DNA from: Streptomyces celluloflavus
GTDB taxonomy: Bacteria; Actinomycetota; Actinomycetes; Streptomycetales; Streptomycetaceae
Direction: 5' to 3'
DNA: 64,000 nt
NCBI GenBank assembly: GCA_000720995.1
Contig: JOEL01000004.1
Coordinates: 62,001 to 126,000, forward strand
Part shown: positions 1 through 64,000 of the stretch, piece by piece
Numbering within the stretch: the first letter of the stretch is position 1
How the letters are laid out: each line of letters begins with the position of its first letter
The notes under the pieces: generated by a model
Seen by the model: only the letters and a program-made list of their open reading frames with translations
Database searches by the model: none
Told to the model about the DNA's origin: nothing
Program-made: the position numbers and the translations under genes

Positions 1-264
1 CTGCTGGCGTCCGAGGGTGTCGCCTCGGTGGTCGTCGACTGCGAGTCGGGACCGGTCCGGCTGGGGCTCGCGGCCGAGCTGGCCCGCGATCTGCGGGGCA
101 CCGCCGTCGCCCTCGACGAGCTGCGCGCGGACAGCGTCTCGGCCCTCGTCCGGGACGTCCGGGGCACCGGCGCCGGGCGCGGCGCGCAGCACGCGCGGCC
201 GGAGACCGACGGCCGGTCCGCACAGACTTCCCGCCACACCCCACGCTCTCGGAAGGTCGCGTAA
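1..264 (+). CDS. Chelatase VWA subunit, C-terminal fragment
   Basis: The reading frame is open from the first base, so only the last 87 residues are present. They resemble the end of the von Willebrand A domain of magnesium chelatase subunit D/putative cobaltochelatase proteins: a hydrophobic strand with VVVDCESG, then an LGLAAELARDL helix and a low-complexity Arg/Thr-rich tail. In actinobacteria this protein precedes cobO and is thought to work with CobN in cobalt insertion into hydrogenobyrinate diamide. The TAA stop overlaps the cobO start by one base (TAATG), so the two genes are translationally coupled. The family call rests partly on context because most of the protein lies outside the window. 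Confidence 0.72.
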   Translation: MLASEGVASVVVDCESGPVRLGLAAELARDLRGTAVALDELRADSVSALVRDVRGTGAGRGAQHARPETDGRSAQTSRHTPRSRKVA

Positions 265-860
265 TGCCACAGGGACAGCCGTCCGTCGTACCGAACGACG
301 GGCTCACCACCCGCCAGCGCCGCAACCGGCCGCTGGTCCTCGTCCACACCGGCGTCGGCAAGGGCAAGTCCACGGCCGCCTTCGGGCTGGCGCTGCGGGC
401 CTGGAACCAGGGCTGGCCGATCGGGGTGTTCCAGTTCGTGAAGTCGGCGAAGTGGAAGGTCGGTGAGGAGCGGGCGCTGACGGTGCTCGGCGCCACCGGC
501 GAGGGCGGCAGCGTCGCCTGGCACAAGATGGGCGAGGGCTGGTCGTGGGTGCAGCGCGACATCGCCTCCAGCGAGGAGGCGGCGCGCGAGGGCTGGGAGC
601 AGGTCAAGCGGGATCTCGCCGCGGAGACGTACAAGCTGCTGGTGCTGGACGAGTTCGCGTATCCGCTGCACTGGGGCTGGGTGGACCCCGAGGAGGTGGT
701 GTCGGTGCTGCGCGACCGTCCCGGGACGCAGCATGTGGTGATCACCGGCCGCAACGCCCCGCAGCCGCTGCTGGACTTCGCGGACCTGGTGACGGACATG
801 TCCAAGGTCAAGCACCCGATGGACGCCGGTCAGAAGGGCCAGCGGGGCATCGAATGGTGA
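264..860 (+). CDS. cobO: Cob(I)yrinic acid a,c-diamide adenosyltransferase
   Basis: This protein transfers the 5'-deoxyadenosyl group of ATP to the cobalt of cob(I)yrinic acid a,c-diamide in cytoplasmic B12 synthesis (CobO/BtuR/CobA family). The 198-aa length is typical. Residues 29-37 form the P-loop TGVGKGKST. FVKSAKWKVGEERAL and the LLVLDEF Walker B-like strand with a following WVDPEEVV segment match the family, as does the C-terminal DLVTDMSKVKHPMDAGQKGQ. The ATG overlaps the upstream chelatase stop, and cobB follows after 7 bases. Together the three genes form the end of an aerobic-type cob operon. Confidence 0.96.
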   Translation: MPQGQPSVVPNDGLTTRQRRNRPLVLVHTGVGKGKSTAAFGLALRAWNQGWPIGVFQFVKSAKWKVGEERALTVLGATGEGGSVAWHKMGEGWSWVQRDIASSEEAAREGWEQVKRDLAAETYKLLVLDEFAYPLHWGWVDPEEVVSVLRDRPGTQHVVITGRNAPQPLLDFADLVTDMSKVKHPMDAGQKGQRGIEW

Positions 861-867
861 GCACGGC

Positions 868-2304
868 GTGAGCGGTACCACGATCCCCCGGCTGGTGATC
901 GCCGCGCCCTCCTCGGGTGCGGGCAAGACGACGGTGGCCACCGGTCTGATGGCGGCGTTCGCCGAGGCCGGGCTGTCGGTGTCGCCGCACAAGGTGGGGC
1001 CCGACTACATCGACCCGGGCTACCACGCACTGGCCACCGGCCGCCCCGGCCGCAATCTGGACGCCTATCTGTGCGGTCCCGGGCGGATCGCCCCGCTCTT
1101 CCTGCACGGTGCGGCGGGCGCGGATCTCGCGGTCGTCGAGGGCGTGATGGGGCTGTTCGACGGCGCCTCGGGGCAGGGCGAGCTGTCGTCCACCGCCCAG
1201 GTCGCCAAGCTGCTGCGGGCGCCGGTGGTACTGGTCGTGGACGCGTCCTCGCAGTCCCGGTCGGTGGCCGCGCTGGTGCACGGCTTCGCCTCCTGGGACC
1301 CGCAGGTGCGGCTGGCCGGGGTGATTCTCAACAAGGTCGGCTCGGACCGCCACGAGGAGCTGCTGCGGGACGCGATGGACTCCTCCGGGGTGCCGGTGCT
1401 GGGCGCGCTGCGCCGCGGCGAGCAGGCCCGTACGCCGTCCCGGCACCTGGGCCTGGTGCCGGTCGCCGAGCGGCGGTCCGAGGCGCTGGAGTCGGTCCGC
1501 GCACTGGCGGCGCGGGTGCGCGCGGGCTGCGATCTCGACGCGCTGCTGGCGCTGGCGCGCGCGGTGCCGGAGCTGACGGAACAGGCGTGGGACCCGGCGG
1601 CGGAAGCGGCGGGCGCGTCTGCGGACGAGTCGGGCGCGGCGGACGGGAGCACCGGCCCCGCGGGTGCCGGTAAGCCGCTGATCGCCGTGGCGGGCGGCGC
1701 CGCGTTCACCTTCTCGTACGCGGAGCACGCCGAACTGCTGACCGCCGCGGGCGCCGAGGTGGTGCCCTTCGACCCGCTCCGGGACGAACGGCTGCCCGCC
1801 GGGACCCGGGGGCTGGTGATCGGCGGCGGCTTCCCCGAGGTGTACGCGCCGGAACTGTCGGCGAACGCGCCGCTGCGGGCGGCGGTGGCCGAACTGGCCG
1901 CCACCGGGGCGCCGGTCACCGCCGAGTGCGCCGGGCTGCTCTATCTCTCCCGGTCGATCGACGGGAAGCCGATGTGCGGGGTACTGCCCGCCGACGCCCG
2001 GATGACCGAGCGGCTCACCCTCGGCTACCGGGAGGCGGTGGCGACGGCCGACAACGTGCTGGCGGCGGCCGGGACGCGGGTGCGCGGCCACGAGTTCCAC
2101 CGCACGGTCCTGGAGCCGGGCGCGGGCCCGTCCCCCGCGTGGGGGCTGACGTACCCGCAGCGCCGGGTGGAGGGCTACGTCAGCGGCGGGGTGCACGCCT
2201 CGTATCTGCATGTGCACTGGGCCGCCGAGCCCTCGCTGGCCCGCCGGCTGGTCGCGAGCGCGGCGCGCGGCGCGCGGGCGGAGGCCGTGGGCGGCGGGCG
2301 ATGA
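868..2304 (+). CDS. cobB: Cobyrinate a,c-diamide synthase
   Basis: This is a glutamine amidotransferase that amidates the a and c side chains of hydrogenobyrinate/cobyrinate using ATP. It starts at GTG seven bases after cobO and has 478 residues. The N-terminal ATP-binding domain has SSGAGKTT at residues 15-22 and KVGPDYIDPGYH. The C-terminal class I-like amidotransferase domain has the nucleophile Cys354 in TAECAGLLYL and His443 in GGVHASYLHVH. An Ala/Gly-rich linker around residues 245-265 joins the two. A long open frame on the opposite strand is a high-GC artefact. Confidence 0.95.
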   Translation: MSGTTIPRLVIAAPSSGAGKTTVATGLMAAFAEAGLSVSPHKVGPDYIDPGYHALATGRPGRNLDAYLCGPGRIAPLFLHGAAGADLAVVEGVMGLFDGASGQGELSSTAQVAKLLRAPVVLVVDASSQSRSVAALVHGFASWDPQVRLAGVILNKVGSDRHEELLRDAMDSSGVPVLGALRRGEQARTPSRHLGLVPVAERRSEALESVRALAARVRAGCDLDALLALARAVPELTEQAWDPAAEAAGASADESGAADGSTGPAGAGKPLIAVAGGAAFTFSYAEHAELLTAAGAEVVPFDPLRDERLPAGTRGLVIGGGFPEVYAPELSANAPLRAAVAELAATGAPVTAECAGLLYLSRSIDGKPMCGVLPADARMTERLTLGYREAVATADNVLAAAGTRVRGHEFHRTVLEPGAGPSPAWGLTYPQRRVEGYVSGGVHASYLHVHWAAEPSLARRLVASAARGARAEAVGGGR

Positions 2305-2384
2305 GGCGGACGCCCGAGGGCGCCGGGTCCGCGGCGGCGCCGGCGCGGACCCGCGCGGCCCGGTCCGCCCGGCCGCCCGCCCGG

Positions 2385-3110
2385 TCAGCTCGCGACGGCG
2401 ACCACCAGCCAGATGAAGCCCGCGCCCGCGATCGTGCAGGCCAGGGTGGTCAGCGCGGGGTGTTCGTGGTGCGCCTCCGGGAGGATGTCGGAGGTCGCCA
2501 GGTAGAGCAGGACGCCGCCGAAGAAACCCAGATAGATGCCGAGCCAGTGCTCCGGAAGGGTGAACAGCAGGGTGGACGCCGCGCCCACCACCGGGGCCAC
2601 CGCGTCCGCGCCCAGCATCAGCAGTGCCTTGCGACGGGCGTTCCCGTAGAGGCTGGTGATGGTGTACGTGTTGAAGCCGTCCGCGAAGTCGTGCGCGATC
2701 ACGGCGACCGCCACGGCGACCGCCATCTGCTCGCCGACCTGGTAGGCCACGCCGATCGCGAACCCGTCCATGACGCTGTGCACGATCATCGCGACCGCCG
2801 CCGTGAGCCCGACCTGCGGGACTCTCTCGTGCGGGTCCATACCGTGGGCGGCCTTGCGGACCGCGAGCAGCCGTTCCAGGGCGTGCGCGGCGAGGAAGCC
2901 GGACACGAAGCAGAGCAGTGCGACCGGGACGCCGAAGACCTCCTCGCCCGCGGCGTGCAGCGCCTCGGGCAGCAGATCGAGGCCGACGACGCCCAGCATC
3001 AGCCCGCCCGCCAGGCCCAGGATGAGGTGCCGGCGGTCGGTGACGTGGTGGGCGACCCAGCCGCCGAACAGCGTCATCACCAACGCGCCCAGCGCGATGG
3101 CCACCGGCAC
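2385..3110 (-). CDS. ZIP-family divalent metal transporter
   Basis: This 241-aa integral membrane protein has about seven to eight hydrophobic segments. It carries the ZIP metal-binding motifs HSVMDGFAIGVAY (TM4) and HDFADGFNTYT (TM5), separated from the N-terminal helices by a loop containing HGMDPHE. ZIP proteins move Zn, Fe, Mn or sometimes Co into the cytoplasm. It sits on the opposite strand between cobB and the cobC fusion. Cobalt supply is therefore an attractive role, but that is inference from position only. Confidence 0.85.
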   Translation of the reverse strand: MPVAIALGALVMTLFGGWVAHHVTDRRHLILGLAGGLMLGVVGLDLLPEALHAAGEEVFGVPVALLCFVSGFLAAHALERLLAVRKAAHGMDPHERVPQVGLTAAVAMIVHSVMDGFAIGVAYQVGEQMAVAVAVAVIAHDFADGFNTYTITSLYGNARRKALLMLGADAVAPVVGAASTLLFTLPEHWLGIYLGFFGGVLLYLATSDILPEAHHEHPALTTLACTIAGAGFIWLVVAVAS

Positions 3111-3305
3111 GGTCTCACCCCTTTCCCGGGGACCCGTCCCGTCCGCGGGCCCCGGTCTCCCCGGTCGCCCGCGTACCGGCCCGTGTCACCTGCTTACTGA
3201 CCCGCCGCCGCTCCCGCATGTCCGGCCCCCGGCCGTCCCGGGCCCGCGCCCCTCGCCCGTACCGCCGCCGCCCCGCCCCGTCCCGCCGCCGAAAGGACCC
3301 GTCCG

Positions 3306-4946
3306 ATGACCGCAGAGCCCGCCGCCGGCCCGCCGCCGGCCACCGCCGACGCCACCGCCCCGCCGCCGTCGCTGGTCGCCGGTGTCGGGGCGAGCCGCGG
3401 CGTACCGGTGGCGGAGGTGCTGGACCTGGTGGCGGCCACGCTCGCGCGGGCCGGGTACGCGTCCCGCGCGGTGACCGCGCTGGCGACGGTGGCGGCCAGG
3501 GCCGCCGAGCCGGGGCTGGTCGGGGCGGCCCGGCGGCTGGGCGTGCCGTTGCGGTCCTACCCGGCCGAGGCACTGGCCGCGGTGCCGGTACCCGCGCCGT
3601 CCGACGCCGCGCGGGCCGCCGTCGGCACGCCGAGCGTCGCCGAGGCGGCGGCGCTGCTGGCCGCCGGTCCGGGCGCCGAACTGCTCGTCGGCAAACGGAA
3701 GTCGGCACCGCCCGGCCGGGCCGCACGGGCGACCTGCGCCCTCGCGGCGGCGGGCACCGGCGGCACCGGCGGCACCGGCGGCACCGGCGGCACCGGGACG
3801 ATCTTCCCAGCCCCCGCTACCGACAGCATCCCGGCCGCTACCGGCCTCCCCCACGAACCCGACCTGCGGCATCACGGTGACGCGGAGGTGCGCGGCGCCG
3901 ACGGCGCGCCGACGGATCTCACGGATCTGGCGGTCAATGTCCGCACCGGCACTCCCCCGGCCTGGCTGAAGTCCGTGATCGCCGCCTCGCTGGACGGGCT
4001 CGCCGCCTATCCGGACGGCCGGACCGCGCGCCGGGCGGTCGCGGACCGGCACGGTCTGCCGGTCGACCGGGTGCTGCTGACCTCGGGGGCCGCGGAGGCG
4101 TTCGTGCTGATCGCGCGCGCCGTGCCGGCCCGCCGCCCGGTGGTGGTGCATCCGCAGTTCACCGAGCCGGAGGCGGCGCTGCGGGACGCCGGGCACACCG
4201 TGGAACGGGTGCTGCTCGACGAACGGGACGGCTTCCGGCTGGACCCGGCGGCGGTGCCCGAGGACGCGGATCTGGTGATCGTCGGCAATCCGACCAACCC
4301 CACCTCCGTCCTCCACCCCGCCACCGCCCTGGCCCAGCTGGCGCGGCCCGGCCGGACGCTGGTGGTGGACGAGGCGTTCATGGACGCGGTACCCGGCGAA
4401 CGGGCCTCGCTGGCCGGCCGCACCGATCTGCCGGGGCTGATCGTGCTCCGCAGCCTCACCAAGACCTGGGGCCTGGCGGGCCTGCGGATCGGCTATGTGC
4501 TGGCCGCGCCCGGTACGGTCGCCGAGCTGACGCGGGCCCAGCCGCTGTGGCCGGTCTCCTCGCCCGCACTGGCCGCGGCCGAGGCGTGCTGCACGCCCGC
4601 GGCGCTCGCGGAGGCAGCCTCGGCGGCCGGGCAGATCGCCGCGGACCGGGCCCATCTGCTGTCCCGGCTGGCCGAGTTCACGGGGATCCACGCCGTACCG
4701 GCGGCCGAGGGCCCGTTCGTACTGATCCGGCTGGCGCACGCGACAGCGGTACGGGAGGAGCTGCGCACCCGCGGCTTCGCGGTACGCCGCGGCGACACCT
4801 TCCCCGGCCTGGGCCCCGACTGGCTCCGCCTCGCGGTACGGGACCGGACCACGACGGACCGTTTCGTGGCGGCGCTGGCGGGGGTGCTGGCGGGCGGGGC
4901 GGCCGAGGTGTCCGGCAGCGGGCGGGGCGGTGGTCCGGCCGACTGA
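3306..4946 (+). CDS. cobC: CbiG_C-CobC fusion aminotransferase
   Basis: This 546-aa protein has two parts. Residues about 20-140 (VAGVGASRGVPVAEV, GYASRAVTALATV, SVAEAAAL) look like the C-terminal domain of CbiG (CobE-like). Residues about 200-535 are a fold-type I PLP enzyme of the CobC/CobD and histidinol-phosphate aminotransferase type, with NPTNPT, VVDEAFMDAVPGE and the PLP lysine Lys386 in SLTKTWGLAGLRIGY. CobC-type enzymes help make the aminopropanol arm of cobalamin. The linker contains five in-frame 9-bp repeats encoding Gly-Thr-Gly. The same arrangement occurs in actinobacterial Rv2231c-type CobC proteins. Confidence 0.87.
   Translation: MTAEPAAGPPPATADATAPPPSLVAGVGASRGVPVAEVLDLVAATLARAGYASRAVTALATVAARAAEPGLVGAARRLGVPLRSYPAEALAAVPVPAPSDAARAAVGTPSVAEAAALLAAGPGAELLVGKRKSAPPGRAARATCALAAAGTGGTGGTGGTGGTGTIFPAPATDSIPAATGLPHEPDLRHHGDAEVRGADGAPTDLTDLAVNVRTGTPPAWLKSVIAASLDGLAAYPDGRTARRAVADRHGLPVDRVLLTSGAAEAFVLIARAVPARRPVVVHPQFTEPEAALRDAGHTVERVLLDERDGFRLDPAAVPEDADLVIVGNPTNPTSVLHPATALAQLARPGRTLVVDEAFMDAVPGERASLAGRTDLPGLIVLRSLTKTWGLAGLRIGYVLAAPGTVAELTRAQPLWPVSSPALAAAEACCTPAALAEAASAAGQIAADRAHLLSRLAEFTGIHAVPAAEGPFVLIRLAHATAVREELRTRGFAVRRGDTFPGLGPDWLRLAVRDRTTTDRFVAALAGVLAGGAAEVSGSGRGGGPAD
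3753..3797 (+). repeat. Five tandem 9-bp repeats in the cobC linker
   Basis: GGCACCGGC is repeated five times, the last copy ending GGG. The repeats stay in frame and encode a Gly-Thr-Gly tract between the CbiG_C and aminotransferase domains. Copy-number change would only lengthen or shorten a flexible linker. Confidence 0.9.
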
Positions 4947-5019
4947 GGACCGCACCGACCGCGGTGCCGCGCAGCCTTGCTGGAGCCCGGCCCTTCGGGG
5001 CGGGGACGACGGGGCCCCT

Positions 5020-5054
5020 CTCGTCCCCTCCGCCGGGAAGCCGGAGGGGACGAG
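5020..5054. terminator. Bidirectional terminator hairpin
   Basis: A perfect 13-bp stem pairs 5020-5032 with 5042-5054 around a 9-nt loop. It lies between the converging cobC fusion (+) and the DUF397 gene (-), so it probably terminates both. There is no U-tract, as is common in Streptomyces. Confidence 0.8.
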
Positions 5055-5060
5055 TGGCGG

Positions 5061-5267
5061 CTACGCGGACAGTTCGCCCGCCTTGACGCTGCCCACGAAC
5101 GCGGACCAGGCGGCCGGGGCGATCGCGAGCGCGGGGCCGTGCGGATCCTTGGAGTCACGGACGGGGACGGCGCCTGTTGCGGCGGCGGTGGCCGGTGACC
5201 ACTCGACGCAGGTGCCGCCGTTGTCGCTGTACGAGGATTTGACCCAACGGAGTGTTCCGGTCGTCAC
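5061..5267 (-). CDS. DUF397 domain protein
   Basis: This 68-aa protein has the typical DUF397 pattern: WVKSSYSDNGGTCVEW, then VPVRDSKDPHGPALAIAP and AAWSAFVGSV. DUF397 proteins in Streptomyces are encoded next to XRE regulators with a DUF5753 sensor domain and are thought to be regulatory partners. That is the case here: its GTG start overlaps the XRE stop by four bases (GTGA). A stretch of about 67 bases (near 5098-5164) is almost identical to the DUF397 gene inside the mobile element at 28.5 kb, pointing to recent duplication or gene conversion. Confidence 0.9.
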   Translation of the reverse strand: MTTGTLRWVKSSYSDNGGTCVEWSPATAAATGAVPVRDSKDPHGPALAIAPAAWSAFVGSVKAGELSA

Positions 5268-6100
5268 GGTGTGCCCTTTCGTAGCTGGTTGACCATGGCC
5301 ACGGTTTGCGCCTGGGACAGCGCTTCGGCCTGTAGTTGATGGTAGGCCGCCAACATGGGGAGCACGGTCGCGCGTTCGCGGTCGAGATACCCCTGGGCCT
5401 GGGACTCCGCGTACGCGACCATGGCGAGGTCAGCCATGGTGAGCAGGTTGACCGGCAGGTTGAACGTTCGGCGTTCCCCTATGTCGAACGGAGCGACCTG
5501 AAGCACGATGTTCGGCTGCTCGGCGAGCTCGACCAGTCGCGCCAGCTGCGCGCCCATGACGGCGGTTCCGCCGACCCATCGCCGGATGCAGCTTTCATCC
5601 ATCACCACCAGCACCGTGGGGGGAAGTTCTCGCTCCAGTGCCGCTTGCCGCTCCGCCAGGACCGACAGACGCTCAGTGGCCTGTTCGGGCGTGATGGTGC
5701 GCCGCTGCACTGCGCTTTCCGTCAGCACCTGCGCGTACTCCGGCGTCTGCAACAGCCCCGGAATGATCCCGATGTCGTACACCCGGATCTCAATGGCCCG
5801 GCCCTCGTACCCCACGTACTCCGGGAAGCCTTCCAACAGGCTGCCGTGCCGGATCTCGCGGTACCGCCGCTCGAACGAGTCTGCGGTGCCGACCAGGCCG
5901 AAGACTTGATCGGCACTGCGCGAGAAGCGCAAAGTTGGATGCTTGTTACCGTTTTCGACCGACGAAATATGCGAACTGGAATACGACATCCGGGTCGCCA
6001 AGTCCGCTTGCTTCCAGCCGCGCGCCTCTCGCGAGTTACGCAGGTGCACCCCGAAGGCTGCCTGCGGGCTTCGGTCCGGGTTCAACTCGTTGCGGTTCAA
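5264..6100 (-). CDS. XRE regulator with DUF5753 domain
   Basis: This is a helix-turn-helix regulator of about 278 aa. The N-terminal HTH (GVHLRNSREARGWKQADL, YSSSHISSVENG) is followed by the DUF5753 region typical of Streptomyces (PGLLQTPEYAQVL, RQAALERELPPTVLVVMDESCIRR, PNIVLQVAPF). The frame is open further upstream. A TTG at 6100 with a GGGGAT sequence upstream gives the usual family length and places the start just before the conserved NRNELNPDRSP segment, so it is preferred. The gene is cotranscribed with the DUF397 gene and divergent from the small gene at 6208, with a shared promoter region at 6101-6207. Confidence 0.88.
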   Translation of the reverse strand: MNRNELNPDRSPQAAFGVHLRNSREARGWKQADLATRMSYSSSHISSVENGNKHPTLRFSRSADQVFGLVGTADSFERRYREIRHGSLLEGFPEYVGYEGRAIEIRVYDIGIIPGLLQTPEYAQVLTESAVQRRTITPEQATERLSVLAERQAALERELPPTVLVVMDESCIRRWVGGTAVMGAQLARLVELAEQPNIVLQVAPFDIGERRTFNLPVNLLTMADLAMVAYAESQAQGYLDRERATVLPMLAAYHQLQAEALSQAQTVAMVNQLRKGTP

Positions 6101-6207
6101 CGGATCATCCCCAACGTATCGGCCCTTTCTGAAACGTTGAATAGGCCCCGACTGTAGGCCACTCTGAGTCGCCCCGGTAACGGTGTCGCTACGGAGAGGA
6201 GCAGATC

Positions 6208-6399
6208 TTGCCACGGAGGCGCACTCCCCCTGAACCTCAACTCGACTCCGAGGACGATCAGTTGAGGGCGTTGATCGATGCCGGCGGGTTCTGGCGACTG
6301 GCCCCGGAGTGGGTACCTCGTACCGGTTACGCCACACCAACCAGAGGCGTACTCAAGGGTGTTGAGGCCGGACTACGAAGGCTGCTGACCGATGAATGA
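6208..6399 (+). CDS. Small hypothetical protein of XRE module
   Basis: This 63-aa protein is not recognised. It starts at TTG behind an excellent ribosome-binding site (GGAGAGGAG, 6193-6201), which supports its being real. It is charged at both ends and has a central DAGGFWRLAPEWVPRTGYAT segment. The stop codon lies inside the next gene, an 8-base overlap, so translation is coupled. It is divergent from the XRE regulator. A role in the XRE-DUF397 module is inferred from position only. Confidence 0.6.
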   Translation: MPRRRTPPEPQLDSEDDQLRALIDAGGFWRLAPEWVPRTGYATPTRGVLKGVEAGLRRLLTDE

Positions 6400-6652
6400 G
6401 CGCGAGTCCCCGCCAGTGCGCGCCTCGGGCGTTGAGCCTGCCCCCGTGGACGGCTGCCGCATCTGCTACGCAGCCCTTCGGGACCGGGCCGCAGCGTGGA
6501 CACGAGGTGACACCCGCGACGCCGAGAGCTACGGCGAACCGCCGAATCGGGCGGTTGACCGCGACAGCCCGGCCCTTGCCGAGCTGCGCGAGCGCGTCCG
6601 TGCGGACTGCGAGAGCCGGCGCCGCCTCGGCCCCCTGGGGCGAAAGCTGTGA
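6392..6652 (+). CDS. Small Cys protein, fusion of two module genes
   Basis: This 86-aa protein of unknown function carries APVDGCRICYAALRDRAA near residues 17-34, a CxxC pair that may bind metal. Its C-terminus contains SPALAELRERVRADCESRR. The first half matches the 64-aa protein at 29646 and the second half matches the C-terminus of the 67-aa protein at 29837. It therefore looks like a deletion fusion of two neighbouring genes kept separate in the element copy. It overlaps the following frame by four bases (GTGA). Confidence 0.65.
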   Translation: MNERESPPVRASGVEPAPVDGCRICYAALRDRAAAWTRGDTRDAESYGEPPNRAVDRDSPALAELRERVRADCESRRRLGPLGRKL

Positions 6653-7252
6653 CGGCACACGGGCCCACCACGGAACCGCCCGAGCCTCCCGCCGATCCCT
6701 TCGCCGGCACTCCGTACGAGGGCAGCCCCGAGGGGTGGTGGACGCCGTACGGCGGGGCGCTGGATCAGGCGTCGGGCGTGGTCCACATTCCCCGCATGAC
6801 CGAAGCGCCCACATGGACCGGAGCAGCCGAAGCACTCGCCGACGAGGTGACCGCCGGCGCCCCCGCATGGCATGACGCCGTGCGCAGCACCCCCCGTCAC
6901 CTGCTGGTCCCACGCTGGTGGCGGCGCATCCCCAACAGCCCGGCCCGGGAATGGGAGTTGGTAGACCTCGCCGAGGACTCCCCCGAGCGGCTGCGCGCCG
7001 CGTACACCGACGAAACGCTGGTGACCCGCGTCGGTCCCACACACGCCGACCACGCCGTCCCGGGCGAGCGCGGCAAGGGTGATCCCACGTCGTCGTCCAC
7101 CCTGCCGGGGCTCATCGTGTCCATGGCGCATCGGCTCGACGTCAAGCCCGGCCACAAGGTGTTGGACGTGGGGACGGGCTCCGGCTACTCCGCCGGTCTG
7201 TTCGCCCGCCGCTTCGGGGACGAGAACGTGACCAGCGTGGACGTGGACCCGA
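6649..7252 (+). pseudogene. Truncated PCMT-like methyltransferase
   Basis: The first 45 or so residues (DPFAGTPYEGSPEGWWTPYG) match the 96-aa protein at 30037. They run in frame into the N-terminus of a protein-L-isoaspartate-type methyltransferase: AAEALADEVTAGAPAW, PRHLLVPRWW and the SAM-binding VLDVGTGSGYSAGLFARRFG. Family similarity stops after VTSVDVDP near base 7249. The frame continues only as nonsense antisense to the neighbouring gene, so the substrate-binding half is missing. It is probably non-functional, broken by a deletion or by replacement with the LAETG gene's terminator region. An internal ATG at 6796 could be the original methyltransferase start. Confidence 0.75.
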
Positions 7253-7335
7253 CGCCCCGTCCGGCCACGGTGCGTCATCAGGGACCTCGCCGGGGCTCCA
7301 CCGGACCACGCTCCGGCAGGGCCCCGGCGAGGGGT

Positions 7336-7380
7336 GCGGCGCACCGGGCGGGCCGTTTCCGGTTCCGCCCGGTGTGCCGC
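7336..7380. terminator. Hairpin downstream of the methyltransferase fragment
   Basis: A long GC-rich inverted repeat pairs 7336-7351 with 7365-7380 with one mismatch near the base. It lies between the truncated methyltransferase and the converging LAETG gene. Confidence 0.6.
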
Positions 7381-7384
7381 GGGC

Positions 7385-7427
7385 CGTACCCGTGTCCGGC
7401 GCCCCCACAGCGCCGGTCCGGGGTACG
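7385..7427 (-). terminator. Terminator of the LAETG protein gene
   Basis: This is a two-tier hairpin. CGTACCC at 7385-7391 pairs with 7421-7427, and CCGGCGC at 7396-7402 pairs with 7410-7416. It sits seven bases beyond the stop of the minus-strand LAETG protein gene. Confidence 0.65.
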
Positions 7428-7433
7428 GGTCCG

Positions 7434-8504
7434 TCAGCCGCGGTCGCCCTGCGCGGCGTTCCTGCGGTGGCGTGCGAAGCCGACGGCTCCGGCGCCCGCG
7501 GCGAGCAGCACGGCCGCGCCGCCGACGAGATACGGGGTGGTCGAACCGGCGCCGGTCTCGGCGAGGTTCTGGGTCCCCGGACGGGTGCCGGACGGGGTGT
7601 TCACCTGGGTGCCCTTGCCGCCGGACGTCCCGGCGTCGCTCCCCCCGGAGGTGCCACCGGACGTGCCGCCGTCGCTCCCGCCGGAGGTGCCACCGGTTCC
7701 GTTGTTCCCGGGCGCCTTGGTGTGCGGTGCGGTGCAGGTGGCCTGGACGAGGGTCACCCGTCCGCTGATCTCCGCGACATTGAGCTTCAGCGGGTTGATG
7801 GCGACATTGAGGTCGAGTGCGGTGGCCGCGGCGCCGTGGGACGTGACGCTCTTCTTCGACAGGTCGAGCCGTACGTCGCCGACCCCGGGCACCTTGACGT
7901 CGGTCGTGCCGCCCGCGGCGAGCGTGACCTTCTTGCCCAGGACGACGACGCTGCCCAGCACCTCCGACTCGGCCCGCGGCTGCTGCCCCGCCTCGCACAC
8001 CGCCTTGGCCGTGACCTGCTGGACCTCGGCCAGGGGCAGGCCCAGGCCGGGGAGCTGGACCTTGGCGTGCACCACGTGGGCGTACCCCTCGGTCTTGTGC
8101 CGGTCGGCGACGGCGCGCGCGGCGGCCGCGTCGGCGTGCAGCACACTGAACGGCTTGCCGCCGTCGATGCCGTCCAGGTTGACGGTGAGCGCGGTCTTGT
8201 CGGCGGAGGCCGGTGCGTGCACCTCGTTCAGGGCGACGTGCAGCGGGACGTGGACCGACTTGTTGAGCAGCCCGATGTCCAGGCCGGTGCGGAGCACGAC
8301 CGCGCCGGACGTGCCGTCGACCGTGTCGTGGCCGGTGGCCTGTGCGGGCGCGGCGCCGAGCAGCAGGGCGGGGCCGGCCGCGAGCGCGGTGGCGGCGAAG
8401 GCCGCGGCGAGCCGACGGGCGGGACGGCGGACCGGCGGCAGGGCGGCGGGACCGGCCGTCCGGCGTCCGGGCATGCCGAAGGAGCTGATGGAACTGGTGA
8501 ACAC
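7434..8504 (-). CDS. LAETG-anchored secreted protein (SCO1860-like)
   Basis: This surface protein of about 356 aa has an Arg-rich n-region, a hydrophobic signal segment (AAAFAATALAAGPALLLGAA) and an APAQA cleavage region. The extracellular domain is followed by a Gly/Ser/Thr-rich spacer with repeated GGTSGGSD units. A LAETG sortase motif, a membrane helix and a RHRR tail complete the cell-wall sorting signal. The SCO1860 family occupies the same place between cobalamin and ectoine genes in Streptomyces. GTG 8504 is chosen because GGGGG lies about 9 bases upstream; ATG 8474 is the alternative. The role of the ectodomain is unknown. Confidence 0.85.
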   Translation of the reverse strand: MFTSSISSFGMPGRRTAGPAALPPVRRPARRLAAAFAATALAAGPALLLGAAPAQATGHDTVDGTSGAVVLRTGLDIGLLNKSVHVPLHVALNEVHAPASADKTALTVNLDGIDGGKPFSVLHADAAAARAVADRHKTEGYAHVVHAKVQLPGLGLPLAEVQQVTAKAVCEAGQQPRAESEVLGSVVVLGKKVTLAAGGTTDVKVPGVGDVRLDLSKKSVTSHGAAATALDLNVAINPLKLNVAEISGRVTLVQATCTAPHTKAPGNNGTGGTSGGSDGGTSGGTSGGSDAGTSGGKGTQVNTPSGTRPGTQNLAETGAGSTTPYLVGGAAVLLAAGAGAVGFARHRRNAAQGDRG

Positions 8505-8758
8505 GTGTGTGGAACCCCCACAAGAGAAGTGGAGCCGCCGGCCGCGCCAATGGGGGACATCACGCGTGCCGACGACCTCGACCCGCACATCCTGTACGCA
8601 CTGAGGGTGAACGGGCAGCCACGTGAGGTGAGTTCATCCCAAAGGGTGGTTTCCGCGCCCATATTCGAATCCCGCGACACGGCACATCACCCACGTCCCA
8701 GCCGCACCGCCCTACAAGGCCCTGTAAGACCCTGCCACCCGGTACCGCGCCCGCCCCG

Positions 8759-9505
8759 TCACCGCATCAGGGTGCCGCCGTTGACGTCGTAGGTGGCGCC
8801 GGTGGCGAACGTCTCCTGAGAGGCGAGGAAGACGGCGACCCGGGCGACCTCCTCGGGGGTGGCGATCCGCCCGAGCGGCACCTGCGCGACGAGCTCCGCG
8901 AGGGCGTCCGGGCCGACGGAGCGGACCATCGGCGTATCGATCATCGCGGGGGCGACGGCGTTCACCGTGACGCCGTGCGCGGCCAGTTCGGCGGCGAAGA
9001 CGCGGGTCAGCGAGATCAGCCCGGCCTTGGAGGTGCCGTACGCGGCACCGGTCGGCCGGGGCGTCTGGCCGGCGAGGGAGGCCATGTTGACGATGCGGCC
9101 GAAACCGCGCTCGCGCATATCCGCGGCGACGGCCCGGGTGAGGAGGAAGACGGCGCGCAGATTGACCGCGAACACCTCGTCCCACTCCTCGGGTGTGATC
9201 TCCCACAGCGTCTTGGCCAGCGGCCGGGCCGCGTTGTTGACCAGGACGTCGACCGGGCGCCAGGCGCGGACGGTCGCGTAGGCGGCGTCGATCGCACCGG
9301 GATCGCGCAGATCGGCGCGGACCGGCAGGACGCGCTCCCCGTCGGGGTCGAGGCCGGTGGCCAGTGCGCGGTTGGCCGCGTCGTCGATGTCCAGCGCCGC
9401 GATGTACGCGCCCTCGGCGTGGAAGGCGCGGACGAGGGCGGCGCCGAGCCCCTGGGCACTGCCGGTGATCAGTACGGTGCGGCCGGCGAGACCGGTGTCG
9501 AGCAT
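8759..9505 (-). CDS. SDR-family oxidoreductase
   Basis: This classical short-chain dehydrogenase/reductase has 248 aa. The cofactor-binding TGSAQGLG is at residues 14-21, followed by NNAA, a Ser before the YGTSK active-site motif, and a C-terminal YDVNGG. An Asp at the end of strand 2 (ALDIDD) suggests NAD(H) preference. The substrate is not evident. A 48-bp gap separates it from the upstream unknown gene, with which it is probably cotranscribed, and an ArsR-type regulator diverges from the pair. Confidence 0.92.
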   Translation of the reverse strand: MLDTGLAGRTVLITGSAQGLGAALVRAFHAEGAYIAALDIDDAANRALATGLDPDGERVLPVRADLRDPGAIDAAYATVRAWRPVDVLVNNAARPLAKTLWEITPEEWDEVFAVNLRAVFLLTRAVAADMRERGFGRIVNMASLAGQTPRPTGAAYGTSKAGLISLTRVFAAELAAHGVTVNAVAPAMIDTPMVRSVGPDALAELVAQVPLGRIATPEEVARVAVFLASQETFATGATYDVNGGTLMR

Positions 9506-9553
9506 GAGGCGGGTCCTTCGGGAGTGGTGGACGGAGGGCGGGGCGGCGGCCGG

Positions 9554-9979
9554 TCAGGCGGTGCCGAAGAACAGCGGGCGACCGACGCGGGCCTCGATGC
9601 GCAGATAGCGCCAGAGCCGCCCGGTGCCGGTCTCGGTGGCGCGGACGATGCCGCAGATCTCGGAGACGGTCGCCAGGTCGGGGACGTCGGCGAGAATGTA
9701 GGAGGTCCACGGCCAGCCGGTGGCCGCGCCGACCATCAGCTGATCGTCGTCCAGCGTGCCGAGCACCCGTACCCCGAAGCGCTCGGCGAGCCGGTCGAAG
9801 GCGGGCGTGATGGCGGCGGCCACGTCGGCGCGGGTCGCGTCGTCCGCGTTGAAGAACTCCTGCGTCACGCCGATGCAGAAGAGCGTGCGCAGCGGGGCCT
9901 CGCCCGAGGCTGGAGTACCTGCCCCCGGGGCCGGGGTGTCGGCGGGGACGGGGGCGGGAGCATGGGAAGCACGGGACAT
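9554..9979 (-). CDS. Conserved protein of unknown function
   Basis: This is a protein of about 141 aa with a Pro/Ala-rich N-terminus (residues 1-30) and a globular part: LRTLFCIGVTQEFFNADDAT, FDRLAERFGVRVLGTLDDD, GWPWTSYILADVPDL, LWRYLRIEARVG. No catalytic motif is recognised. The ATG at 9979 has GAGG at a good distance, better than the TTG two codons upstream. It lies just upstream of the SDR gene in the same direction, so it may be an accessory protein of that enzyme's pathway. That is inference. Confidence 0.65.
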   Translation of the reverse strand: MSRASHAPAPVPADTPAPGAGTPASGEAPLRTLFCIGVTQEFFNADDATRADVAAAITPAFDRLAERFGVRVLGTLDDDQLMVGAATGWPWTSYILADVPDLATVSEICGIVRATETGTGRLWRYLRIEARVGRPLFFGTA

Positions 9980-10163
9980 GTACAACCTCGTGGAGAGTAG
10001 GCCGGCGGATATCCGCAGATGCCGGACGGCATCGGGACGTGCCAGGAGGTGGGTATCGGGACACCGTCGGACCGGGCGCCGGCACCGGGCGCCGCGGCAC
10101 CGGCCGCGCGGGGTTCCGGTTGCGCACCGGGTGCCGGTTGCGCCGGGACAACAATTAGAGGAA

Positions 10164-10217
10164 CGTCGAAGTATCGACGCTCCGCGGACACTACCACTCA
10201 GTTAGAGAGTCTTCTAA
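10164..10217. promoter_or_regulatory. Two candidate ArsR operators
   Basis: In the divergent region upstream of the ArsR gene are two dyads. One is CGTCGA-AGTA-TCGACG at 10164-10179. The other is TTAGA-N6-TCTAA at 10202-10217, ending three bases before the ATG. A further TTAGA half-site is near 10154. Autoregulation by the adjacent ArsR protein is the simple reading. Confidence 0.5.
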
Positions 10218-10219
10218 AC

Positions 10220-10600
10220 ATGCCCTCCGTCACCGGCCCGGCCGCCCTCGCCGCCGTGCCGCCCGAGTCCTCCCCGCCGGCCGACGCCGACCAGCCGGCC
10301 ACCGCCGAACTCTGCCTCGGCGGCCTCCTCCAGGCGTTCAGCGATCCGCTGCGCCAGCGGATCGTCCGGCGGCTCGCCGCGGACGGCGAGGCGGGCTGCG
10401 GCGACATCGAACTGCCGGTCACCCGGGCCACCGGCTCGTACCACTTCCGGATCCTGCGGACCGCCGGCTGGACACACACCCGCAAGATCGGCCGGGAACG
10501 CTATATCTCGCTGCGCCGGGCGGACCTGGAAGAGCGCTTCCCCGGGCTGCTCGACGCGCTGCTGCGGGCGTCCGCGGCGGACGCCGAGGCGCGGCGCTGA
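10220..10600 (+). CDS. ArsR-family winged-helix regulator
   Basis: This 126-aa DNA-binding protein carries an ArsR-type domain at about residues 28-105: LGGLLQAFSDPLRQRIVRRL, GDIELPVTRATGSYHFRILR as the recognition region, then ERYISLRRADLEERFPG. The ATG at 10220 follows an AT-richer promoter stretch. A longer frame upstream has Pro/Ala-rich filler and is rejected. No Cys metal site is seen in the helices (only one Cys, in GCGDI), so the signal is probably not arsenite. It is divergent from the SDR pair and upstream of the BASS transporter. Confidence 0.85.
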   Translation: MPSVTGPAALAAVPPESSPPADADQPATAELCLGGLLQAFSDPLRQRIVRRLAADGEAGCGDIELPVTRATGSYHFRILRTAGWTHTRKIGRERYISLRRADLEERFPGLLDALLRASAADAEARR

Positions 10601-10667
10601 CGCCGGACGGTGTCCACGATCCGGAATCCGTTGTCTCGTACACGGACATGACGGATAAGGTGCCGCC

Positions 10668-11684
10668 GTGTCAACCGAGCAGACGAACCAGAGACCGGAT
10701 CCGGCCACCGGCCCCGCGACACCGGCGCGGCCCGCACCCCCGGGCGACCTGCCCGCCTCCGACCGGGCGGCGCGCCGGGCGGTAACGGTCTTCCCGCTGC
10801 TGGTGATCGCCGCCGGCGCGATCGGGCTGCTGTGGCCCGCGCACTTCACCGGCTGGGCGCCCGCGGTGCCGTGGCTGCTCGGCGTGGTGATGTTCTCGAT
10901 GGGGCTGACGCTGACCCTGCCGGACTTCACCGCGGTCGCCAAGCGGCCCTGGGCGGTGGGCCTGGGCCTGGTCGCGCATTACGTGATCATGCCGGGGCTG
11001 GGCTGGCTGATCGCGACCGTGCTGCATCTGCCGCCGCAGCTCGCGGCGGGGGTGATCCTCGTCGGCTGCGCGCCCAGCGGCACCGCGTCCAACGTCGTCA
11101 CGTTCCTGGCCCGCGGCGATGTCGCGCTCTCGGTCTCCGTCGCCACCGTCTCCACGGTGCTCGCCCCGCTCATCACTCCCCCGCTGACGCTGCTGCTCGC
11201 CGGGCAGTTCCTGGACGTGGACGCCGGGGTCATGGTGACCGACATCCTCAAGACGGTGCTGCTGCCGGTCGCGGCCGGGCTGCTGGTCCGGGTCGTCGCG
11301 GGCCGCTACGTGGACAAGGTGCTCGGCGCCCTGCCGTGGCTCTCCGCCGTGACCATCGCGGCCATCGTGCTGGCCGTGGTCGCGGGCAGCGCCGCGCTGA
11401 TCAAGGACGCGGCGGCGCTGGTGCTGCTCGCGGTGGTGCTGCACAACGGGCTCGGGCTGGCGCTCGGTTACGGGGCGGGGAAGCTGGCCCGGCTGGGCCG
11501 CCCCGCGAGCCGGGCGATGGCCTTCGAGGTCGGCATGCAGAACTCCGGCCTGGCCGCGTCGCTGGCCACCGCGCACTTCAGTCCGGCGGCGGCGCTGCCC
11601 GCGGCGGTCTTCTCCGTCTGGCACAACGTCTCGGGCGCGGTGGTCGCGGCCTGGATGGCCCGCACCGAGCGCCGCACCAGGTAG
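10668..11684 (+). CDS. BASS-family bile acid:Na+ symporter-like transporter
   Basis: This 338-aa membrane protein starts at GTG. After a Pro-rich cytoplasmic N-terminus (residues 1-37) come about nine to ten membrane helices. BASS hallmarks are VVMFSMGLTLTLPDF, GCAPSGTASNVVTFLARGDVALSV and FEVGMQNSGLAASLA. Relatives import or export organic anions such as pantothenate, pyruvate or bile acids with sodium. The substrate here is unknown. It follows the ArsR gene by 67 bases and may be its target. Confidence 0.88.
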   Translation: MSTEQTNQRPDPATGPATPARPAPPGDLPASDRAARRAVTVFPLLVIAAGAIGLLWPAHFTGWAPAVPWLLGVVMFSMGLTLTLPDFTAVAKRPWAVGLGLVAHYVIMPGLGWLIATVLHLPPQLAAGVILVGCAPSGTASNVVTFLARGDVALSVSVATVSTVLAPLITPPLTLLLAGQFLDVDAGVMVTDILKTVLLPVAAGLLVRVVAGRYVDKVLGALPWLSAVTIAAIVLAVVAGSAALIKDAAALVLLAVVLHNGLGLALGYGAGKLARLGRPASRAMAFEVGMQNSGLAASLATAHFSPAAALPAAVFSVWHNVSGAVVAAWMARTERRTR

Positions 11685-11848
11685 CACCGCGGGTCGCCAC
11701 GGGGCGGGCGGGACGGAGCGAGCGGGGCGCGGCAGGACGAAGCCCGGTGGCCGGACCGGCGGTCACCGGTCCGAGCGCCGCGCCGGTCCGGCCACTGGAT
11801 GAACCGCCACCGGGCCAGCCGCCACGGGCCCGCCCCGCCACCGGCCCC

Positions 11849-12949
11849 TCAGCCGATCACCCGCCCGCGCAGCACCACCCGGCGGGGTGCGGCCAGCACC
11901 CGTACGTCCTGGCGCGGATCGGCCTCGTAGACCACCAGGTCGGCGGGGGCGCCCTCGGTCAGGCCCGGCCGGCCCAGCCAGTCCCGGGCGCCCCAGGTCG
12001 TCGCGGAGAGCGCGGCGACGGCCGGCAGACCGGCCTTCCGCAGCTCGGCGACCTCCTGGGCGACCAGACCGTGCGCGAGCGAGCCGCCCGCGTCCGTACC
12101 GGCGAAGACGGGCACGCCCGCGTCGTATGCCGCCCGCACGGTGTCGTAGCGGCGCTCGTGCAGCCGTCGCATATGGTCCGCCCAGCGCGGGAACTTCGCC
12201 TCGCCGCCCGACGCGAGCTGCGGGAAGGTCGCGATGTTGACGAGCGTGGGGACGATGGCGACACCGCGCTCGGCGAACAGCGGGATGGTCTCCTCGGTGA
12301 GGCCGGTGGCGTGCTCGATGCAGTCGATACCGGCCTCGACGAGCGGTGCGAGGGTGTCCTCGGCAAAGCAGTGGGCGGTCACCCGGGCGCCGAGGCGGTG
12401 CGCCTCGGCGATGGCCGCCGCGACGGCGCCGCGCGGCCAGCACGCCTCCAGGTCGCCGGTCGAGCGGTCGATCCAGTCCCCCACGAGCTTGACCCAGCCG
12501 TCGCCCCGCCGGGCCTCCTGGGCGACATAGGCGACGAGGTCCGCCGGCTCGATCTCATGGGCGTAGTTGCGGATGTAGCGGCGGGTGCGGGCGATGTGCC
12601 GGCCCGCGCGGATGATCCGCGGCAGATCCTCACGGTCGTCGATCCAGCGGGTGTCGGAGGGCGATCCGGCGTCGCGCAGCAGCAGCGCGCCCGCGTCGCG
12701 TTCGGTCAACGCCTGCTTCTCGCTGGTGGGGTCGTCCACCGGTCCGTCGGCGTCCAGCCCCACATGGCAGTGGGCGTCCACCAGGCCCGGCAGCACCCAC
12801 CCCTGGACGGTCGTGACCTCCCGCGCCGCGACCGGCCGGTCGTACGTCACCCGGCCGCCGACGACCCAGAGTTCGTCGCGCACATCCTCCGGGCCGACGA
12901 GGACCCTCCCCTTGAGGTGCAGCACCGCACCGTCACTCATCGCCATCAT
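11849..12949 (-). CDS. Amidohydrolase-family protein
   Basis: This 366-aa metal-dependent hydrolase has a TIM barrel with flanking beta-sandwich pieces. LPGLVDAHCHVG (HxH metal ligands) is at about residues 53-64. Then come WVKLVGDW with the probable bridging Lys, RVTAHCF, IEHATG and the metal-binding Asp in FAGTDAGG. The C-terminus is VVLRGRVIG. Imidazolonepropionase-like and aryldialkylphosphatase-like members share this layout, and the substrate cannot be read. ATG 12949 has AGGG upstream; a second in-frame ATG nine bases later is possible. Confidence 0.88.
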   Translation of the reverse strand: MMAMSDGAVLHLKGRVLVGPEDVRDELWVVGGRVTYDRPVAAREVTTVQGWVLPGLVDAHCHVGLDADGPVDDPTSEKQALTERDAGALLLRDAGSPSDTRWIDDREDLPRIIRAGRHIARTRRYIRNYAHEIEPADLVAYVAQEARRGDGWVKLVGDWIDRSTGDLEACWPRGAVAAAIAEAHRLGARVTAHCFAEDTLAPLVEAGIDCIEHATGLTEETIPLFAERGVAIVPTLVNIATFPQLASGGEAKFPRWADHMRRLHERRYDTVRAAYDAGVPVFAGTDAGGSLAHGLVAQEVAELRKAGLPAVAALSATTWGARDWLGRPGLTEGAPADLVVYEADPRQDVRVLAAPRRVVLRGRVIG

Positions 12950-13483
12950 GGACGCACCCTATGCGGCGCGCCACCGGAGGTGGACCCGGCCGTCCGGCGG
13001 GCTCCGCGGCGGGCTCCCGCGCATTTCCGCGGGCCCGTTCCGTGGCCGATTTCCCGCCCCGCCCGGGCGTCGGCGCCGCTTTGCTCTCCCGTTCCCCGCC
13101 ATTCCTTTCCGCGCAACTTCTCGCACGCCTTTCGGGGGACCTTCCGAAGCGCCTTGCGATGCGCTTCCACGGCACCTTCCGCAGGCAAATTCACAATTCT
13201 TCAGAAGCGCAGCTCCCCGTATTCTCCTGCCCGCTTTTCCGCAGCTCAAACGCTAAGATTCCGCTAGCCTCCGGCACCGTAATTCGGATGGCTTCCCCGG
13301 GTGTTACGGACCTGTGACCGACCCCACAGCGCGCCCGTTTCACCCCGAACCTCCTGGTCAAAACCGTACATCTTGCAGCCACAACGCGCGCTCGGGCGCA
13401 CCCGCGCGATAACACAGCAACACGACTTGCGTAACCTCTGCCCGCGATGCAATTTCCTTTTTCCCTGGGTAAATTTAATTTCC
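12950..13483 (+). promoter_or_regulatory. Intergenic region and ect leader
   Basis: These 534 bases have no supported gene. Base composition shifts from GC-rich to distinctly AT-richer towards ectA (from about 13150), as expected of a promoter region. A perfect 7-bp hairpin (GAAGCGC/GCGCTTC) pairs 13146-13152 with 13161-13167. No strong ribosome-binding site precedes ectA; GGGTAAATTTAATTTCC lies directly upstream of the ATG. Confidence 0.5.
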
Positions 13484-14050
13484 ATGACCGCCGCACAAGC
13501 AGACCATGCAGGCGCCCGTACCGATTTCAGGGAATTGCCTGAGGGCTTCAAGTTCGACACCCCTCGGGTGGCGGACGGAGCCGCAATCTGGCGCATCGCC
13601 CGCGATTCCCGGACCCTGGACCTCAACTCCTCCTACAGCTACCTGCTGTGGTGTCGCGACTTCGCCGCCACCTCCGTCGTGGCACGCGACGCGGCGGGCG
13701 AACCGGCCGCCTTCGTCACCGGCTACCGCCGCCCCGAGCACCCGGAGACCCTCGTCGTGTGGCAGGTCGCCGTCGACGACGCGCACCGCGGCCGGGGGCT
13801 GGCGGCCGCGCTGCTGGACGGACTGACCGCCCGCGCCGTACGCGACTGGGGCGTCCGCCGCGTCGAGACCACCGTCACCCCCCACAACGACGCCTCCAAC
13901 CGGCTGTTCGCGTCGTTCGCCGAGCGCCACGGCGTACCGCTCAGGCGCGAGGTGCTCTTCGACGCGGAGCTCTTCCCCGGGCAGGGCCACGAGCCGGAGG
14001 TGCTGCACCTCATCGGGCCGTTCGCCCTTCCGCCCGGCCCCGGGCACTGA
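13484..14050 (+). CDS. ectA: L-2,4-diaminobutyrate acetyltransferase
   Basis: EctA acetylates L-2,4-diaminobutyrate with acetyl-CoA, the second step of ectoine synthesis. The 188-aa product carries a GNAT domain with VWQVAVDDAHRGRGLAAALL (acetyl-CoA loop). The EctA signatures are LDLNSSYSYLLWCRDF and TTVTPHNDASNRLFASFA. ATG 13484 gives the normal family length although the frame is open further upstream. It is the first gene of ectABCD. Confidence 0.96.
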   Translation: MTAAQADHAGARTDFRELPEGFKFDTPRVADGAAIWRIARDSRTLDLNSSYSYLLWCRDFAATSVVARDAAGEPAAFVTGYRRPEHPETLVVWQVAVDDAHRGRGLAAALLDGLTARAVRDWGVRRVETTVTPHNDASNRLFASFAERHGVPLRREVLFDAELFPGQGHEPEVLHLIGPFALPPGPGH

Positions 14051-14201
14051 CGGCCGGACCGGGCGCGCGGCCGCCCCGGGTAGGCCGTTCGGGTCCCGCG
14101 TCCGCCGCACGGGAAGGGCGCGCCCCGTGAGAGCGCCGCATCCGGCCGCCCGCCCCGCAGACTTCCACTCCGTTCGCCACTTCATCTCCCAGGAGCATGC
14201 T

Positions 14202-15470
14202 GTGACCATCACCCAGCCCGATCTGAGCGTCTTCGAGACCGTGGAGTCGGAGGTACGCAGCTACTGCCGCGGCTGGCCGACCGTCTTCGACCGCGCGCAG
14301 GGCAGCCGGATTTTCGACGAGGACGGCCACGTCTACCTCGACTTCTTCGCCGGGGCCGGATCGCTCAACTACGGCCACAACAACCCGGTCCTCAAGCGCG
14401 CCCTGATCGACTACATCGAGCGGGACGGCATCACCCACGGCCTGGACATGTCGACCACGGCCAAGCGGGCGTTCCTGGAGTCCTTCCAGAACATCATCCT
14501 GCGGCCGCGCGACCTGCCCTACAAGGTCATGTTCCCGGGCCCGACGGGCACCAACGCCGTCGAGGCCGCGCTGAAACTGGCCCGCAAGGTCAAGGGCCGC
14601 GAGTCGATCGTGTCCTTCACCAACGCCTTCCACGGCATGTCGCTGGGCTCGCTGGCCGTCACCGGCAACGCCTTCAAACGGGCCGGCGCCGGTATCCCGC
14701 TGGTGCACGGCACCCCGATGCCGTTCGACAACTACCTCGACGGCCAGATCCCGGACTTCCTCTGGTTCGAGCGGCTGCTGGAGGACCAGGGTTCGGGTCT
14801 GAACCAGCCCGCCGCGGTGATCGTCGAGACCGTCCAGGGCGAGGGCGGCATCAACGTCGCCCGCGCCGAATGGCTGCGCGCCCTCGCCGCGCTGTGCGAG
14901 CGCCGCGACATGCTGCTGATCGTGGACGACATCCAGATGGGCTGCGGCCGCACCGGCGCGTTCTTCTCCTTCGAGGAGGCGGGCATCGTGCCGGACATCG
15001 TCACCGTCTCGAAGTCCATCAGCGGCTACGGTCTGCCGCTCGCGCTCACCCTCTTCAAGCCCGAGCTGGACGTATGGGAGCCGGGCGAGCACAACGGCAC
15101 CTTCCGCGGCAACAACCCGGCCTTCGTCACCGCCGCCGCCACGCTGGACGCGTACTGGGCCGACGGCCAGATGGAGAAGCAGACGCTCGCCCGCGGCGAG
15201 ATCGTCGAGTCCCATCTGAAGGCCATCGTCGAGGAGCACCCGGACGCCATCTCCGAGTACCGCGGCCGCGGACTGGTGTGGGGCCTGGAGTGCGTGGACA
15301 AGAGCCGCGCCAACACGATCGCCAAGCGCGCCTTCGAGCTGGGTCTGCTCATCGAGACCTCCGGCCCGGAGAGCGAGGTCGTCAAGCTGCTGCCCGCGCT
15401 GACGACCACCCCCGAGGAACTGGACGAGGGCCTTCGCACCCTCGCCCGCGCGGTCCGCGACTGCGTCTGA
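14202..15470 (+). CDS. ectB: Diaminobutyrate-2-oxoglutarate transaminase
   Basis: EctB makes L-2,4-diaminobutyrate from aspartate semialdehyde and glutamate, the first step of ectoine synthesis. The 422-aa class III PLP aminotransferase starts at GTG 14202 behind AGGAG (14191-14195). Motifs are YLDFFAGAGSLNYGHNNP, the Asp of LLIVDDIQMGCGRTG and the PLP lysine Lys271 in VSKSISGYGLP. The C-terminus EGLRTLARAV is standard. A 151-bp gap separates it from ectA. Confidence 0.97.
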   Translation: MTITQPDLSVFETVESEVRSYCRGWPTVFDRAQGSRIFDEDGHVYLDFFAGAGSLNYGHNNPVLKRALIDYIERDGITHGLDMSTTAKRAFLESFQNIILRPRDLPYKVMFPGPTGTNAVEAALKLARKVKGRESIVSFTNAFHGMSLGSLAVTGNAFKRAGAGIPLVHGTPMPFDNYLDGQIPDFLWFERLLEDQGSGLNQPAAVIVETVQGEGGINVARAEWLRALAALCERRDMLLIVDDIQMGCGRTGAFFSFEEAGIVPDIVTVSKSISGYGLPLALTLFKPELDVWEPGEHNGTFRGNNPAFVTAAATLDAYWADGQMEKQTLARGEIVESHLKAIVEEHPDAISEYRGRGLVWGLECVDKSRANTIAKRAFELGLLIETSGPESEVVKLLPALTTTPEELDEGLRTLARAVRDCV

Positions 15471-15572
15471 CGGACCCGGCCACCCGGCACCCCCGGCCGG
15501 CCGCCCCGTTCACCGCACGCGCCCACCGCACCCGTCCCGTACAGCCGTTCCACAGAAAGGCACCGACTCACC

Positions 15573-15977
15573 GTGATCGTCCGATCCTTCAAGGACATCG
15601 AAGGCACCGACCGCCACGTCAGGGCCGCCTCCGGCACCTGGGAGAGCAAGCGCATCGTGCTCGCCAAGGAGCGCGTCGGCTTCTCGCTGCACGAGACCAT
15701 CCTGTACGCGGGAACCGAGACCTCGATGTGGTACGCGAACCACATCGAGGCCGTCCTGTGCGTGGAGGGCGAGGCCGAGCTCACCAACGACGAGACCGGC
15801 GAGAAGCACTGGATCTCGCCGGGCACGATGTACCTGCTCAACGGCCATGAGAAGCACACCATGCGGCCCAAGACCGACTTCCGCTGCGTCTGTGTCTTCA
15901 ACCCCCCGGTCACCGGCCGCGAGGACCACGACGAGAACGGCGTCTACCCGTTGCTCACCGAACCCGAAACGGTCTGA
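15573..15977 (+). CDS. ectC: L-ectoine synthase
   Basis: EctC cyclises N-gamma-acetyl-diaminobutyrate to ectoine with loss of water. This 134-aa cupin has the EctC signatures [35 protein letters not shown] and [20 protein letters not shown]. It starts at GTG behind AGAAAGG. It is 102 bp downstream of ectB and upstream of ectD in the usual ectABCD order. Confidence 0.97.
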
Positions 15978-16068
15978 GGCGCATTGCCGCCCGCCCCGTG
16001 CGGCGGCCGAGGAGGACACACCCCGGATACCTGGCCGAGAGCATGTACGAGAGGAGAGGAAGGCCCAT

Positions 16069-16968
16069 ATGACCACCGCACCCGAGCGCACCGCCGACCG
16101 CTACCCGTCCCGTGGGGCCACCGAGACGATCACCCCGCGGGAGGACCCGGTGGTGTGGTCACCGCCCGGCTCGGCCGGCCCCTTCCGGCCGACCGAGCTG
16201 AGCGACTTCGCCCGCGACGGCTTCTGCGCCGTCGGTGACCTGCTGACGGCGGACGAAGTCGCGGTCTACCGCGCCGAACTGGACCGGCTCGTGCTGGACC
16301 CGGCGACGCGCGCCGACCCGCGTTCGATCATCGAGCCGAAGACGGGGAGCGTACGGTCCGTCTTCGAAGTGCACCGGATCAGCGAGGTGTTCGCCGGGCT
16401 GGTCCGCGATCCGCGGGTGGCCGGCCGCGCCCGGCAGATCCTCGGCTCGGACGTCTACATCCACCAGTCGCGGATCAATGTGAAGCCCGGGTTCGGCGCC
16501 TCCGGTTTCTACTGGCACTCGGACTTCGAGACCTGGCACGCGGAGGACGGTCTGGCGCGGATGCGCACCGTGTCCGTCTCCATCGCGCTGACCGAGAACC
16601 TCGACACCAACGGCGGCCTGATGATCATGCCCGGTTCCCACCACGACTTCGTGGGGTGCGCGGGCGAGACGCCGAAGGACAACTACAAGAGATCCCTCCA
16701 GATGCAGGACGCGGGCATCCCGTCGGACGAGACGCTGACGAAGATGGCGGACCGGCACGGCATCCGCCTGTTCACCGGCCGGGCCGGCTCGGCGACCTGG
16801 TTCGACTGCAACGCCATGCACGGTTCCGGCGACAACATCACGCCGTACCCGCGCAGCAATGTGTTCCTCGTCTTCAACAGCGTGGAGAACACCGCGGTGG
16901 AGCCGTTCGCGGCGCCGATCCGGCGCCCGGAGTACATCGGCGCCCGCGACTTCACGCCGGTGCGGTAG
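16069..16968 (+). CDS. ectD: Ectoine hydroxylase
   Basis: EctD is an Fe(II)/2-oxoglutarate dioxygenase that converts ectoine to 5-hydroxyectoine. The 299-aa protein has the facial triad His150-Asp152 (FYWHSDFETWH) and His251 (NAMHGSGDN). The EctD signature VYIHQSRINVKPGFGASGFY is just upstream. ATG 16069 follows GAGGAGAGGAAGG. It is the last gene of the ect operon, so this strain should make hydroxyectoine. Confidence 0.97.
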   Translation: MTTAPERTADRYPSRGATETITPREDPVVWSPPGSAGPFRPTELSDFARDGFCAVGDLLTADEVAVYRAELDRLVLDPATRADPRSIIEPKTGSVRSVFEVHRISEVFAGLVRDPRVAGRARQILGSDVYIHQSRINVKPGFGASGFYWHSDFETWHAEDGLARMRTVSVSIALTENLDTNGGLMIMPGSHHDFVGCAGETPKDNYKRSLQMQDAGIPSDETLTKMADRHGIRLFTGRAGSATWFDCNAMHGSGDNITPYPRSNVFLVFNSVENTAVEPFAAPIRRPEYIGARDFTPVR

Positions 16969-17001
16969 CCCGCTCGCCGCTGCCGCACCAGGTCGACGGT
17001 A

Positions 17002-17036
17002 CGGACCGCCGCCCCGAGGCCCGGGGCGGCGGTCCG
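17002..17036 (+). terminator. ect operon terminator
   Basis: A perfect 15-bp GC-rich stem (17002-17016 with 17022-17036) and 5-nt loop lie 34 bases after the ectD stop. Confidence 0.85.
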
Positions 17037-17140
17037 CGTCGTTAGCCTGACGCCTGACCAGGGGTCCGGACCCGCCGCGGTGGGCACCGGGCCGGGCGGC
17101 CGGTGTGCCGCGCGGTGGAGCGAAGGCGAGGAGAGACGTC

Positions 17141-18460
17141 ATGAGTGTGCAGCGGCTGCCCGGGGTCGTGCTGACCGACCACGTACTGGAAGTGCCCCTG
17201 GACCACGACGAACCGGGCGGTGAGCGGATCGAGGTGTACGGCCGCGAGGTGGTGGCCGCCGGGCGCGAACGGGCGGAACTGCCGTGGCTGGTGTACTTGC
17301 AGGGCGGCCCCGGCTGCCCGGCGCCGCGGCCGCTCGGGCGCGAATCCTGGCTGTCCCGGGTGCTGGACGACTACCGCGTCCTGCTGCTGGACCAGCGCGG
17401 CACCGGCCGCTCGACGCCCGCCAACCGGCAGACACTCCCGCTGCGCGGCGGCCCCGGCGAACAGGCCGCGTATCTGGCGCACTTCCGCGCCGACGCGATC
17501 GTGCGGGACGCCGAGACGTTCCGCCGCCGGCTGGCCGGCGACGACACCCCGTGGAGCGTGCTGGGCCAGAGCTTCGGCGGTTTCTGCACCGTCACCTATC
17601 TCTCGCAGGCGCCCGAGGGGCTGCGCGAGGCGTATGTGACGGGCGGGCTGCCGGGGACGGACGCGAGCGCGGCGGACGTCTACCGGGCGGCGTACCCGCG
17701 GGTCGCCCGGAAGAACGCCGCGCACTACGCCCGCTTCCCCGAGGACGTACCGGCCGTCCGCCGGATCGCGGCACATCTGCGCGCCCACGAGGTACGGCTG
17801 CCGGGCGGCGGACTGCTGACGGCCGAGGCGTTCCAGGCGCTGGGCCTGATGCTGGGCAGCGGCAACGGCTCGCCCACCCTGCACCACCTGATCAACGAGG
17901 CATGGGTGACCGGCCCCGCGGGCCCCGAACTCGCCGACGCGTTCCTGCACGCCGTCCAGGGACATCTCTCGCACGCCACCACCCCGCTCTTCGCGCTGCT
18001 GCACGAGACGATCTACGGACAGCGGTCGGTGGACCCGGGCCCGACCGGCTGGGCGGCGCAACGGGTGCGGGACGGCCTCGAAACGGACGCCGCCTTCGAT
18101 GTGGACACCGCGCTGGCCGGCGACGGACCGCTGTATTTCACCGGCGAGATGATGTACCCCTGGCTCTTCGACACCGACCCGGCGCTGCGCCCCCTGAAGG
18201 AGACCGCACAGGCGCTGGCCGAGCGGACGGACTGGCCCGACCTGTACGACACCGAACGACTGGCCGCCAACGAGGTACCGGCCGCCGCCGCGGTCTACTT
18301 CGACGATATGTACGTCGACACCACCCACTCCCTGCGAACCGCGGAGCGCATCCGCGGACTGCGGACGTGGGTGACCAACGAGTGGGAGCACGACGGACTC
18401 CGCGTGAGCGACGGCGCGGTACTCGACCGGCTGATCAGAACGGTACGCGGGGAGCTGTGA
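17141..18460 (+). CDS. Alpha/beta-hydrolase, proline iminopeptidase type
   Basis: This 439-aa cytoplasmic serine hydrolase of the prolyl aminopeptidase (S33) group has an oxyanion loop YLQGGPGCPAP, LLLDQRGTGRS and the nucleophile elbow GQSFGGF. A large cap region follows, and a late VTNEWEHDGLR is likely to contain the catalytic His. It should release N-terminal proline or similar residues from peptides. ATG 17141 has GGCGAGGAGAGA upstream. It lies downstream of the ect terminator and is probably an independent unit. Confidence 0.9.
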   Translation: MSVQRLPGVVLTDHVLEVPLDHDEPGGERIEVYGREVVAAGRERAELPWLVYLQGGPGCPAPRPLGRESWLSRVLDDYRVLLLDQRGTGRSTPANRQTLPLRGGPGEQAAYLAHFRADAIVRDAETFRRRLAGDDTPWSVLGQSFGGFCTVTYLSQAPEGLREAYVTGGLPGTDASAADVYRAAYPRVARKNAAHYARFPEDVPAVRRIAAHLRAHEVRLPGGGLLTAEAFQALGLMLGSGNGSPTLHHLINEAWVTGPAGPELADAFLHAVQGHLSHATTPLFALLHETIYGQRSVDPGPTGWAAQRVRDGLETDAAFDVDTALAGDGPLYFTGEMMYPWLFDTDPALRPLKETAQALAERTDWPDLYDTERLAANEVPAAAAVYFDDMYVDTTHSLRTAERIRGLRTWVTNEWEHDGLRVSDGAVLDRLIRTVRGEL

Positions 18461-18492
18461 GGGGGCGCGGGGGCGTCTGAGGTGCGGGGGTG

Positions 18493-18519
18493 GGGCGGGG
18501 CGCCGGTCGCGCCCCGCCC
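18493..18519. terminator. Hairpin between convergent genes
   Basis: A perfect 11-bp stem GGGCGGGGCGC/GCGCCCCGCCC (18493-18503 with 18509-18519) lies between the peptidase (+) and the SMI1 gene (-). Confidence 0.65.
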
Positions 18520-18657
18520 GGGGGCCGGTCCGGGCGGCTGCCCGCTTGTCGGGACTCGTCGGGGCTCGCCGCAAGCGCCGGGCTTCAGTCGGATTCTTCG
18601 TTCTCGGGTTCTGCGTATCCGGCTTCTCCGTTCCCGCTCGGCACGGGGCTTTGCCGG

Positions 18658-20565
18658 TCAGCGCTCGGCATCCCAGTTCATGGTGACCACGGTGTACGCC
18701 TCCCCGTTTCCCGACGGCCGCGTCCATGAGCGGGTGGTGAACGTGTGCAGCCGTCCGTGCGTGATCGCGTGGCGCGGCAGGTGGACACCGAACTCGCCGG
18801 TCACGGCCTCCAGTAGCGGCCGTTCCGCCTCGGTGCCCTCCTCCCGGGAGCCGAAGAACCGGTCCGGGTCCAGTGCCCGTGGTATCTCCCCGGTCCGGCG
18901 TATCTCTCCGTCCGCATACGTGAAGGCGTACTGCTCGACACCGTCCTGAGCCACGGAAAGGTGGAAGAACGGTTCCCCGCGCCAGGTCCTCAGGCCGCTC
19001 CACACGACCACCGCGCGGGTGCCCGCGCTGGCGGCCGCGGCCGGGGAGACGAACCGCCGCGGGTCGAAATGCGCAGGGTCGCTGTCGAAGGCGAAGCTCC
19101 AACAAGTGCCGGCCCGGCCGACCGCCATGAGGGCCTTGTCGTCGTAGGACGAGAACTCCCTCTTTCCGCGGAGCAATCGGTGGCGCGCTTCATCGGGAGT
19201 CATGGGATCGTCCATCGTTGCCTCGTCACCGTCCGCGAGGCGTCCGGGAAGATCCTCCGGCTTCACACCTTCGACCAGGACGAACCGGTAGGACGTGAGG
19301 TTGCCGTGAGGGTCCGGGTCCGCGAGCCACGCCAGATTGTCCGGGTCGAGGCCGGCCGGCGGGCTCGGTGCCTCGCCCGTCTGCCCGCCTCTGGGGGTGG
19401 ACAGCAGTTCGCGGCCCCGTTCCGGGGTCAGCAGGGGTCCGAGCACGGGGTCGGCCACCCATCCCAGCGGCGCCAGGTGGTCGGGGCCCAGCGGCTGCCA
19501 TACCGGCAGAGCGTCCATCAGCGTTCGCCATGCCCCGTCGGTGTTGCCCCACCGAGCCAGCTCCCGTGCCCGTTCGACCGCTTCCCCGAACGGTCCGGCC
19601 GCCGTGTACCGGTACGTGCCGTTGCGTATCTGCTCCAGCGTCGCGTAGGCCAGCGACACCACGTCGTCACCAGCTCCCCGCAGGCTGAACATCAGCGTGG
19701 AGTCGTCCCTGTACGAGTTCGCCGCGTGCTCGGCGACCAGCGCCGGCAGCAGCTCGGGCGCGTACCGCGGGTCGGTCACCACGCCCTCGAAGTACACCGC
19801 GTAGGTCTGTCCGAGCAGGCGGCGTATCTGGTCACCCAACCCGGCGGCCCGCGGTCTGCCGTACCCCTTCGCCTCGTCCAACGCGTGCCCGGCCCGTTCC
19901 CAATTGCCGCGCAGCACCTCCAGCCGGGACTGCTCCACCAGGGCGTCCAGCTCTCGCGTCGTGTCGTTGGCGAACTCCGGCTCCCCGTCGGCCGAGCGTG
20001 CCCTCAGGCTGTGGAACTCCCGGTGCATGTCCCGCATGAACTCGACGAAGTTCGCGTACCGCTCGGGTGGTTCGGCCCGCCAGCTCGCCCATATGTACAC
20101 GGCCCACTCACCATCCTCGTCCACGTCCTCGGGATCCAAGAGGACGTGGGTGATGTCGGACTCGACGTCGAGCTGGAGCCCGCGCCGCCAGATATCCGCA
20201 TCCCGCCGCTCGTCGGGTCCGGCGTCGTCGTCCAGGTGCTCCTCGAAAATTTCCGCGAGCTCGGACTCGTTGTTGTGCCAGCGCGCGTCCGTGCTCCCCG
20301 CCAACAGCCAGACGAACCCGCCGGCGTGCCGCCACCCGTCGCTGACCTTGAGGAACTCCCGGTACGACGGAGGCATTCGTCGGCCGAGGCGCTCCTCCAT
20401 CGCTGCGATCCGCTCCTCGGATGCGGGCGGGAACCCCAACCACCGATCCCGCCGGGCGGCTTCATCCTCCGCACTCCGCGACTCGTCATCGGGCAGGGAA
20501 TCTGACCACTCCTCACTCCATCTGAGCAGGAACGGCCGCCAGTCGTACGGTGTCGCATTCGTCAT
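18658..20565 (-). CDS. SMI1/KNR4 domain protein
   Basis: This 635-aa cytoplasmic protein has no signal peptide. Residues about 40-150 form an SMI1/KNR4 (SUKH-type) domain: RWLGFPPASEERIAAMEERL, PPSYREFLKVSDGWR, then a WLLAGSTDARW stretch. The middle is Glu/Arg-rich and helical. The C-terminal third contains AGTCWSFAFDSDP and a RAVVVWSGLRTWRGEPFFHL module of the kind seen in streptomycete immunity-like proteins. SUKH proteins often neutralise toxins, but no toxin gene is adjacent. ATG 20565 is preferred over an upstream start ten codons earlier. Confidence 0.78.
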   Translation of the reverse strand: MTNATPYDWRPFLLRWSEEWSDSLPDDESRSAEDEAARRDRWLGFPPASEERIAAMEERLGRRMPPSYREFLKVSDGWRHAGGFVWLLAGSTDARWHNNESELAEIFEEHLDDDAGPDERRDADIWRRGLQLDVESDITHVLLDPEDVDEDGEWAVYIWASWRAEPPERYANFVEFMRDMHREFHSLRARSADGEPEFANDTTRELDALVEQSRLEVLRGNWERAGHALDEAKGYGRPRAAGLGDQIRRLLGQTYAVYFEGVVTDPRYAPELLPALVAEHAANSYRDDSTLMFSLRGAGDDVVSLAYATLEQIRNGTYRYTAAGPFGEAVERARELARWGNTDGAWRTLMDALPVWQPLGPDHLAPLGWVADPVLGPLLTPERGRELLSTPRGGQTGEAPSPPAGLDPDNLAWLADPDPHGNLTSYRFVLVEGVKPEDLPGRLADGDEATMDDPMTPDEARHRLLRGKREFSSYDDKALMAVGRAGTCWSFAFDSDPAHFDPRRFVSPAAAASAGTRAVVVWSGLRTWRGEPFFHLSVAQDGVEQYAFTYADGEIRRTGEIPRALDPDRFFGSREEGTEAERPLLEAVTGEFGVHLPRHAITHGRLHTFTTRSWTRPSGNGEAYTVVTMNWDAER

Positions 20566-20930
20566 GCGTCCGATGCTGCCACCCACCACTGACACTGCCC
20601 TGTGATGCCTGGCGGCATGGGCTGCCGCCGATACTTCTCAGGCCGACCCGACGACGTTCTCGCGCCCCACGACACCTGAACGGTCGGGCCAAAGGCCACA
20701 AGTGGTGCGGCCCCTGGCAAGGAAAACGGAAGGTGGGGTCTACACCATCTCGCCGCACGCCGTGAAGACTCACAGTTCGTCCCGCTGGTCACCCGCACCC
20801 AGCAGCGCAGCCTTCAGATGCACGACACACCGGGGCGGGGATTCCCGGCGCAGTCCGCGCCGGCCGACTCCCTTGGGGCAGCCGTCCAGTGGGGCGAGGA
20901 GAGCCCGCCCCACCGGACGCCGCACGGAAG
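20566..20930. other. Intergenic region without a recognised gene
   Basis: These 365 bases hold the presumed promoter of the SMI1 gene and the 3' side of the aminotransferase gene. No convincing ORF, RNA or repeat was found. Confidence 0.5.
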
Positions 20931-22058
20931 TCAGCCGTCGAGCAGTGCCAGCAGCCGCTCCACGTCCGCGGTGGAGTTGTAGAGATGGAACGACGCCCGG
21001 AGCAGTCCGCCGCGCACCGAGATCCGTACGCCCGCCTCGGTCAGCCGTCGCTCCGCGTCCGCGAGCCCGGGGGTGGAGACGATCGCCGAGCCGGGCGCCG
21101 GGCGCGGGGTGAGACCGCGGGCGGTGAGGCCGGCGCGGTAGTGGTCGGCCAGCGCGGTGTTGTGGGCGTGGACGGTGGTGACGCCGAGTTCCTCGAAGAG
21201 CGCCAGGGACTGCGCGGCGCCGAGGTAGGAGTAGTGGGCGTGCGGCTCGTCGAAGCGCCGGGCGGTGGTGGCCGGCCGCAGGACCGGACCGTAGCTGGAC
21301 TCACCCGGCTCCTCGCCCGCCACCCAGCCCGCGTGCAGCGCGGCCGGCCACGCCCCGGCGGCGTCCCGGTCCCCGTGGCCGCCGCCGGTCCCGTTCCCGC
21401 CGAACGCCATGAAGGTGGTGCCGCGCGGGCACAGCAGCCATTTGAAGGCCCCGCAGACGACGAAGTCGAAGTCGTCCGCGCGCAGCGGCAGCCAGCCCGC
21501 GGCCTGGGTGATGTCGAGGTAGGTGCGCGCGCCGTGCGCCCGCGCCGCGGCCCGGACCGCCGCCAGGTCCGCGATCGCACCGTCCAGCGACTGCACTGCG
21601 CTGAAGGCGACGAGCGCGGTGTCCGGCCGGACCGCCCCGGCGAGCTCCGCCAGCGGCACGGTACGCAGCTGGACGCCGGGGTGCGCGGCGAACGGATTGA
21701 CCAGAGAGCTGAAATCGCCCTCGGGAACCAGCACTTCGGCGCCCGGCGGGAGCGTGCCGGCGACGAACGCGGACTGCACCGCGACGGAGCTGCCGACGGC
21801 GACGCGCTCCGCGGGGATGTCCAGCAGCCGGGCGAAGGCGGCCCGGGAGGCCGCGGCCGGGCCGAAGTAGTCGCGGCCCATGGTGCCGTAGGAGGCGGAC
21901 TCGTCGACCGCCGCGTGCAGTGCGGTCCTGGTGCGCATCGGGAGCAGTCCGCTGGAAGCGGAGTTCAGATAGGTCGTCTCGGGCGCGAATTCCGCCCCGC
22001 CCAGTGGCGCGCGTCGCTGCATGCCCCCACTCTGCTCGACGCGCGGTGCCCCGTCCAT
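20931..22058 (-). CDS. Class V PLP aminotransferase family protein
   Basis: This 375-aa fold-type I enzyme of the class V (isopenicillin N epimerase/cysteine desulfurase-like) group contains YLNSASSGLLP, YGTMGRDYF and TYLDITQAAGWLP, where the Asp contacts the PLP nitrogen. The Lys of CGAFKWLLCPRGT should form the internal aldimine. There is no desulfurase Cys loop, so the reaction is not cysteine desulfuration. ATG 22058 has GGCGGAG about 9 bases upstream; ATG 22022 is the alternative. The substrate is unknown. Confidence 0.87.
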   Translation of the reverse strand: MDGAPRVEQSGGMQRRAPLGGAEFAPETTYLNSASSGLLPMRTRTALHAAVDESASYGTMGRDYFGPAAASRAAFARLLDIPAERVAVGSSVAVQSAFVAGTLPPGAEVLVPEGDFSSLVNPFAAHPGVQLRTVPLAELAGAVRPDTALVAFSAVQSLDGAIADLAAVRAAARAHGARTYLDITQAAGWLPLRADDFDFVVCGAFKWLLCPRGTTFMAFGGNGTGGGHGDRDAAGAWPAALHAGWVAGEEPGESSYGPVLRPATTARRFDEPHAHYSYLGAAQSLALFEELGVTTVHAHNTALADHYRAGLTARGLTPRPAPGSAIVSTPGLADAERRLTEAGVRISVRGGLLRASFHLYNSTADVERLLALLDG

Positions 22059-22152
22059 GACATCTCCGCCCGGCCGGCCCGCAAGCCTTCCGCATCCGCT
22101 CCGGTCGGAGCGGATGCGGGCGGGCCGGCCCGCGGTCACTTCCCGGGCACGG

Positions 22153-22827
22153 TCACTTCCCGGGTACGGCGCAGCCGTCGTCCCCGCAGACCTCGGCGTC
22201 GCCGGTCGGCAGGATCTGGACGACGCCCTCCGCGTGGGCGCGCTCCAGCGCCTGGCGGAAGACGTCGGCGGGCTGGCCGCCGGAGATGCCGTAGCGCCGG
22301 TCGATGACGAAGAACGGCACCCCGCCCGCGCCCAGCTGCGCGGCCTCGCGCTCGTCGGCCCGTACCGCGTCCGCGTACGCGTCCGGGTCGGCCAGCACCC
22401 GCGCGACGGCGTCGGCGGGCAGTCCCGCGCCGGTGGCGATCTCACCGAGAACGGCGGCGTCGCCCAGCGGCCGGGCCTCGGCGAAGTTGGCCCGGTAGAA
22501 GGCTTGGAGCAGCGCGTCCTGCACGCCGTGCTCCTTGGCCAGGTGCAGCAGCCGGTGCAGGTCGAAGGTGTTGCCGTGGATCCGGTCGGAGCGGTAGCCG
22601 AGCCCCTCACCGGCCGCCGCCTCGGCAACCTTGGCCTCCATGGCCTCGGCCTGCTCACGGGTCACGCCGTACTTCGTGGCGAGCATGTCCAGAATCGGTA
22701 TGTCGGTGGCGGCCGGCGCGTCCGCGTCCAGCTCGAACGAGCGGTGCACCACCTCGACCGCATCACGGTGCGCGAACGCGGCCAGCCCCGCTTCGAAGCG
22801 GGCCTTGCCTATGTAGCACCAGGGGCA
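22153..22827 (-). pseudogene. frnE-like DsbA oxidoreductase, 3' part split by integration
   Basis: This is the larger piece of a FrnE-type DsbA-family dithiol oxidoreductase: CPWCYIGKARFEAGLAAF, then a helical insertion and GGVPFFVIDRRYGISGGQP. The frame stays open beyond the CPWC motif, but that extension (VHTFPQVRRGMAP) is mobile-element DNA. The authentic first 12 codons, MRVEIWSDIACP, lie at 32179-32214 on the same strand. Joining the pieces at the TG shared at 22826-22827 and 32183-32184 restores one reading frame with an intact CPWC active site. In the integrated state the gene is disrupted unless an element-provided start gives an altered N-terminus. Confidence 0.88.
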
Positions 22828-22848
22828 CCCGTGGACTAACGGAGCCAT
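22795..22848. other. Left hybrid attachment site of the element
   Basis: frnE coding sequence ends at the CA dinucleotide 22826-22827 (TG on the minus strand). Element sequence starts at 22828 with a 21-base arm, CCCGTGGACTAACGGAGCC plus AT. This arm is the inverted counterpart of 32162-32182 at the right end, differing at only two of 21 positions. Large serine integrases recognise such quasi-palindromic attP arms, and attP sits next to the integrase gene as it does here. Confidence 0.87.
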
Positions 22849-22907
22849 ACCACGTCTGACCTGCGGAAACGTGTGCACGGGAATGTCTTGGTCCTTACAA
22901 AAGAGTA

Positions 22908-23105
22908 GGGGGCAAGGTCCGCTCCCCACATAGGTCCGGGGCAAGGTCCGCTCCCCCACATGAGTCCGGGAGCGACCTCCGCTCCCTACAGGGAGTAGAG
23001 GAAGGAACTTCCCGCTCTCCACGACTCAGTGGGGCGGGAAACCTCCGCCCTCCCTCCATGACCAGGGGGGAATCCCCCGGTCCCTACCACCCCCGGTCCC
23101 TACCA
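22908..23105 (+). repeat. Repeat cluster upstream of the integrase
   Basis: Imperfect tandem units of about 30 bases built on GGGGCAAGGTCCGCTCCCC are at 22908-22937 and 22938-22969. A shorter derivative with CCGCTCCCTACAGGGAG follows. Farther on, a 16-base unit, CCCCCGGTCCCTACCA, is exactly duplicated at 23074-23089 and 23090-23105. The region lies between the att arm and the integrase start and may contain regulatory or accessory recombination sites. Except for this leader there is no gene between 22849 and 23159. Confidence 0.75.
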
Positions 23106-23159
23106 GGGGCAACCCACACGACGCCGCAGAATCAGGAGGTGGTCACCTTCGGCGAACGG

Positions 23160-24848
23160 ATGGCCATGGAACGCGACGATCTCACCACGCTGCGCTCGCT
23201 CGGATTCGAAGATGACGAGTTGCAGGAATTGAGGCTCTGGGAGCCTGCTACTGGTGACCCCTTCGACTTGGCAGAGATGTACCTACGTCGTAGCAAGAAG
23301 AAGGACACCCTCACCTCCCTGCGGCAGCAAGTTCGGGAAATGTGTGGCCACGCCCGCAGCGAAAACATAAGAATTCGCCATCTGTGGTTCGAACAGCGCA
23401 GCGCGAGCAAGGCGAGCGTGCGGCGCGAGGAGTTCGAAAAGGCCACAGGTGCAGTGATGACAGGGCTCTCCAAAACGCTTTATGTCTTCAAGACCAGTCG
23501 CCTTTCCCGCCGAGGAATGGGGCAGGTTGGACTACTGCTGGATGAGTTCGACACGCGAAAGGCACGGATCTGCGTCACGGCCGAGCGGATTGATTCGTCA
23601 AAGTCACGGATGATCCTTGCGATTCTTTCTGAGCAAGCGCGGGAGCAAGTCGCAGATATCTCACAGTTCGCACAGCTGAGCATCACCGCGAACAAGGCAG
23701 AGGGTAAGTGGACAGGTGGGGTAGCGCCGTACGGCCTCTATTCACCGAAAGGTTCCGGCAAACTCGCCCGTAATCCAAAGGAGTACCCGACGGCGCGTCG
23801 CATTGCTGTCTACCTGCTGAACCGCATGACCCCAGCCTGGATAGCCAACAAGCTCAATAGCGAGGGACTGCGTACGCGCCACGGGCGCAAATGGACAGAC
23901 ACAGGGATCATCAGCCTGTCGCATTCCGTGACATGGGCCGGCTTGGTCGCCAACCGGGAAAAGATGCGAGACGAGCACGGAAACGAACTCGACAAGTACC
24001 ACCGTGGCGGCACGCCACTACTCGACAAGAAGGGACACCCAATCTCTCTGGGTGAGGGTGTCATTTCGTTCTCAGAGCACGTGAAGATCGCACGCATCCT
24101 TGCCGATCGCGCCCATCCGGGCACGACCATTGGCGACCGCTCACGGGGAAAGCGCGAGATCGTAACCATCCTCACGGATATTCTCCGGTGCGGACGCTGT
24201 AAAGGCCCAATGGAAAATGGCGGGATCAACTACCGTTGCCAAGCTCGACAGCGTCAAGGCGTGTCGTCATGCCAAGGAATGTCAACCGACCGCGCCAGGA
24301 TCGATAAGGAGATAGCAGGTATGTGGGAACACCACATACTCAGCCTCTCGCCGGAGTCTGACGTCATCCACGCAATCGCACGTAAGTGGCTCGACTACAA
24401 GGACCCCGCCAAGGAAAAGCGTAAGCAGGAAGTAACGGCCGCACTCGAAAGCGCAGCGTCACGAGAACTCAAGTTGCAGAAAGAATTCTTCATCGGCGGC
24501 GGAATGGACGAAACCCTCTACGACTCCCTGCGCCGCGAGCTTGCGGATCAGATAACCGCCATGAAATCCGAACTGAAGGAACTTTCGAAGAGTGCCGACC
24601 TGACCACACTGGTTCACCCGGAGCCTTTGGCCCTGCTTTGGCAAAACGCGGGACCTAGTGGCCAGCGGGCACTACTCCGGGCAGCAATGAGAAAGATCGT
24701 GCTGAGTCCACCAAAGGGGCGTGGTGATCGCACACCGCTCGAAAGGCGCATGAAAATCGACTGGATAGAAAAGAACACTGACGAGTCACCCCTAGACAAA
24801 GCATTCGCCCACGTCGAGGAGAAGAGGCGCGCTCATCTAGCTGCGTAG
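23160..24848 (+). CDS. int: Large serine recombinase (integrase)
   Basis: This site-specific integrase has about 562 aa. The N-terminal catalytic domain includes RHLWFEQRSASKASVRREEF with candidate nucleophile Ser, LYVFKTSRLSRRG and RICVTAERIDSSKSRM. The Recombinase domain follows (GGVAPYGLYSPKG, RIAVYLLNRMTPAWIANKLN, LRTRHGRKWT). A zinc ribbon, CGRCKGPM plus two later Cys, then leads to a Lys/Glu-rich coiled-coil segment. AGGAGG (23134-23139) is a strong ribosome-binding site, but the first good ATG (23160) is 20 bases away, so GTG 23139 or ATG 23166 are alternatives. It faces inward from the left att site. Confidence 0.93.
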   Translation: MAMERDDLTTLRSLGFEDDELQELRLWEPATGDPFDLAEMYLRRSKKKDTLTSLRQQVREMCGHARSENIRIRHLWFEQRSASKASVRREEFEKATGAVMTGLSKTLYVFKTSRLSRRGMGQVGLLLDEFDTRKARICVTAERIDSSKSRMILAILSEQAREQVADISQFAQLSITANKAEGKWTGGVAPYGLYSPKGSGKLARNPKEYPTARRIAVYLLNRMTPAWIANKLNSEGLRTRHGRKWTDTGIISLSHSVTWAGLVANREKMRDEHGNELDKYHRGGTPLLDKKGHPISLGEGVISFSEHVKIARILADRAHPGTTIGDRSRGKREIVTILTDILRCGRCKGPMENGGINYRCQARQRQGVSSCQGMSTDRARIDKEIAGMWEHHILSLSPESDVIHAIARKWLDYKDPAKEKRKQEVTAALESAASRELKLQKEFFIGGGMDETLYDSLRRELADQITAMKSELKELSKSADLTTLVHPEPLALLWQNAGPSGQRALLRAAMRKIVLSPPKGRGDRTPLERRMKIDWIEKNTDESPLDKAFAHVEEKRRAHLAA

Positions 24849-24862
24849 CCCACAACGCCGTG

Positions 24863-24896
24863 GAAGCCCCGGAAAGCTTAACGCTACCGGGGCTTC
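24863..24896 (+). terminator. Integrase terminator
   Basis: A perfect 10-bp stem GAAGCCCCGG/CCGGGGCTTC (24863-24872 with 24887-24896) lies 15 bases after the integrase stop. Confidence 0.75.
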
Positions 24897-25038
24897 TCCA
24901 TGCCCAGAAATGCAGGACCGCATTAATGCAGCACATATACGAGTACACGCCCAGCACTAACGACGTGATGCCCCGATCACGGAAGGCACATCCGCCGATT
25001 TCTGCGAGCGTTTCGACGTGAAACAACGGAGAGGGAAC

Positions 25039-25329
25039 ATGAATAACCCGCACTACATAGCCCTGGTGAACATGCTCAAAGAAGCAGAATCCGCAGCATG
25101 GGCACTCGTCTGCGGCGGTGACGAACAGGCCCCGAGGACACACCAACTCATAGGCGCCTGCCTGCGGGCCGCTGAAGCACTGTCCGGGGCCCCTCGGTGT
25201 GCGGGGCCCAACTGCCCGCACTCCGTGCCCTACGCGGGCCGTGGACGCCCTCCTCGGTTCTGCTCCCGATCCTGCCGGGACCGGGCCGCCCGCAGCGCCA
25301 GGCAGCGAGAGGAACGAGGTGAAGAGTGA
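25039..25329 (+). CDS. Small zinc-ribbon-like protein
   Basis: This 96-aa protein has an N-terminal helical half (ALVNMLKEAESAAWALV). The C-terminal Cys motif is CAGPNCPHSVPYAGRGRPPR followed by FCSRSCRDRA, a C-x4-C...C-x3-C arrangement likely to bind zinc. The GRGRPxRFCSRxC block recurs at the C-terminus of the next protein. ATG 25039 has GGAGAGGG upstream. Function is unknown; nucleic-acid binding in the element's life cycle is plausible. Confidence 0.7.
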   Translation: MNNPHYIALVNMLKEAESAAWALVCGGDEQAPRTHQLIGACLRAAEALSGAPRCAGPNCPHSVPYAGRGRPPRFCSRSCRDRAARSARQREERGEE

Positions 25330-25401
25330 CGAGTTACTAATTTTTTTGACGCGTAACAAAAAACAGAAAGAAATAAGAAAACTAAGAAAGAAGGAGGCAC
25401 C

Positions 25402-25506
25402 GTGACACGTCATCATCATTCGTCTTCGTCGGAGGAGGTGACCGCATGGGCTACTACTCCGCCGCTGACCAACTCGACCGCTGCGAACGCTGCGGTGAGT
25501 ACCTGA
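25402..25506 (+). CDS. Possible 34-codon leader ORF
   Basis: A GTG behind AAGGAGG (25391-25397) opens a 34-codon frame beginning MTRHHHSSSSEEVTAW. It overlaps the following zinc-ribbon gene in another frame. The ribosome-binding site is excellent and is preceded by an A-rich tract (about 25338-25393) that is very unlike Streptomyces DNA. It may be a leader for translational coupling or simply a fortuitous start. Confidence 0.35.
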   Translation: MTRHHHSSSSEEVTAWATTPPLTNSTAANAAVST

Positions 25507-25862
25507 CAGGCCGACAGGAGCGCTACTGCTCCCCCGCCTGCCGTCAGGCAGCACATCGTGCCCGCAACCGGCCGGCTCACGTCCCCATGAAGCCGTGCGC
25601 GCTGTGCGGGGAACTTTTCGAGCCGCTGCACCACCGACAGAAGTTCTGCAACTACGCGGACGAAGCAGGGACCGAATGCCAGGCCATGCAGGACGACTTG
25701 GAGGAAGCCGCCTGGCTCACCCAGGAGGCCCGTAAAGAGGCCCGGTGCGCTCATTGCTCCAAGCCTGCCGGATGGATCGGCAGAGGCCGTCCTAGAAGGT
25801 TCTGCTCGCGGCGCTGCAAGCAGGCTGACTACCGGAAGCGCGTAGCCCAACAGGCCGCATAG
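25446..25862 (+). CDS. Zinc-ribbon protein with three Cys clusters
   Basis: This 138-aa protein contains three CxxC-type modules: CERCGEYLTG with YCSPACRQAAHRAR, CALCGELFEPLHHRQKFC, and CAHCSKPAGWIGRGRPRR with FCSRRCKQADYRKR. Each looks like a treble-clef or ribbon zinc site followed by basic residues, suggesting DNA or RNA binding. GGAGGAGG lies 6-13 bases before ATG 25446. It precedes the head genes of the element. The third module resembles that of the 96-aa protein upstream. Confidence 0.75.
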   Translation: MGYYSAADQLDRCERCGEYLTGRQERYCSPACRQAAHRARNRPAHVPMKPCALCGELFEPLHHRQKFCNYADEAGTECQAMQDDLEEAAWLTQEARKEARCAHCSKPAGWIGRGRPRRFCSRRCKQADYRKRVAQQAA

Positions 25863-25877
25863 CAGTACCAGTTCCGC

Positions 25878-25903
25878 CCCCGATATGTCACAGGGGGCTT
25901 TTT
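25878..25903 (+). terminator. Intrinsic terminator before head genes
   Basis: GCCCCC and GGGGGC form a 6-bp stem around an 11-base loop, followed directly by TTTTT. This is a classical intrinsic terminator shape, rare in this GC-rich genome and typical of phage DNA. Confidence 0.7.
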
Positions 25904-25967
25904 CATGCCCGAAACCACTTCCGAAAGGAGACGCCACCCCGACCAGCCAGCGGGGTGGCCACGACTC

Positions 25968-26411
25968 ATGGACACCACCGAGAACATTCACGACCAGGAC
26001 GAGCACAACAAAACTGCCGCCACGCCCGCTGAGAGCCCCGCGGCCGAAGACGAGCAGATCACCCCCGACGATCACCATCAGGCCCTAGAGGAGGCGCACA
26101 GCCGTTTGGAGGCGGCACAGAAGCGCATCGACACGATGGTGTTGCGCGAGATCGAGCACCAGGCCCGGCAGCGCCTCGACGTTCCCTCTGACCTTTTCGA
26201 CCTCGGAAAGCATCAGGTTGCCGATCTGCTCGGCGAGAACGGTGACGTTGACGCCGAAAGAGTCACCGCCGCGATCGATGCGCTGCTGAAGTCCCGCCCC
26301 AACCTTGCCGTCCGCCCGACCGGTTGGGGTGATGTGGGCGGCGGGCCGCGCAGCAGCACCAATAGCGACACGCCCGACTGGAACACCGCACTGCGCGGAC
26401 ATCAGGGCTAA
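25968..26411 (+). CDS. Scaffold-like acidic coiled-coil protein
   Basis: This 147-aa acidic protein lies directly upstream of the capsid gene, where phage scaffolding proteins are encoded. It has a long helix (QALEEAHSRLEAAQKRIDTM), then LDVPSDLFDLGKHQVADLL and a C-terminal NTALRGHQG. The helical acidic composition and the DAERVTAAIDALL segment fit small phage head or scaffold proteins. ATG 25968 is preferred because the earlier ATG 25905 lies in a terminator tail, but its ribosome-binding site is weak. Confidence 0.65.
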   Translation: MDTTENIHDQDEHNKTAATPAESPAAEDEQITPDDHHQALEEAHSRLEAAQKRIDTMVLREIEHQARQRLDVPSDLFDLGKHQVADLLGENGDVDAERVTAAIDALLKSRPNLAVRPTGWGDVGGGPRSSTNSDTPDWNTALRGHQG

Positions 26412-26455
26412 CACGCCGAACCGACCAGTCCGACACACCGAAGAGAAGAGAAAAC

Positions 26456-27298
26456 ATGTCCATTTACACCAACACGCCCGGCACGCAGGGCATCCTGCCC
26501 GACGAGTACGGAGCGCTGGTCGAAAAGCCCGTCAAGGAACTGTCCCTGGCCATGAAGCTCGGCACGGTGGTCAACACGGCAAGTTCCGTCTACCGCATTC
26601 CGATCCTCGCAGGGGACGTGACAGTGGGTGCCGTCGCCGAAGGAGCCGAGATCACACCCTCTGATGTGAAGTTCGACGAGAACAAGATCAAGCCTTCCAA
26701 GTTCGCCGGTCTGACAGTCATCAGCCGGGAAATGGCGGAGGACAGTTCCCCGTCCGCTGGGGAACAGGTTGGCCGCTCCATTGCCCGGCAGATATCGAAC
26801 AGCGTTGATAACGCATTCCTGAATGCGCTGACCGACCCGAACCCCGCCGGGCTCGGTTCGCTCAAGGGGATTTCCAAGGTGGACGCCCCGGTTGTCTACG
26901 CGAATCTCGATCCGTTCGAAGAGGCTGTTTCCATCTCAGAAGCAGCCGGCGGAAATATCACGGCATGGGTAATGACCGCTGCGACTGCACTCGATATCGC
27001 CAAGCTCAAGGATCAGGCCAACTCGAACCGCAGTCTCCTCAATACGGATATGACGATGGCGGGGCGGCGGCAGGTCCTCGGGCGCCCGGTATATGTGACG
27101 CCCTTTGTTCAGCCGGACATTGTGTACGGCGTCAGTCGTGATGATCTGCTGACGATCGTGCGCAGTGGTACTCGGCTGGATGTTGATAAGTCCGTTTACT
27201 TCACCAGTGACCGTGTGGCTGTTAAAGGCACTATGCGTGTCGGCTTCGGCTTCCCCATTGAAGCCGCGCACGTCCGTATTCAGAACGCTGCCAAGTAG
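26456..27298 (+). CDS. HK97-family phage major capsid protein
   Basis: This 280-aa capsid protein begins near the point where HK97-type capsids are normally cleaved (TPGTQGILPDEYGALVEKP), so no N-terminal delta domain is present. Typical blocks are VYRIPILAGDVTVGAVAEGA, FAGLTVISREMAEDS, ARQISNSVDNAFLNAL, AWVMTAATALDIAKLKDQ, GRPVYVTPF and the C-terminal VAVKGTMRVGFGFPIEAAHV. It should form the icosahedral shell. Neither a protease nor a portal gene accompanies it. A strong terminator follows the gene, as is usual for highly expressed capsid genes. Confidence 0.92.
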   Translation: MSIYTNTPGTQGILPDEYGALVEKPVKELSLAMKLGTVVNTASSVYRIPILAGDVTVGAVAEGAEITPSDVKFDENKIKPSKFAGLTVISREMAEDSSPSAGEQVGRSIARQISNSVDNAFLNALTDPNPAGLGSLKGISKVDAPVVYANLDPFEEAVSISEAAGGNITAWVMTAATALDIAKLKDQANSNRSLLNTDMTMAGRRQVLGRPVYVTPFVQPDIVYGVSRDDLLTIVRSGTRLDVDKSVYFTSDRVAVKGTMRVGFGFPIEAAHVRIQNAAK

Positions 27299-27305
27299 CC
27301 AGGAC

Positions 27306-27336
27306 GGGCCGGGGGTTAGCGATGAGCCCCCGGCCC
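27306..27336 (+). terminator. Terminator after the capsid gene
   Basis: A perfect 10-bp stem GGGCCGGGGG/CCCCCGGCCC (27306-27315 with 27327-27336) is followed by TGTT, eight bases after the capsid stop. Confidence 0.8.
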
Positions 27337-27352
27337 TGTTGGGAGACCCCCT

Positions 27353-27730
27353 ATGCCCCGTAAGCCCCGCACCCCGTGCTCTGTCCCTGGATGTCCCGAA
27401 CTCACCAATGGCGGGCGCTGTGCTGCACATGAGAAGCAAGCGAACAGGCAACGCGTAACACGTGGAGGCAGTTCGTACGGTCCTCTCTGGCCACGTATCC
27501 GCAGCGCATTCCTATACGTCAATCCGTGGTGTGTGCTGTGCGGTCGCGAGGCGAAAGTAGCTGACCATTTTCCGCACAGCCGACGGGACCTCATATCTCA
27601 AGGTGTGAGCGATCCTGATTCGTTCAAGTGTCTGCGCGCATTGTGTGCACGCTGCCACAGCAGAGAGACAGCAAAGCATCAACCAGGAGGATGGGCGGCC
27701 GAAAAGGCACCGAAAGCACCACCATTCTGA
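27353..27730 (+). CDS. HNH endonuclease
   Basis: This 125-aa phage-type HNH nuclease has an N-terminal CSVPGCPELTNGGRCAAH zinc-like motif. The nuclease core is NPWCVLCGREAKVADHFPHS followed by LRALCARCHSRETAKH (two CxxC pairs with the D-H and final H). In many cos-type phages such a protein is encoded beside the terminase and assists DNA cleavage during packaging. Here it sits between the capsid and the small terminase genes. Confidence 0.92.
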   Translation: MPRKPRTPCSVPGCPELTNGGRCAAHEKQANRQRVTRGGSSYGPLWPRIRSAFLYVNPWCVLCGREAKVADHFPHSRRDLISQGVSDPDSFKCLRALCARCHSRETAKHQPGGWAAEKAPKAPPF

Positions 27731-27858
27731 TTAGCGGACCAGGCGGGCGCTCCTCTCCTCCTGAAAAGGGGCGCGGGCGGGAGGCAAAAGACTCTCGCCG
27801 GAGCTGCGGGTGTTTTTGGTACCCGCGACCGGCACCCCATACAAGGAAGTGAGGTTGC

Positions 27859-28356
27859 ATGGCCGACAGATACAGGCCCAAGTCAGCCGTTCAGCAGGCA
27901 CGCGAAGGGAACCCTTCAAAGGCAGCCATCAAAGAGGGCGTGATCGTGCCCCGCGCGATCCTCACCGAACCAGACTGGACGGGAGTTTTCCCGCCCTCGC
28001 CCGATCCTGCTGTTGAACCAGCGAACATCCGATGCCGGGAAGTCGCGTCCGAGGAATGGCGGCGCATCGTCCCCATTCTGGAAGTCGCCGCCGGGATCGG
28101 CGAAGTGGACCACACCACTGTGAAAGACCTGTGCGTGTGCGTCGCCCGCATCGACCAGGCCGAGCGAGACCTGTCCGAGCGCGGATTGATCGTGACCGCC
28201 GAGCGCGGGACGGTGAAGAACGGAGCCGCGACCATCGCGGGGCAGTATCGCAGCCAACTCGCGCGATACATCCGGGAGTTGGGTCTCTCGCCGAGCGCCC
28301 GAACAGCGATCACAGCGCCGGAGCCCGAGGATGACGGCTCGGACGTGTGGGACTGA
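27859..28356 (+). CDS. terS: P27-family phage terminase small subunit
   Basis: This 165-aa protein starts with a basic N-terminus (RYRPKSAVQQAREGNPSKAA). The P27 small-terminase core is EWRRIVPILEVAAGIGEVDH, VKDLCVCVARIDQAERDLSE, GLIVTAERGTVKNGAATIAG and SQLARYIRELGLSPSAR. TerS recognises DNA to be packaged. In satellites a private TerS can redirect a helper phage's large terminase to satellite DNA. No large terminase follows; the next gene is a DUF397 gene on the other strand. Confidence 0.9.
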   Translation: MADRYRPKSAVQQAREGNPSKAAIKEGVIVPRAILTEPDWTGVFPPSPDPAVEPANIRCREVASEEWRRIVPILEVAAGIGEVDHTTVKDLCVCVARIDQAERDLSERGLIVTAERGTVKNGAATIAGQYRSQLARYIRELGLSPSARTAITAPEPEDDGSDVWD

Positions 28357-28372
28357 CCGCCTCACCACAGAA

Positions 28373-28418
28373 CCCCCGCGCCCGTCTCCCCGAGATTCCG
28401 GGACTGCGGGCGTGGGGG
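28373..28418 (+). terminator. Terminator after terS
   Basis: A 12-bp stem with one G-T pair joins 28373-28384 and 28407-28418, followed by CTTTC, 16 bases after the terS stop. Confidence 0.75.
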
Positions 28419-28494
28419 CTTTCTGCGTTCCAGCGACGGCTAGCCCCGTCACCCAGTGGGAGAAGTGCGCGGGAGCCCCTCTGTCTCGCTGGGC

Positions 28495-28710
28495 TTACAC
28501 AGTGGTAAGCCTGTCGCACTGGACAGCAGAGACAAACGCGGACCAGGCGGCCGGGGCGATCGCGAGCACGGGGCCGTGCGGATCCTTGGAGTCACGGACG
28601 GGGACGATGCCCGTTGCGGCGGCAGTGGCCGGTGCCCACTCGATGCACTCACCGCCGTTGCTCTGGCTGTAGCTGGAGCTGGTCCAGTCGGGGAAGTCGG
28701 CATTGGTCAT
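28495..28710 (-). CDS. DUF397 domain protein of the element
   Basis: This 71-aa DUF397 protein contains WTSSSYSQSNGGECIEWAPA and VPVRDSKDPHGPVLAIAPAA. It is nearly identical over its central third to the chromosomal DUF397 at 5061. Its ATG overlaps the XRE stop by four bases (ATGA), the same coupled layout. The stop codon lies inside a perfect 7-bp hairpin (28492-28498 with 28505-28511), which may end this transcript. Confidence 0.9.
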   Translation of the reverse strand: MTNADFPDWTSSSYSQSNGGECIEWAPATAAATGIVPVRDSKDPHGPVLAIAPAAWSAFVSAVQCDRLTTV

Positions 28711-29522
28711 GAGCAGTCCTTAACAATGCAGTTGATCAGCTCCGCCGTCTCGTCCGGCGGCGCGGCCATGGCCACCAACAGATCATAGGCATCCTGGGCT
28801 TGGGCAACGTCGGCAGGTTCGGACAGCACGAAGCCGCGCGGGAAGCCGTCCACGTGCGCTACGTCCGGCCCATCCGTGAGGGTGAGCAACCCAAAGGGGC
28901 TGACTACCAAATTGTTGACCTTGCTCCCGGGGATGATCTGGACGCGATGCCTGGGTGTCTCGGCAAGCTCGTGGATGTGGTGGAGCTGAGCGCGCATGAT
29001 CTCTGCGCTACCCACCGGGTTCCGTAGGGCGGACTCGTTGAGGATCAACCAGAGCCGCGCCGGATCTTCGTCACGCGTCAAGATCTCCTGCCGCTCCATT
29101 CGCACGCGGATCAGGTCTGCGAAGTTCGTTGGCCGACCGGCCCGCAACACTTCTTCGGCGTACGGATGGATCTGCACAAGCCCCGGAAGAAGCGTGGGGT
29201 GGAACATCTTCACCACCGCCGCCTTCTTCTCCAACGCAACGTACGGCGCGAACCAATCCGGAATGCCCCGCCGGGCCAGCTTGTTCCGCAGCCGAAGGTA
29301 GACCCCAGGCGTACCGGCGACGCGGTCCATGGCTTTGGCGAATGACTCGGATGCCATCACGCTGCCGTTCTCGACCTTGGACACCTGCCCTTGGTTGTAG
29401 CGGAGTTCGGTGGCGAACTCGCCTTGTGAAAGGCCCATGGACTTCCTGAGCGCCTTGACCTCTTCGCCGAAGTACGAAGCCCCGTCCTTGGCGCCACTCT
29501 CCTGGCTGACTCCTTCGACCAT
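28707..29522 (-). CDS. XRE regulator with DUF5753 domain
   Basis: This 271-aa helix-turn-helix regulator contains FGEEVKALRKSMGLSQGEFA, NQGQVSKVENGSV, then the DUF5753 region (TLLPGLVQIHPYAEEVL, RQEILTRDEDPARLWLILNE, PRHRVQIIPGSKVNN). ATG 29522 is chosen because GGGAG lies 8-12 bases upstream; a TTG three codons earlier is possible. It is coupled to DUF397 and divergent from the small-gene operon at 29646. Within the element it could control maintenance or excision, but its homologues are general streptomycete regulators. Confidence 0.88.
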   Translation of the reverse strand: MVEGVSQESGAKDGASYFGEEVKALRKSMGLSQGEFATELRYNQGQVSKVENGSVMASESFAKAMDRVAGTPGVYLRLRNKLARRGIPDWFAPYVALEKKAAVVKMFHPTLLPGLVQIHPYAEEVLRAGRPTNFADLIRVRMERQEILTRDEDPARLWLILNESALRNPVGSAEIMRAQLHHIHELAETPRHRVQIIPGSKVNNLVVSPFGLLTLTDGPDVAHVDGFPRGFVLSEPADVAQAQDAYDLLVAMAAPPDETAELINCIVKDCS

Positions 29523-29645
29523 CTGTTTCAACTCCCGGATATGCCGAGTCCGTTGGCATGGATTTAGACCTGGTCAGCGTACGCCCAAGTGCCGACTCTT
29601 GGGAGGTCAGGCGCAACGGGGCCGCGAGACACGAAAGGCACAGCT

Positions 29646-29840
29646 ATGGCGACCGAACTACCGAACAGACGGCCGTTAGTCGGGCCTGCCCCCGTGGACG
29701 GCTGCCGCATCTGCTACGCGGCCGTACAGGGCCGGGCCGCCGCGTGGACGCGGGGCGACGAGCGGGGAGTTCAGAGCTTCAACGAGATGGTTGATCAGCA
29801 CCCCCACCAGCGCGCCACGGACCGGCGGGGGACGACATGA
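29646..29840 (+). CDS. Small CxxC protein of XRE module
   Basis: This 64-aa protein of unknown function has GPAPVDGCRICYAAVQGRAA near residues 13-32 and a basic tail. It corresponds to the first half of the fused 86-aa protein at 6392. AAAGG lies upstream. It overlaps the next gene by four bases (ATGA). Confidence 0.65.
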   Translation: MATELPNRRPLVGPAPVDGCRICYAAVQGRAAAWTRGDERGVQSFNEMVDQHPHQRATDRRGTT

Positions 29841-30040
29841 GCCCGGACGCCTTGACGTGGCCGCCGTGCGACTGCCCCCGGCCTGACTGTCCCTACCGCG
29901 CGGACACGGTCCGGGACGGGCTGACGTGCAGCACGCCGGTTTACGCCACGGACAGTCCCGCCCTTGCGAGGCTGCGGGCGCGTGTTCGTGAGGACTGTGA
30001 GAGCCGGCGTCGTCTCGGTCCCCTGGGGCGGCTGCTGTGA
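29837..30040 (+). CDS. Small Cys-rich protein of XRE module
   Basis: This 67-aa protein of unknown function has an N-terminal PPCDCPRPDCPYRA motif that could bind metal. Its C-terminus contains SPALARLRARVREDCESRR, shared with the end of the protein at 6392. It is coupled by four-base overlaps to both neighbours. Confidence 0.62.
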   Translation: MSPDALTWPPCDCPRPDCPYRADTVRDGLTCSTPVYATDSPALARLRARVREDCESRRRLGPLGRLL

Positions 30041-30327
30041 CGGTGCAGGGGTCCGCCACAGAACCGCCCCAGCCTCCCACTGATCCTTTCGCGGGCACTC
30101 CGTACGAGGGCAGTCCCGAGGGCTGGTGGACGCCGTACGGCGGGGCGCTGGACACGGAATCGGGCGTGGTCTGCGTACCGCCCGGCCCCCGCCGCCACGC
30201 CGCACCGCCGAAGCCTCCGACGCGGACGGTGCGGGTGATCGGCCGGTTTGGATGGCCCGCGTTCGTTTCTGTGGTCTTCCTGTCCTGCTTCGGCGTGATC
30301 GCCCTGGCCGTATCCGGCCGCCTATGA
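30037..30327 (+). CDS. Small membrane protein of XRE module
   Basis: This 96-aa protein has a Pro-rich N-terminus with DPFAGTPYEGSPEGWWTPYG, shared with the start of the methyltransferase fragment at 6649. A single C-terminal membrane helix (PAFVSVVFLSCFGVIALAVS) follows. It starts at GTG overlapping the previous stop (GTGA). It is probably an inner-membrane protein with a cytoplasmic N-terminus. Function is unknown. Confidence 0.65.
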   Translation: MTVQGSATEPPQPPTDPFAGTPYEGSPEGWWTPYGGALDTESGVVCVPPGPRRHAAPPKPPTRTVRVIGRFGWPAFVSVVFLSCFGVIALAVSGRL

Positions 30328-30630
30328 GACTCCGCCCCTGTCCGGATGAGAAGCCTCAATCCGTCCCCCACGGACGAAGGTCACCCCGGGCAGGGGCGGG
30401 CACCACCCCCGTCCCGATCTATGAGCGGCCCTTGCAGATTGGGGCGGGCCCACCCGACCGAACCAGCAGAAGGAGGCTGAGCCGTGCGCGACGATAGGGA
30501 CGTGGCGATACCGACCTAGGAATAGGCGCGTTCCCTGCGCCTGAAACGGATTCGTCCGGCTGTCTCCAAGGGCAGCGGCAACCGAACGGGTCAGCAAATG
30601 CAGTGCACCACTCAGAAGAGAGAAGCACGC
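30328..30630 (+). promoter_or_regulatory. Leader with long hairpin and 11-codon ORF
   Basis: A 14-bp stem with one G-U pair joins 30332-30345 (CCGCCCCTGTCCGG) and 30386-30399. A near copy of this hairpin precedes the radical SAM gene at 34325-34389. At 30470-30475 AAGGAG precedes GTG 30484, opening an 11-codon frame (MRDDRDVAIPT) that ends at 30519. This may be the stub of a deleted gene or a leader peptide. The rest has no recognised feature. Confidence 0.45.
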
Positions 30631-31155
30631 ATGACAGTAGTAGCGAACGACCTAAGCACGGGCCGGGGGCTGGTTAGCCCGGAACTGTTCGACAGCTTGG
30701 TTCACTTCGTGGTCACCCACAACGGGCAGCCCACGGAGCGGGCGGAGCGCATCGCCGACCAGGCGGTTGCATTCGTCGCCACGGCCGCAACGGCCACGGT
30801 GGGCATGGTCCCGTCGGATGACGTGGACTTCGGCGTTCACGCGCTCATTCTGCACACCAAGGAATACGCGGAGTTCTGCCAGGAACACGCGGGCCGGTTC
30901 CTGCACCACAACCCCCGGCCAGGCGGTGGAGGGCGCACCCTCGAAGCAGTGACAGCTTCGGCACACGCCATGAAGGCCGCGCGCTTCATGGTCATCGATG
31001 AACTGTGGACCGTGAACGGGGAAAACGCCGCTCAGTGCGACGCGGACTGCGGACGCCCGTACGGAGCCTTCGGCGGTGGCAAGGACGAAGACGACGGCGG
31101 GGGCGGCAACCCCCCGACCGGCGACAGCGACGACGGCCGCGACTACAACAGCTAA
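30631..31155 (+). CDS. Gly/Asp-rich C-terminal protein, unknown
   Basis: This 174-aa protein is not recognised. The N-terminal 110 residues are helical (LVSPELFDSLVHFVVTHNGQ, ERIADQAVAFVATAATAT, ALILHTKEYAEFCQEHAGRF). It ends in a Cys pair (CDADCGRPYGAF) and a disordered acidic Gly/Asp-rich tail. ATG 31-codon-equivalent choices upstream are rejected because AGAAGAGAGAAGC directly precedes ATG 30631. It lies upstream of the kinase, with a terminator between them. Confidence 0.6.
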   Translation: MTVVANDLSTGRGLVSPELFDSLVHFVVTHNGQPTERAERIADQAVAFVATAATATVGMVPSDDVDFGVHALILHTKEYAEFCQEHAGRFLHHNPRPGGGGRTLEAVTASAHAMKAARFMVIDELWTVNGENAAQCDADCGRPYGAFGGGKDEDDGGGGNPPTGDSDDGRDYNS

Positions 31156-31180
31156 CCGCCAGTAGTCTCACCCGACCTGT

Positions 31181-31213
31181 GGGGCCGATCCTCTCAAACG
31201 GGGGATCGGCCCC
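31181..31213 (+). terminator. Terminator hairpin
   Basis: A perfect 11-bp stem GGGGCCGATCC/GGATCGGCCCC (31181-31191 with 31203-31213) followed by TT lies between the Gly/Asp-rich gene and the kinase gene. Confidence 0.82.
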
Positions 31214-31234
31214 TTCCGATGAGAGGATTCAACG

Positions 31235-32065
31235 ATGTCCGGACAAGGGCCATATGACCTCCCCACCCACGTTCAAAGCGCCGTAACGCCGCTGAGCAAG
31301 CGACTCGTCGTCAACCGGCGCGGCTCCACCGTCTGGGATGTACAGAGTCGCGCCGGCCGTTTCGCTGTCAAGCTCGGCTACCCCACCCAAGCGCACGGAT
31401 GGACAGCATGGGCCCCCGCCCGAGAGGCCGTCATCCTTCGCCAACTAATCCCTGATGAGGTTCAGTTCGGAGAGTGGGAAGAGGGCACGTGGAGCGCGCA
31501 GCCATGGCGCGACGGCGAATCCCTCTACAACCTGTGGGAGCCCCACCGGCAGGCGGCAGAGCCCTCAACGCCCAACCTTGACGAAGCGCGTTCATGCGCC
31601 GTTGCGCTCACCCATCTACATGAAGGCGGTTGGGTACACGGCGACGTGCAGCCCAATCACTTCGTCATCGGGCCTACCGGAACCTTCCTGATCGACTTGG
31701 CGCTAGCACAGGGCGGAGAAGTCCCGAAGATCTACGACTTCCGATATCGAGGCTGCCTAGTCCACTACGAAGCGCCGGAGATCTCGCGGAGCATCCTGGA
31801 GAGCGGCACCGCAGTGCCGACGAAGGAAGCCGACGTTTACGCGCTGGGTGCATCCTGGTTCATCTCCGCCACCGGGTGGAGGCACGTCTCCTACCCGGAC
31901 GACGCCGACCGGAAAGACCAGCGACAAGCCATCGTGGACAAGCCACACCGGCCCATCAACGTACCGGGCACCCTCGGCAAGATCATTGAGCAGATGATGA
32001 GTCGCGACCCGGCCGACCGGCCGACCGGCGCGGAGATCTGCGAAGAGCTGGGCCACGCCCGCTGA
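31235..32065 (+). CDS. Protein kinase-like protein, divergent
   Basis: This 276-aa cytoplasmic kinase-fold protein has no membrane or sensor domain. The VAIK-like lysine is in RFAVKLGYP. The catalytic loop reads HGDVQPNHFVI (HGD for HRD, Asn kept). The metal-binding motif reads IDLALAQ in place of DFG, followed by YEAPEI. An ADVYALGASWF helix and DPADRPTGAEICEEL complete the C-lobe. It may be catalytically active because the Lys, Asp, Asn and Asp are retained. It is the last gene before the right att site, so it is element cargo. Confidence 0.83.
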   Translation: MSGQGPYDLPTHVQSAVTPLSKRLVVNRRGSTVWDVQSRAGRFAVKLGYPTQAHGWTAWAPAREAVILRQLIPDEVQFGEWEEGTWSAQPWRDGESLYNLWEPHRQAAEPSTPNLDEARSCAVALTHLHEGGWVHGDVQPNHFVIGPTGTFLIDLALAQGGEVPKIYDFRYRGCLVHYEAPEISRSILESGTAVPTKEADVYALGASWFISATGWRHVSYPDDADRKDQRQAIVDKPHRPINVPGTLGKIIEQMMSRDPADRPTGAEICEELGHAR

Positions 32066-32161
32066 GCCCCCGAAGCGGCCCCGCCTGGACCCCATCCGGG
32101 CGGGGCTCTGTACTGTCCCGGACGGGCCGCATAGACGCTGGTCAGGGCCTCGCGGTAACCT

Positions 32162-32214
32162 ATGGCTCCGTTGGTTCACGGGCAAGCGATGTCCGACCAG
32201 ATTTCGACGCGCAT
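32162..32214. other. Right hybrid attachment site and frnE 5' end
   Basis: Element arm 32162-32182 ends in CACGGG, then the shared CA core (32183-32184), then the first codons of frnE read on the minus strand from ATG 32214 (MRVEIWSDIACP). The reconstructed attP centre is CACGGG-TG-CCCGTG, perfectly symmetric around the crossover dinucleotide. The reconstructed attB encodes the WSDIACPWCYIG active-site region. Confidence 0.87.
32179..32214 (-). pseudogene. frnE first 12 codons, separated
   Basis: This is the N-terminal part (MRVEIWSDIACP) of the DsbA/FrnE gene whose remainder ends at 22827. Reading on into the element gives an immediate TGA (32178-32176), so this fragment encodes nothing useful by itself. 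Confidence 0.85.
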
Positions 32215-32313
32215 GAGCTGACTTTCCTCGGGGTGAATGTGCCCCTGTGCAACCACGCGGGAGACCGCTCTATTCCGGCCACATCACGGCGCGGGCACGG
32301 CAGGCCCGGCTCT

Positions 32314-32612
32314 GAAGCGGGCCTTGCCCGTGCGGCACCGGTGGCGCTTGTGGGCTGACGGGGCCATACCACGCCTGACCTGTGTAAACGGAGGAATGAA
32401 CGCACAACACCGCAGACTCAGGAGGTGGTCCTCTTCGACGGACCGACGACCACGGAACGCGATGGCCTGATCACACTGCACTCACCCGGATCCGGGGGCC
32501 GCGAGTCGCCTGAGTCGTGGAAGGCATGGACTGCGTGGACGGGAACGCTCTGGTGCTGTGCCGCGGGTGCCACGGCCTCAAGACCGCTGCAGAGTTCGGG
32601 GCTGCCGCATGA
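32314..32612 (+). mobile_element. Fossil of a related att-integrase end
   Basis: Bases 32314-32390 align without gaps to 22795-22871 (frnE GKARF region plus att arm), roughly 80% identical by eye and mostly transitions. Bases 32411-32510 then match the integrase ribosome-binding site and first codons (ERD-L-TL-S-G pattern). The original start codons are lost and the frame decays. A fragment at 32535-32612 reads VLCRGCHGLKTAAE, like the end of an HNH nuclease. This is debris of an earlier insertion of a relative in the same orientation. Bases 32215-32778 carry no other gene. Confidence 0.7.
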
Positions 32613-32617
32613 CACTG

Positions 32618-32645
32618 CCTCGGACGGTGGATGAACCGTCCGAGG
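32618..32645. terminator. Perfect hairpin in fossil region
   Basis: CCTCGGACGG at 32618-32627 pairs with CCGTCCGAGG at 32636-32645 over an 8-base loop. Confidence 0.65.
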
Positions 32646-32778
32646 CGGAACGACGCTCGGTGTTCCGCCAGCTACACCACCACCGCACTGACAAGAGCCG
32701 CCCTGCTGGCAGCAGCAGGTGCAGTTCGGGCCGCACGTGCGGCGCTTCGCCGGATGGGTACGGGGCCCTTTCGTCGCA

Positions 32779-33885
32779 CTAGGACGCCTCTACCTCCTCC
32801 ATCAGCAACCGAAGCGTCAACGAGTGCTTTTCCGGAGGTAGCTCCTCCATCGCCGCGCGTGCGTACGCGACGCCCCCGCCCCTGTCTCCTGACCGGGCCA
32901 GCATCAACCCACGGTGCATCTCAAGATGAGTCGCGAAGCGGGGAAGTGTCACGGGCAGTTCCCGCCGCGCGGCTTCCTGCGCCTCGACGGCTCTCCGTTC
33001 ATCCCCGAGCCTGGCGAGCAGTAGCGAGCGGAAGACATTCAGCCGCCACCATGGCACGGCGTAGTCGCTGGTCTGCTCATAGGAACCCACCTTGTCGAAC
33101 ACCCGTTGCCCCCGCTCTGCGAGCTGGAGAGCCGTCACCCGGTCTCCTCGCAATGCGGCGGCATGCGCCTTGCCGTATATCGCGTTGAGGAGCCCCAGCG
33201 ACGGCTTGTCGCTGATGGCCATTGCCTGATCGGCCAGCACGTCGGCGACGCCGAGTGAGGCCCCCTCGTACCCGAGGGCGATGGCCGCGCGGCCCCGTAC
33301 CCATACGCGGGCCTGATCGTCACCGGATCGGTCGACGGCCTCAGCCGCGAGCCGGTACCAGCTGACCGCCTTGGCCCCGTCCGATCCGGGAAACGTCTTC
33401 GCGTACAAGGTCATGAGCCGGGACGCCACGGACCACAGCCGAGGGTTCTCCAACTGCTGCTGGACCACGACCAGCTCACCGGATACCCGACGCTGAATGT
33501 CGGCAGCGCCGAGACTCATGTACTCGGTTCCGTACGTAGCCAGCTTGCCCTCCCAGTCATCCACAGAAGGCCCGCCGGCAAGGCGGGCAGAGAACCCCAC
33601 GCCGAGCAGGTCAGAGGCCACCACAGGGGCTATGGCGGTCGCTGCAACATCGCTGATGAACGTACGGCGCTTCACTTCACCTTCCAGAACGGCTAGGGGT
33701 ACGTCGAGGACAGCCGAGAGGCATCGGAGGTAATACGGCCCCGGTGTCACCTTCGAACGCTCCCACCGGCTGACGTACTCCCGGTCAAGGTTTGTTCCAA
33801 AGGCATCGTTGATCTCCGACGCCAGCCGTCCCTGCGACCAGCTGCGTGCCATGCGAAGGTCTTTGATCAGTTCCCCTACGGCCAT
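32779..33885 (-). CDS. XRE regulator with TPR-like C-terminal domain
   Basis: This 368-aa protein has an N-terminal HTH (GELIKDLRMARSWSQGRLA, LDREYVSRWERSKVTPGPYY). A helical repeat region of about 270 residues follows (SVASRLMTLYAKTFPGSDGA, AALRGDRVTALQLAERGQRV, EAQEAARRELPVTLPRF), typical of TPR-containing Streptomyces regulators that bind small ligands or peptides. It is divergent from the small gene and radical SAM gene at 34.0-35.3 kb and is the likely regulator of that set. Confidence 0.85.
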   Translation of the reverse strand: MAVGELIKDLRMARSWSQGRLASEINDAFGTNLDREYVSRWERSKVTPGPYYLRCLSAVLDVPLAVLEGEVKRRTFISDVAATAIAPVVASDLLGVGFSARLAGGPSVDDWEGKLATYGTEYMSLGAADIQRRVSGELVVVQQQLENPRLWSVASRLMTLYAKTFPGSDGAKAVSWYRLAAEAVDRSGDDQARVWVRGRAAIALGYEGASLGVADVLADQAMAISDKPSLGLLNAIYGKAHAAALRGDRVTALQLAERGQRVFDKVGSYEQTSDYAVPWWRLNVFRSLLLARLGDERRAVEAQEAARRELPVTLPRFATHLEMHRGLMLARSGDRGGGVAYARAAMEELPPEKHSLTLRLLMEEVEAS

Positions 33886-34027
33886 GGATCCATCTTGCCC
33901 CTATCCCTGCCACTGGACAGCCAAGTGCGGCTCCCAGAAGACCACTTGCCCCTACGGATGCCACTAATCCGCTCCCTTTGCGGGCGGGACCATCACCGGG
34001 ACATAACGTCGGCGAAGAGGACAAGCC

Positions 34028-34234
34028 ATGACCAGCAGCGAAGCCCGGCGGTTCCTCTCCCGTCCATCTGGAGCGCACGGGGTCGGCGACATGCTCCTGG
34101 TACGTAAATCCGATCCCGGAACGGAAGGGGCGGACGTCGCCCCCGGCGACGGGCTCGGGTGGCCAAAGTGCCAGTGCGAAAGCCCGCGTTGTCCTGACTA
34201 CGCACCCCGCCAGGACTGCCCGCTGAAGGACTGA
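34028..34234 (+). CDS. Small protein with Cys-rich C-terminus
   Basis: This 68-aa protein is unrecognised. Its tail CQCESPRCPDYAPRQDCPL contains four Cys and resembles the N-terminal Cys motif of the 67-aa protein at 29837 (CDCPRPDCPYRA). CGAAGAGGACAAGCC precedes the ATG. It lies upstream of the radical SAM gene, so it could be a metal-binding partner or, more speculatively, a substrate peptide. Confidence 0.5.
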   Translation: MTSSEARRFLSRPSGAHGVGDMLLVRKSDPGTEGADVAPGDGLGWPKCQCESPRCPDYAPRQDCPLKD

Positions 34235-34324
34235 GTGCCAAGGTCCGGAAACCCACGGCTGCAACAAGGACCTACGCCGACGGTGACACCAACGGAGAGG
34301 GCCGCAGCCGGCCACCCATGAACT

Positions 34325-34389
34325 CCGCCCCTGCCGGACGTAGCCGGATCTCGTTCCCCATGCAATTCGGAATCCCGGCAAGGGCGGGG
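34325..34389 (+). promoter_or_regulatory. Leader hairpin before radical SAM gene
   Basis: CCGCCCCTGCCGG (34325-34337) can pair with CCGGCAAGGGCGG (34375-34387) with one mismatch. It ends 33 bases before the radical SAM start. The same arms occur at 30332-30399 in the element, so it may be a conserved regulatory structure of these modules. Confidence 0.45.
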
Positions 34390-34422
34390 AACCTCAAACC
34401 ACCAGTCGTAAGGAGTCTCACG

Positions 34423-35331
34423 ATGAGCACTGCCCAAAACCGACTGAAATTTGCATGGTTGGAGGTGACGGGACTCTGTAACGAGTTCTGCGACCACTGC
34501 TATGCGGACTCGTCTCCCAAGGGAACGCACGGGGACATGACCGTGCAGGACTGGAAGCTCGTCATCGAGCAACTCGCGGACGTGGGCGCGCTTGATGTGC
34601 AGTTCATCGGCGGGGAGCCGACGCTGTACCCGCACCTGCGTGAACTGATCACGCACGCCCACGGAACGGGGCTCTCCATCGAGGTGTTCTCCAACATGAC
34701 CCACATTCGGGATGAGCTGTGGGAGACCTTCACGGACTGCGAGGTCAAACTCGCAACGTCGTACTACTCCGACAGCGCGCAGGAACACGACCGGGTGACC
34801 AGGCTCCGGGGGTCTCACCGACGAACCCGGGCGAACGTGGAAAAGGCGCTCAGCCTGGATATCCCGCTGCGTGGCGGTGTCGTTGCGGTACGGGAGGGTC
34901 AACGCGTCCAAGAGGCGGCAAGGGACCTTGCCGCCCTCGGTGTGGGACAAGTCAGCGGCGACCGGACGCGGGCATTCGGGCGGGCGAGCAAGGGCGCGTC
35001 GCCGGCCCTCGGAGACCTGTGCGGGCACTGCGCCCACGAGAAGTGCGCGATCGGTCCGGCCGGGGAGGTGTGGCCGTGCGTGCTCGGGCGTTCCCTGACC
35101 CTCGGCAACGTGCTGGACACGCCGCTCGCCGACATCTGGGGCGGGACGCGGATGGCCGAGGTATCAGCCGGGATTTCGGCGGTGCACGGGGAGGGCGCAC
35201 AGTCGTGCACGCCTCCGCAGTTCCTCCCCATGTGCGGGCCGTGCGGGCCGTGTGTCCCGTCGGTGGGTCATTGCGACCCGAGGGAGGCGGGCGGTGTGGC
35301 GACCACGGCTACGATCGGCGCACCCGTTTGA
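34423..35331 (+). CDS. Radical SAM/SPASM protein
   Basis: This 302-aa enzyme has the radical SAM cluster motif CNEFCDHCY at about residues 18-26 (VTGLCNEFCDHCYADSS) and the GGEPTLYP SAM-binding motif. A C-terminal SPASM-type region carries CGHCAHEKCAIGPAGEVWPC, LGNVLDTPLADIWGG and CGPCGPC, which should bind auxiliary Fe-S clusters. Such enzymes usually modify ribosomal peptides or proteins. ATG 34423 has AAGGAGT upstream. It is followed 27 bases later by a 115-aa gene. The substrate is not identified. Confidence 0.88.
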   Translation: MSTAQNRLKFAWLEVTGLCNEFCDHCYADSSPKGTHGDMTVQDWKLVIEQLADVGALDVQFIGGEPTLYPHLRELITHAHGTGLSIEVFSNMTHIRDELWETFTDCEVKLATSYYSDSAQEHDRVTRLRGSHRRTRANVEKALSLDIPLRGGVVAVREGQRVQEAARDLAALGVGQVSGDRTRAFGRASKGASPALGDLCGHCAHEKCAIGPAGEVWPCVLGRSLTLGNVLDTPLADIWGGTRMAEVSAGISAVHGEGAQSCTPPQFLPMCGPCGPCVPSVGHCDPREAGGVATTATIGAPV

Positions 35332-35358
35332 CACTCTGAGATCCGCAGGAGCGCGCCA

Positions 35359-35706
35359 ATGGACGATCACGGGGACGACTTCGGCCGGTGGGTAGCAGAA
35401 GGCACCGCCGACGCAGCACAGCGGACCGAAGAGCAGTGGGCCGTCATCGCCGGGTACATCCGGCACGCGGCAAACAAGATCGGTCCGCCGCTGCCACTCT
35501 GCCTTCCTGATGAGCCGCAGGAATGCGGACGGAGTGCTCAGCAGCACGTCTTGGCGTGGTCGGCGCATCTCAAGGCCGTTGCGCACCACCTCATCGAGGA
35601 TGCGGCCCCGTCCGAGGCACGGGCGGCTCACGTCGCCGGACCGCTGTACCGACGGCGACTGGCGGAGCTACGAGCCCAGGCCCCCTCGGTGCACCCGACG
35701 CGCTGA
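35359..35706 (+). CDS. Hypothetical protein paired with radical SAM
   Basis: This 115-aa helical protein of unknown function contains RTEEQWAVIAGYIRHAANKI, AQQHVLAWSAHLKAVAHHLI and GPLYRRRLAELRAQ. CAGGAGCGC precedes its ATG. The short gap after the radical SAM gene implies cotranscription. It could be a partner or precursor-binding protein, but nothing in its sequence proves that. Confidence 0.62.
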   Translation: MDDHGDDFGRWVAEGTADAAQRTEEQWAVIAGYIRHAANKIGPPLPLCLPDEPQECGRSAQQHVLAWSAHLKAVAHHLIEDAAPSEARAAHVAGPLYRRRLAELRAQAPSVHPTR

Positions 35707-35845
35707 CCGGAGCGGCCCCGTCCGTGCGCTGCCTCTGTGACGTGCGGCCGGCGCTCCGTTGCCATTCCCGCCTACCTCGGTAGCCCGCCCCGCCCTGCGA
35801 CAGCGGACCGGCACGCGGCGGGCGACAGCAGCACGCGCCAAACGG

Positions 35846-36355
35846 TCACAAAGTGAGCATCAACGCCAGATGAGTCGCATCGGGCGCAGGCCGGCGGGCC
35901 GGATCCGGCTGCCAGCCGAGCCGAGCGTAAAAGGTGCGGGCGCGGCGGTTGTGCCAGAGGACGTCCAGGGCGGCCCGGGAGCAGCCGGCCGTGCGCCAGG
36001 CGTGCAGGCAGGCGGTGTGCAGGGCGCGGCCGACGCCCGTTCCCCAGTGGGCGGGGTCGACATGCAGTTGGTGCAGGGTGACGGTGTCCGGGTCGGCGCG
36101 GCGGCGGTACGCGGCGGCGCCGATGACGGTGCCGTCGCGTTCGGCGCAGAGTACGGGGGTGTCCTCGCGGTCCAGGACACGGTCCCAGAGGGTGTGGCCG
36201 CGGGCGTGTTCGGCCGGGGTGTCGAAGGGCGCGTCGGGCACCCGGGCGCGGGCGTACGCGGCGCGGGCGCGGGTGTGCAGGGTGACGATGGCCGCCAGAT
36301 CCGCGGCGGTCGCGGCGCGTATCCGGGGGGCGGGTGCGTCGGGGTCCCGGTGCAC
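35846..36355 (-). CDS. GNAT-family acetyltransferase
   Basis: This 169-aa GNAT protein contains IRAATAADLAAIVTLHTRAR, then VTLHQLHVDPAHWGTGVGRA (acetyl-CoA loop) and NRRARTFYARLGWQPD. GTG 36355 is fixed by an AGGAGG that overlaps the stop codon of the upstream aldehyde dehydrogenase gene, so the two are translationally coupled. The acceptor is unknown. Confidence 0.88.
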   Translation of the reverse strand: MHRDPDAPAPRIRAATAADLAAIVTLHTRARAAYARARVPDAPFDTPAEHARGHTLWDRVLDREDTPVLCAERDGTVIGAAAYRRRADPDTVTLHQLHVDPAHWGTGVGRALHTACLHAWRTAGCSRAALDVLWHNRRARTFYARLGWQPDPARRPAPDATHLALMLTL

Positions 36356-36366
36356 GGGCCGGCCTC

Positions 36367-37917
36367 CTACGCGCCCGCGGGGCGGCCGTTGACCCGGCGC
36401 GGCAGGCCGAGCGGGTTCTCCTCGCGCAGTTCGGGCGGCAGCAGCGCGGGCGGGGTGTCCTGGTAGGCGACCGGGCGCAGCCAGCGTTCGATGGCGGTGG
36501 CGCCGACGGAGGTGGCGGTGGAGGTGGTGGCCGGGTAGGGGCCGCCGTGGTGCTGGGCGGGCGCGACCGCGACGCCGGTGGGCCAGTTGTTGACGACGAC
36601 GCGGCCGGCGAGCGGGGTGAGACCGGCGAGCAGCCGGGCGCCACGGCCCTCGTCGTCGCTGCCGGCGCTCTCCGCCTCGCCGAGGTGCAGCGTCGCGGTG
36701 AGGTTGCCGGGGAGCCGGGCGAGGACGGCGGTGATCTCGGCCTCGTCGGCGTAGCGGGCCAGGACGGTCACCGGGCCGAAGCACTCCTCCAGGAGGATGT
36801 CGTGCGGCCCTTCGGTGGCGAGGCGGGCGGCGGGGACGGTGAGGAACCCCGCGCTGACGGTGTGCTCGCCGCCCGCACCGGGGGTCACCGGTGCCTGGAC
36901 GCCGGGGAGTTGGGCGCGGGTGCGGACGCCGTCGAGGAAGGCGTCCCGCATCCGGCGGTCCAGCAGCACACCCGCCTCGGTGTCGCTGACCGCGGCGGTG
37001 AGCGACGTCAGCAGCCGGTCGCCCCTCTCGCCCTCGGGCGCCAGGACGAGGCCGGGCTTGACGCAGAACTGGCCGACGCCGAGGGTCATCGATCCGGCCA
37101 GTCCGGCGCCGATCTGCTCCGCGCGCTCGCCGGCCGCCGCCTCGGTGATCACGACGGGGTTGAGGCTGCCCAGTTCGCCGTGGAAGGGGATGGGGTGCGG
37201 GCGGGCCGCGGCGGCGTCGTAGAGGGCGCGGCCGCCGCGCACCGAGCCGGTGAATCCGGCGGCGGTGATCAGCGGGTGGCCCACCAGATCGAGGCCGGAC
37301 CGGAAGCCGTGCACCAGCCCCAGCACGCCCTCGGGCAGCCCGGTGTCGGCGGCGGCGCGGCGCAGCAGGGCGGCGCACAGTTCGGAGGTGGCGGGGTGGT
37401 CGGGGTGCGCCTTGACGACGACCGGGCAGCCGGCCGCCAGCGCGCTGGCGGTGTCACCGCCGGGTACGGAGAAGGCGAGCGGGAAGTTGCTGGCGGCGTA
37501 GACCGCGACGACGCCCAGCGGGATCTTGTAGCGGCGCAGGTCGGGGCGGGGCGGGGTGAGGGCGGGGTCGGCGTGGTCGATCAGTACGCCGAGGAACTCG
37601 CCCTCCGCCACGATGTCCGCGAAGGCCCGCAGCTGGTAGGTGGTGCGGGCCAGTTCGCCGGTGAGCCGGCCGGGGCCGAGCGCGGTCTCGGCGTCGGCGG
37701 CCTCGATGACCTGCTCGCCCGCCTCGTCGAGCAGGTCGGCCGCGCGGTGCAGGAAGGCGGCGCGCAGGCCCCGGTCGGCGAGCGGGGCGCGGGCGGCGTG
37801 CGCGGCGCGCACCGCGGCGTCCACCTCCGCCGCCATGGCCTCCACCGCGACCTGTTCACGGCGCTTCCCGTTGCGGGGGTCGACGCTCCAGACTGGTGCT
37901 GCTGCCGCTGTTGCCAC
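36367..37917 (-). CDS. Aldehyde dehydrogenase, ketoglutarate-semialdehyde type
   Basis: This 516-aa NAD(P)-dependent aldehyde dehydrogenase contains IPLGVVAVYAASNFPLAFSV, ITAAGFTGSVRGG, the catalytic Glu in FHGELGSLNPVVI and the catalytic Cys in GQFCVKPGLVL. The GELGSLNPV form is typical of alpha-ketoglutaric semialdehyde dehydrogenases of sugar-acid pathways. GTG 37917 has AGGAGG upstream. Its neighbours kdgD and uronate dehydrogenase make the last step to 2-oxoglutarate the likely role. It is divergent from the IclR gene. Confidence 0.88.
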   Translation of the reverse strand: MATAAAAPVWSVDPRNGKRREQVAVEAMAAEVDAAVRAAHAARAPLADRGLRAAFLHRAADLLDEAGEQVIEAADAETALGPGRLTGELARTTYQLRAFADIVAEGEFLGVLIDHADPALTPPRPDLRRYKIPLGVVAVYAASNFPLAFSVPGGDTASALAAGCPVVVKAHPDHPATSELCAALLRRAAADTGLPEGVLGLVHGFRSGLDLVGHPLITAAGFTGSVRGGRALYDAAAARPHPIPFHGELGSLNPVVITEAAAGERAEQIGAGLAGSMTLGVGQFCVKPGLVLAPEGERGDRLLTSLTAAVSDTEAGVLLDRRMRDAFLDGVRTRAQLPGVQAPVTPGAGGEHTVSAGFLTVPAARLATEGPHDILLEECFGPVTVLARYADEAEITAVLARLPGNLTATLHLGEAESAGSDDEGRGARLLAGLTPLAGRVVVNNWPTGVAVAPAQHHGGPYPATTSTATSVGATAIERWLRPVAYQDTPPALLPPELREENPLGLPRRVNGRPAGA

Positions 37918-37964
37918 CGTGCGTTCCTCCTGAGCGAACTCTTGCCGCATCCCGGGTGGCGTTC

Positions 37965-37983
37965 TATATGCTGAACGCCGTCC
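37965..37983. promoter_or_regulatory. Candidate IclR operator, copy 1
   Basis: TATATGCTGAACGCCGTCC lies between the divergent aldehyde dehydrogenase and IclR genes. It resembles the motifs at 42256-42275 and 42388-42407 (CTGAAYGCSGYCC core). Confidence 0.5.
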
Positions 37984-38045
37984 CACATGGTGAATATCCG
38001 GGCCTCTGGGACTCTATGGCTGTCCGAACAGAGGGGTCAAGGCCG

Positions 38046-38816
38046 ATGTCAGCTGCCGATACCGGTGGATCGCAGGTCAAGTCCGCGGTACGGACGGTGG
38101 AGTTGCTGGAGTACTTCGCGGGCCGCCCCGGTATGCACAGCCTGGCCTCCGTCCAGGAGGCCGTCGGTTACCCCAAGTCCAGTCTCTACATGCTGCTGCG
38201 CACCCTCGTCGACCTGGGCTGGGTCGAGACCGACGCCACCGGCACCCGTTACGGCATAGGCGTCCGCGCCCTGCTGGTCGGCACCTCGTACATCGACGGT
38301 GACGAGGTGGTGGCCGCGGCCCGGCCGACGCTGGACCGGCTCTCGGACGACACCACGGAGACCATCCACCTCGCGCGGCTGGACGGCGTCAATGTCGTCT
38401 ATCTCGCCACCCGTCAGTCGCAGCACTATCTGCGGCCGTTCACCCGGGTCGGCCGCCGGCTGCCCGCGCACTCGACGTCGCTGGGCAAGGCGCTGCTCGC
38501 CACGTACACCGACGACCAGGTCCGGGCCATGCTGCCGGCCACCCTCCCGGCCCTGACCGAGCACACCCGCACCGACCGCGAGCAGCTGATCGAGGAGCTG
38601 CACACGGTGCGCGAGCAGGGCTACGCGGTGGACCGCGAGGAGAACACGCTGGGCCTGCGCTGCTTCGGCGTGGCGATTCCGTACCGCACCCCGGCGCGGG
38701 ACGCGATCAGCTGCTCGGTACCGGTGGCCCGGCTGACCCCGGCGCACGAGCAGCTGATCAAGGACGCGCTGTTCGACGCCCGCGACCGGCTGACGCTGGC
38801 CACCCGGCGGCTCTGA
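38046..38816 (+). CDS. IclR-family transcriptional regulator
   Basis: This 256-aa regulator has an N-terminal winged helix (SAVRTVELLEYFAGRPGMHS, GYPKSSLYMLLRTLVDLGWV). A C-terminal IclR effector domain follows (TIHLARLDGVNVVYLATRQS, GRRLPAHSTSLGKALLATYT, GYAVDREENTLGLRCFGVAI). ATG 38046 is preferred over ATG 38016 because AAGG lies close upstream and the length is typical. It probably controls the uronate cluster around it and responds to a sugar acid. Confidence 0.92.
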   Translation: MSAADTGGSQVKSAVRTVELLEYFAGRPGMHSLASVQEAVGYPKSSLYMLLRTLVDLGWVETDATGTRYGIGVRALLVGTSYIDGDEVVAAARPTLDRLSDDTTETIHLARLDGVNVVYLATRQSQHYLRPFTRVGRRLPAHSTSLGKALLATYTDDQVRAMLPATLPALTEHTRTDREQLIEELHTVREQGYAVDREENTLGLRCFGVAIPYRTPARDAISCSVPVARLTPAHEQLIKDALFDARDRLTLATRRL

Positions 38817-38834
38817 GGCACGGCCGGGCCATCG

Positions 38835-38876
38835 GCCGGTCCGCACCGCGGCGACCCGCGGTAGATGCGGACCGGC
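38835..38876. terminator. Hairpin between convergent genes
   Basis: An 11-bp stem GCCGGTCCGCA/TGCGGACCGGC (38835-38845 with 38866-38876) separates iclR (+) and the next gene (-). Confidence 0.75.
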
Positions 38877-38915
38877 GTCGGACGGGATGCGGGCCGGGGG
38901 CGCCCCCGGATGCCG

Positions 38916-39821
38916 TCACACCGGGACGCGCGTACCGCGGCCGCCGAGCGCCATCCGGTTCCAGGTGTGGCGCCGGCCGCGGATCGCGACGGAGTAGGCG
39001 TAGAGCAGCTCCGGGTCGCAGAGACCGGGCAGGTAGGCGTCCCCGAAATGGTGCGCGTCCACGCCGATCTCCTTGGCGTTCAGGGCGAGTTGGGGCACCA
39101 CGTCGGCGTGCGCGCCCTCCTGGCTGGTGCCGATCGTGCCCATCACGACGGCGCCCGCGTCCTGCACCGCGGCGACCGCCTCGGCGGCCAGTTCCCTGGT
39201 GACGCCGGGCATGGTGCCGGGCAGCGGCAGGACGACGCCGTCGGCGCCGGCCTCCACCAGGGCGGTCAGCCGCCGCGCGGTCAGCCGCTCCGGATGGCCC
39301 GCGTGGTGCATCTTGCCCGACCACAGCGCCACATCGTCGCCCAGCCCCGCGCGCAGTTCGTCGGTGACGCGGGCCAGGCCCTCATAGCTGCCGCCGGTAC
39401 CGGGGTTGGCCGTCAGGCAGAGCAGCGCGGCCCCCATGCCGATCAGCCGTTTGGCGTGCTCGGGGCGGGCTCGGCGGATCTCCGGTACGTCGCCCGGTTC
39501 GAGGTTGACGCCGATCGGCCGGCCGACGTACGCGGCGAGGTCGGTGAAGCTGGTGAAGGTGCCCAGCCCCGGCAGCCGCAGCCGTTCGCCGTCCCAGGCC
39601 CGTTCGATGAGGTTGAGCACGACGATGTCCGCGCCGAAGGCGGCGACCAGCTCGATGTTGTGCACCCCGCGGCCGTCGGTGTGCGGGGAGAGCGCGGCGC
39701 GCTCGGCGAACACCTCGGCGATCATCGTGCGGCCCTCGGCGGCGGCCACCGCCGCGGTCAGCTCCCGGCCGCGCAGGCGGGCCAGTTCCTCGCGGTCGAG
39801 GTCGAGGATGCGCTCTGTCAT
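38916..39821 (-). CDS. TIM-barrel-like protein of the uronate cluster
   Basis: This 301-aa protein belongs to no family I can name with certainty. Alternating strands and helices with VVLNLIERAWDG, GVNLEPGDV, GMGAALLCLTANPGTGG, VALWSGKMHHAGHPE, EAGADGVVLPLPGTMPGVTR and VVMGTIGTSQEGAH suggest a (beta/alpha)8 barrel of the aldolase or PEP-mutase type. GGAAGG precedes ATG 39821. Its place beside kdgD suggests a role in sugar-acid breakdown, perhaps supplying a missing lyase or dehydratase step. That is speculative. Confidence 0.65.
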   Translation of the reverse strand: MTERILDLDREELARLRGRELTAAVAAAEGRTMIAEVFAERAALSPHTDGRGVHNIELVAAFGADIVVLNLIERAWDGERLRLPGLGTFTSFTDLAAYVGRPIGVNLEPGDVPEIRRARPEHAKRLIGMGAALLCLTANPGTGGSYEGLARVTDELRAGLGDDVALWSGKMHHAGHPERLTARRLTALVEAGADGVVLPLPGTMPGVTRELAAEAVAAVQDAGAVVMGTIGTSQEGAHADVVPQLALNAKEIGVDAHHFGDAYLPGLCDPELLYAYSVAIRGRRHTWNRMALGGRGTRVPV

Positions 39822-40053
39822 GGCGTACCTTCCCAGCTCTTGTCCGTACCGGCGCGCCGGCCGGTACCGGCACTCCGGACGTGGCCGGCGCGCTCGGTGC
39901 CGATGCCGGTGCCGGCCTCCGTGGTCCTGTCCGCCCCATCGTGAACCGGCGGCGGCCGGCTGCGCACCACCGACAGGCCTACGGGCACCGCGCGCGGGGG
40001 CGGACGGCCGGGTCGTTTCCGGGGACGGCCGCCGGGTGCGCGGCGGGCGGCCG

Positions 40054-41262
40054 TCAGCCCCCGGAGCGCTCGACGAGGACGCCAAGGGCGGTCCGTACGG
40101 CCGCCAGGTCGCGGTCGCTCGCCAGCCCCGCGTGGTAGAGCCGCAGTTCACCGGCGCCCAGCGAGACGGCGTGCGCGGCGTCGGCGGCGAGGGCGCCGGG
40201 GCGGCCGCCCATCCCGGAGACGACGGTGAGGTTGGCGGCGACGGTGGTGCCGGCCGGCCGGTCCGCGAACGGCCCGAGCGCGTCCGCACGGACCGCGTCG
40301 TCGCCGGTGCACGGGACGACCACACCGTCGGCGTGCGCGAGGACGTCCGCCGGGTCCACACCGGCGTTGGCGCCGCAGCGGTGCGCGGCGGGGTCGGCGT
40401 GCAGCAGCACCCGGAACTCCCCCGCGGCGGCGTCCCGTACGGCGCGTACGGCCGCGCGCTGAAGGGTGCGCGCGGCCCCCTCGCGCCAGGCGTGCGCCAC
40501 CCCGGCGAGGTCGGCGCCGAGCAGCGCCCCGATCTCCGCCCGCTCGCCCGCCCGGTCGGCCGGCGCGGCCGGGGCGCCCGCCCACACCGGTTCCAGGGCC
40601 CGTACCACCGCGCCCCGCAACTCCGCCGCGGGCACGCCGAGTCCGGTGTACCCGGCCGAGCAGACCGGGCAGAAGCAGAGCGACATCAAATACTGCGCGG
40701 CGCCGGAGAGCGGCAGCTGGCCGGTCTTGTCGTGGGCGTGCGGATGGGCCAGTCCGTACCAGCCGCAGGACTCCAGCTCGGCGCCGCGGGCGCCGGGCCG
40801 CACGGCCGCCTCGGCGGCGAGGGTGACGAGGTAGTCGCGCACCTCGGGGCGGGCGATGCACGGCGCCCAGGGGTACGGGTCACCGTAGGCGTTGTGGACG
40901 GCGGTGGCCGGATGCTCCGCGCCCATACGGGAGTTGTGGGCCAGCACGACCCAGGTGTGCACCTCCAGACCGGCGTCGGCCAGCGCCCGCGCGGCCTCGC
41001 CGAAGGGGTCCGCACCGGGCACCCAGTCCTGCGGGTACGGCCGCAGCGCCCGGCCCGCCCAGCGGGTGGGGTCCGGCGGGTAGAGGACGGCGGCGTGCCG
41101 GGCGGTGACGATGCGGTGGCGGGGGTGGCGGGGGGTGAGGGCGCGGGTCGAGTGGTAGGACGAGGCCAGCGTGACCTGCTGCACGCCGAGACCGGCGATG
41201 CGCCGGGCGGCGTCCGGGTCGCCGACGACGTCCCACGGATAGAGGAAGGCGGCGGTACGCAT
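40054..41262 (-). CDS. Unrecognised enzyme-like protein, kdgD operon
   Basis: This 402-aa protein resembles glycoside-hydrolase-like TIM barrels. It contains AAFLYPWDVVGDPDAARRIA, LGVQQVTLASSYHSTRAL, LEVHTWVVLAHNSRMG, a PEVRDYLVTLA segment, ELESCGWYGLAHPHAHDK and a CFCPVCSAGY Cys motif. No catalytic pair can be assigned. Its ATG overlaps the kdgD stop by one base (TGATG), so it is coupled to kdgD. A sugar- or uronide-related function is inferred from position only. Confidence 0.62.
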   Translation of the reverse strand: MRTAAFLYPWDVVGDPDAARRIAGLGVQQVTLASSYHSTRALTPRHPRHRIVTARHAAVLYPPDPTRWAGRALRPYPQDWVPGADPFGEAARALADAGLEVHTWVVLAHNSRMGAEHPATAVHNAYGDPYPWAPCIARPEVRDYLVTLAAEAAVRPGARGAELESCGWYGLAHPHAHDKTGQLPLSGAAQYLMSLCFCPVCSAGYTGLGVPAAELRGAVVRALEPVWAGAPAAPADRAGERAEIGALLGADLAGVAHAWREGAARTLQRAAVRAVRDAAAGEFRVLLHADPAAHRCGANAGVDPADVLAHADGVVVPCTGDDAVRADALGPFADRPAGTTVAANLTVVSGMGGRPGALAADAAHAVSLGAGELRLYHAGLASDRDLAAVRTALGVLVERSGG

Positions 41263-42212
41263 CAGGCGCGGGGCCCCGGTGCGCCCGCGACCAGCGCGAG
41301 TCCGCGGTCGATCAGCGCGGCGAGCTCCTCGACATGCGCCGGGTCCGGTTCGCTCAGCGGCGGCCGGACCTCGCCGACGTCCGTGCCGCGCAGCCGCACC
41401 CCCGCCTTGACCAGCGATACGGCATAGCCGCGGCCCCGGTTGCGCAGTTCGACCAGCGGCCGGTAGAAGCCGTCCAGCAGCCGGGCGACGGTGTCCTGGT
41501 CGCCGGTGGTCAGCGCCCGGTGGAAGGCGAGGGCGATCTCGGGGGCGAAGGCGAAGACGGCGGAGGAGTAGCGGCGGACGCCCAGGCCGAAGTAGGCGGG
41601 GCCGGTGAGTTCGGCGGTGGGCAGGCCGTTGAAGTAGAGGAAGTCCGCGTCGGCGGCCTCGGTGCGGACGGCGCTGATGATGCGCTGGAGCAGGTCGAGG
41701 TCGCCCAGCCCGTCCTTGAGGCCGATGATGCCCGGGGTCCTGGCCAGCGCGACGACGGTGGCCGGTGTGAAGACGGCGTTGTCGCGCTGGTAGACGATGA
41801 CGGGGAGGGGGGTGGCGGCGGCGAGTGCGGTGTAGTGCCGCAGCAGTCCTCGCTGGCCGGCGGCGACGAGGTAGGGCGGCATGGCGAGCAGCCCGTCGGC
41901 GCCCGCTTCATGGGCGAGGCGGGCGAACCGGAGGGCGAGCGCGGTGCCGTACCCCGCGCCGGCGATCACCGGGACCCGGCCCGCGGTCTCCTCGACGGCG
42001 GCGGCGACGCAGTCGGCGAACTCCTCGGGGGTGAGCGCGTGGAATTCGCCGGTGCCGCAGCAGGCGAACACGGCGGCCGCGCCCGCGTCGATGCCGCCGC
42101 GCACATGGGCGCGGAAGGCCGCCAGGTCCACGGCGCCGTCCGGTGTGTACGCGGTCACGGGGAAGAACAGCAGTCCGTCGAGGCGAGCGGCGAGCGGCGA
42201 GTCTGAGGTCAC
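41262..42212 (-). CDS. kdgD: 5-dehydro-4-deoxyglucarate dehydratase
   Basis: This 316-aa enzyme of the DHDPS/NAL family has LLFFPVTAYTPDGAVDLAAF, ACCGTGEFHALTPEEFADCV, PVIVYQRDNAVFTPATV and the Schiff-base Lys in GIIGLKDGLGDLDLL. It converts 5-dehydro-4-deoxyglucarate to 2-oxoglutarate semialdehyde with loss of CO2 and water. GTG 42212 is supported by GGGAGA just upstream. It is first in a minus-strand operon and divergent from the uronate dehydrogenase gene. Confidence 0.9.
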   Translation of the reverse strand: MTSDSPLAARLDGLLFFPVTAYTPDGAVDLAAFRAHVRGGIDAGAAAVFACCGTGEFHALTPEEFADCVAAAVEETAGRVPVIAGAGYGTALALRFARLAHEAGADGLLAMPPYLVAAGQRGLLRHYTALAAATPLPVIVYQRDNAVFTPATVVALARTPGIIGLKDGLGDLDLLQRIISAVRTEAADADFLYFNGLPTAELTGPAYFGLGVRRYSSAVFAFAPEIALAFHRALTTGDQDTVARLLDGFYRPLVELRNRGRGYAVSLVKAGVRLRGTDVGEVRPPLSEPDPAHVEELAALIDRGLALVAGAPGPRA

Positions 42213-42235
42213 GGGCTCTCCCTGGCATGCATGTG

Positions 42236-42275
42236 CATGTCTCTGATCAGTGTCCATATCTCTGAACGCGGCCAC
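42236..42275. promoter_or_regulatory. Candidate IclR operators, tandem copies
   Basis: Two adjacent 20-base units begin CATGTCTCTGATCAGTGTCC and CATATCTCTGAACGCGGCCA. The second closely matches the motif before the uronate dehydrogenase gene and the one before iclR. They lie 24-63 bases upstream of the kdgD start codon. Confidence 0.55.
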
Positions 42276-42387
42276 GCTAGAACAGCCCTCCCGCGCCGGT
42301 CAAGGGTCCGAAACGACCGCCCCGCAAGCGGATTTGACGAGTCCGTCCACTGTCTTGACCGGCCGCGATACCGCTCCCTACCGTGTC

Positions 42388-42407
42388 CACATCTCTGAAT
42401 GCCGTCC
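42388..42407. promoter_or_regulatory. Candidate IclR operator before uronate dehydrogenase
   Basis: CACATCTCTGAATGCCGTCC lies about 42 bases upstream of the ATG and is the best match to the unit at 42256-42275. Confidence 0.55.
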
Positions 42408-42448
42408 GCGCATACGGCCTCGCAGCTCAGCCCGAGGAGTACCCGCCC

Positions 42449-43258
42449 ATGACCGCACCCCGCACCGTCCTGCTCACCGGCGCCGCCGGCGGGCTCGGCA
42501 CCCTGATGCGCGAGCTGTTGCCGCCCTACGGATACCGGCTGCGCCTCTTCGACCAGCGGCCCGTCGACGGGGAACCGGAGGCGATCACCGCCGATCTGGC
42601 GGACCGGGCGGCGGTGCGCGAGGCGGTACGCGGCGTCGACGCGATCATCCATTTCGCGGGCATCTCCCTGGAAGCGCCGTTCGAGCAGATCCTGCGGGCC
42701 AACATCGAGGGCACTTACCACCTCTACGAGGCGGCGCGCGAAGAAGGCGTACGCCGGATCGTCTTCGCCTCCTCCAACCACGCCGTCGGCTTCACCCCGC
42801 GCCCCGCGGACGGCTCCGGCGCGATCGGTATCGGCACACCGCGCCGCCCCGACACCTATTACGGCCTCTCCAAGGGGTTCGGCGAGGATCTCGCCTCGCT
42901 CTACTGGGACCTGCACGGCATCGAGACCGTCTCGCTGCGCATCGGCTCCTGCTTCCCCCGGCCGACGACCGTCCGGATGCTGTCGATCTGGATGAGCCCG
43001 GCGGACTGCGCACGGCTGCTGCACGCGGCGCTCACCGCCGAGGGAGTCGGCCATACCGTCGCCTACGCCTCGTCCGCCAACACCCGTCTGTGGTGGGACC
43101 TGACGACCGCCCGCGCGCTCGGCTACACACCTCAGGACGACTCCGAGCCGTACGCCGCCGAACTCATCGCCGCCCAGGGCGAACTCGACCCGGACAACCC
43201 CGAACACGCCCACCTCGGGGGCGCGTTCTGCACCGATCCGCCCCGCTGGCCGTACTGA
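42449..43258 (+). CDS. udh: Uronate dehydrogenase-like NAD-dependent SDR
   Basis: This 269-aa extended-type SDR has TGAAGGLGTLMRELL (cofactor loop), DAIIHFAGISLEAPFEQILR, RIVFASSNHAVGFTPR, the catalytic Tyr-Lys in YYGLSKGFGE and RIGSCFPRPTTVRMLSIWMS. The SSNHxxGF and GSCxPxPxxxRMLS motifs are those of bacterial uronate dehydrogenases, which oxidise galacturonate or glucuronate to aldarolactones with NAD. GAGGAG precedes ATG 42449. It would supply the substrate of the kdgD branch. Confidence 0.85.
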   Translation: MTAPRTVLLTGAAGGLGTLMRELLPPYGYRLRLFDQRPVDGEPEAITADLADRAAVREAVRGVDAIIHFAGISLEAPFEQILRANIEGTYHLYEAAREEGVRRIVFASSNHAVGFTPRPADGSGAIGIGTPRRPDTYYGLSKGFGEDLASLYWDLHGIETVSLRIGSCFPRPTTVRMLSIWMSPADCARLLHAALTAEGVGHTVAYASSANTRLWWDLTTARALGYTPQDDSEPYAAELIAAQGELDPDNPEHAHLGGAFCTDPPRWPY

Positions 43259-43617
43259 CCGGGGGCCGCCGCCCGCCCCGCGCTCCCCCGCCCCTCGCCG
43301 CCCGCCCGTCACAGGCCGTCCGTGGCCTGCCCGGCGGCGGCCGGGGTGCGGTACACCTCCCGGGCCGCCCGGCACGGCCCGCCCGGTCTCCGTACCCGGA
43401 CCAGGTCCGGTCACCCGGGCCACCCCCGCCGCGGGCGGACGGCCACGCGGCGGGGGATCGCCGCTCGCTCGCATGCCCGATCCGCCACCGCACGGAACTT
43501 GCCACCGCTCCCTCGCGTCCTTGTCTGGGAACACAGTTCCGCCGCGGGACCGCGCGGCAACGGCGCACGGCGCGGTACGGCGGAGCGCATCACCACGCGG
43601 GAACGAGGAAACGCATC
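43259..43617 (+). promoter_or_regulatory. Intergenic region upstream of GlsB-like gene
   Basis: These 359 bases have no supported gene. A 6-bp hairpin, CAGGCC/GGCCTG (43312-43317 with 43324-43329), may end the udh transcript. The last 100 bases contain AACTTGCC and less GC-rich sequence, consistent with a promoter for the following gene. Confidence 0.4.
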
Positions 43618-43884
43618 ATGGGCATCGTCAGCTGGCTCGTACTGGGCCTGATCGCGGGCATCATCGCCAAGGTCCTGCTGCCCGGGCGCGACCCGGGCGG
43701 GATCGTCGGCACCACACTCATCGGCATCGTCGGTTCGTTCATCGGCGGCTGGCTCTCCACCAAGATCCTGCACCGCCCGATCCCCCGGGACTTCTACGAT
43801 CCGTCGATGTGGATCGCCGCGGTCGCCGGGGCCCTGGTCCTGTTGATCGCCTACCGGCTGCTGTTCGGCAACTCCCGCCGCTGA
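43618..43884 (+). CDS. GlsB/YeaQ/YmgE-family membrane protein
   Basis: This 88-aa small membrane protein has three hydrophobic segments. It carries the Gly-rich family pattern LVLGLIAGIIAKVLLPGRDP, GIVGTTLIGIVGSFIGGWLS and WIAAVAGALVLLIAYRLL. It belongs to the transglycosylase-associated (YmgE/GlsB) family, often linked to stress response. Its biochemical role is unknown. GAGGAAACGC precedes the ATG. It is monocistronic. Confidence 0.9.
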   Translation: MGIVSWLVLGLIAGIIAKVLLPGRDPGGIVGTTLIGIVGSFIGGWLSTKILHRPIPRDFYDPSMWIAAVAGALVLLIAYRLLFGNSRR

Positions 43885-44021
43885 CCGCGGCGGCCACGCA
43901 GGACGGTCCCCTTGTCCGGGCAGGGACCCGGGTCAAGAACGCGTATCAGGAACGCGACAAGGGACACGCTGAGGGGCGCGGGTAATGGAACCGCAAAGGC
44001 GAACCGCGCGTTACTGCTGAC

Positions 44022-45272
44022 ATGACCGCTATGACTCCTGGCTCGAACCTCCCGCTCACCGCCGCGCGGGTGGCGGTGGATGTCACCGCCCCCGTGCGGC
44101 TGGACGTGTCGGGACTGCTGCTCACCGCCGACGGCAAGGTGCGCTCCGACGACGACTTCGTCTTCTACAACCAGCCCCACGGCCCCGGGGTGACGCACAC
44201 CGCCGCGGCCGGCGACGGGGGCGACACCATCACGGTGGACACCGCCGCGGTCCCCGCCGGTATCGAGAAGGTCGTCGTCACCGCGAGCCTGGACGCGGCC
44301 GGTGCGACGTTCGCCGGCACCGAACCGACCGGCACGGTCCGCGACGCCGACAGCGGCGGCGTCCTCGCCTCCTTCACCCCGCCGCGGCTCGGCGCGGAGA
44401 CCGCGCTGGTGGTCGTCGAGCTCTACCGCCGCAACGGCGTCTGGAAGGTCCGCGCCGTCGGGCAGGGGTACGCCGACGGCCTCGCCGGTATCGCCACGGA
44501 CTTCGGTGTCAGCGTCGAAGAGCCCGCCGCACCTGCCGCGGCGCCCGCACCCGCCGCACCGCAGGCCCCTCCGGCACCCCCCGCCGCGGCGCCCGCGGAC
44601 CAGTGGGGACCGCCCACCGGAGCCCCCGCGCCGATCGCCCCGCCGCAGCCCGCCGCATCCCCGGCCCCGCCCGCCCCGCCCGCGCCGGGCGCCGGCCGGA
44701 TCAATCTGGACAAGGGCCGGGTCAGCCTCCAGAAGAACCAGACGGTGTCGCTGGTCAAGAACGGTCAGCCGCTGCTCACCTCCGTCAAGATGGGCCTCGG
44801 CTGGGAGCCCGCGTACCGCGGCAAGAGCATCGACCTGGACGCCTCCGTCATCGCCTACGGCCCGGACCGCAAGAAGGTCGACAACTGCTTCTTCGGCAAG
44901 CTGTCGATCCTCAACGGCGCCATCCAGCACTCCGGTGACAACCTCACCGGCGACGGCGCGGGCGACGACGAGGTCATCACCGTTCACCTCGGCGGACTGC
45001 CGCCGGAGGTGACCGGACTGGTCTTCACGGTGAACTCCTTCTCCGGCCAGAAGTTCTCCGAGGTCGCCAAGGCGTACTGCCGGCTGACGGACGCCCGGAC
45101 CGGCGAAGAGCTGGTCCGCTTCGACCTCACCGGCTCGGAGAAGCGCACGGGCGTGATGATGGCCAAGCTCATCCGGCAGTTCTCCGGCGAGTGGGAGATG
45201 ACGGCCATGGGCGAATTCGTCGACTCGCGCACGGTCCGCGGCATGATCAAGCCGGCGGCCCAGGCGCTCTGA
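44022..45272 (+). CDS. TerD-family protein with two TerD-like regions
   Basis: This 416-aa cytoplasmic protein contains an N-terminal region of about 165 residues (VRSDDDFVFYNQPHGPGVTH, LVVVELYRRNGVWKVRAVGQ) and a C-terminal TerD/CABP-type domain (RVSLQKNQTVSLVK, VKMGLGWEPAYRGKSIDLDA, HLGGLPPEVTGLVFTVNSFS). An Ala/Pro-rich linker of about 60 residues joins them. TerD domains bind calcium through Asp-rich loops and act in tellurite and stress-related systems. ATG 44022 or 44031 could be used. No other ter gene is adjacent. Confidence 0.9.
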   Translation: MTAMTPGSNLPLTAARVAVDVTAPVRLDVSGLLLTADGKVRSDDDFVFYNQPHGPGVTHTAAAGDGGDTITVDTAAVPAGIEKVVVTASLDAAGATFAGTEPTGTVRDADSGGVLASFTPPRLGAETALVVVELYRRNGVWKVRAVGQGYADGLAGIATDFGVSVEEPAAPAAAPAPAAPQAPPAPPAAAPADQWGPPTGAPAPIAPPQPAASPAPPAPPAPGAGRINLDKGRVSLQKNQTVSLVKNGQPLLTSVKMGLGWEPAYRGKSIDLDASVIAYGPDRKKVDNCFFGKLSILNGAIQHSGDNLTGDGAGDDEVITVHLGGLPPEVTGLVFTVNSFSGQKFSEVAKAYCRLTDARTGEELVRFDLTGSEKRTGVMMAKLIRQFSGEWEMTAMGEFVDSRTVRGMIKPAAQAL

Positions 45273-45377
45273 ACCGGCCGCCGCCCACCGGCTCCGCCGC
45301 TCCTCCCCCGCCGGCCCGCGGTCACCCGCACGGCCCGGGAGGGGGCGTACCGCCGGAGCCGGGGCGGCACCGGACGA

Positions 45378-45395
45378 CCGGGGCAGAGGCCCCGG
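45378..45395. terminator. Hairpin between convergent genes
   Basis: CCGGGGC (45378-45384) pairs with GCCCCGG (45389-45395) between the TerD gene (+) and the LLM gene (-). Confidence 0.55.
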
Positions 45396-45447
45396 GACAG
45401 CGGCGGCCCGCCCTCCGATCAGGCTTCCCCCGCAGCGGGCACGGCGC

Positions 45448-46464
45448 TCAGCGGCCCCCGTCCGCCCCGAGCCCCACCACCCGGGCCAGCCGCTCGTACG
45501 ACTCCACCAGCGCCGCCCGGTCGTAGGTACTGGTGGTCACCAGCACCTCGTCCGCCCCGCTGCGTGCGATCAGGGCGTCGAGGGCCGCGCCCACCTCGTC
45601 CTCCGTGCCGTGGACATGGCCGCGCAGCGCCTCCTCGTAGAACCCCCGCTCCCGGGCGGACATCTCCTCCCCCGCCCCGGCGGGCCGCAGCGCCGGGAAG
45701 ACCCCGTGGGTACGGGAGTACGCCAGCGACCGGGCCTCCGGCACCAGCAGCCGCCGCGCCTCCTCGGTCGTCCCGGCCACCGCGACCGTCCCGGAGACGA
45801 CGACATACGGCCGGTCCCGGAACGCCGAGGGCCGGAACGCCGCGCGGTAGCCGTCGATCGCGTCGAGCATCCGGTCCCGGCCGCGCAGATCACCGATGAC
45901 CAGGGCCAGCCCCGCCGCCGCGGCGAGCTGCGCGCCCGCGCCGGTGGCCAGGACGAAGGCGGGCACCCGCAGCCCCTCGGCGGGCCGGGCGTGCACCTGC
46001 GGATGGGCCGTCTGCGTGCCCGTGAAGTAGCCCAGCAGCTCGGTGAGCCGGTCGCCGAAGTCCCCGACGGCGTCCTTCTCGGTGCCCAGTGCCCGGCGGA
46101 TACCGTCGGTGAACCCCACCGACCGGCCGAGCCCCATGTCGATCCGGCCGGGGAAGAGCGACTCCAGCACCCCGAACTGCTCTGCGACCACCAGCGGCCG
46201 GTGGTTGGGCAGCATCACCCCACCGGTGCCGACCCGGATCGTGGACGTCGCCGCGGCCACCGCCGCGGCGAGCACGGTGGGCGCGGAGCCGGCGACGCCG
46301 GGCACGCTGTGGTGCTCGGACACCCAGAAGCGGTGGTAGCCGAGCTGTTCCGCGCGCCGGGCCAGGGCCACCGTGTCGCGCAGCGCGGCCCCCTCCGGAT
46401 GCCCCGCTCTGGTGCGGGAGCGGTCCAGGATCGAGAATCGTGTCGTCCGTATCGTCGAGCTCAC
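45448..46464 (-). CDS. LLM-class flavin-dependent oxidoreductase
   Basis: This luciferase-like monooxygenase has about 338 aa: SILDRSRTRAGHPEGAALRD, QLGYHRFWVSEHHSVPGVAG, IRVGTGGVMLPNHRPLVVAE and LFPGRIDMGLGRSVGFTDGI. It should use FMNH2 or F420 with an unknown substrate. The MsnO8-like subgroup fits best. GTG 46464 is the likely start; the ribosome-binding site is poor. It is divergent from a methyltransferase gene and may share its promoter region (46465-46596). Confidence 0.9.
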   Translation of the reverse strand: MSSTIRTTRFSILDRSRTRAGHPEGAALRDTVALARRAEQLGYHRFWVSEHHSVPGVAGSAPTVLAAAVAAATSTIRVGTGGVMLPNHRPLVVAEQFGVLESLFPGRIDMGLGRSVGFTDGIRRALGTEKDAVGDFGDRLTELLGYFTGTQTAHPQVHARPAEGLRVPAFVLATGAGAQLAAAAGLALVIGDLRGRDRMLDAIDGYRAAFRPSAFRDRPYVVVSGTVAVAGTTEEARRLLVPEARSLAYSRTHGVFPALRPAGAGEEMSARERGFYEEALRGHVHGTEDEVGAALDALIARSGADEVLVTTSTYDRAALVESYERLARVVGLGADGGR

Positions 46465-46596
46465 CTCAGCTTCAACGTCCGCGCGCGCCCAGGATTCCAC
46501 CCGTCCCCCGCCCGTCCACCGGGCCACCCCACCGCGGGCACCCGCCGCCGGACACCCCGCGGCAGGCCGCCCCACGGCACGCACGAGGAGCGTGTG

Positions 46597-47511
46597 ATGA
46601 CGCAGCGACCGTCCCCGGCCGGCGCCCCCGGCCACCAGGACCCCCCGGACCTCCCCCCACCCGTCGCGGAGGCGTACGGCGAGTCCGACCTCAGCACCGT
46701 CCCCGTGTTCGCCGGCGGCTTCATCAACTTCGGCTACTGGGCGGGGCTGCCCGGGACGGCGGACCGGCCGCTGACCGAGGCCGACCGCGTCCGCAGCGAG
46801 CAGGATCTCTACCGTCTGGTACTCGGCACCTTCGACCGCCCGGCGGGGCGCACCGCGCTGGAGGTCGGCTGCGGCCGGGGGCTGGGCTGTGCGCTGGCGC
46901 TGCGCGAGTTCGACTTCGGGTCGGTCACCGGCCTGGACGCCCACCCGGACCAGATCGCCCGCGCCCGGCATGCCAACGCGGCGCTGCTCGGGCCGCCAAC
47001 CGGCGAACCGGCGCCCGACGGCCGCACGCCGTCCCCCGGCCCCGCCCCGGTCCGGCTGGACTTCGTCCGCGGTACGGCCGACCGCGTCCCGCTGCCGGAC
47101 GGCGGCACCGACTTCCTCTACTCGGTCGAGGCCGCCCAGCACTTCCGCGAACTGGCCGGTTTCGCCCGGGAGGCGGCGCGGCTGCTGCGCCCGGACGGCC
47201 GGCTGACGCTGACGACGTTCTTCGCCCGCGACCGTGCCGCCGCCCGCGCCCTGCCCGAGCTGCTGCCCACGTATGCCGACGGTCTGGACGTCCCGCATGT
47301 GATCGACGACGCCGCCGCGACGCTCACCGGGGCCGGACTGCGGGACGTCCGGGTGACGGCGATCGGGGACGGCGTCTGGGCGGGCTACGACCGCTATATG
47401 GCCCAGCAGCCGCGGTTCCGCGACGAGTGGCCACGCCGGTTTCTGACGGCGTACACATCGGGTCTGCTGGACTACTACGTCATCACGGCCGGCGCCGCCC
47501 GCGGCCGGTGA
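46597..47511 (+). CDS. SAM-dependent methyltransferase
   Basis: This 304-aa class I methyltransferase has the SAM motif I ALEVGCGRGLGCALALREFD, then VTGLDAHPDQIARARHAN, a FLYSVEAAQHFRELAGF block and LLRPDGRLTLTTFFARDRAA. The N-terminal NFGYWAG is seen in small-molecule (natural-product) methyltransferases of the UbiE/tocopherol type. ATG 46597 has GAGGAG six bases upstream. The substrate is unknown. Confidence 0.9.
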   Translation: MTQRPSPAGAPGHQDPPDLPPPVAEAYGESDLSTVPVFAGGFINFGYWAGLPGTADRPLTEADRVRSEQDLYRLVLGTFDRPAGRTALEVGCGRGLGCALALREFDFGSVTGLDAHPDQIARARHANAALLGPPTGEPAPDGRTPSPGPAPVRLDFVRGTADRVPLPDGGTDFLYSVEAAQHFRELAGFAREAARLLRPDGRLTLTTFFARDRAAARALPELLPTYADGLDVPHVIDDAAATLTGAGLRDVRVTAIGDGVWAGYDRYMAQQPRFRDEWPRRFLTAYTSGLLDYYVITAGAARGR

Positions 47512-47652
47512 TCCCGGCCGCCGCGCCCGCCGCCTCGGCACAGCGCGGCGGGCGGTGCGCGCCATCTGCCCGCACCGCCCGCCGGACCGCGCTGCCCTGC
47601 CGCTCCCGCGCCGGGTGTCACCCCGCCGTCGGCCGCGCCGGGCGGCCCGCGA

Positions 47653-49149
47653 TCAGCTCGCCTGCCGGGAGCGCGCCTTGAAGGCGGCCTTACGGGCCTC
47701 CTTGGCGGCCTTCTTGTCCGGGTGCAGCCGGCCCATGGCCTCCAGGACGTCGGCGGTGGCCGGGTGGTCCACCCGCCAGGCGGTCTCGAAGAACCCGCTG
47801 TGCTGGTCCGTGAGGCTCCGTACCAGCTCGTGCAGCTCGGCCGTCGCCTCCTCGTCCTCGGTGTCCAGCTGTGCCGCGATGGTGTCCACCGTCAGCCAGA
47901 AGATCATGTCCTGGGAGGGCTCGGGGATACCGGGCACGGCGCGCTCGGCGAGCCAGACCCGGGCCAGACCGCCGAGCTGCCGGTCGTCCAGCACCTCGCG
48001 CAGCGCGGGCTCGGCGTCCCGGGCGACCAGGGACAGCGCCTGCTGGGCGGCGAGCCGGCGCAGCGGGGCGTGCGCGTCGTCGCCCCGGGCGGCCGCGAGC
48101 AGGTCCCGGGCGGCGTCCACGGGCGTACGGGCCGCCAGCCACTGCTCGGACTCGGCCTGGGCGAGCGCCTCGGGGTAGTCGGGCAGCGCCTCCAGGAGGA
48201 CGTCGGCGCCCTTGTCCGCGAGGTCGCCGACGGCCGGGGCGTACACGCCCGCGTCCTGCATCCGGGCGCGTACCGCGTAGATGCCGAGCGGGGTGAGGCG
48301 GACCAGGCCGTAGCGGGAGACGTCCTCGCCGTCCAGCGGCTCGGCGGCGCGTACCGTCTCGCCGTCCTCGTCCAGCTCCTCGATGAGCGCCTCGTCGACG
48401 GGGGTATAGGCGACCAGGCCGATCGGCTCCAGCAGCCGGAACTGGTCGTCCAGGCGCATCATCGCCTCGGAGACCTCTTCGAGGATGTCGTCGGTGGGCT
48501 CGTCCATATCGTCCGGCACGATCATCGACGCGGCCAGCGCGGGCAGCGGAACGTCCTGGTCGGGGCTCTCGTTCAGGGCCGTGAGCAGGTAGAGGTTGCC
48601 GAGGATGCCGTCCAGCAGCTCGGCCTCCTCCTCCGGGTTCCAGTCGATCGCGTCCAGGTCCAGTTCGCCGCCGTCGGCGAGCTGGTCGGCGATGTCGGAG
48701 AGGTCGGGGGCGACCGCGTCGGCGAGCACGGTCTCCATGCCGCCGAGCCAGATGTCGAGGATGTCCCGCGGGGAGCCGGAGGTGAGCAGGGCGAGCTCCT
48801 CGCCGGGGGTGGCGGTGCCGACCGAGGCGTCGTCCAGGGGTCCGGCGTCCGCCGTGGCGTCCGCGTCGGCGCTCTCCTCGATCTCCACCAGGCCGGTGTC
48901 CACCGCCAGCTGCCACGCCTCGGCGGCGTACCCGGGGCCGTCCTCGTCGGCGGCCAGGCCGAGGTGCTCGGTGGCGGCGCCCAGCGATTCCTGGAGGATC
49001 TCGCCGCCGACGCCGACCGGGACGCCGTGCTCGGCCCAGCGGGCGAGCTTCGCGGCCCGTGCCATCAGCGGCGCGGCGAGCGCGTCCCGGGCCAGCTCCG
49101 CTTCGGAGTGCAGCCGCACCGGCGGCAGGGTCGGACGGTCTGCGGACAT
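47653..49149 (-). CDS. Large acidic conserved protein, unknown
   Basis: This 498-aa protein is not recognised. It is strongly acidic with many Asp/Glu clusters (AIDWNPEEEAELLDGIL, MIVPDDMDEPTDDILEEVSE), helical, and ends in a basic Lys/Arg tail (HPDKKAAKEARKAAFKARSR). An internal winged-helix-like segment (SRYGLVRLTPLGIYAVRARM) resembles part of a regulatory or plasmid pRiA4b-type protein. It has no signal peptide and stands alone, convergent with the methyltransferase. Confidence 0.68.
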   Translation of the reverse strand: MSADRPTLPPVRLHSEAELARDALAAPLMARAAKLARWAEHGVPVGVGGEILQESLGAATEHLGLAADEDGPGYAAEAWQLAVDTGLVEIEESADADATADAGPLDDASVGTATPGEELALLTSGSPRDILDIWLGGMETVLADAVAPDLSDIADQLADGGELDLDAIDWNPEEEAELLDGILGNLYLLTALNESPDQDVPLPALAASMIVPDDMDEPTDDILEEVSEAMMRLDDQFRLLEPIGLVAYTPVDEALIEELDEDGETVRAAEPLDGEDVSRYGLVRLTPLGIYAVRARMQDAGVYAPAVGDLADKGADVLLEALPDYPEALAQAESEQWLAARTPVDAARDLLAAARGDDAHAPLRRLAAQQALSLVARDAEPALREVLDDRQLGGLARVWLAERAVPGIPEPSQDMIFWLTVDTIAAQLDTEDEEATAELHELVRSLTDQHSGFFETAWRVDHPATADVLEAMGRLHPDKKAAKEARKAAFKARSRQAS

Positions 49150-49388
49150 CTGGGGCTCAGCTCCTCGAACGGACTACGGACTCGTGCGACGCCCAAGCGT
49201 AGACGGAATTCTCCGCGTCCCGGGCGGTTCACCCGCCCGCCCCTCTCCGGTCGCCCGGCGCACCTTGACAACTCCCGTGGCCACACAAGAGATTGACGCG
49301 CGTAGAAAGCGCCATTCCGCGCCGCGCACGGCTCTTTCCGCAGACCTCCCGTCCGCTCCTCGCCCCGCCCTCTCCCCCGGAGGCATTC

Positions 49389-51248
49389 ATGCCGTCCCGT
49401 CGTCCGCTCCGCAGCCCCGTCGCCGTCACCGCGGTGACCTGCGCCGCTCTCGCCACCGGACTGCTCGGCGCCCCGCAGCCCGCCGCCGCTTCGGGCGTCC
49501 GCATCCATGACATCCAGGGCACCACCCGTATCTCCCCGCTCGCCGGGGAGCGCGTCACGGGGGTGCCCGGCATCGTCACCGCGATCCGGGCGTCCGGCTC
49601 GGCGCGCGGCTTCTGGGTGCAGGACCCGCACCCGGACGACGACCCGGCGACCAGCGAGGCCATCTTCGTCTTCACCGGCAAGGAGACGCCGGACGTCGCG
49701 GTCGGGGACTCGGTCACGGTCACCGGGAAGGTCACCGAGTACTACCCGGGCGGCAAGGACGCCGGCCTCCAGTCCGTCACCGAGCTCACCGGCGCCGACT
49801 GGGACGTGCTGGCCTCCGGCCTCCCGCTGCCGGCCCCCGTCAAGCTCAACGCGGCCTCGATACCGGCCCGTTACGCCCCCTCGGCGGGCGGCGGGAGCAT
49901 CGAGTCGCTGCCGCTGCGCCCCCGCTCGTACGCGCTGGACCGCTTCGAGTCCCTGGAGGGTATGCGCGTCTCGGTCACCGACGCCCCGGTCGTCGGCCCG
50001 ACCAACACCCACCGCGAACTGTGGGTCACCGCACAGCCGGACCATCACCGCACGGCCCGCGGCGGCACGCTCTACAGCTCGTACGGGGACCCCAACCCGG
50101 GCCGGATCAAGGTGACGTCGCTGACCCCGCCGGCCGCGGGGTCCGGCACCACCGACCCGCAGCCGTTCCCGGTGGCAGATGTCGGCCAGCGGCTGACCGG
50201 CACCACCACCGGGCCGCTGGACTACGACAACTACGGCGGCTACACGATTCAGGCCACCCAGCTGGGCACCGTCACCGGCCGCGGCCCGGCCCCCGAGACC
50301 ACCCGCAAGCAGCGGGCCGACGAGCTGGCGGTGGCCACGTACAACGTCGAGAACCTCTCCCCCAAGACCCCGCAGGCCAAGTTCGACCGGCTGGCGTCGG
50401 CGCTGGTGCGGCGGCTGGCGGCCCCCGATGTGGTGGCCCTGGAGGAGGTCCAGGACGACGACGGCCCCACGGATGACGGCGTCGTCACCGCCGGGGTCAC
50501 CCTCAGGAAGCTCACCGACGCCGTCAAGGCGGCCGGCGGCCCGGCGTACGAGTGGCGGCAGATCGACCCGGTGGACGGCCAGGACGGCGGCCAGCCGGGC
50601 GGCAACATCCGGGTCGCGTTCCTCTTCAACCCGGAGCGGGTCGCGTTCAAGGACATCGCGGGCGGCGACGCCACCACGCCGGTGCGGGTGCTCGCCGACC
50701 ACGGCAAGGCCACCCTCTCCGCGTCCCCGGGCCGGATCGCGCCCGATGATCCGGCGTGGCGCGACAGCCGCAAGCCCCTGGTCGGCCAGTTCTCGTTCCG
50801 GAACCGCCCCGGCAGCCGGGTGTTCGTGGTCGCCGACCACTTCAACTCCAAGGGCGGTGACCAGGGCCTGGACAGCCGTTTCCAGCCGCCGGCCCGGACC
50901 TCCGAGACCCAGCGGACCGCGCAGGCCCGGCTGGTGAACACCTTCGTCAAGAGCCTGCTGGCCACCGACCCGAAGGCCGATGTGGTGGTCGCCGGGGACC
51001 TCAACGACTACCAGTTCTCACCGGCCCTGAAGACCCTGACCCAGGGCGGTGTGCTGACCGATCTCGTCAACCGGCTGCCGCTCCCCGAGCGCTACGGCTA
51101 CGTCTACAACGGCAACTCGCAGGTCCTGGACCACATGCTCACCAGCCGCCACCTCACCCGCCCCGACTACGACATCGTGCACATCAACGCCGAGTACGCC
51201 GACCAGGCCAGCGACCACGATCCGCAGGTGCTGCGCATCCGGCCGTGA
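49389..51248 (+). CDS. Secreted endonuclease/exonuclease/phosphatase protein
   Basis: This 619-aa exported protein has the signal peptide RSPVAVTAVTCAALATGLLG...AAA. The N-terminal about 260 residues form an OB-fold-like region (IRASGSARGFWVQDPHPDDD, VGDSVTVTGKVTEYYPGG) common to extracellular nucleases. The C-terminal EEP domain contains VATYNVENLS, VVALEEVQDDDG, VAGDLNDYQFSP and the terminal catalytic SDHDPQVLRI. It should cleave extracellular DNA or RNA or release phosphate. CGGAGG precedes ATG 49389. Confidence 0.9.
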   Translation: MPSRRPLRSPVAVTAVTCAALATGLLGAPQPAAASGVRIHDIQGTTRISPLAGERVTGVPGIVTAIRASGSARGFWVQDPHPDDDPATSEAIFVFTGKETPDVAVGDSVTVTGKVTEYYPGGKDAGLQSVTELTGADWDVLASGLPLPAPVKLNAASIPARYAPSAGGGSIESLPLRPRSYALDRFESLEGMRVSVTDAPVVGPTNTHRELWVTAQPDHHRTARGGTLYSSYGDPNPGRIKVTSLTPPAAGSGTTDPQPFPVADVGQRLTGTTTGPLDYDNYGGYTIQATQLGTVTGRGPAPETTRKQRADELAVATYNVENLSPKTPQAKFDRLASALVRRLAAPDVVALEEVQDDDGPTDDGVVTAGVTLRKLTDAVKAAGGPAYEWRQIDPVDGQDGGQPGGNIRVAFLFNPERVAFKDIAGGDATTPVRVLADHGKATLSASPGRIAPDDPAWRDSRKPLVGQFSFRNRPGSRVFVVADHFNSKGGDQGLDSRFQPPARTSETQRTAQARLVNTFVKSLLATDPKADVVVAGDLNDYQFSPALKTLTQGGVLTDLVNRLPLPERYGYVYNGNSQVLDHMLTSRHLTRPDYDIVHINAEYADQASDHDPQVLRIRP

Positions 51249-51255
51249 GGCGGGC

Positions 51256-51306
51256 GGCCGGGGCCTGACGGGGAGTCGCCGCGGCGGCCCCGGTCAGGCC
51301 CCGGCC
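51256..51306. terminator. Bidirectional terminator
   Basis: A perfect 14-bp stem GGCCGGGGCCTGAC/GTCAGGCCCCGGCC pairs 51256-51269 with 51293-51306. It lies between the nuclease (+) and the EI24 gene (-), overlapping the latter's stop codon. Confidence 0.82.
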
Positions 51307-52148
51307 GGGACCCGCCCCGCGGCGGCGACGTCCTGGCCCGTACCGCTCCCGTCCGGGCCGGGACCGCCGTGGTCCCGGCCCCGCCCCTCCCGGTCCGGCG
51401 CCGGCTCCTCCTCGCCGGGCGCCAGGTCCCGTACGAGCAGCGTGGCGCCGGCCACCGCGCCCGGCATCAGCACCACCGCCGCGAACGGGACGAGGAAGAG
51501 CAGCACGAGCGGTGTGCCGAAGCCGACGGCGAGCGCCGGGCGGCCGCGCAGCAGCCGCAGCCGTGCGCGTACCGGGATGTCCCGGCGCTGCATCGCCACC
51601 GAGGTCAGCTCGACGGCGAGGAAGAAGCCGGAGACGCAGCAGCCGATCACCGGGACGACGGTCTGCCCGAGGAACGGGACGAATCCCAGGGCGAACATCA
51701 GGAGGCCGAAACCGGCGGCCCGCAGCAGCACATGGACGCCGTCCCGCAGCGCGGCCCACAGCTCCCGCCAGAGCGGCAGGTCCGGGCCCGGCGGGCAGTG
51801 GCCCGCGGACTCCTCGACCCGCTCCGAGAGCGACTCGTAGAAGGGCTCGCCGATCAGCAGGGTCACGGCGGTGAAGGTGAGGACGGCCAGCAGCAGCCCG
51901 CCCGCGCACAGCAGTGCCACGAACAGGCCGCGCAGCAGGGCCTGCCAGGGGGCGCCCCAGCCGTCGGCGAACGGCGTCGCCCAGGCGGCGACGGAGTCGG
52001 CCCGGAACGCGAGCACGGTGAACGCCGCGGCGTACAGCACCAGGGTGATCAGCGCCGGGAGCAGTCCGAAGCCCCACCACCGGCGGTGCCGGGCGACCCA
52101 GTACTGCCCCTGCCCCAGGTACCGCATCCCCGCTACAAGATCACGCAT
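51294..52148 (-). CDS. EI24-domain (CysZ-like) membrane protein
   Basis: This 284-aa integral membrane protein has hydrophobic segments at about residues 25-50, 75-105, 150-185 and 210-240. The EI24/CysZ family features are GLGQGQ-like GMRYLGQGQYWVARHRRWWG, LLIGEPFYESLSERVEE and FALGFVPFLGQTVVPVIGCC. CysZ members move sulfate; actinobacterial members are uncharacterised. The C-terminus is charged and Gly-rich. It lies next to dapD on the same strand. Confidence 0.88.
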   Translation of the reverse strand: MRDLVAGMRYLGQGQYWVARHRRWWGFGLLPALITLVLYAAAFTVLAFRADSVAAWATPFADGWGAPWQALLRGLFVALLCAGGLLLAVLTFTAVTLLIGEPFYESLSERVEESAGHCPPGPDLPLWRELWAALRDGVHVLLRAAGFGLLMFALGFVPFLGQTVVPVIGCCVSGFFLAVELTSVAMQRRDIPVRARLRLLRGRPALAVGFGTPLVLLFLVPFAAVVLMPGAVAGATLLVRDLAPGEEEPAPDREGRGRDHGGPGPDGSGTGQDVAAAGRVPAGA

Positions 52149-52224
52149 GGGCAGAGCGTAGACGGCACCGCGGCCCGGCAGGTCTCCCCCACCGGGCCGC
52201 GGCTGCCGCCGGAGCGGCACGGTG

Positions 52225-53223
52225 TCAGTTGTGGCTGTGCAGAATCTCGTTGAGACCGCCCCAGACCGCCTTGTTCGGCCGGGCCTCGACGGTGCCGGTG
52301 GTGGAGTTGCGGCGGAAGAGGATGTTGTCGGCACCGGAGAGCTCCAGCGCCTTGACGATCTGGCCGTCGGGCAGCGTGACGCGGGTGCCCGCGGTCACAT
52401 AGAGGCCGGCCTCGACGACGCACTCGTCGCCGAGCGCGATGCCGATGCCCGACTCGGCGCCGAGCAGGCAGCGCTCGCCGATGGAGATGATCTGCTTGCC
52501 GCCGCCCGACAGGGTGCCCATGGTGGAGGCGCCGCCGCCGATGTCGGAGCCGTCGCCGATGAGGACACCCGCGCTGATCCGGCCCTCGATCATGGACGTG
52601 CCCAGCGTCCCGGCGTTGAAGTTGACGAAGCCCTCGTGCATGACGGTGGTACCGGCCGCGAGGTGGGCGCCCAGGCGTACCCGGTCGGCGTCCGCGATCC
52701 GCACCCCGCCGGGCGCGACATAGTCGGTCATCCGCGGGAACTTGTCGATGCTGGTGACCTGGAGGTGGCGCCCGGCGGCGCGGGCGTTGAGCCGCACCGT
52801 CTCCAGCTGGCCGACGGCCACCGGGCCGAGCGAGGTCCAGGCGACGTTCGCCAGCAGCCCGAAGAGGCCGTCCAGGCTCTGCCCGTGCGGCTTGACCAGC
52901 CGGTGGCTGAGCAGGTGCAGGCGCAGGTACGCGTCGTGTGCGTCCAGCGGCTTGTCGTCCAGCGAGGCGATGACCGTACGGACGGCCACGACCTCGACGC
53001 CGCGGACCGGGTCGGGGCCGGTCGCCTGCGGCGCGGTGGCGCCCAGCAGTTCGGCGGCGCGCTCGCCGGTCAGCCGCTCGGTGCCGGCGGGGCCGGGCTC
53101 GGCGACCAGCTCGGGCGCCGGGAACCAGGTGTCGAGAACGGTGCCGTCGGGGGTGACGGTGGCGAGCCCGGCGGCGACGGCGCCGGTGGCACGGGGAGTA
53201 CGGGGAGTAGCAGCATCGGTCAT
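52225..53223 (-). CDS. dapD: Tetrahydrodipicolinate N-succinyltransferase
   Basis: This 332-aa left-handed beta-helix acyltransferase transfers succinyl from succinyl-CoA to tetrahydrodipicolinate in lysine and diaminopimelate synthesis. Motifs are [60 protein letters not shown] and [20 protein letters not shown]. The actinobacterial long form has an extra N-terminal domain, as here. Confidence 0.95.
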
Positions 53224-53319
53224 GCCGAAAACCTAACCGGAGGGTGCCCGCGGAGGCGAACCGGTCTCAGCGGACGGGCCCGGCCCGTGCGGTCCGCCCC
53301 TGCCGGCCCAGTGACGGGC

Positions 53320-53859
53320 TCAGGCCGGCACGCCGTCCAGCCCGGCGCGCACCGTGGCGCGGTCGAAGGGCCGGCCGGTGAGCAGATGCTGGATGAGCAG
53401 CCCGTCGGCGAACGCCACCACGGCCCGCGCGGTCGGCAGATCGCCGGTGCGCCGGCCCAGCAGCCGCACCATCTCGTCCAGGCAGGCGGCGGCGATCGGG
53501 CGCACCGCCTCGTGCCGCAGCGCCGCCAGATACAGCTCGTACTCCAGCACCACCCGCGAGCGGTCACCGGCGAGGGTCTCCTCGACGAGCCGGATGACCT
53601 CGTCGGCCAGCGGCGCCGCCGTGTCGATACCGTCCACCCAGCGCGCGAAACCCGTCAGCCAGCCGCGGTTGACCTGCCGCAGCGCGGCGACCAGCAGATC
53701 GTCCAGCGTCGCGAAGTGGTACGTCGTGGAGCCCAGCGGCACATCCGCCGCGGCGGCCACCGCCCGGTGGCTGAGGGCGGCGATCCCGCGCTCCGCCACC
53801 ACCGCGATCGCCGCGTCGATGATCCGCTGCCGCCGGTCCGGGTCGTAGCGCCGCGCCAT
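53320..53859 (-). CDS. TetR-family regulator
   Basis: This 179-aa repressor has an N-terminal TetR helix-turn-helix (RRQRIIDAAIAVVAERGIAA, HRAVAAAADVPLGSTTYHF) and a helical ligand domain. Its ATG overlaps the stop of the upstream SMR gene by one base (TGATG), so regulator and pump are one unit controlled through the palindrome at 54179-54218. The ligand is likely a cationic drug or dye. Confidence 0.92.
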   Translation of the reverse strand: MARRYDPDRRQRIIDAAIAVVAERGIAALSHRAVAAAADVPLGSTTYHFATLDDLLVAALRQVNRGWLTGFARWVDGIDTAAPLADEVIRLVEETLAGDRSRVVLEYELYLAALRHEAVRPIAAACLDEMVRLLGRRTGDLPTARAVVAFADGLLIQHLLTGRPFDRATVRAGLDGVPA

Positions 53860-54179
53860 CAGTGCGCACCGCCCAGATTCAGCGTCACGACCCCGGCGAT
53901 GACCAGCAGCACCCCGAGGATCTTCAGCGCGCTCGCGGTCTCCCCCAGGAACACCATGCCGATCACCGCGATCACGGCCGTACCGGCGCCCGACCAGATG
54001 GCGTACGCGGTGCCGACGCTCATCGACTTGAGTGTCTGCGACAGCAGCGCGAAGGCGATCAGGTATCCGGCGACGGTCCCCAGGGACGGCCACAGCTTGC
54101 TGAAGCCCTCGCTGTATTTCATCGCCGTGGTGGCGAGGATCTCGGAGAGGATCGCGCCGGCCAGCGTCAGATAGACCAT
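53859..54179 (-). CDS. SMR-family multidrug efflux protein
   Basis: This 106-aa protein has four membrane helices of the EmrE/QacE type: VYLTLAGAILSEILATTAMK with the essential membrane Glu in helix 1, GYLIAFALLSQTLKSMSVGT, AYAIWSGAGTAVIAVIG and LKILGVLLVIAGVVTLNL. It exchanges protons for lipophilic cations as an antiparallel dimer. ATG 54179 gives the standard length. It is the first gene of the pair with tetR. Confidence 0.95.
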   Translation of the reverse strand: MVYLTLAGAILSEILATTAMKYSEGFSKLWPSLGTVAGYLIAFALLSQTLKSMSVGTAYAIWSGAGTAVIAVIGMVFLGETASALKILGVLLVIAGVVTLNLGGAH

Positions 54180-54218
54180 GTGTACGAGTGTACGCAGCGT
54201 TACGTACATCCGTACACA
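54179..54218. promoter_or_regulatory. Nested palindromic TetR operator
   Basis: Two concentric inverted repeats share one centre. TGTGTACG (54179-54186) pairs with CGTACACA (54211-54218). TGTACG (54189-54194) pairs with CGTACA (54203-54208). It abuts the SMR start codon, suggesting cooperative binding of two TetR dimers. Confidence 0.75.
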
Positions 54219-54277
54219 AGAACGGGCGGGCGACCGGGCGCCGCGGACCGCGTGGGGCCGACGGCGCTCCGGCACCG

Positions 54278-54326
54278 CGAAACGGCCGTACCCGCCGGTG
54301 GGAGACCGGCGGATACGGCCGTTTCG
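54278..54326 (-). terminator. suf operon terminator
   Basis: A 22-bp stem with a single mismatch joins 54278-54299 and 54305-54326 over a 5-base loop, 16 bases beyond the sufT stop on the minus strand. Confidence 0.88.
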
Positions 54327-54341
54327 CTGCGAGGGAGACCG

Positions 54342-54686
54342 TCAGACGTTGAAGCCGAGCGCGCGAAGCTGCTCACGGCCGTCGTCGGTGATCTTGTCGG
54401 GGCCCCACGGGGGCATCCAGACCCAGTTGATCTTCAGCTCGTTGACGAGGCCGTCCGTCGCGGACTTCGCCTGGTCCTCGATGACGTCGGTCAGCGGGCA
54501 GGCCGCGGAGGTCAGCGTCATGTCGATGGTGGCGATATTGGCGTCGTCGACATGGATGCCGTAGATCAGGCCCAGGTTGACGACATCGATGCCCAGCTCG
54601 GGGTCGACGACGTCGTAGAGCGCCTCGCGGACCTCTTCCTCCGAGGCCGGCTTGGTGGTCGTGAGGGTGTCGGGGGTGTCGGTCAT
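54342..54686 (-). CDS. sufT: Metal-sulfur cluster assembly factor (SufT/MIP18-like)
   Basis: This 114-aa DUF59/MIP18 protein contains VREALYDVVDPELGIDVVNL, GLIYGIHVDD, LTSAACPLTDVIEDQ with the conserved Cys, and VWMPPWGPDKITDDGREQL. Such proteins help mature or deliver Fe-S clusters. Its start overlaps the sufU stop by four bases (ATGA). It is the last gene of the suf operon. Confidence 0.93.
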   Translation of the reverse strand: MTDTPDTLTTTKPASEEEVREALYDVVDPELGIDVVNLGLIYGIHVDDANIATIDMTLTSAACPLTDVIEDQAKSATDGLVNELKINWVWMPPWGPDKITDDGREQLRALGFNV

Positions 54687-55141
54687 GCGGTCTTCGCCTC
54701 CTCTGAGAGGGCCTTGGCCGTGGCGTCCTTCCAGGCCATCCAGCTGAGCAGCGCGCACTTCACTCGCGCCGGGTACTTCGAGACACCGGCGAACGCGACC
54801 GCGTCCTCCAGCACCTCCTCCATCTCGTCGTCCGGCTCCACCTGGCCCTTGGACTGCATCAGCGCCAGGAAGGTCTCCTGGATCTTCTGCGCGTCCCCGA
54901 GCTCCTTGCCGACCAGGAGCTCGTTGAGCACCGATGCGCTGGCCTGGCTGATGGAGCAGCCCTGGCCCTCGTAGGACACATCCTCAATGGTGGCGCCGTC
55001 GAGCCGCACGCGCAGGGTGATCTCGTCACCGCACGTGGGGTTGACATGGTGCACCTCGGCGTCGCCGTCCCGAAGACCGCGCCCGTGCGGGTGCTTGTAG
55101 TGGTCCAGGATGACGTCCTGGTACATGGAATCCAGCTTCAC
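54683..55141 (-). CDS. sufU: SufU-type Fe-S assembly sulfurtransferase
   Basis: This 152-aa SufU accepts sulfur from SufS through a zinc-bound Cys. Motifs are VILDHYKHPHGRGLRDGD, VNPTCGDEITLRVRLDG, EGQGCSISQASASVL and the late RVKCALLSWMAW. It starts at GTG 37 bases after sufS. Confidence 0.95.
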   Translation of the reverse strand: MKLDSMYQDVILDHYKHPHGRGLRDGDAEVHHVNPTCGDEITLRVRLDGATIEDVSYEGQGCSISQASASVLNELLVGKELGDAQKIQETFLALMQSKGQVEPDDEMEEVLEDAVAFAGVSKYPARVKCALLSWMAWKDATAKALSEEAKTA

Positions 55142-55178
55142 GGCTCAGTCAGTCCTCATCCTCATCCGCTGTGCGTGA

Positions 55179-56435
55179 TCAACCGAAAAAGTTGCGGACG
55201 TGCTCCAGGCCCGCCACCAGGGCGTCGACCTCGGCGGGGGTGGAGTACAGATAGAAGGACGCTCGTGTGGTCGCAGGAATTCCGTAGCGGAGGCAGACCG
55301 GCCGCGCGCAGTGGTGGCCGACCCGGACCGCGATGCCTTGTTCGTCCAGGACCTGGCCGACGTCGTGCGGGTGGATGTCGCCGAGCGTGAAGGAGATCGT
55401 CGCGCCGCGGTCCTCGGCCGTGCTGGGGCCGATGATGCGCAGGTCGGGGACGTCCAGCAGTCGCTTGACGGCGTACTCGGTGATCGCGTGCTCATGCGCG
55501 GCGATCTTGTCCATGCCGATCGCGGCGAGGTAGTCCACGGCCGCACCGAGGCCGACGGCCTGGGCGATCGGGGGCGTACCGGCCTCGAACTTGTGCGGCG
55601 CGGGGGCGTACGTCGAGGAGTGCATCGACACGGTCTCGATCATCTCGCCGCCACCGAGGAACGGCGGGAGGTCCTCCAGCAGCTCCTGGCGGCCCCAGAG
55701 GACGCCGATACCGGTCGGGCCGCACATCTTGTGGCCGGTGAAGGCCACGAAGTCGGCCTGCAGCGCCTGTACGTCCAGCACCATGTGCGGGGCGGCCTGC
55801 GAGGCGTCGATGACGACCAGCGCGCCGACCTGCTGGGCGCGGCGGATGATCGCCTCGACCGGGTTGATCGTGCCCATCAGGTTGGAGACCAGGGTGAACG
55901 AGACCACCTTGGTCCGGTCCGTGATGATCTCGTCGATGTTGGACAGATCGAGCCGGCCGTCGTCGGTCAGGCCGAACCACTTCAGCTTCGCGCCGGTGCG
56001 CTGCGAGAGCAGCTGCCACGGGACGATGTTGGAGTGGTGCTCCATCTCCGTGATGACGATGTCGGTCTCACGGTCCACCCGGTAGGGCTCATCGGCCCAG
56101 CCGAGCATGTTGGCCACGAGGTTGAGCGACTCCGAGGCGTTCTTGGTGAAGATCACCTCATCGCGGCTCGGCGCGTTGATGAAGGCGGCGACCTTGTCGC
56201 GGGCGCCCTCGTACAGCGCCGTGGCCTCCTCGGCGAGCACGTGCACGCCACGGTGGACGTTGGCGTTGTGCTGCTCGTAGTACTCGGTGAGTGCGTCGAT
56301 GACCTGGCGCGGCTTCTGCGAAGTCGCCGCACTGTCCAGGTAGATCATCTTCTTCCCGTCGTGGACCACACGATCCAGAAGGGGGAAGTCCTTACGGATC
56401 GCCTCGGTGTCGAGGAGGCCCGGCAGCCGTGTCAC
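55179..56435 (-). CDS. sufS: Cysteine desulfurase
   Basis: This 418-aa group II cysteine desulfurase contains YLDSAATSQKPRQVIDAL, ITEMEHHSNIVPWQ, VVIDASQAAPHMVLDV, the PLP lysine in VAFTGHKMCGPTGIGVLWG and the catalytic Cys in VRVGHHCARPVCLRYG. It removes sulfur from cysteine and passes it to SufU. It overlaps sufC by four bases. Confidence 0.97.
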   Translation of the reverse strand: MTRLPGLLDTEAIRKDFPLLDRVVHDGKKMIYLDSAATSQKPRQVIDALTEYYEQHNANVHRGVHVLAEEATALYEGARDKVAAFINAPSRDEVIFTKNASESLNLVANMLGWADEPYRVDRETDIVITEMEHHSNIVPWQLLSQRTGAKLKWFGLTDDGRLDLSNIDEIITDRTKVVSFTLVSNLMGTINPVEAIIRRAQQVGALVVIDASQAAPHMVLDVQALQADFVAFTGHKMCGPTGIGVLWGRQELLEDLPPFLGGGEMIETVSMHSSTYAPAPHKFEAGTPPIAQAVGLGAAVDYLAAIGMDKIAAHEHAITEYAVKRLLDVPDLRIIGPSTAEDRGATISFTLGDIHPHDVGQVLDEQGIAVRVGHHCARPVCLRYGIPATTRASFYLYSTPAEVDALVAGLEHVRNFFG

Positions 56436-57196
56436 GCGGTTACGCCACCCTTCGTGTACTCCTCGTAGCCCTCGGCCTCAAGCTTGTCGGCGAGCTCGGC
56501 GCCGCCGGACTCGGCGATGCGGCCGTTCGCGAACACATGGACGAAGTCGGGCTTGATGTAGCGCAGGATGCGCGTGTAGTGGGTGATCAGCAGGGTGCCG
56601 ACCTCACCGGTCTCGCGGACGCGGTTGACACCCTCGGAGACGGTGCGCAGCGCGTCGACGTCCAGACCGGAGTCGGTCTCGTCGAGGATCGCGATCTTCG
56701 GCTTGAGCAGCTCCAGCTGGAGGATCTCGTGGCGCTTCTTCTCACCGCCGGAGAAGCCCTCGTTGACGTTGCGCTCGGCGAAGGCGGGGTCCATGGAGAG
56801 CCGCTCCATGGCCTCCTTGACCTCCTTGACCCACAGCCGCAGCTTGGGGGCCTCGCCGCGGATCGCCGTCGCCGACGTCCGCAGGAAGTTGGAGACCGAG
56901 ACACCGGGGACCTCGACCGGGTACTGCATGGCGAGGAAGACACCGGCACGGGCGCGCTCGTCGACGGACATCTCCAGGACGTCCTCGCCGTCGAGGGTGA
57001 CGGTGCCGCCGGTGACCGTGTACTTGGGGTGACCCGCCAGCGAGTAGGCGAGAGTCGACTTGCCGGAGCCGTTGGGGCCCATGATGGCGTGCGTCTCGCC
57101 CTGCTTCACGGTCAGGTCGACGCCCTTCAGGATCTCGCGCGGGCCGTTCTCGGCGTCGACGGAGACGTGCAGGTCGTGGATCTCAAGCGTTGCCAT
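56432..57196 (-). CDS. sufC: Fe-S assembly ATPase SufC
   Basis: This 254-aa ABC-type ATPase forms the SufBCD scaffold complex with SufB and SufD. Walker A is GPNGSGKST, the signature region is NEGFSGGEKKRHEILQLELL, Walker B is KIAILDETDSGLD, and the switch His is in LLITHYTRIL. ATG 57196 is preceded by GAGTTCCCC, a weak site. It lies between the ferredoxin gene and sufS. Confidence 0.97.
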   Translation of the reverse strand: MATLEIHDLHVSVDAENGPREILKGVDLTVKQGETHAIMGPNGSGKSTLAYSLAGHPKYTVTGGTVTLDGEDVLEMSVDERARAGVFLAMQYPVEVPGVSVSNFLRTSATAIRGEAPKLRLWVKEVKEAMERLSMDPAFAERNVNEGFSGGEKKRHEILQLELLKPKIAILDETDSGLDVDALRTVSEGVNRVRETGEVGTLLITHYTRILRYIKPDFVHVFANGRIAESGGAELADKLEAEGYEEYTKGGVTA

Positions 57197-57203
57197 GGGG
57201 AAC

Positions 57204-57533
57204 TCAGGACTCCTGGGTGATGGAGACGAGCACAGTTGCGTCTGGGCCGTCTCCTTCGATCTTGACGGGGTATACGGGAACGGGGCGCGTCGCGGGAAGA
57301 CCCGACGGCTTGCCGGTGCGCAGGTCGAAACTCGATCCGTGCAGCCAGCACTCGATCGAGCAGTCCTCGACCTCGCCCTCCGAGAGGGAGACGTTCGCAT
57401 GCGAGCAGATGTCGTTGATCGCGAACACCTCGCCCTCGGTACGGACCAGGGATATCGGCGTGCCGTCGATCTCCACCCGCTTGGGGGTGTCCTCCTCCAG
57501 CTCGCTGAGCGCCGCTGCGCGTACGTACGTCAT
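57204..57533 (-). CDS. Rieske [2Fe-2S] ferredoxin of the suf operon
   Basis: This 109-aa Rieske protein contains FAINDICSHANVSLSEGEVE (CxH) and IECWLHGSSFDLRTGKP (CxxH variant), resembling dioxygenase ferredoxin subunits. Its constant place between sufD and sufC in actinobacteria suggests electron supply for cluster assembly, which is inference. It overlaps sufD by four bases. Confidence 0.93.
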   Translation of the reverse strand: MTYVRAAALSELEEDTPKRVEIDGTPISLVRTEGEVFAINDICSHANVSLSEGEVEDCSIECWLHGSSFDLRTGKPSGLPATRPVPVYPVKIEGDGPDATVLVSITQES

Positions 57534-58732
57534 GCCGCGGACGCTTCCAGTTCGGCCTCGATCTTGCTCATCAGACGCTCTTCGACGTCCGGGAGACCGA
57601 TCTGCTGGACCAGCTCGGCGAAGAAGCCGCGGACGACCAGCCGGCGGGCCTCGTCGGCCGGGATGCCGCGGGCCATGAGGTAGAAGAGCTGCTCGTCGTC
57701 GAAGCGGCCGGTCGCCGAGGCGTGGCCGGCGCCGACGATCTCGCCGGTCTCGATCTCCAGGTTGGGGACCGAGTCGACCCGCGCGCCGTCGGTGAGGACG
57801 AGGTTGCGGTTGAGCTCGTAGGTGTCCGTGCCGGTGGCGGACGCCTGGATCAGGACGTCGCCGATCCAGACGGCGTGCGCGTCCTGGCCCTGGAGCGCGC
57901 CCTTGTAGACGACGTTGGAGCGGCAGTTGGGCGCCCCGTGGTCGGCGAAGAGGCGGTGCTCCTGGTGCTGGCCCTCCTCGGTGAAGTACAGGCCGTACAG
58001 CTCGGCCTCACCGCCGGGGCCCGCGTAGTTGACGCGCGGGTGCAGCCGGACGAGGTCGCCGCCGAAGGTGACGACCACGGACTTGAAGGTGGCGTCCCGG
58101 CCGACCAGGGCGTTGTGCTGGCCGACGTGCACGGCCTGGTCGTCCCAGTCCTGGACGGAGACGACGGTCAGCTTGGCGCCGTCACCGAGGAGGTAGTCGA
58201 CGTTGGCGGCCAGCACGGCGTCACCGGTGTGGTCGATGACGACGACCGCCTCGGCGAACGCGCCCAGCTCGATGACCTGGTGGCCGAAGGCGGTGCCGCC
58301 CTCGCCGTGCACGGCGATACGGATCGGCTCGGAGAGCACGGTCTCCTTGGGCACCGTGAGGACCGACGCCTTCTCGAAGGAGCTGTACGCCTGGGCGGCG
58401 ACCCGGTCCACGGGCTTGCCGGCCTTGCCGACCCGCGGGTCCGCGCGGTCGACCAGCTCGTGGGTGACGCCCTCGGGCGCGGTGATGTCGATCTTCAGAT
58501 CGGCACCGCCGGCGACGGCGCTGCCGTCGTGCAGGCCCCGCAGGCGCGCGAGGGGCGTGAAGCGCCACTCCTCCTCGCGGCCGTGCGGCACGGGGAAGTC
58601 CGCCACGTCATAGGACGGCGGGGCGCTCATCCGGGTGGCGACGGTGGACTCCGCGGCCACCGCGATGGAGCCGGCGGTGGTCGCACCCGCCGGGATGTTC
58701 TGAGCCTCAGCCATGGCTGTCGTCGTGCTCAC
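57530..58732 (-). CDS. sufD: Fe-S assembly scaffold SufD
   Basis: This protein of up to 400 aa is the partner of SufB and SufC. It contains PHGREEEWRFTPLARLRGLH, AEAVVVIDHTGDAVLAANVD, GDLVRLHPRVNYAGPGGEAE, HRLFADHGAPNCRSNVVYKG and EIVGAGHASATGRFDDEQLF. GTG 58732 is used; an ATG six codons later is the alternative. It lies 68 bases downstream of sufB. Confidence 0.96.
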   Translation of the reverse strand: MSTTTAMAEAQNIPAGATTAGSIAVAAESTVATRMSAPPSYDVADFPVPHGREEEWRFTPLARLRGLHDGSAVAGGADLKIDITAPEGVTHELVDRADPRVGKAGKPVDRVAAQAYSSFEKASVLTVPKETVLSEPIRIAVHGEGGTAFGHQVIELGAFAEAVVVIDHTGDAVLAANVDYLLGDGAKLTVVSVQDWDDQAVHVGQHNALVGRDATFKSVVVTFGGDLVRLHPRVNYAGPGGEAELYGLYFTEEGQHQEHRLFADHGAPNCRSNVVYKGALQGQDAHAVWIGDVLIQASATGTDTYELNRNLVLTDGARVDSVPNLEIETGEIVGAGHASATGRFDDEQLFYLMARGIPADEARRLVVRGFFAELVQQIGLPDVEERLMSKIEAELEASAA

Positions 58733-58800
58733 TTTCTGGTTACGTTCCTCGGCCTTCCCGGGGGACGGCCGCCGCGTCGGTGTGGGGTCTACCGCGGCCG

Positions 58801-60222
58801 TCAGCCGACCGAGCCTTCCATTTGCAGCTCGATCAGCCGGTTCAGCTCCAGCGCGTACTCCATGGGCAGCTCACGGGCGATCGGCTCGACGAAGCCGCGC
58901 ACGATCATCGCCATGGCCTCGAACTCCGTCAGACCGCGCGCCATCAGGTAGAAGAGCTGGTCCTCGCTGACCTTGGAGACGGTCGCCTCGTGGCCCATCG
59001 ACACGTCGTCCTCGCGGACGTCGACGTACGGGTAGGTGTCCGAGCGGGAGATGGTGTCCACCAGCAGGGCGTCGCACAGCACGTTGGACTTGGAGCCCGC
59101 GGCGCCCTCGCCGATCTCGACGAGACCGCGGTAGGAGGTGCGGCCGCCGCCTCGCGCCACCGACTTGGAGACGATGTTGGAGGAGGTGTTCGGCGCCATG
59201 TGGACCATCTTGGAGCCGGCGTCCTGGTGCTGGCCCTCGCCCGCGAAGGCGATGGACAGGGTCTCGCCCTTGGCGTGCTCGCCCATGAGGTAGACCGCCG
59301 GGTACTTCATCGTCACCTTGGAGCCGAGGTTGCCGTCGACCCACTCCATGGTCGCGCCCTCGTAGGCGACGGCGCGCTTGGTGACCAGGTTGTAGACGTT
59401 GTTCGACCAGTTCTGGATCGTCGTGTAGCGGCAGCGGCCGCCCTTCTTCACGATGATCTCGACGACCGCGGAGTGCAGCGAGTCCGACTTGTAGATCGGG
59501 GCCGTGCAGCCCTCGACGTAGTGGACGTAGGCGTCCTCGTCGACGATGATCAGCGTCCGCTCGAACTGGCCCATGTTCTCGGTGTTGATCCGGAAGTACG
59601 CCTGGAGCGGGATGTCGACGTGGACACCCTTGGGGACGTAGATGAAGGACCCGCCGGACCACACCGCGGTGTTCAGCGACGCGAACTTGTTGTCGCCGAC
59701 CGGGATGACGGTGCCGAAGTACTCCTGGAAGAGCTCCGGGTGCTCCTTGAGCGCGGTGTCGGTGTCCAGGAAGATGACGCCCTGCTCCTCCAGGTCCTCG
59801 CGGATCTGGTGGTAGACGACCTCGGACTCGTACTGCGCGGCGACACCGGCGACCAGGCGCTGCTTCTCCGCCTCGGGGATGCCGAGCTTGTCGTAGGTGT
59901 TCTTGATGTCCTCGGGCAGGTCCTCCCAGGAGGCGGCCTGCTGCTCCGTGGAGCGGACGAAGTACTTGATGTTGTCGAAGTCGATGCCCGACAGGTCCGA
60001 GCCCCAGTTGGGCATGGGCTTCTTGTCGAACAGCTTCAGGCCCTTGAGCCGGAGCTTGAGCATCCACTCCGGCTCGCTCTTCTTGCCGGAGATGTCGCGG
60101 ACGACGGCCTCGGACAGACCTCGCTTGGCGGAAGCGCCGGCCACGTCGGAGTCGGCCCAGCCGTATTCGTACTTACCCAGTCCCTCAAGCTCGGGGTGGG
60201 CAGTCTCCGTAGGGAGCGTCAT
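58801..60222 (-). CDS. sufB: Fe-S assembly scaffold SufB
   Basis: This 473-aa scaffold protein on which clusters are built contains [60 protein letters not shown] and [34 protein letters not shown] precedes ATG 60222, which overlaps the sufR stop by four bases. The frame is open upstream but that part is sufR in another frame. Confidence 0.97.
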
Positions 60223-61079
60223 GCGGGTTTCCTCCCGGCCGTGCGTGCAGATGCGGTGGTGGTCTTGGTGGTGGTGCGATGAGCGGGCCTGCCCGCCTTC
60301 GGGGCGGCGTGGCCGGCCTTCGGGATGAAGGTCGTGCACACTCCGTCGCCGTGGGCGATCGTGGCAAGACGCTGTACGTGTGTTCCCAGCAGGCGGGAGA
60401 AGACCTCGGTCTCCGCCTCGCACAGCTGCGGGAACTGCTCGGCGACATGGGCGACCGGGCAGTGGTGCTGGCAGAGCTGTTCACCGAGCTGGGAATTGGG
60501 CGCGCTGCGCGCCGTAGCAGCGTACCCGTCGGCGGTCAATGCCTCGGCAAGGGCCTTCGCACGGGCTTCTGGCTCGGCCCCGTCGACCGCCTGGCGGTAG
60601 CCCTCGGCCTGCACGGCGAGGCGCGCGCGGGCGAACGCGGCGACGGCCGCCTCGCCCATCTCACCGCCGCCGGCGGTCTGCGCGATCCAGCGCAGCGCGT
60701 CGGCGGCCAGCTGGTCGTAGGACTGGTCGAAGGCGTCCCGGCCGCAGTCGGTGAGGGCGAAGACCTTGGCCGGACGGCCGCGGGTCCGCGCTCCGTAGAC
60801 CCGCTGCTCGCGGGGCTCCACGACGCCCTCGGCGGCCAGCGCGTCCAGATGCCGGCGGACGGCGGCCTGGGTCAGCTCCAGGCGCAGCGCGAGCTCGGCC
60901 GCGGTCGACGGACCGTGGTCGAGGATGGAGCGGGCGACCTTGTTACGGGTGCCCTCGTGCTCTTCGTGTGCGGAGGGCGTGGGGTGCGCGACCCGTCCGC
61001 CCCGCTCGGGCGCAGGAGACCGGGGCCCGGCGGTCTGCTCGGCCGCGGGCCCTTTCTGATCCTCGCTCGCGTATTTCAC
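60219..61079 (-). CDS. sufR: Fe-S-responsive repressor SufR
   Basis: This 286-aa regulator has an N-terminal winged helix ([40 protein letters not shown]) and a wing with [18 protein letters not shown]-terminal cluster ligands are in [20 protein letters not shown]. SufR proteins sense [4Fe-4S] status and repress suf. The GTG start at 61079 coincides with the palindromic box and has no clear ribosome-binding site, so the mRNA may be nearly leaderless. It is the first gene of sufRBD-fdx-CSUT. Confidence 0.92.
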
Positions 61080-61092
61080 AACACCATTGTTG
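61079..61092. promoter_or_regulatory. SufR box CAAC-N6-GTTG
   Basis: CAACACCATTGTTG overlaps the last base of the sufR start codon complement. It matches the CAAC-N6-GTTG palindrome that I recall being reported for Streptomyces SufR, so autorepression is expected. Confidence 0.8.
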
Positions 61093-61157
61093 CGTAATTC
61101 CGCGGAACGGCACAACCCTCGACCGGATCACCGGTGGGTGGTTTCAGTCACTTAGGG

Positions 61158-62012
61158 TTACCTAATCCCGGCGCGCTCCGGGGTCTGCGCCACCGTGGCG
61201 GCCGTCCCGTCCACCGCCGCCGGCCGGCCCCCGTCGGCGGGGCGGACCCGCCGCGCACCGCCGGTGAACCAGTACGTGGCGCCCACCAGCAGCCCGCCGC
61301 CGACGATATTGCCCGGGACCGTGTACGCCAGGTTCCGCAGCAGACCGGCGCCGCCCGCGACACCGTCGAAGAGCGCGAGGGCGTACAGCGCCATATTGGC
61401 CACGCAGTGCTCGAAGCCGACCGCCACGAAGACCGCGACCGGCAGCCAGAGCACCAGCGTCCTGGCCCCGTCGCCGGTGGCCCGCAAGAACATCCAGACG
61501 GCCAGGCAGACCAGCATGTTGCAGAGCACCGCGCGCCAGAACAGCTGCCCGCCGGCCAGCGCGTTCTTCCCGGCCACCAGCTCGGCGAGCATCGCACGGG
61601 CGGACGGGGTGGCGGTGACGCCCGAGGCGTGCACCATCGCGCCGAAGGCCAGCGTCCCCGCGAGATTGCCCGCCAGGGAGAGCACCCAGCTGCCCGCCAG
61701 ATCCTTGATCCCGGTCCGGCCGGAGAGCGCGCCGACGAGCATGATCATCACGTTGCTGGTGAACAGCTGCGCCCCGGCGAACATCACCAGGGTCAGCGCC
61801 ACCGGAAAGACCGCGCCCTCCAGCATCCTGGTCGCCGCCGAGTGCTCCGCGACGAACGGCGAGACGGCCACCAGCAGCAGCACCTCACCGACCCCGATGA
61901 ACGCCCCCGCCAGCATCGCGGAGACGAAGTAGCGCGGCACCCGCCGCAGGTCGGCCGCCTTGTGGGCCGCCTGCCGGGACGTTTCCTCAAGGTTTTCGGC
62001 GATGCTGATCAC
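61158..62012 (-). CDS. Formate/nitrite transporter-family channel
   Basis: This 284-aa membrane protein of the FNT family has six helices: RYFVSAMLAGAFIGVGEVLL, AGAQLFTSNVMIMLVGALSG, SWVLSLAGNLAGTLAFGAMV, GFEHCVANMALYALALFDGV with the conserved pore His, and NLAYTVPGNIVGGGLLVGAT. It should pass small anions such as formate or nitrite. GTG 62012 is the likely start. It ends just upstream of the sufR promoter region. Confidence 0.92.
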   Translation of the reverse strand: MISIAENLEETSRQAAHKAADLRRVPRYFVSAMLAGAFIGVGEVLLLVAVSPFVAEHSAATRMLEGAVFPVALTLVMFAGAQLFTSNVMIMLVGALSGRTGIKDLAGSWVLSLAGNLAGTLAFGAMVHASGVTATPSARAMLAELVAGKNALAGGQLFWRAVLCNMLVCLAVWMFLRATGDGARTLVLWLPVAVFVAVGFEHCVANMALYALALFDGVAGGAGLLRNLAYTVPGNIVGGGLLVGATYWFTGGARRVRPADGGRPAAVDGTAATVAQTPERAGIR

Positions 62013-62147
62013 GCCGTCCACGCTAGGCGCCGCGAACGGCCGCACCCTCCCGCCAAGGGCCCCCTGTCAAAGGCCGAGAGGCGGGAATTCGAAAGGACCT
62101 AAGCCCCCATTAATGCAAACGGGGCAGCTCTCCGTAGACTGCCCGGC

Positions 62148-63074
62148 ATGCGAACCGAGCCTGCCGTCGAGGTCGTCGGCCTGGTCAAGAGATACGGGAC
62201 CAAGACCGCCGTGGACGGGCTCGACCTCACCGTCGCGCGCGGCGCCGTCACCGCCGTACTCGGCCCGAACGGCGCCGGCAAGACCACCACCGTCGAGATC
62301 TGCGAGGGCTACCGCCGTGCGGACGCCGGCACGGTCCGCGTCCTGGGCCTGGACCCGGTCGCCGACGCCGCGGCACTGCGGCCCCGGATCGGCGTGATGC
62401 TGCAATCCGGCGGCGTCTACCCGGGCGCCCGCGCCGACGAGATGCTGCGGCACACCGCCGGCCTGCACGCCCACCCCGTCGACGTGGACCTCCTCATCGA
62501 GCGGCTGGGGCTGGGCAGCTGCGGCCGGACCGCGTACCGGCGGTTGTCCGGCGGGCAGCAGCAGCGGCTCGCGCTGGCGATGGCCGTCGTCGGCCGCCCC
62601 GAACTGGTCTTCCTGGACGAACCGACCGCCGGCCTCGACCCGCAGGCCCGGCGCGCCACCTGGGACCTCGTGCGGGAGCTGCGCCAGGACGGCGTCAGCA
62701 CCGTGCTGACCACCCACTTCATGGACGAGGCCGAGCAGCTCGCCGACGATGTCGCGATCATCGACGGCGGCCGGGTCATCGCCCGGGGCACCCCGGAGGA
62801 GCTGTGCCGGGGCGGCGCGGAGAACACCCTGCGCTTCACCGGCCGTCCCGGCCTGGACGTCACCTCACTCCTCAAGGCGCTGCCCGCGGACAGCGCCGCC
62901 ACCGAGCTGACCCCCGGCACCTACCGCGTCGACGGCAAGGTCGGCCCGCAACTCCTCGCCACCGTCGCCTCCTGGTGCGCGCAGCACGGCGTCATGCCGG
63001 ACGCCATAGCCGTCGAACGGCACACCCTGGAGGACGTCTTCCTTGAGCTGACCGGTAAGGAGCTGCGCGCATGA
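62148..63074 (+). CDS. ABC transporter ATP-binding protein
   Basis: This 308-aa ATPase of the drug/natural-product exporter (ABC-2) type has Walker A GPNGAGKTT, signature YRRLSGGQQQRLALAMAVVG, Walker B LVFLDEPTAGLDPQARRATW and TTHFMDEAEQLADD. The C-terminus DVFLELTGKELRA is typical of DrrA-like proteins. It is paired with the permease at 63163. Few ribosome-binding features precede the ATG, so initiation may be leaderless. Confidence 0.94.
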   Translation: MRTEPAVEVVGLVKRYGTKTAVDGLDLTVARGAVTAVLGPNGAGKTTTVEICEGYRRADAGTVRVLGLDPVADAAALRPRIGVMLQSGGVYPGARADEMLRHTAGLHAHPVDVDLLIERLGLGSCGRTAYRRLSGGQQQRLALAMAVVGRPELVFLDEPTAGLDPQARRATWDLVRELRQDGVSTVLTTHFMDEAEQLADDVAIIDGGRVIARGTPEELCRGGAENTLRFTGRPGLDVTSLLKALPADSAATELTPGTYRVDGKVGPQLLATVASWCAQHGVMPDAIAVERHTLEDVFLELTGKELRA

Positions 63075-63166
63075 GGCAGGGCCACACGTCCACCGGCCGG
63101 GGGTCCGGGGGTCGCCCCCCGGGACGGCACAGCCTGGAGCTCACCGGTAAGGAGCTGCGCGCATGA
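63045..63166 (+). repeat. Duplicated coupling junction, 92-bp offset
   Basis: The 30 bases at 63045-63074 (end of the ATPase gene, GGTAAGGAGCTGCGCGCATGA) recur at 63137-63166 with one mismatch. The second copy supplies the AAGGAG ribosome-binding site and start codon of the permease gene. The 62 bases between them are GC-rich filler. Confidence 0.88.
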
Positions 63167-63933
63167 CCGCGACCGGCACGTTCACCCCGCGGCCCGGTGC
63201 GGCCCCGCTGCCCCGGATGATCCGCGCGCAGGCGGCCCTGGAGACCAGGATGCTGCTGCGCAACGGCGAGCAGCTGCTGCTGACCGTCATCATCCCGACG
63301 CTGCTGCTGGTGCTGTTCTCCGCCGTCGACATCATCGACACCGGCGCCGGCCGGTCCGTCGACTTCCTCGCGCCCGGCATCCTGGCGCTCGCCGTGCTGT
63401 CCACCGCCTTCACCGGCCAGGCCATCGCCACCGGTTTCGAGCGGCGCTACGGCGTGCTCAAGCGGCTCGCCGCCTCGCCGCTGCCGCGCTGGGGGCTGAT
63501 GACGGCGAAGACCTGCGCGGTGCTGGTCACCGAGGTCCTCCAGATCGCGCTGCTGACCGCCGTCGCCCTCGCCCTGGGCTGGTCCCCGCACGGCAATCCG
63601 GCCGCCGTGGCGGGGCTGCTGATCCTGGGCACCGCCGCGTTCTCCGGGCTGGGCCTGCTGATGGCCGGCACGCTCAAGGCCGAGGCGACCCTGGCCGCCG
63701 CCAACCTGGTCTTCCTGCTGCTCCTGGTGGGCGGCGGCGTGATCGTCCCGCTGGCGAAGTTCCCCGAGGCGGCCCAGGCGGTGCTCGGGCTGCTGCCGAT
63801 CACCGCGCTCTCCGACGGGCTGCGCACCGTCCTCCAGCACGGCGCCGGCGTCCCCTGGTCCGACCTCGGCATCCTCGCGGTCTGGGCGGTGGCGGGCCTG
63901 GGCGCGGCGGCCCGCTTCTTCCGCTGGGAGTAG
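63163..63933 (+). CDS. ABC-2 type permease
   Basis: This 256-aa membrane subunit has six hydrophobic segments: LLLTVIIPTLLLVLFSAVDI, APGILALAVLSTAFTGQAIA, VTEVLQIALLTAVALALGWS, AAVAGLLILGTAAFSGLGLL, AANLVFLLLLVGGGVIVPLA and AVWAVAGLGAAARFF. ERRYGVLKRLAASPLPRW is the usual cytoplasmic coupling region. It exports an unknown lipid, drug or metabolite with the preceding ATPase. Confidence 0.94.
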   Translation: MTATGTFTPRPGAAPLPRMIRAQAALETRMLLRNGEQLLLTVIIPTLLLVLFSAVDIIDTGAGRSVDFLAPGILALAVLSTAFTGQAIATGFERRYGVLKRLAASPLPRWGLMTAKTCAVLVTEVLQIALLTAVALALGWSPHGNPAAVAGLLILGTAAFSGLGLLMAGTLKAEATLAAANLVFLLLLVGGGVIVPLAKFPEAAQAVLGLLPITALSDGLRTVLQHGAGVPWSDLGILAVWAVAGLGAAARFFRWE

Positions 63934-64000
63934 CCGTCGCGACCGGCCCCCGCACGGCCCGGACGGGGCCGCACGGCTGATCGCCCCGTCCGGTTCCGTT
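63934..64000. other. Window end, no gene
   Basis: These 67 GC-rich bases include self-complementary stretches around 63955-63985 that may form a terminator. No coding start is visible. Confidence 0.35.

Follow-up and report, generated by a model that had tools for sequence, protein, structure and literature searches.

Satellites are known to pirate capsids in two ways: the shell of the helper is reshaped (SaPI, P4, PLE), or a whole capsid and motor are brought along, as in the cf-PICIs, which take only tails from the helper. Phages with cos sites package unit lengths. The particles of cos-SaPIs are reported to contain the portal and tail proteins of the helper (PMC5052747, PMC8569155), and for a shortened cos-SaPI, packaging of concatemers into large heads is described (PMC5052747). 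The satellite protein Ccm is a capsid homologue that is 24% identical to the helper protein; in the T=4 shell of SaPIbov5/phi12, Ccm forms the pentamers and the helper protein the hexamers (PMC8569155). According to PMC12409344, cf-PICIs encode all proteins for their own capsids and packaging, and serine integrase, terminase and scaffold genes are listed for some candidate Mycobacterium PICIs in PMC10654092. Satellites with a capsid gene are already known, and the element analysed here would be a new variant among them.

The element lies in a window of 64 kb, the whole stretch of Streptomyces celluloflavus contig JOEL01000004.1 that was analysed, and occupies positions 22828-32184 (9,357 bp). 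It is flanked by a 2-nt TG core on either side, and its two 24-nt P arms match each other palindromically at 20/24 positions. It is inserted into a dsbA/frnE gene, within the codons for CPWC. When the flanks were joined in silico, a single uninterrupted DsbA/FrnE protein was obtained, and the site is unoccupied in relatives. The TG cores, the P arms and the rejoined dsbA agree, so that the extent given in the preliminary description is exact. An ATG within attL provides a possible chimeric start, MAPLVHGCPWC, for the 3' part of the interrupted gene. The GC content is 0.63 within the element versus 0.727 in the flanks. A sibling element in another species (L104) occupies the same dsbA site, and its right arm is identical at 22/23 positions. 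The repeats to the right of the element identify positions 32289-32520 as the relic of the left end of a second, decayed related element.

In total, PHROGs was searched with 15 ORFs of the element (8 + 7), and profile matches bear out the genes read earlier from the letters: an integrase, zinc-ribbon genes (weak matches only), a scaffold, an HK97-type capsid without a delta domain, HNH and TerS (Table 1). The lack of a large terminase, portal, protease and tail was borne out as well, as no PHROGs match to these families was found among the 15 ORFs, and none to lysis families. A primase or Rep, the mark of a classical PICI, had no Pfam or PHROG match in the element; a D5_N primase match is present in L108, with homologues in L106 and L019. 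The earlier gene list ended at TerS, but about 3.8 kb of cargo (DUF397, HTH-DUF5753, small ORFs and a kinase-like gene) still lies between TerS and attR. The label P27 for TerS stems from that list. The integrase is 39% identical to that of a Rowa-type prophage (L084). Position and relatives suggest that the HNH endonuclease is of the packaging type. Strong terminators had also been proposed. Of six folded stretches, five exceed their shuffled versions in stability (z -2.3 to -4.2) and the HNH-TerS gap is the exception (z -0.9), but a consensus terminator scan found 3 sites versus 7.9 expected. The hairpins are strong, mostly without a T run. Consensus promoters numbered 0 versus 1.3 expected.

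Table 1. Features of the element and its surroundings, in window coordinates
Feature	Position	Strand	Match or remark
Interrupted dsbA/frnE, 3' part	22153..22848	-	PF01323 3.9e-34
attL	22826..22851		TG crossover core 22826-22827 and left P arm 22828-22851
Large serine integrase	23058..24848	+	phrog_95 1.4e-58; Resolvase PF00239 4.8e-11; true start may be 23139 or further downstream
Small Cys-rich (zinc-ribbon-like) protein 1	25018..25329	+	Weak matches only; homologues in L016, L017, L024, L026, L104, L105
Small Cys-rich (zinc-ribbon-like) protein 2	25446..25862	+	Weak matches only; 65% in L017, 71% in L104
Head scaffolding protein	25905..26411	+	phrog_4708 1.1e-10
Major capsid protein, HK97 fold, 280 aa	26456..27298	+	PF05065 3.2e-26; no delta domain
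HNH endonuclease	27353..27730	+	phrog_589 1.5e-17; Pfam HNH 0.014, below its cut-off
Predicted cos site	27774..27803	+	Phage-only matrix; predicted linear ends 27782 and 27783
Terminase small subunit (TerS)	27859..28356	+	PF05119 3e-20
DUF397 protein, cargo or regulation	28495..28710	-	PF04149 3.2e-21
HTH-DUF5753 regulator, cargo or regulation	28707..29531	-	PF19054 1.9e-45
Two small cargo ORFs	29837-30040 and 30037-30327	+	No Pfam match; 30037 ORF recurs in satellite loci L018, L021, L027
Cargo protein, function unassigned	30598..31155	+	Homologues in L019 and L034
Protein-kinase-like cargo protein	31235..32065	+	PF00069 1.2e-8; PADLOC PD-T4-6 1.9e-10
attR	32159..32184		Right P arm 32159-32182 and TG core 32183-32184
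dsbA 5' end	32185..32214	-	MRVEIWSDIA, then CP* across junction; L104 reads alike
Relic outside element	32289..32520	+	dsbA fragment, P arm, integrase start; direct repeats D1 72%, D2 77%

The HNH and TerS genes resemble those of phage Rowa, a complete 43-kb phage with TerL, an SPP1-type portal (PF05133), a protease, a GP7-type capsid and tail genes. The TerS is 57.4% identical to the Rowa TerS, which is the first gene of that phage, and the HNH is 59.7% identical to an HNH gene within the last 0.8 kb of Rowa. This Rowa gene is near the right end, yet it is not the last gene.

The gap between HNH and TerS is occupied by a cos-like site. A matrix was built only from Rowa-type phage sites (10 sites, 4 distinct), 9 of which came via a pattern drawn from Rowa and from satellites other than the window. 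With this phage-only matrix, position 27774 scores highest in the 64-kb window (28.4; next best 12.6), and the site directly 3' of HNH takes the top rank in 8/9 satellites and the second rank in L016. The window site has diverged, with 27/42 positions identical to the Rowa site by simple match, and a single probe is not significant alone, as its best score in the element is 27 versus a maximum of 28 among 60 shuffled probes. The assignment as a probable cos site rests on position, family and the phage-only matrix, rather than on this single-probe score. The cos pattern recovered nine IMG/VR contigs, all with Rowa-type TerS and TerL, and a related pattern was found in 9/392 genomes of the genus, the reversed control giving 0. 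No Rowa TerL or portal match was found in the stretches retrieved around these nine genomic sites, and a search of the S. celluloflavus genome that allowed up to 2 mismatches to the pattern gave no site. Kromp, Peas and SF1, phages whose HNH or TerS also match, lack the sequence CGGCAGGGA at their ends as deposited. GACCAGG was considered as the cos core, but it is common by chance and was replaced by the CGGCAGGGAGG site.

No TerL or portal of the helper type was found elsewhere in the genome that carries the element, where PF03354, PF04860 and PF05133 were all without a match; the portal search was repeated with PF05133, the family of the Rowa portal, because PF04860 alone is misleading. A resident helper was also sought in four satellite-bearing genomes (G260, G397, G396 and G085), in which the portal or TerL loci had no close Rowa match; two of the TerL proteins are 28% and 32% identical to that of Rowa. 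In G010, a TerL that is 39% identical to Rowa's is situated about 650 kb away from the satellite.

The preliminary description called for a search for the same gene order in other genomes. The full order int-Zn-Zn-scaffold-MCP-HNH-TerS recurs in L017, the integrase of which is only distantly related (24%). L016 and L024 share the order Zn-scaffold-MCP-HNH-TerS. A TerS of the element's type is absent in 4/8 MCP-HNH elements. The capsid has a match (E <= 1e-10) in 11/392 genomes of the genus, with at least 40% identity in only 6 besides its own. In a capsid tree, 20 satellite-like rows fall on one side of a branch (support 57/12), but among the nine phage rows L009 and L010 are wrong-frame fragments, so that the tree carries little weight. 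By capsid, the nearest records in the phage collection are 12 Mycolicibacterium genomes of 10.9-11.1 kb (30-31%), and the scaffold matches only Mycolicibacterium genomes of 10.9-11.0 kb there (10 records).

At the level of sequence, the locus is a serine-integrase element inserted into dsbA, with a scaffold-capsid pair under selection and a Rowa-type HNH-cos-TerS cassette. From this, we infer both its status as a satellite and the identity of its helper. Like satellites in general, it has an integrase and att sites but an incomplete complement of head, motor and tail genes, and it shares a cos-like site and HNH and TerS of the Rowa type with a presumed helper; the TerL, portal, tail and lysis genes of a complete prophage were not detected. 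The element is probably a cos-type Streptomyces satellite that builds its own small shell and takes motor, portal and tail from a Rowa-like phage. Growth of such a phage in the same cell would lead to excision and replication of the element, whose scaffold and capsid protein would assemble on the helper portal into a small shell with room for about 9.4 kb. The element's TerS and HNH, together with the helper TerL, would make the cut at the cos of the element (27782|27783), and a single unit would be packaged with the TerS end entering first and the HNH end last. Tail and lysis would come from the helper, and in a new cell the integrase would place the circle into dsbA by attP x attB recombination.

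A small shell of its own would answer the problem of size, as one 9.4-kb unit would badly underfill a head built for 43 kb. It is not strictly required, because the shortened cos-SaPI goes into large heads as concatemers. This weaker size argument and the Rowa HNH gene not being last slightly lower our confidence. One of the two readings offered at the outset was an actinobacterial satellite that encodes a capsid and uses a large serine integrase; we favour it, since the close relatives are not whole prophages and the capsid and TerS are under selection. The shared cos-like site points to a concrete helper type, the Rowa-like phages, which makes capsid-gene satellites of Streptomyces directly testable in the laboratory.

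It is less likely, but with a direct precedent in a cos system, SaPIbov5 Ccm with phi12 (PMC8569155), that the capsid protein of the element joins that of the helper in a mixed small shell. The element scaffold has a region in common with those encoded on Rowa-type IMG/VR contigs (identity up to 45% over 84 aa), which would fit such redirection. The capsids, however, belong to PF05065 in the element and PF20911 in Rowa, without a detectable sequence relation (BLASTP E 0.5; hhalign probability 0.5%). In addition, the element has its own scaffold beside the capsid, whereas phi12 is described as being without a separate one (PMC8569155).

We consider it improbable that the element is an interference island, whose capsid and scaffold would poison the assembly of a Rowa-like phage and so protect the host, with spread being secondary. 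A gene for defence alone would have no use for a cos site, TerS, HNH or an integrase, which several relatives carry, although Ccm alone is reported to reduce phi12 titres (PMC5052747) and the cargo kinase is weakly similar to the defence family PD-T4-6. Interference and satellite roles may coexist.

A deletion derivative, the dying remnant of a larger prophage, is slightly more improbable still. The small gene set, the decayed relic immediately to the right and the apparently frameshifted integrase of the L104 sibling would fit such an origin, but the same reduced set occurs in several species with other integrases, the att sites are intact, the size is similar to that of L104 (9.36 kb versus about 9.7 kb), and the capsid differs in type from that of Rowa. 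For the capsid, dN (0.06-0.14) is far below dS (1.1-1.4). By sequence, neither the capsid gene nor TerS is disrupted, and both show purifying selection. A capsid gene broken elsewhere in the lineage, or relatives that are all whole prophages, had been named as grounds for rejecting the first interpretation; the capsid is intact and the close relatives are not whole prophages.

An encapsulin is an HK97-fold shell with protein cargo and without genome-packaging genes. That the host retains the capsid as such a compartment or other domesticated shell, the second reading offered at the outset, is the least credible. The presence of encapsulins among HK97-fold shells, and of one encapsulin at rank 38 in a Foldseek search with the capsid AlphaFold model (mean pLDDT 79.4), would fit it, but phage proheads top that list (HK97 prohead 8fqk, E 4e-15), a capsid match is rare in the genus, TerS, HNH and the cos-like site adjoin the capsid gene, and scaffold, HNH and cos surround it in relatives.

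Returning to the satellite that builds its own shell, sibling elements (L104, L105, L108, L121, L122 and L125) have two small genes (80-106 aa and 156-165 aa) in place of scaffold and capsid. Tentatively, and with somewhat less than even confidence, all of these elements may belong to one family of satellites in which the segment separating the integrase end from HNH-cos(-TerS) is an interchangeable cassette for head size. One version of the cassette would supply a scaffold and a helper-foreign capsid, mounted on the helper portal and filled by the helper motor; the other would be the two-gene module, resizing the helper's own shell. If so, a capsid lattice of foreign origin can dock on a portal unrelated to it, and a single lineage of satellites alternates between two modes of capsid piracy.

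Among known systems, the cos-SaPIs SaPIbov4/5 are likewise small integrated elements with a helper-type cos and one capsid homologue (PMC5052747, PMC8569155). As in SaPIbov5, a cos is shared with the helper, here a presumed one, but the capsid is not detectably related to that of the presumed helper, lacks a delta domain and has its own scaffold. The element further adds HNH, TerS and a serine integrase, and its host is Streptomyces. The earlier contrast with known capsid satellites, said to have more head genes, holds for cf-PICIs but not for cos-SaPIs, with their one capsid homologue (PMC8569155, PMC5052747). Like the element, cf-PICIs are small satellites with their own capsid gene; the element differs from them in having no TerL, portal or protease. 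Candidate Mycobacterium PICIs, including phiRv1/phiRv2, have an integrase and a major capsid gene, as the element does, although that definition was made for Mycobacterium, uses these two genes solely, and comes with helper induction undemonstrated in the source (PMC10654092). The 10.9-11.1-kb genomes OR387110-OR387121, deposited as Mycolicibacterium aichiense phages and for which a literature search found no paper, may also be satellites. The two records opened have a serine integrase and a short gene annotated 'terminase', with no TerL or portal matched or annotated; they additionally carry a head-tail adaptor, stopper and tape-measure gene, which the element lacks. The Streptomyces satellites MulchRoom and MiniFlayer share capsid, scaffold, HNH and the lack of a primase with the element but are described with both terminase subunits, a portal and an adaptor (PMC10690885). 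Rowavirus phages have HNH, cos and TerS of the element's type but are complete phages. The element would raise the question of how a capsid can mount on a portal from another lineage. With shell, scaffold, TerS and HNH alone, it would stand between the satellites that reshape a helper shell and the cf-PICIs.

The element is inserted in dsbA. The island covers 9,357 bp with a GC content of 0.63, compared with 0.727 in the flanks, and a 2-nt TG core is present twice (see table). Joining the flanks in silico gives an uninterrupted DsbA/FrnE protein (MRVEIWSDIACPWCYIGK...), and the crossover position falls in the codons of its CPWC motif. The sequence between the cores forms one attP of 24+2+24 nt whose palindromic arms match at 20 of 24 positions; such arms are expected of a large serine integrase. 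A possible start codon for the 3' part of dsbA is supplied by attL. A query with the joined site found a match at E ≤ 1e-3 in 51 of 61 genomes. Excluding the own genome, matches crossed the junction (at 60–62, with the aligned part of the query beginning no later than 40 and ending no earlier than 138) in 45 of 60 genomes, the remainder being short, late-starting or without a match. An intact N terminus reaches CPWCYIG in six of nine relative loci (L061–L069), and the exact motif was not obtained in the other three. In another species (genome G149), the sibling element L104 is inserted in the same dsbA codons, with arms identical to those of the window at 22/23 positions on the right and 18/22 on the left, and the broken reading MRVEIWSDIACP* is common to both. 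The loci L105 and L106 contain related integrases, yet the insertion is apparently in a gene that we take to be LtrA-like instead of dsbA; L106 also carries another gene, 72% identical to that of the D5_N primase-like protein of locus L108.

Coordinates of the element, its features and its right-flank neighbors
Feature	Position	Remark
TG core, left	22826-22827	
Element	22828-32184	
HNH gene	27353-27730	
cos-like site	27774	between HNH and TerS
TerS gene	27859-28356	
Kinase-like cargo gene	31235-32065	right end; weak likeness to phage-defence family PD-T4-6 (1.9e-10)
TG core, right	32183-32184	
Decayed left end of second related element (dsbA fragment, P arm, integrase start)	32289-32520	directly right of attR
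Radical SAM/SPASM gene	34318-35331	matched over part of its length by models of prokaryotic viperins (PADLOC pVip 2.3e-14, residues 50-176)

After the relic of the second element come an HNH-like scrap, recognized by eye, then an HTH gene and the radical SAM/SPASM gene. Relatives of the latter are found in satellite loci L105, L032 and L021, with a fragment in L120.

From left to right, the genes of the element encode an integrase, two small Cys-rich proteins, a scaffold, a major capsid protein (MCP), HNH and the small terminase subunit (TerS), followed by cargo. The 15 ORFs scanned gave no PHROGs match for the large terminase subunit (TerL), portal, protease or tail. The whole own genome has no match for TerL_ATPase PF03354, portals PF04860 and PF05133, or TerL of the Streptomyces phage Rowa, and one weak partial match for phrog_2 (4.7e-6) on another contig. 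As a positive control, PF03354 matches Rowa TerL and PF05133 the Rowa portal. In sets that each comprise 26 genomes or records, the own genome and virus records among them, there were matches in 2 for PF03354, 4 for PF04860, 9 for phrog_2 (own included) and 4 for PF05133, whose set differs from the others in two members. None of these places is within an element locus (contig or coordinates differ; for G397 and G396, contigs in doubt were compared by length, and three places in G397 by sequence).

The capsid protein has 280 residues, belongs to PF05065 and lacks a delta domain. Its AlphaFold model (20-row alignment; mean pLDDT 79.4, pTM 0.78) is structurally closest to the HK97 prohead (8fqk, E 4e-15), and the same ranking places the cf-PICI EcCI2 capsid at 36 and encapsulin at 38. 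At a cut-off of E ≤ 1e-10, 11 of 392 genus genomes contain an MCP match, the own genome among them; the other ten comprise six at 40% identity or more (one over half the length only) and four distant ones at 24–29%. Both MCP (dN 0.063–0.144, dS 1.08–1.43 against L016, L017, L024 and L025) and TerS (dN 0.078–0.137, dS 0.91–1.04 against L016, L017 and L024) are under purifying selection, and HNH is freer (dN 0.23–0.34, dS near-saturated). BLAST and profile comparison revealed no sequence relation between the window capsid and Rowa-type capsids. The scaffold aligns with those of Rowa-type contigs, at 45% over 84 aa for L089, and this similar region may represent contact with a shared partner, for example the helper portal. 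A 13.5-kb IMG/VR contig (L038) contains two capsid genes akin to that of the window (46% and 42%) about 9 kb apart, and it is perhaps two tandem satellites.

In a phage collection, the best 12 rows for the capsid are Mycolicibacterium genomes of 10.9–11.1 kb (30–31%, lowest E 2e-24); for the remaining records among the 40 of 131 matches listed, E is 4e-13 at best. All 10 records matched by the scaffold belong to this group. The two examined, Alyssa1 and WillG, encode a serine integrase, a short "terminase"-annotated gene (without a Pfam match in WillG), adaptor, stopper, capsid and a tape-measure gene, with no TerL or portal match (PF03354, PF04860, PF05133, phrog_2). Both were deposited as phages from soil, and we infer that they are satellites with DNA derived from particles. 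With its tape-measure protein (8075-10030, 651 aa, phrog_305 3.9e-190), WillG (L059, 10.9 kb) may also set the tail length of its particles.

The element carries a cos-like site. Its TerS and HNH are 57.4 and 59.7% identical to those of Rowa (42,890 bp), where TerS (67-552) comes first among the genes and the HNH counterpart (42,116-42,472) is followed by one small ORF. HNH and TerS are adjacent in the element, and thus their gap corresponds to the joined ends of Rowa. Taking deposited phage ends as physical ends, which is an assumption, Rowa starts with GGCAAAAACC... and ends with ...CGGCAGGGA; the latter also terminates AbbeyMikolon and is absent from the ends deposited for Kromp, Peas and SF1. 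A single copy of CGGCAGGGAGG lies 36–55 nt past the HNH stop in five of eight MCP-HNH elements and is absent from the window, L016 and L017. A simple 42-nt cos probe alone was not significant in the window (27, shuffled-probe maximum 28). A phage-only matrix, built from 10 sites (four distinct; nine found with a pattern derived from Rowa and non-window satellites), gives the cos-like site the highest score over both strands of the 64 kb (28.4 versus 12.6 for the next), and the site after HNH ranks first in eight of nine satellites and second in L016.

The cos pattern from Rowa and non-window satellites found nine IMG/VR contigs, all with Rowa-type TerS and TerL by BLAST, and those extending far enough also contain portal, protease, scaffold and capsid genes. 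A related pattern (≤2 mismatches) is present in 9 of 392 genus genomes, compared with 0 for the reversed control. The stretches examined of these nine loci (L027, which is the same locus as L018, L105, L108 and L120–L125) gave no match to Rowa TerL or portal. HNH lies beside the pattern in eight; L124, without HNH, looks decayed. The Rowa-type prophage contig L084 encodes an integrase 39% identical to that of the window over 595 aa. A TerL 39% identical to that of Rowa (G010:C2:5056712-5058292), about 650 kb from the cos-bearing satellite-type locus L123, is a possible resident helper.

The capsid position is an exchangeable slot. L016 is close to the window in MCP (89%) and TerS (88%) and has no match for its integrase at E 1e-3; L017 shares 85% in MCP and 24% in integrase. 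L104, with 90% identity in integrase (apparently frameshifted) and 84% in TerS, lacks a capsid gene and has in its place a pair of genes for proteins of 88 and 165 aa. The slot holds relatives of this pair in L105, L108, L121, L122 and L125 (in L125 the first member alone passed the cut-off, and a similar second ORF adjoins). Across the six loci, where the module stands in for both scaffold and capsid, the proteins are 80–106 and 156–165 aa long, the larger being rich in AEKARKAAEAAAAKLAEAE-like helix. In L105, neither has a PHROG match and the larger has no Pfam match; the module is possibly a capsid-resizing pair. Among 17 elements with window-type HNH or cos, eight contain MCP (window, L016, L017, L024–L028), six the pair, three neither (L120, L123, L124) and none both, for which the chance is 0.007 by hand arithmetic, indicative only, as the elements are related. 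MCP loci without such an HNH (L019–L021, L029–L049, L058, L059) were left out, and the pair was not found there either. This distribution suggests a role of the slot in head size or in building the head.

The sequence shows the insertion, the gene set, selection, the cos-like site and the exchange of the slot; the cycle that follows is proposed. Upon helper infection, the element would excise and build its own shell on the helper portal. Its DNA would be cut by helper TerL together with the TerS and HNH of the element, and the tail would come from the helper. The literature searched, with most subscription journals outside it, yielded no paper on an element of such make-up or on a Rowa-type helper. 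Large heads package a 10.9-kb cos-SaPI in concatemeric form (PMC5052747), and therefore an own shell need not be obligatory. Cos-SaPIs also show that a satellite can combine a helper cos site with a single capsid homologue (PMC5052747, PMC8569155). Actinobacterial islands with integrase plus capsid exist as candidate Mycobacterium PICIs, for which experimental proof is lacking (PMC10654092). The Streptomyces satellites MulchRoom and MiniFlayer carry both terminases, portal and capsid (PMC10690885).
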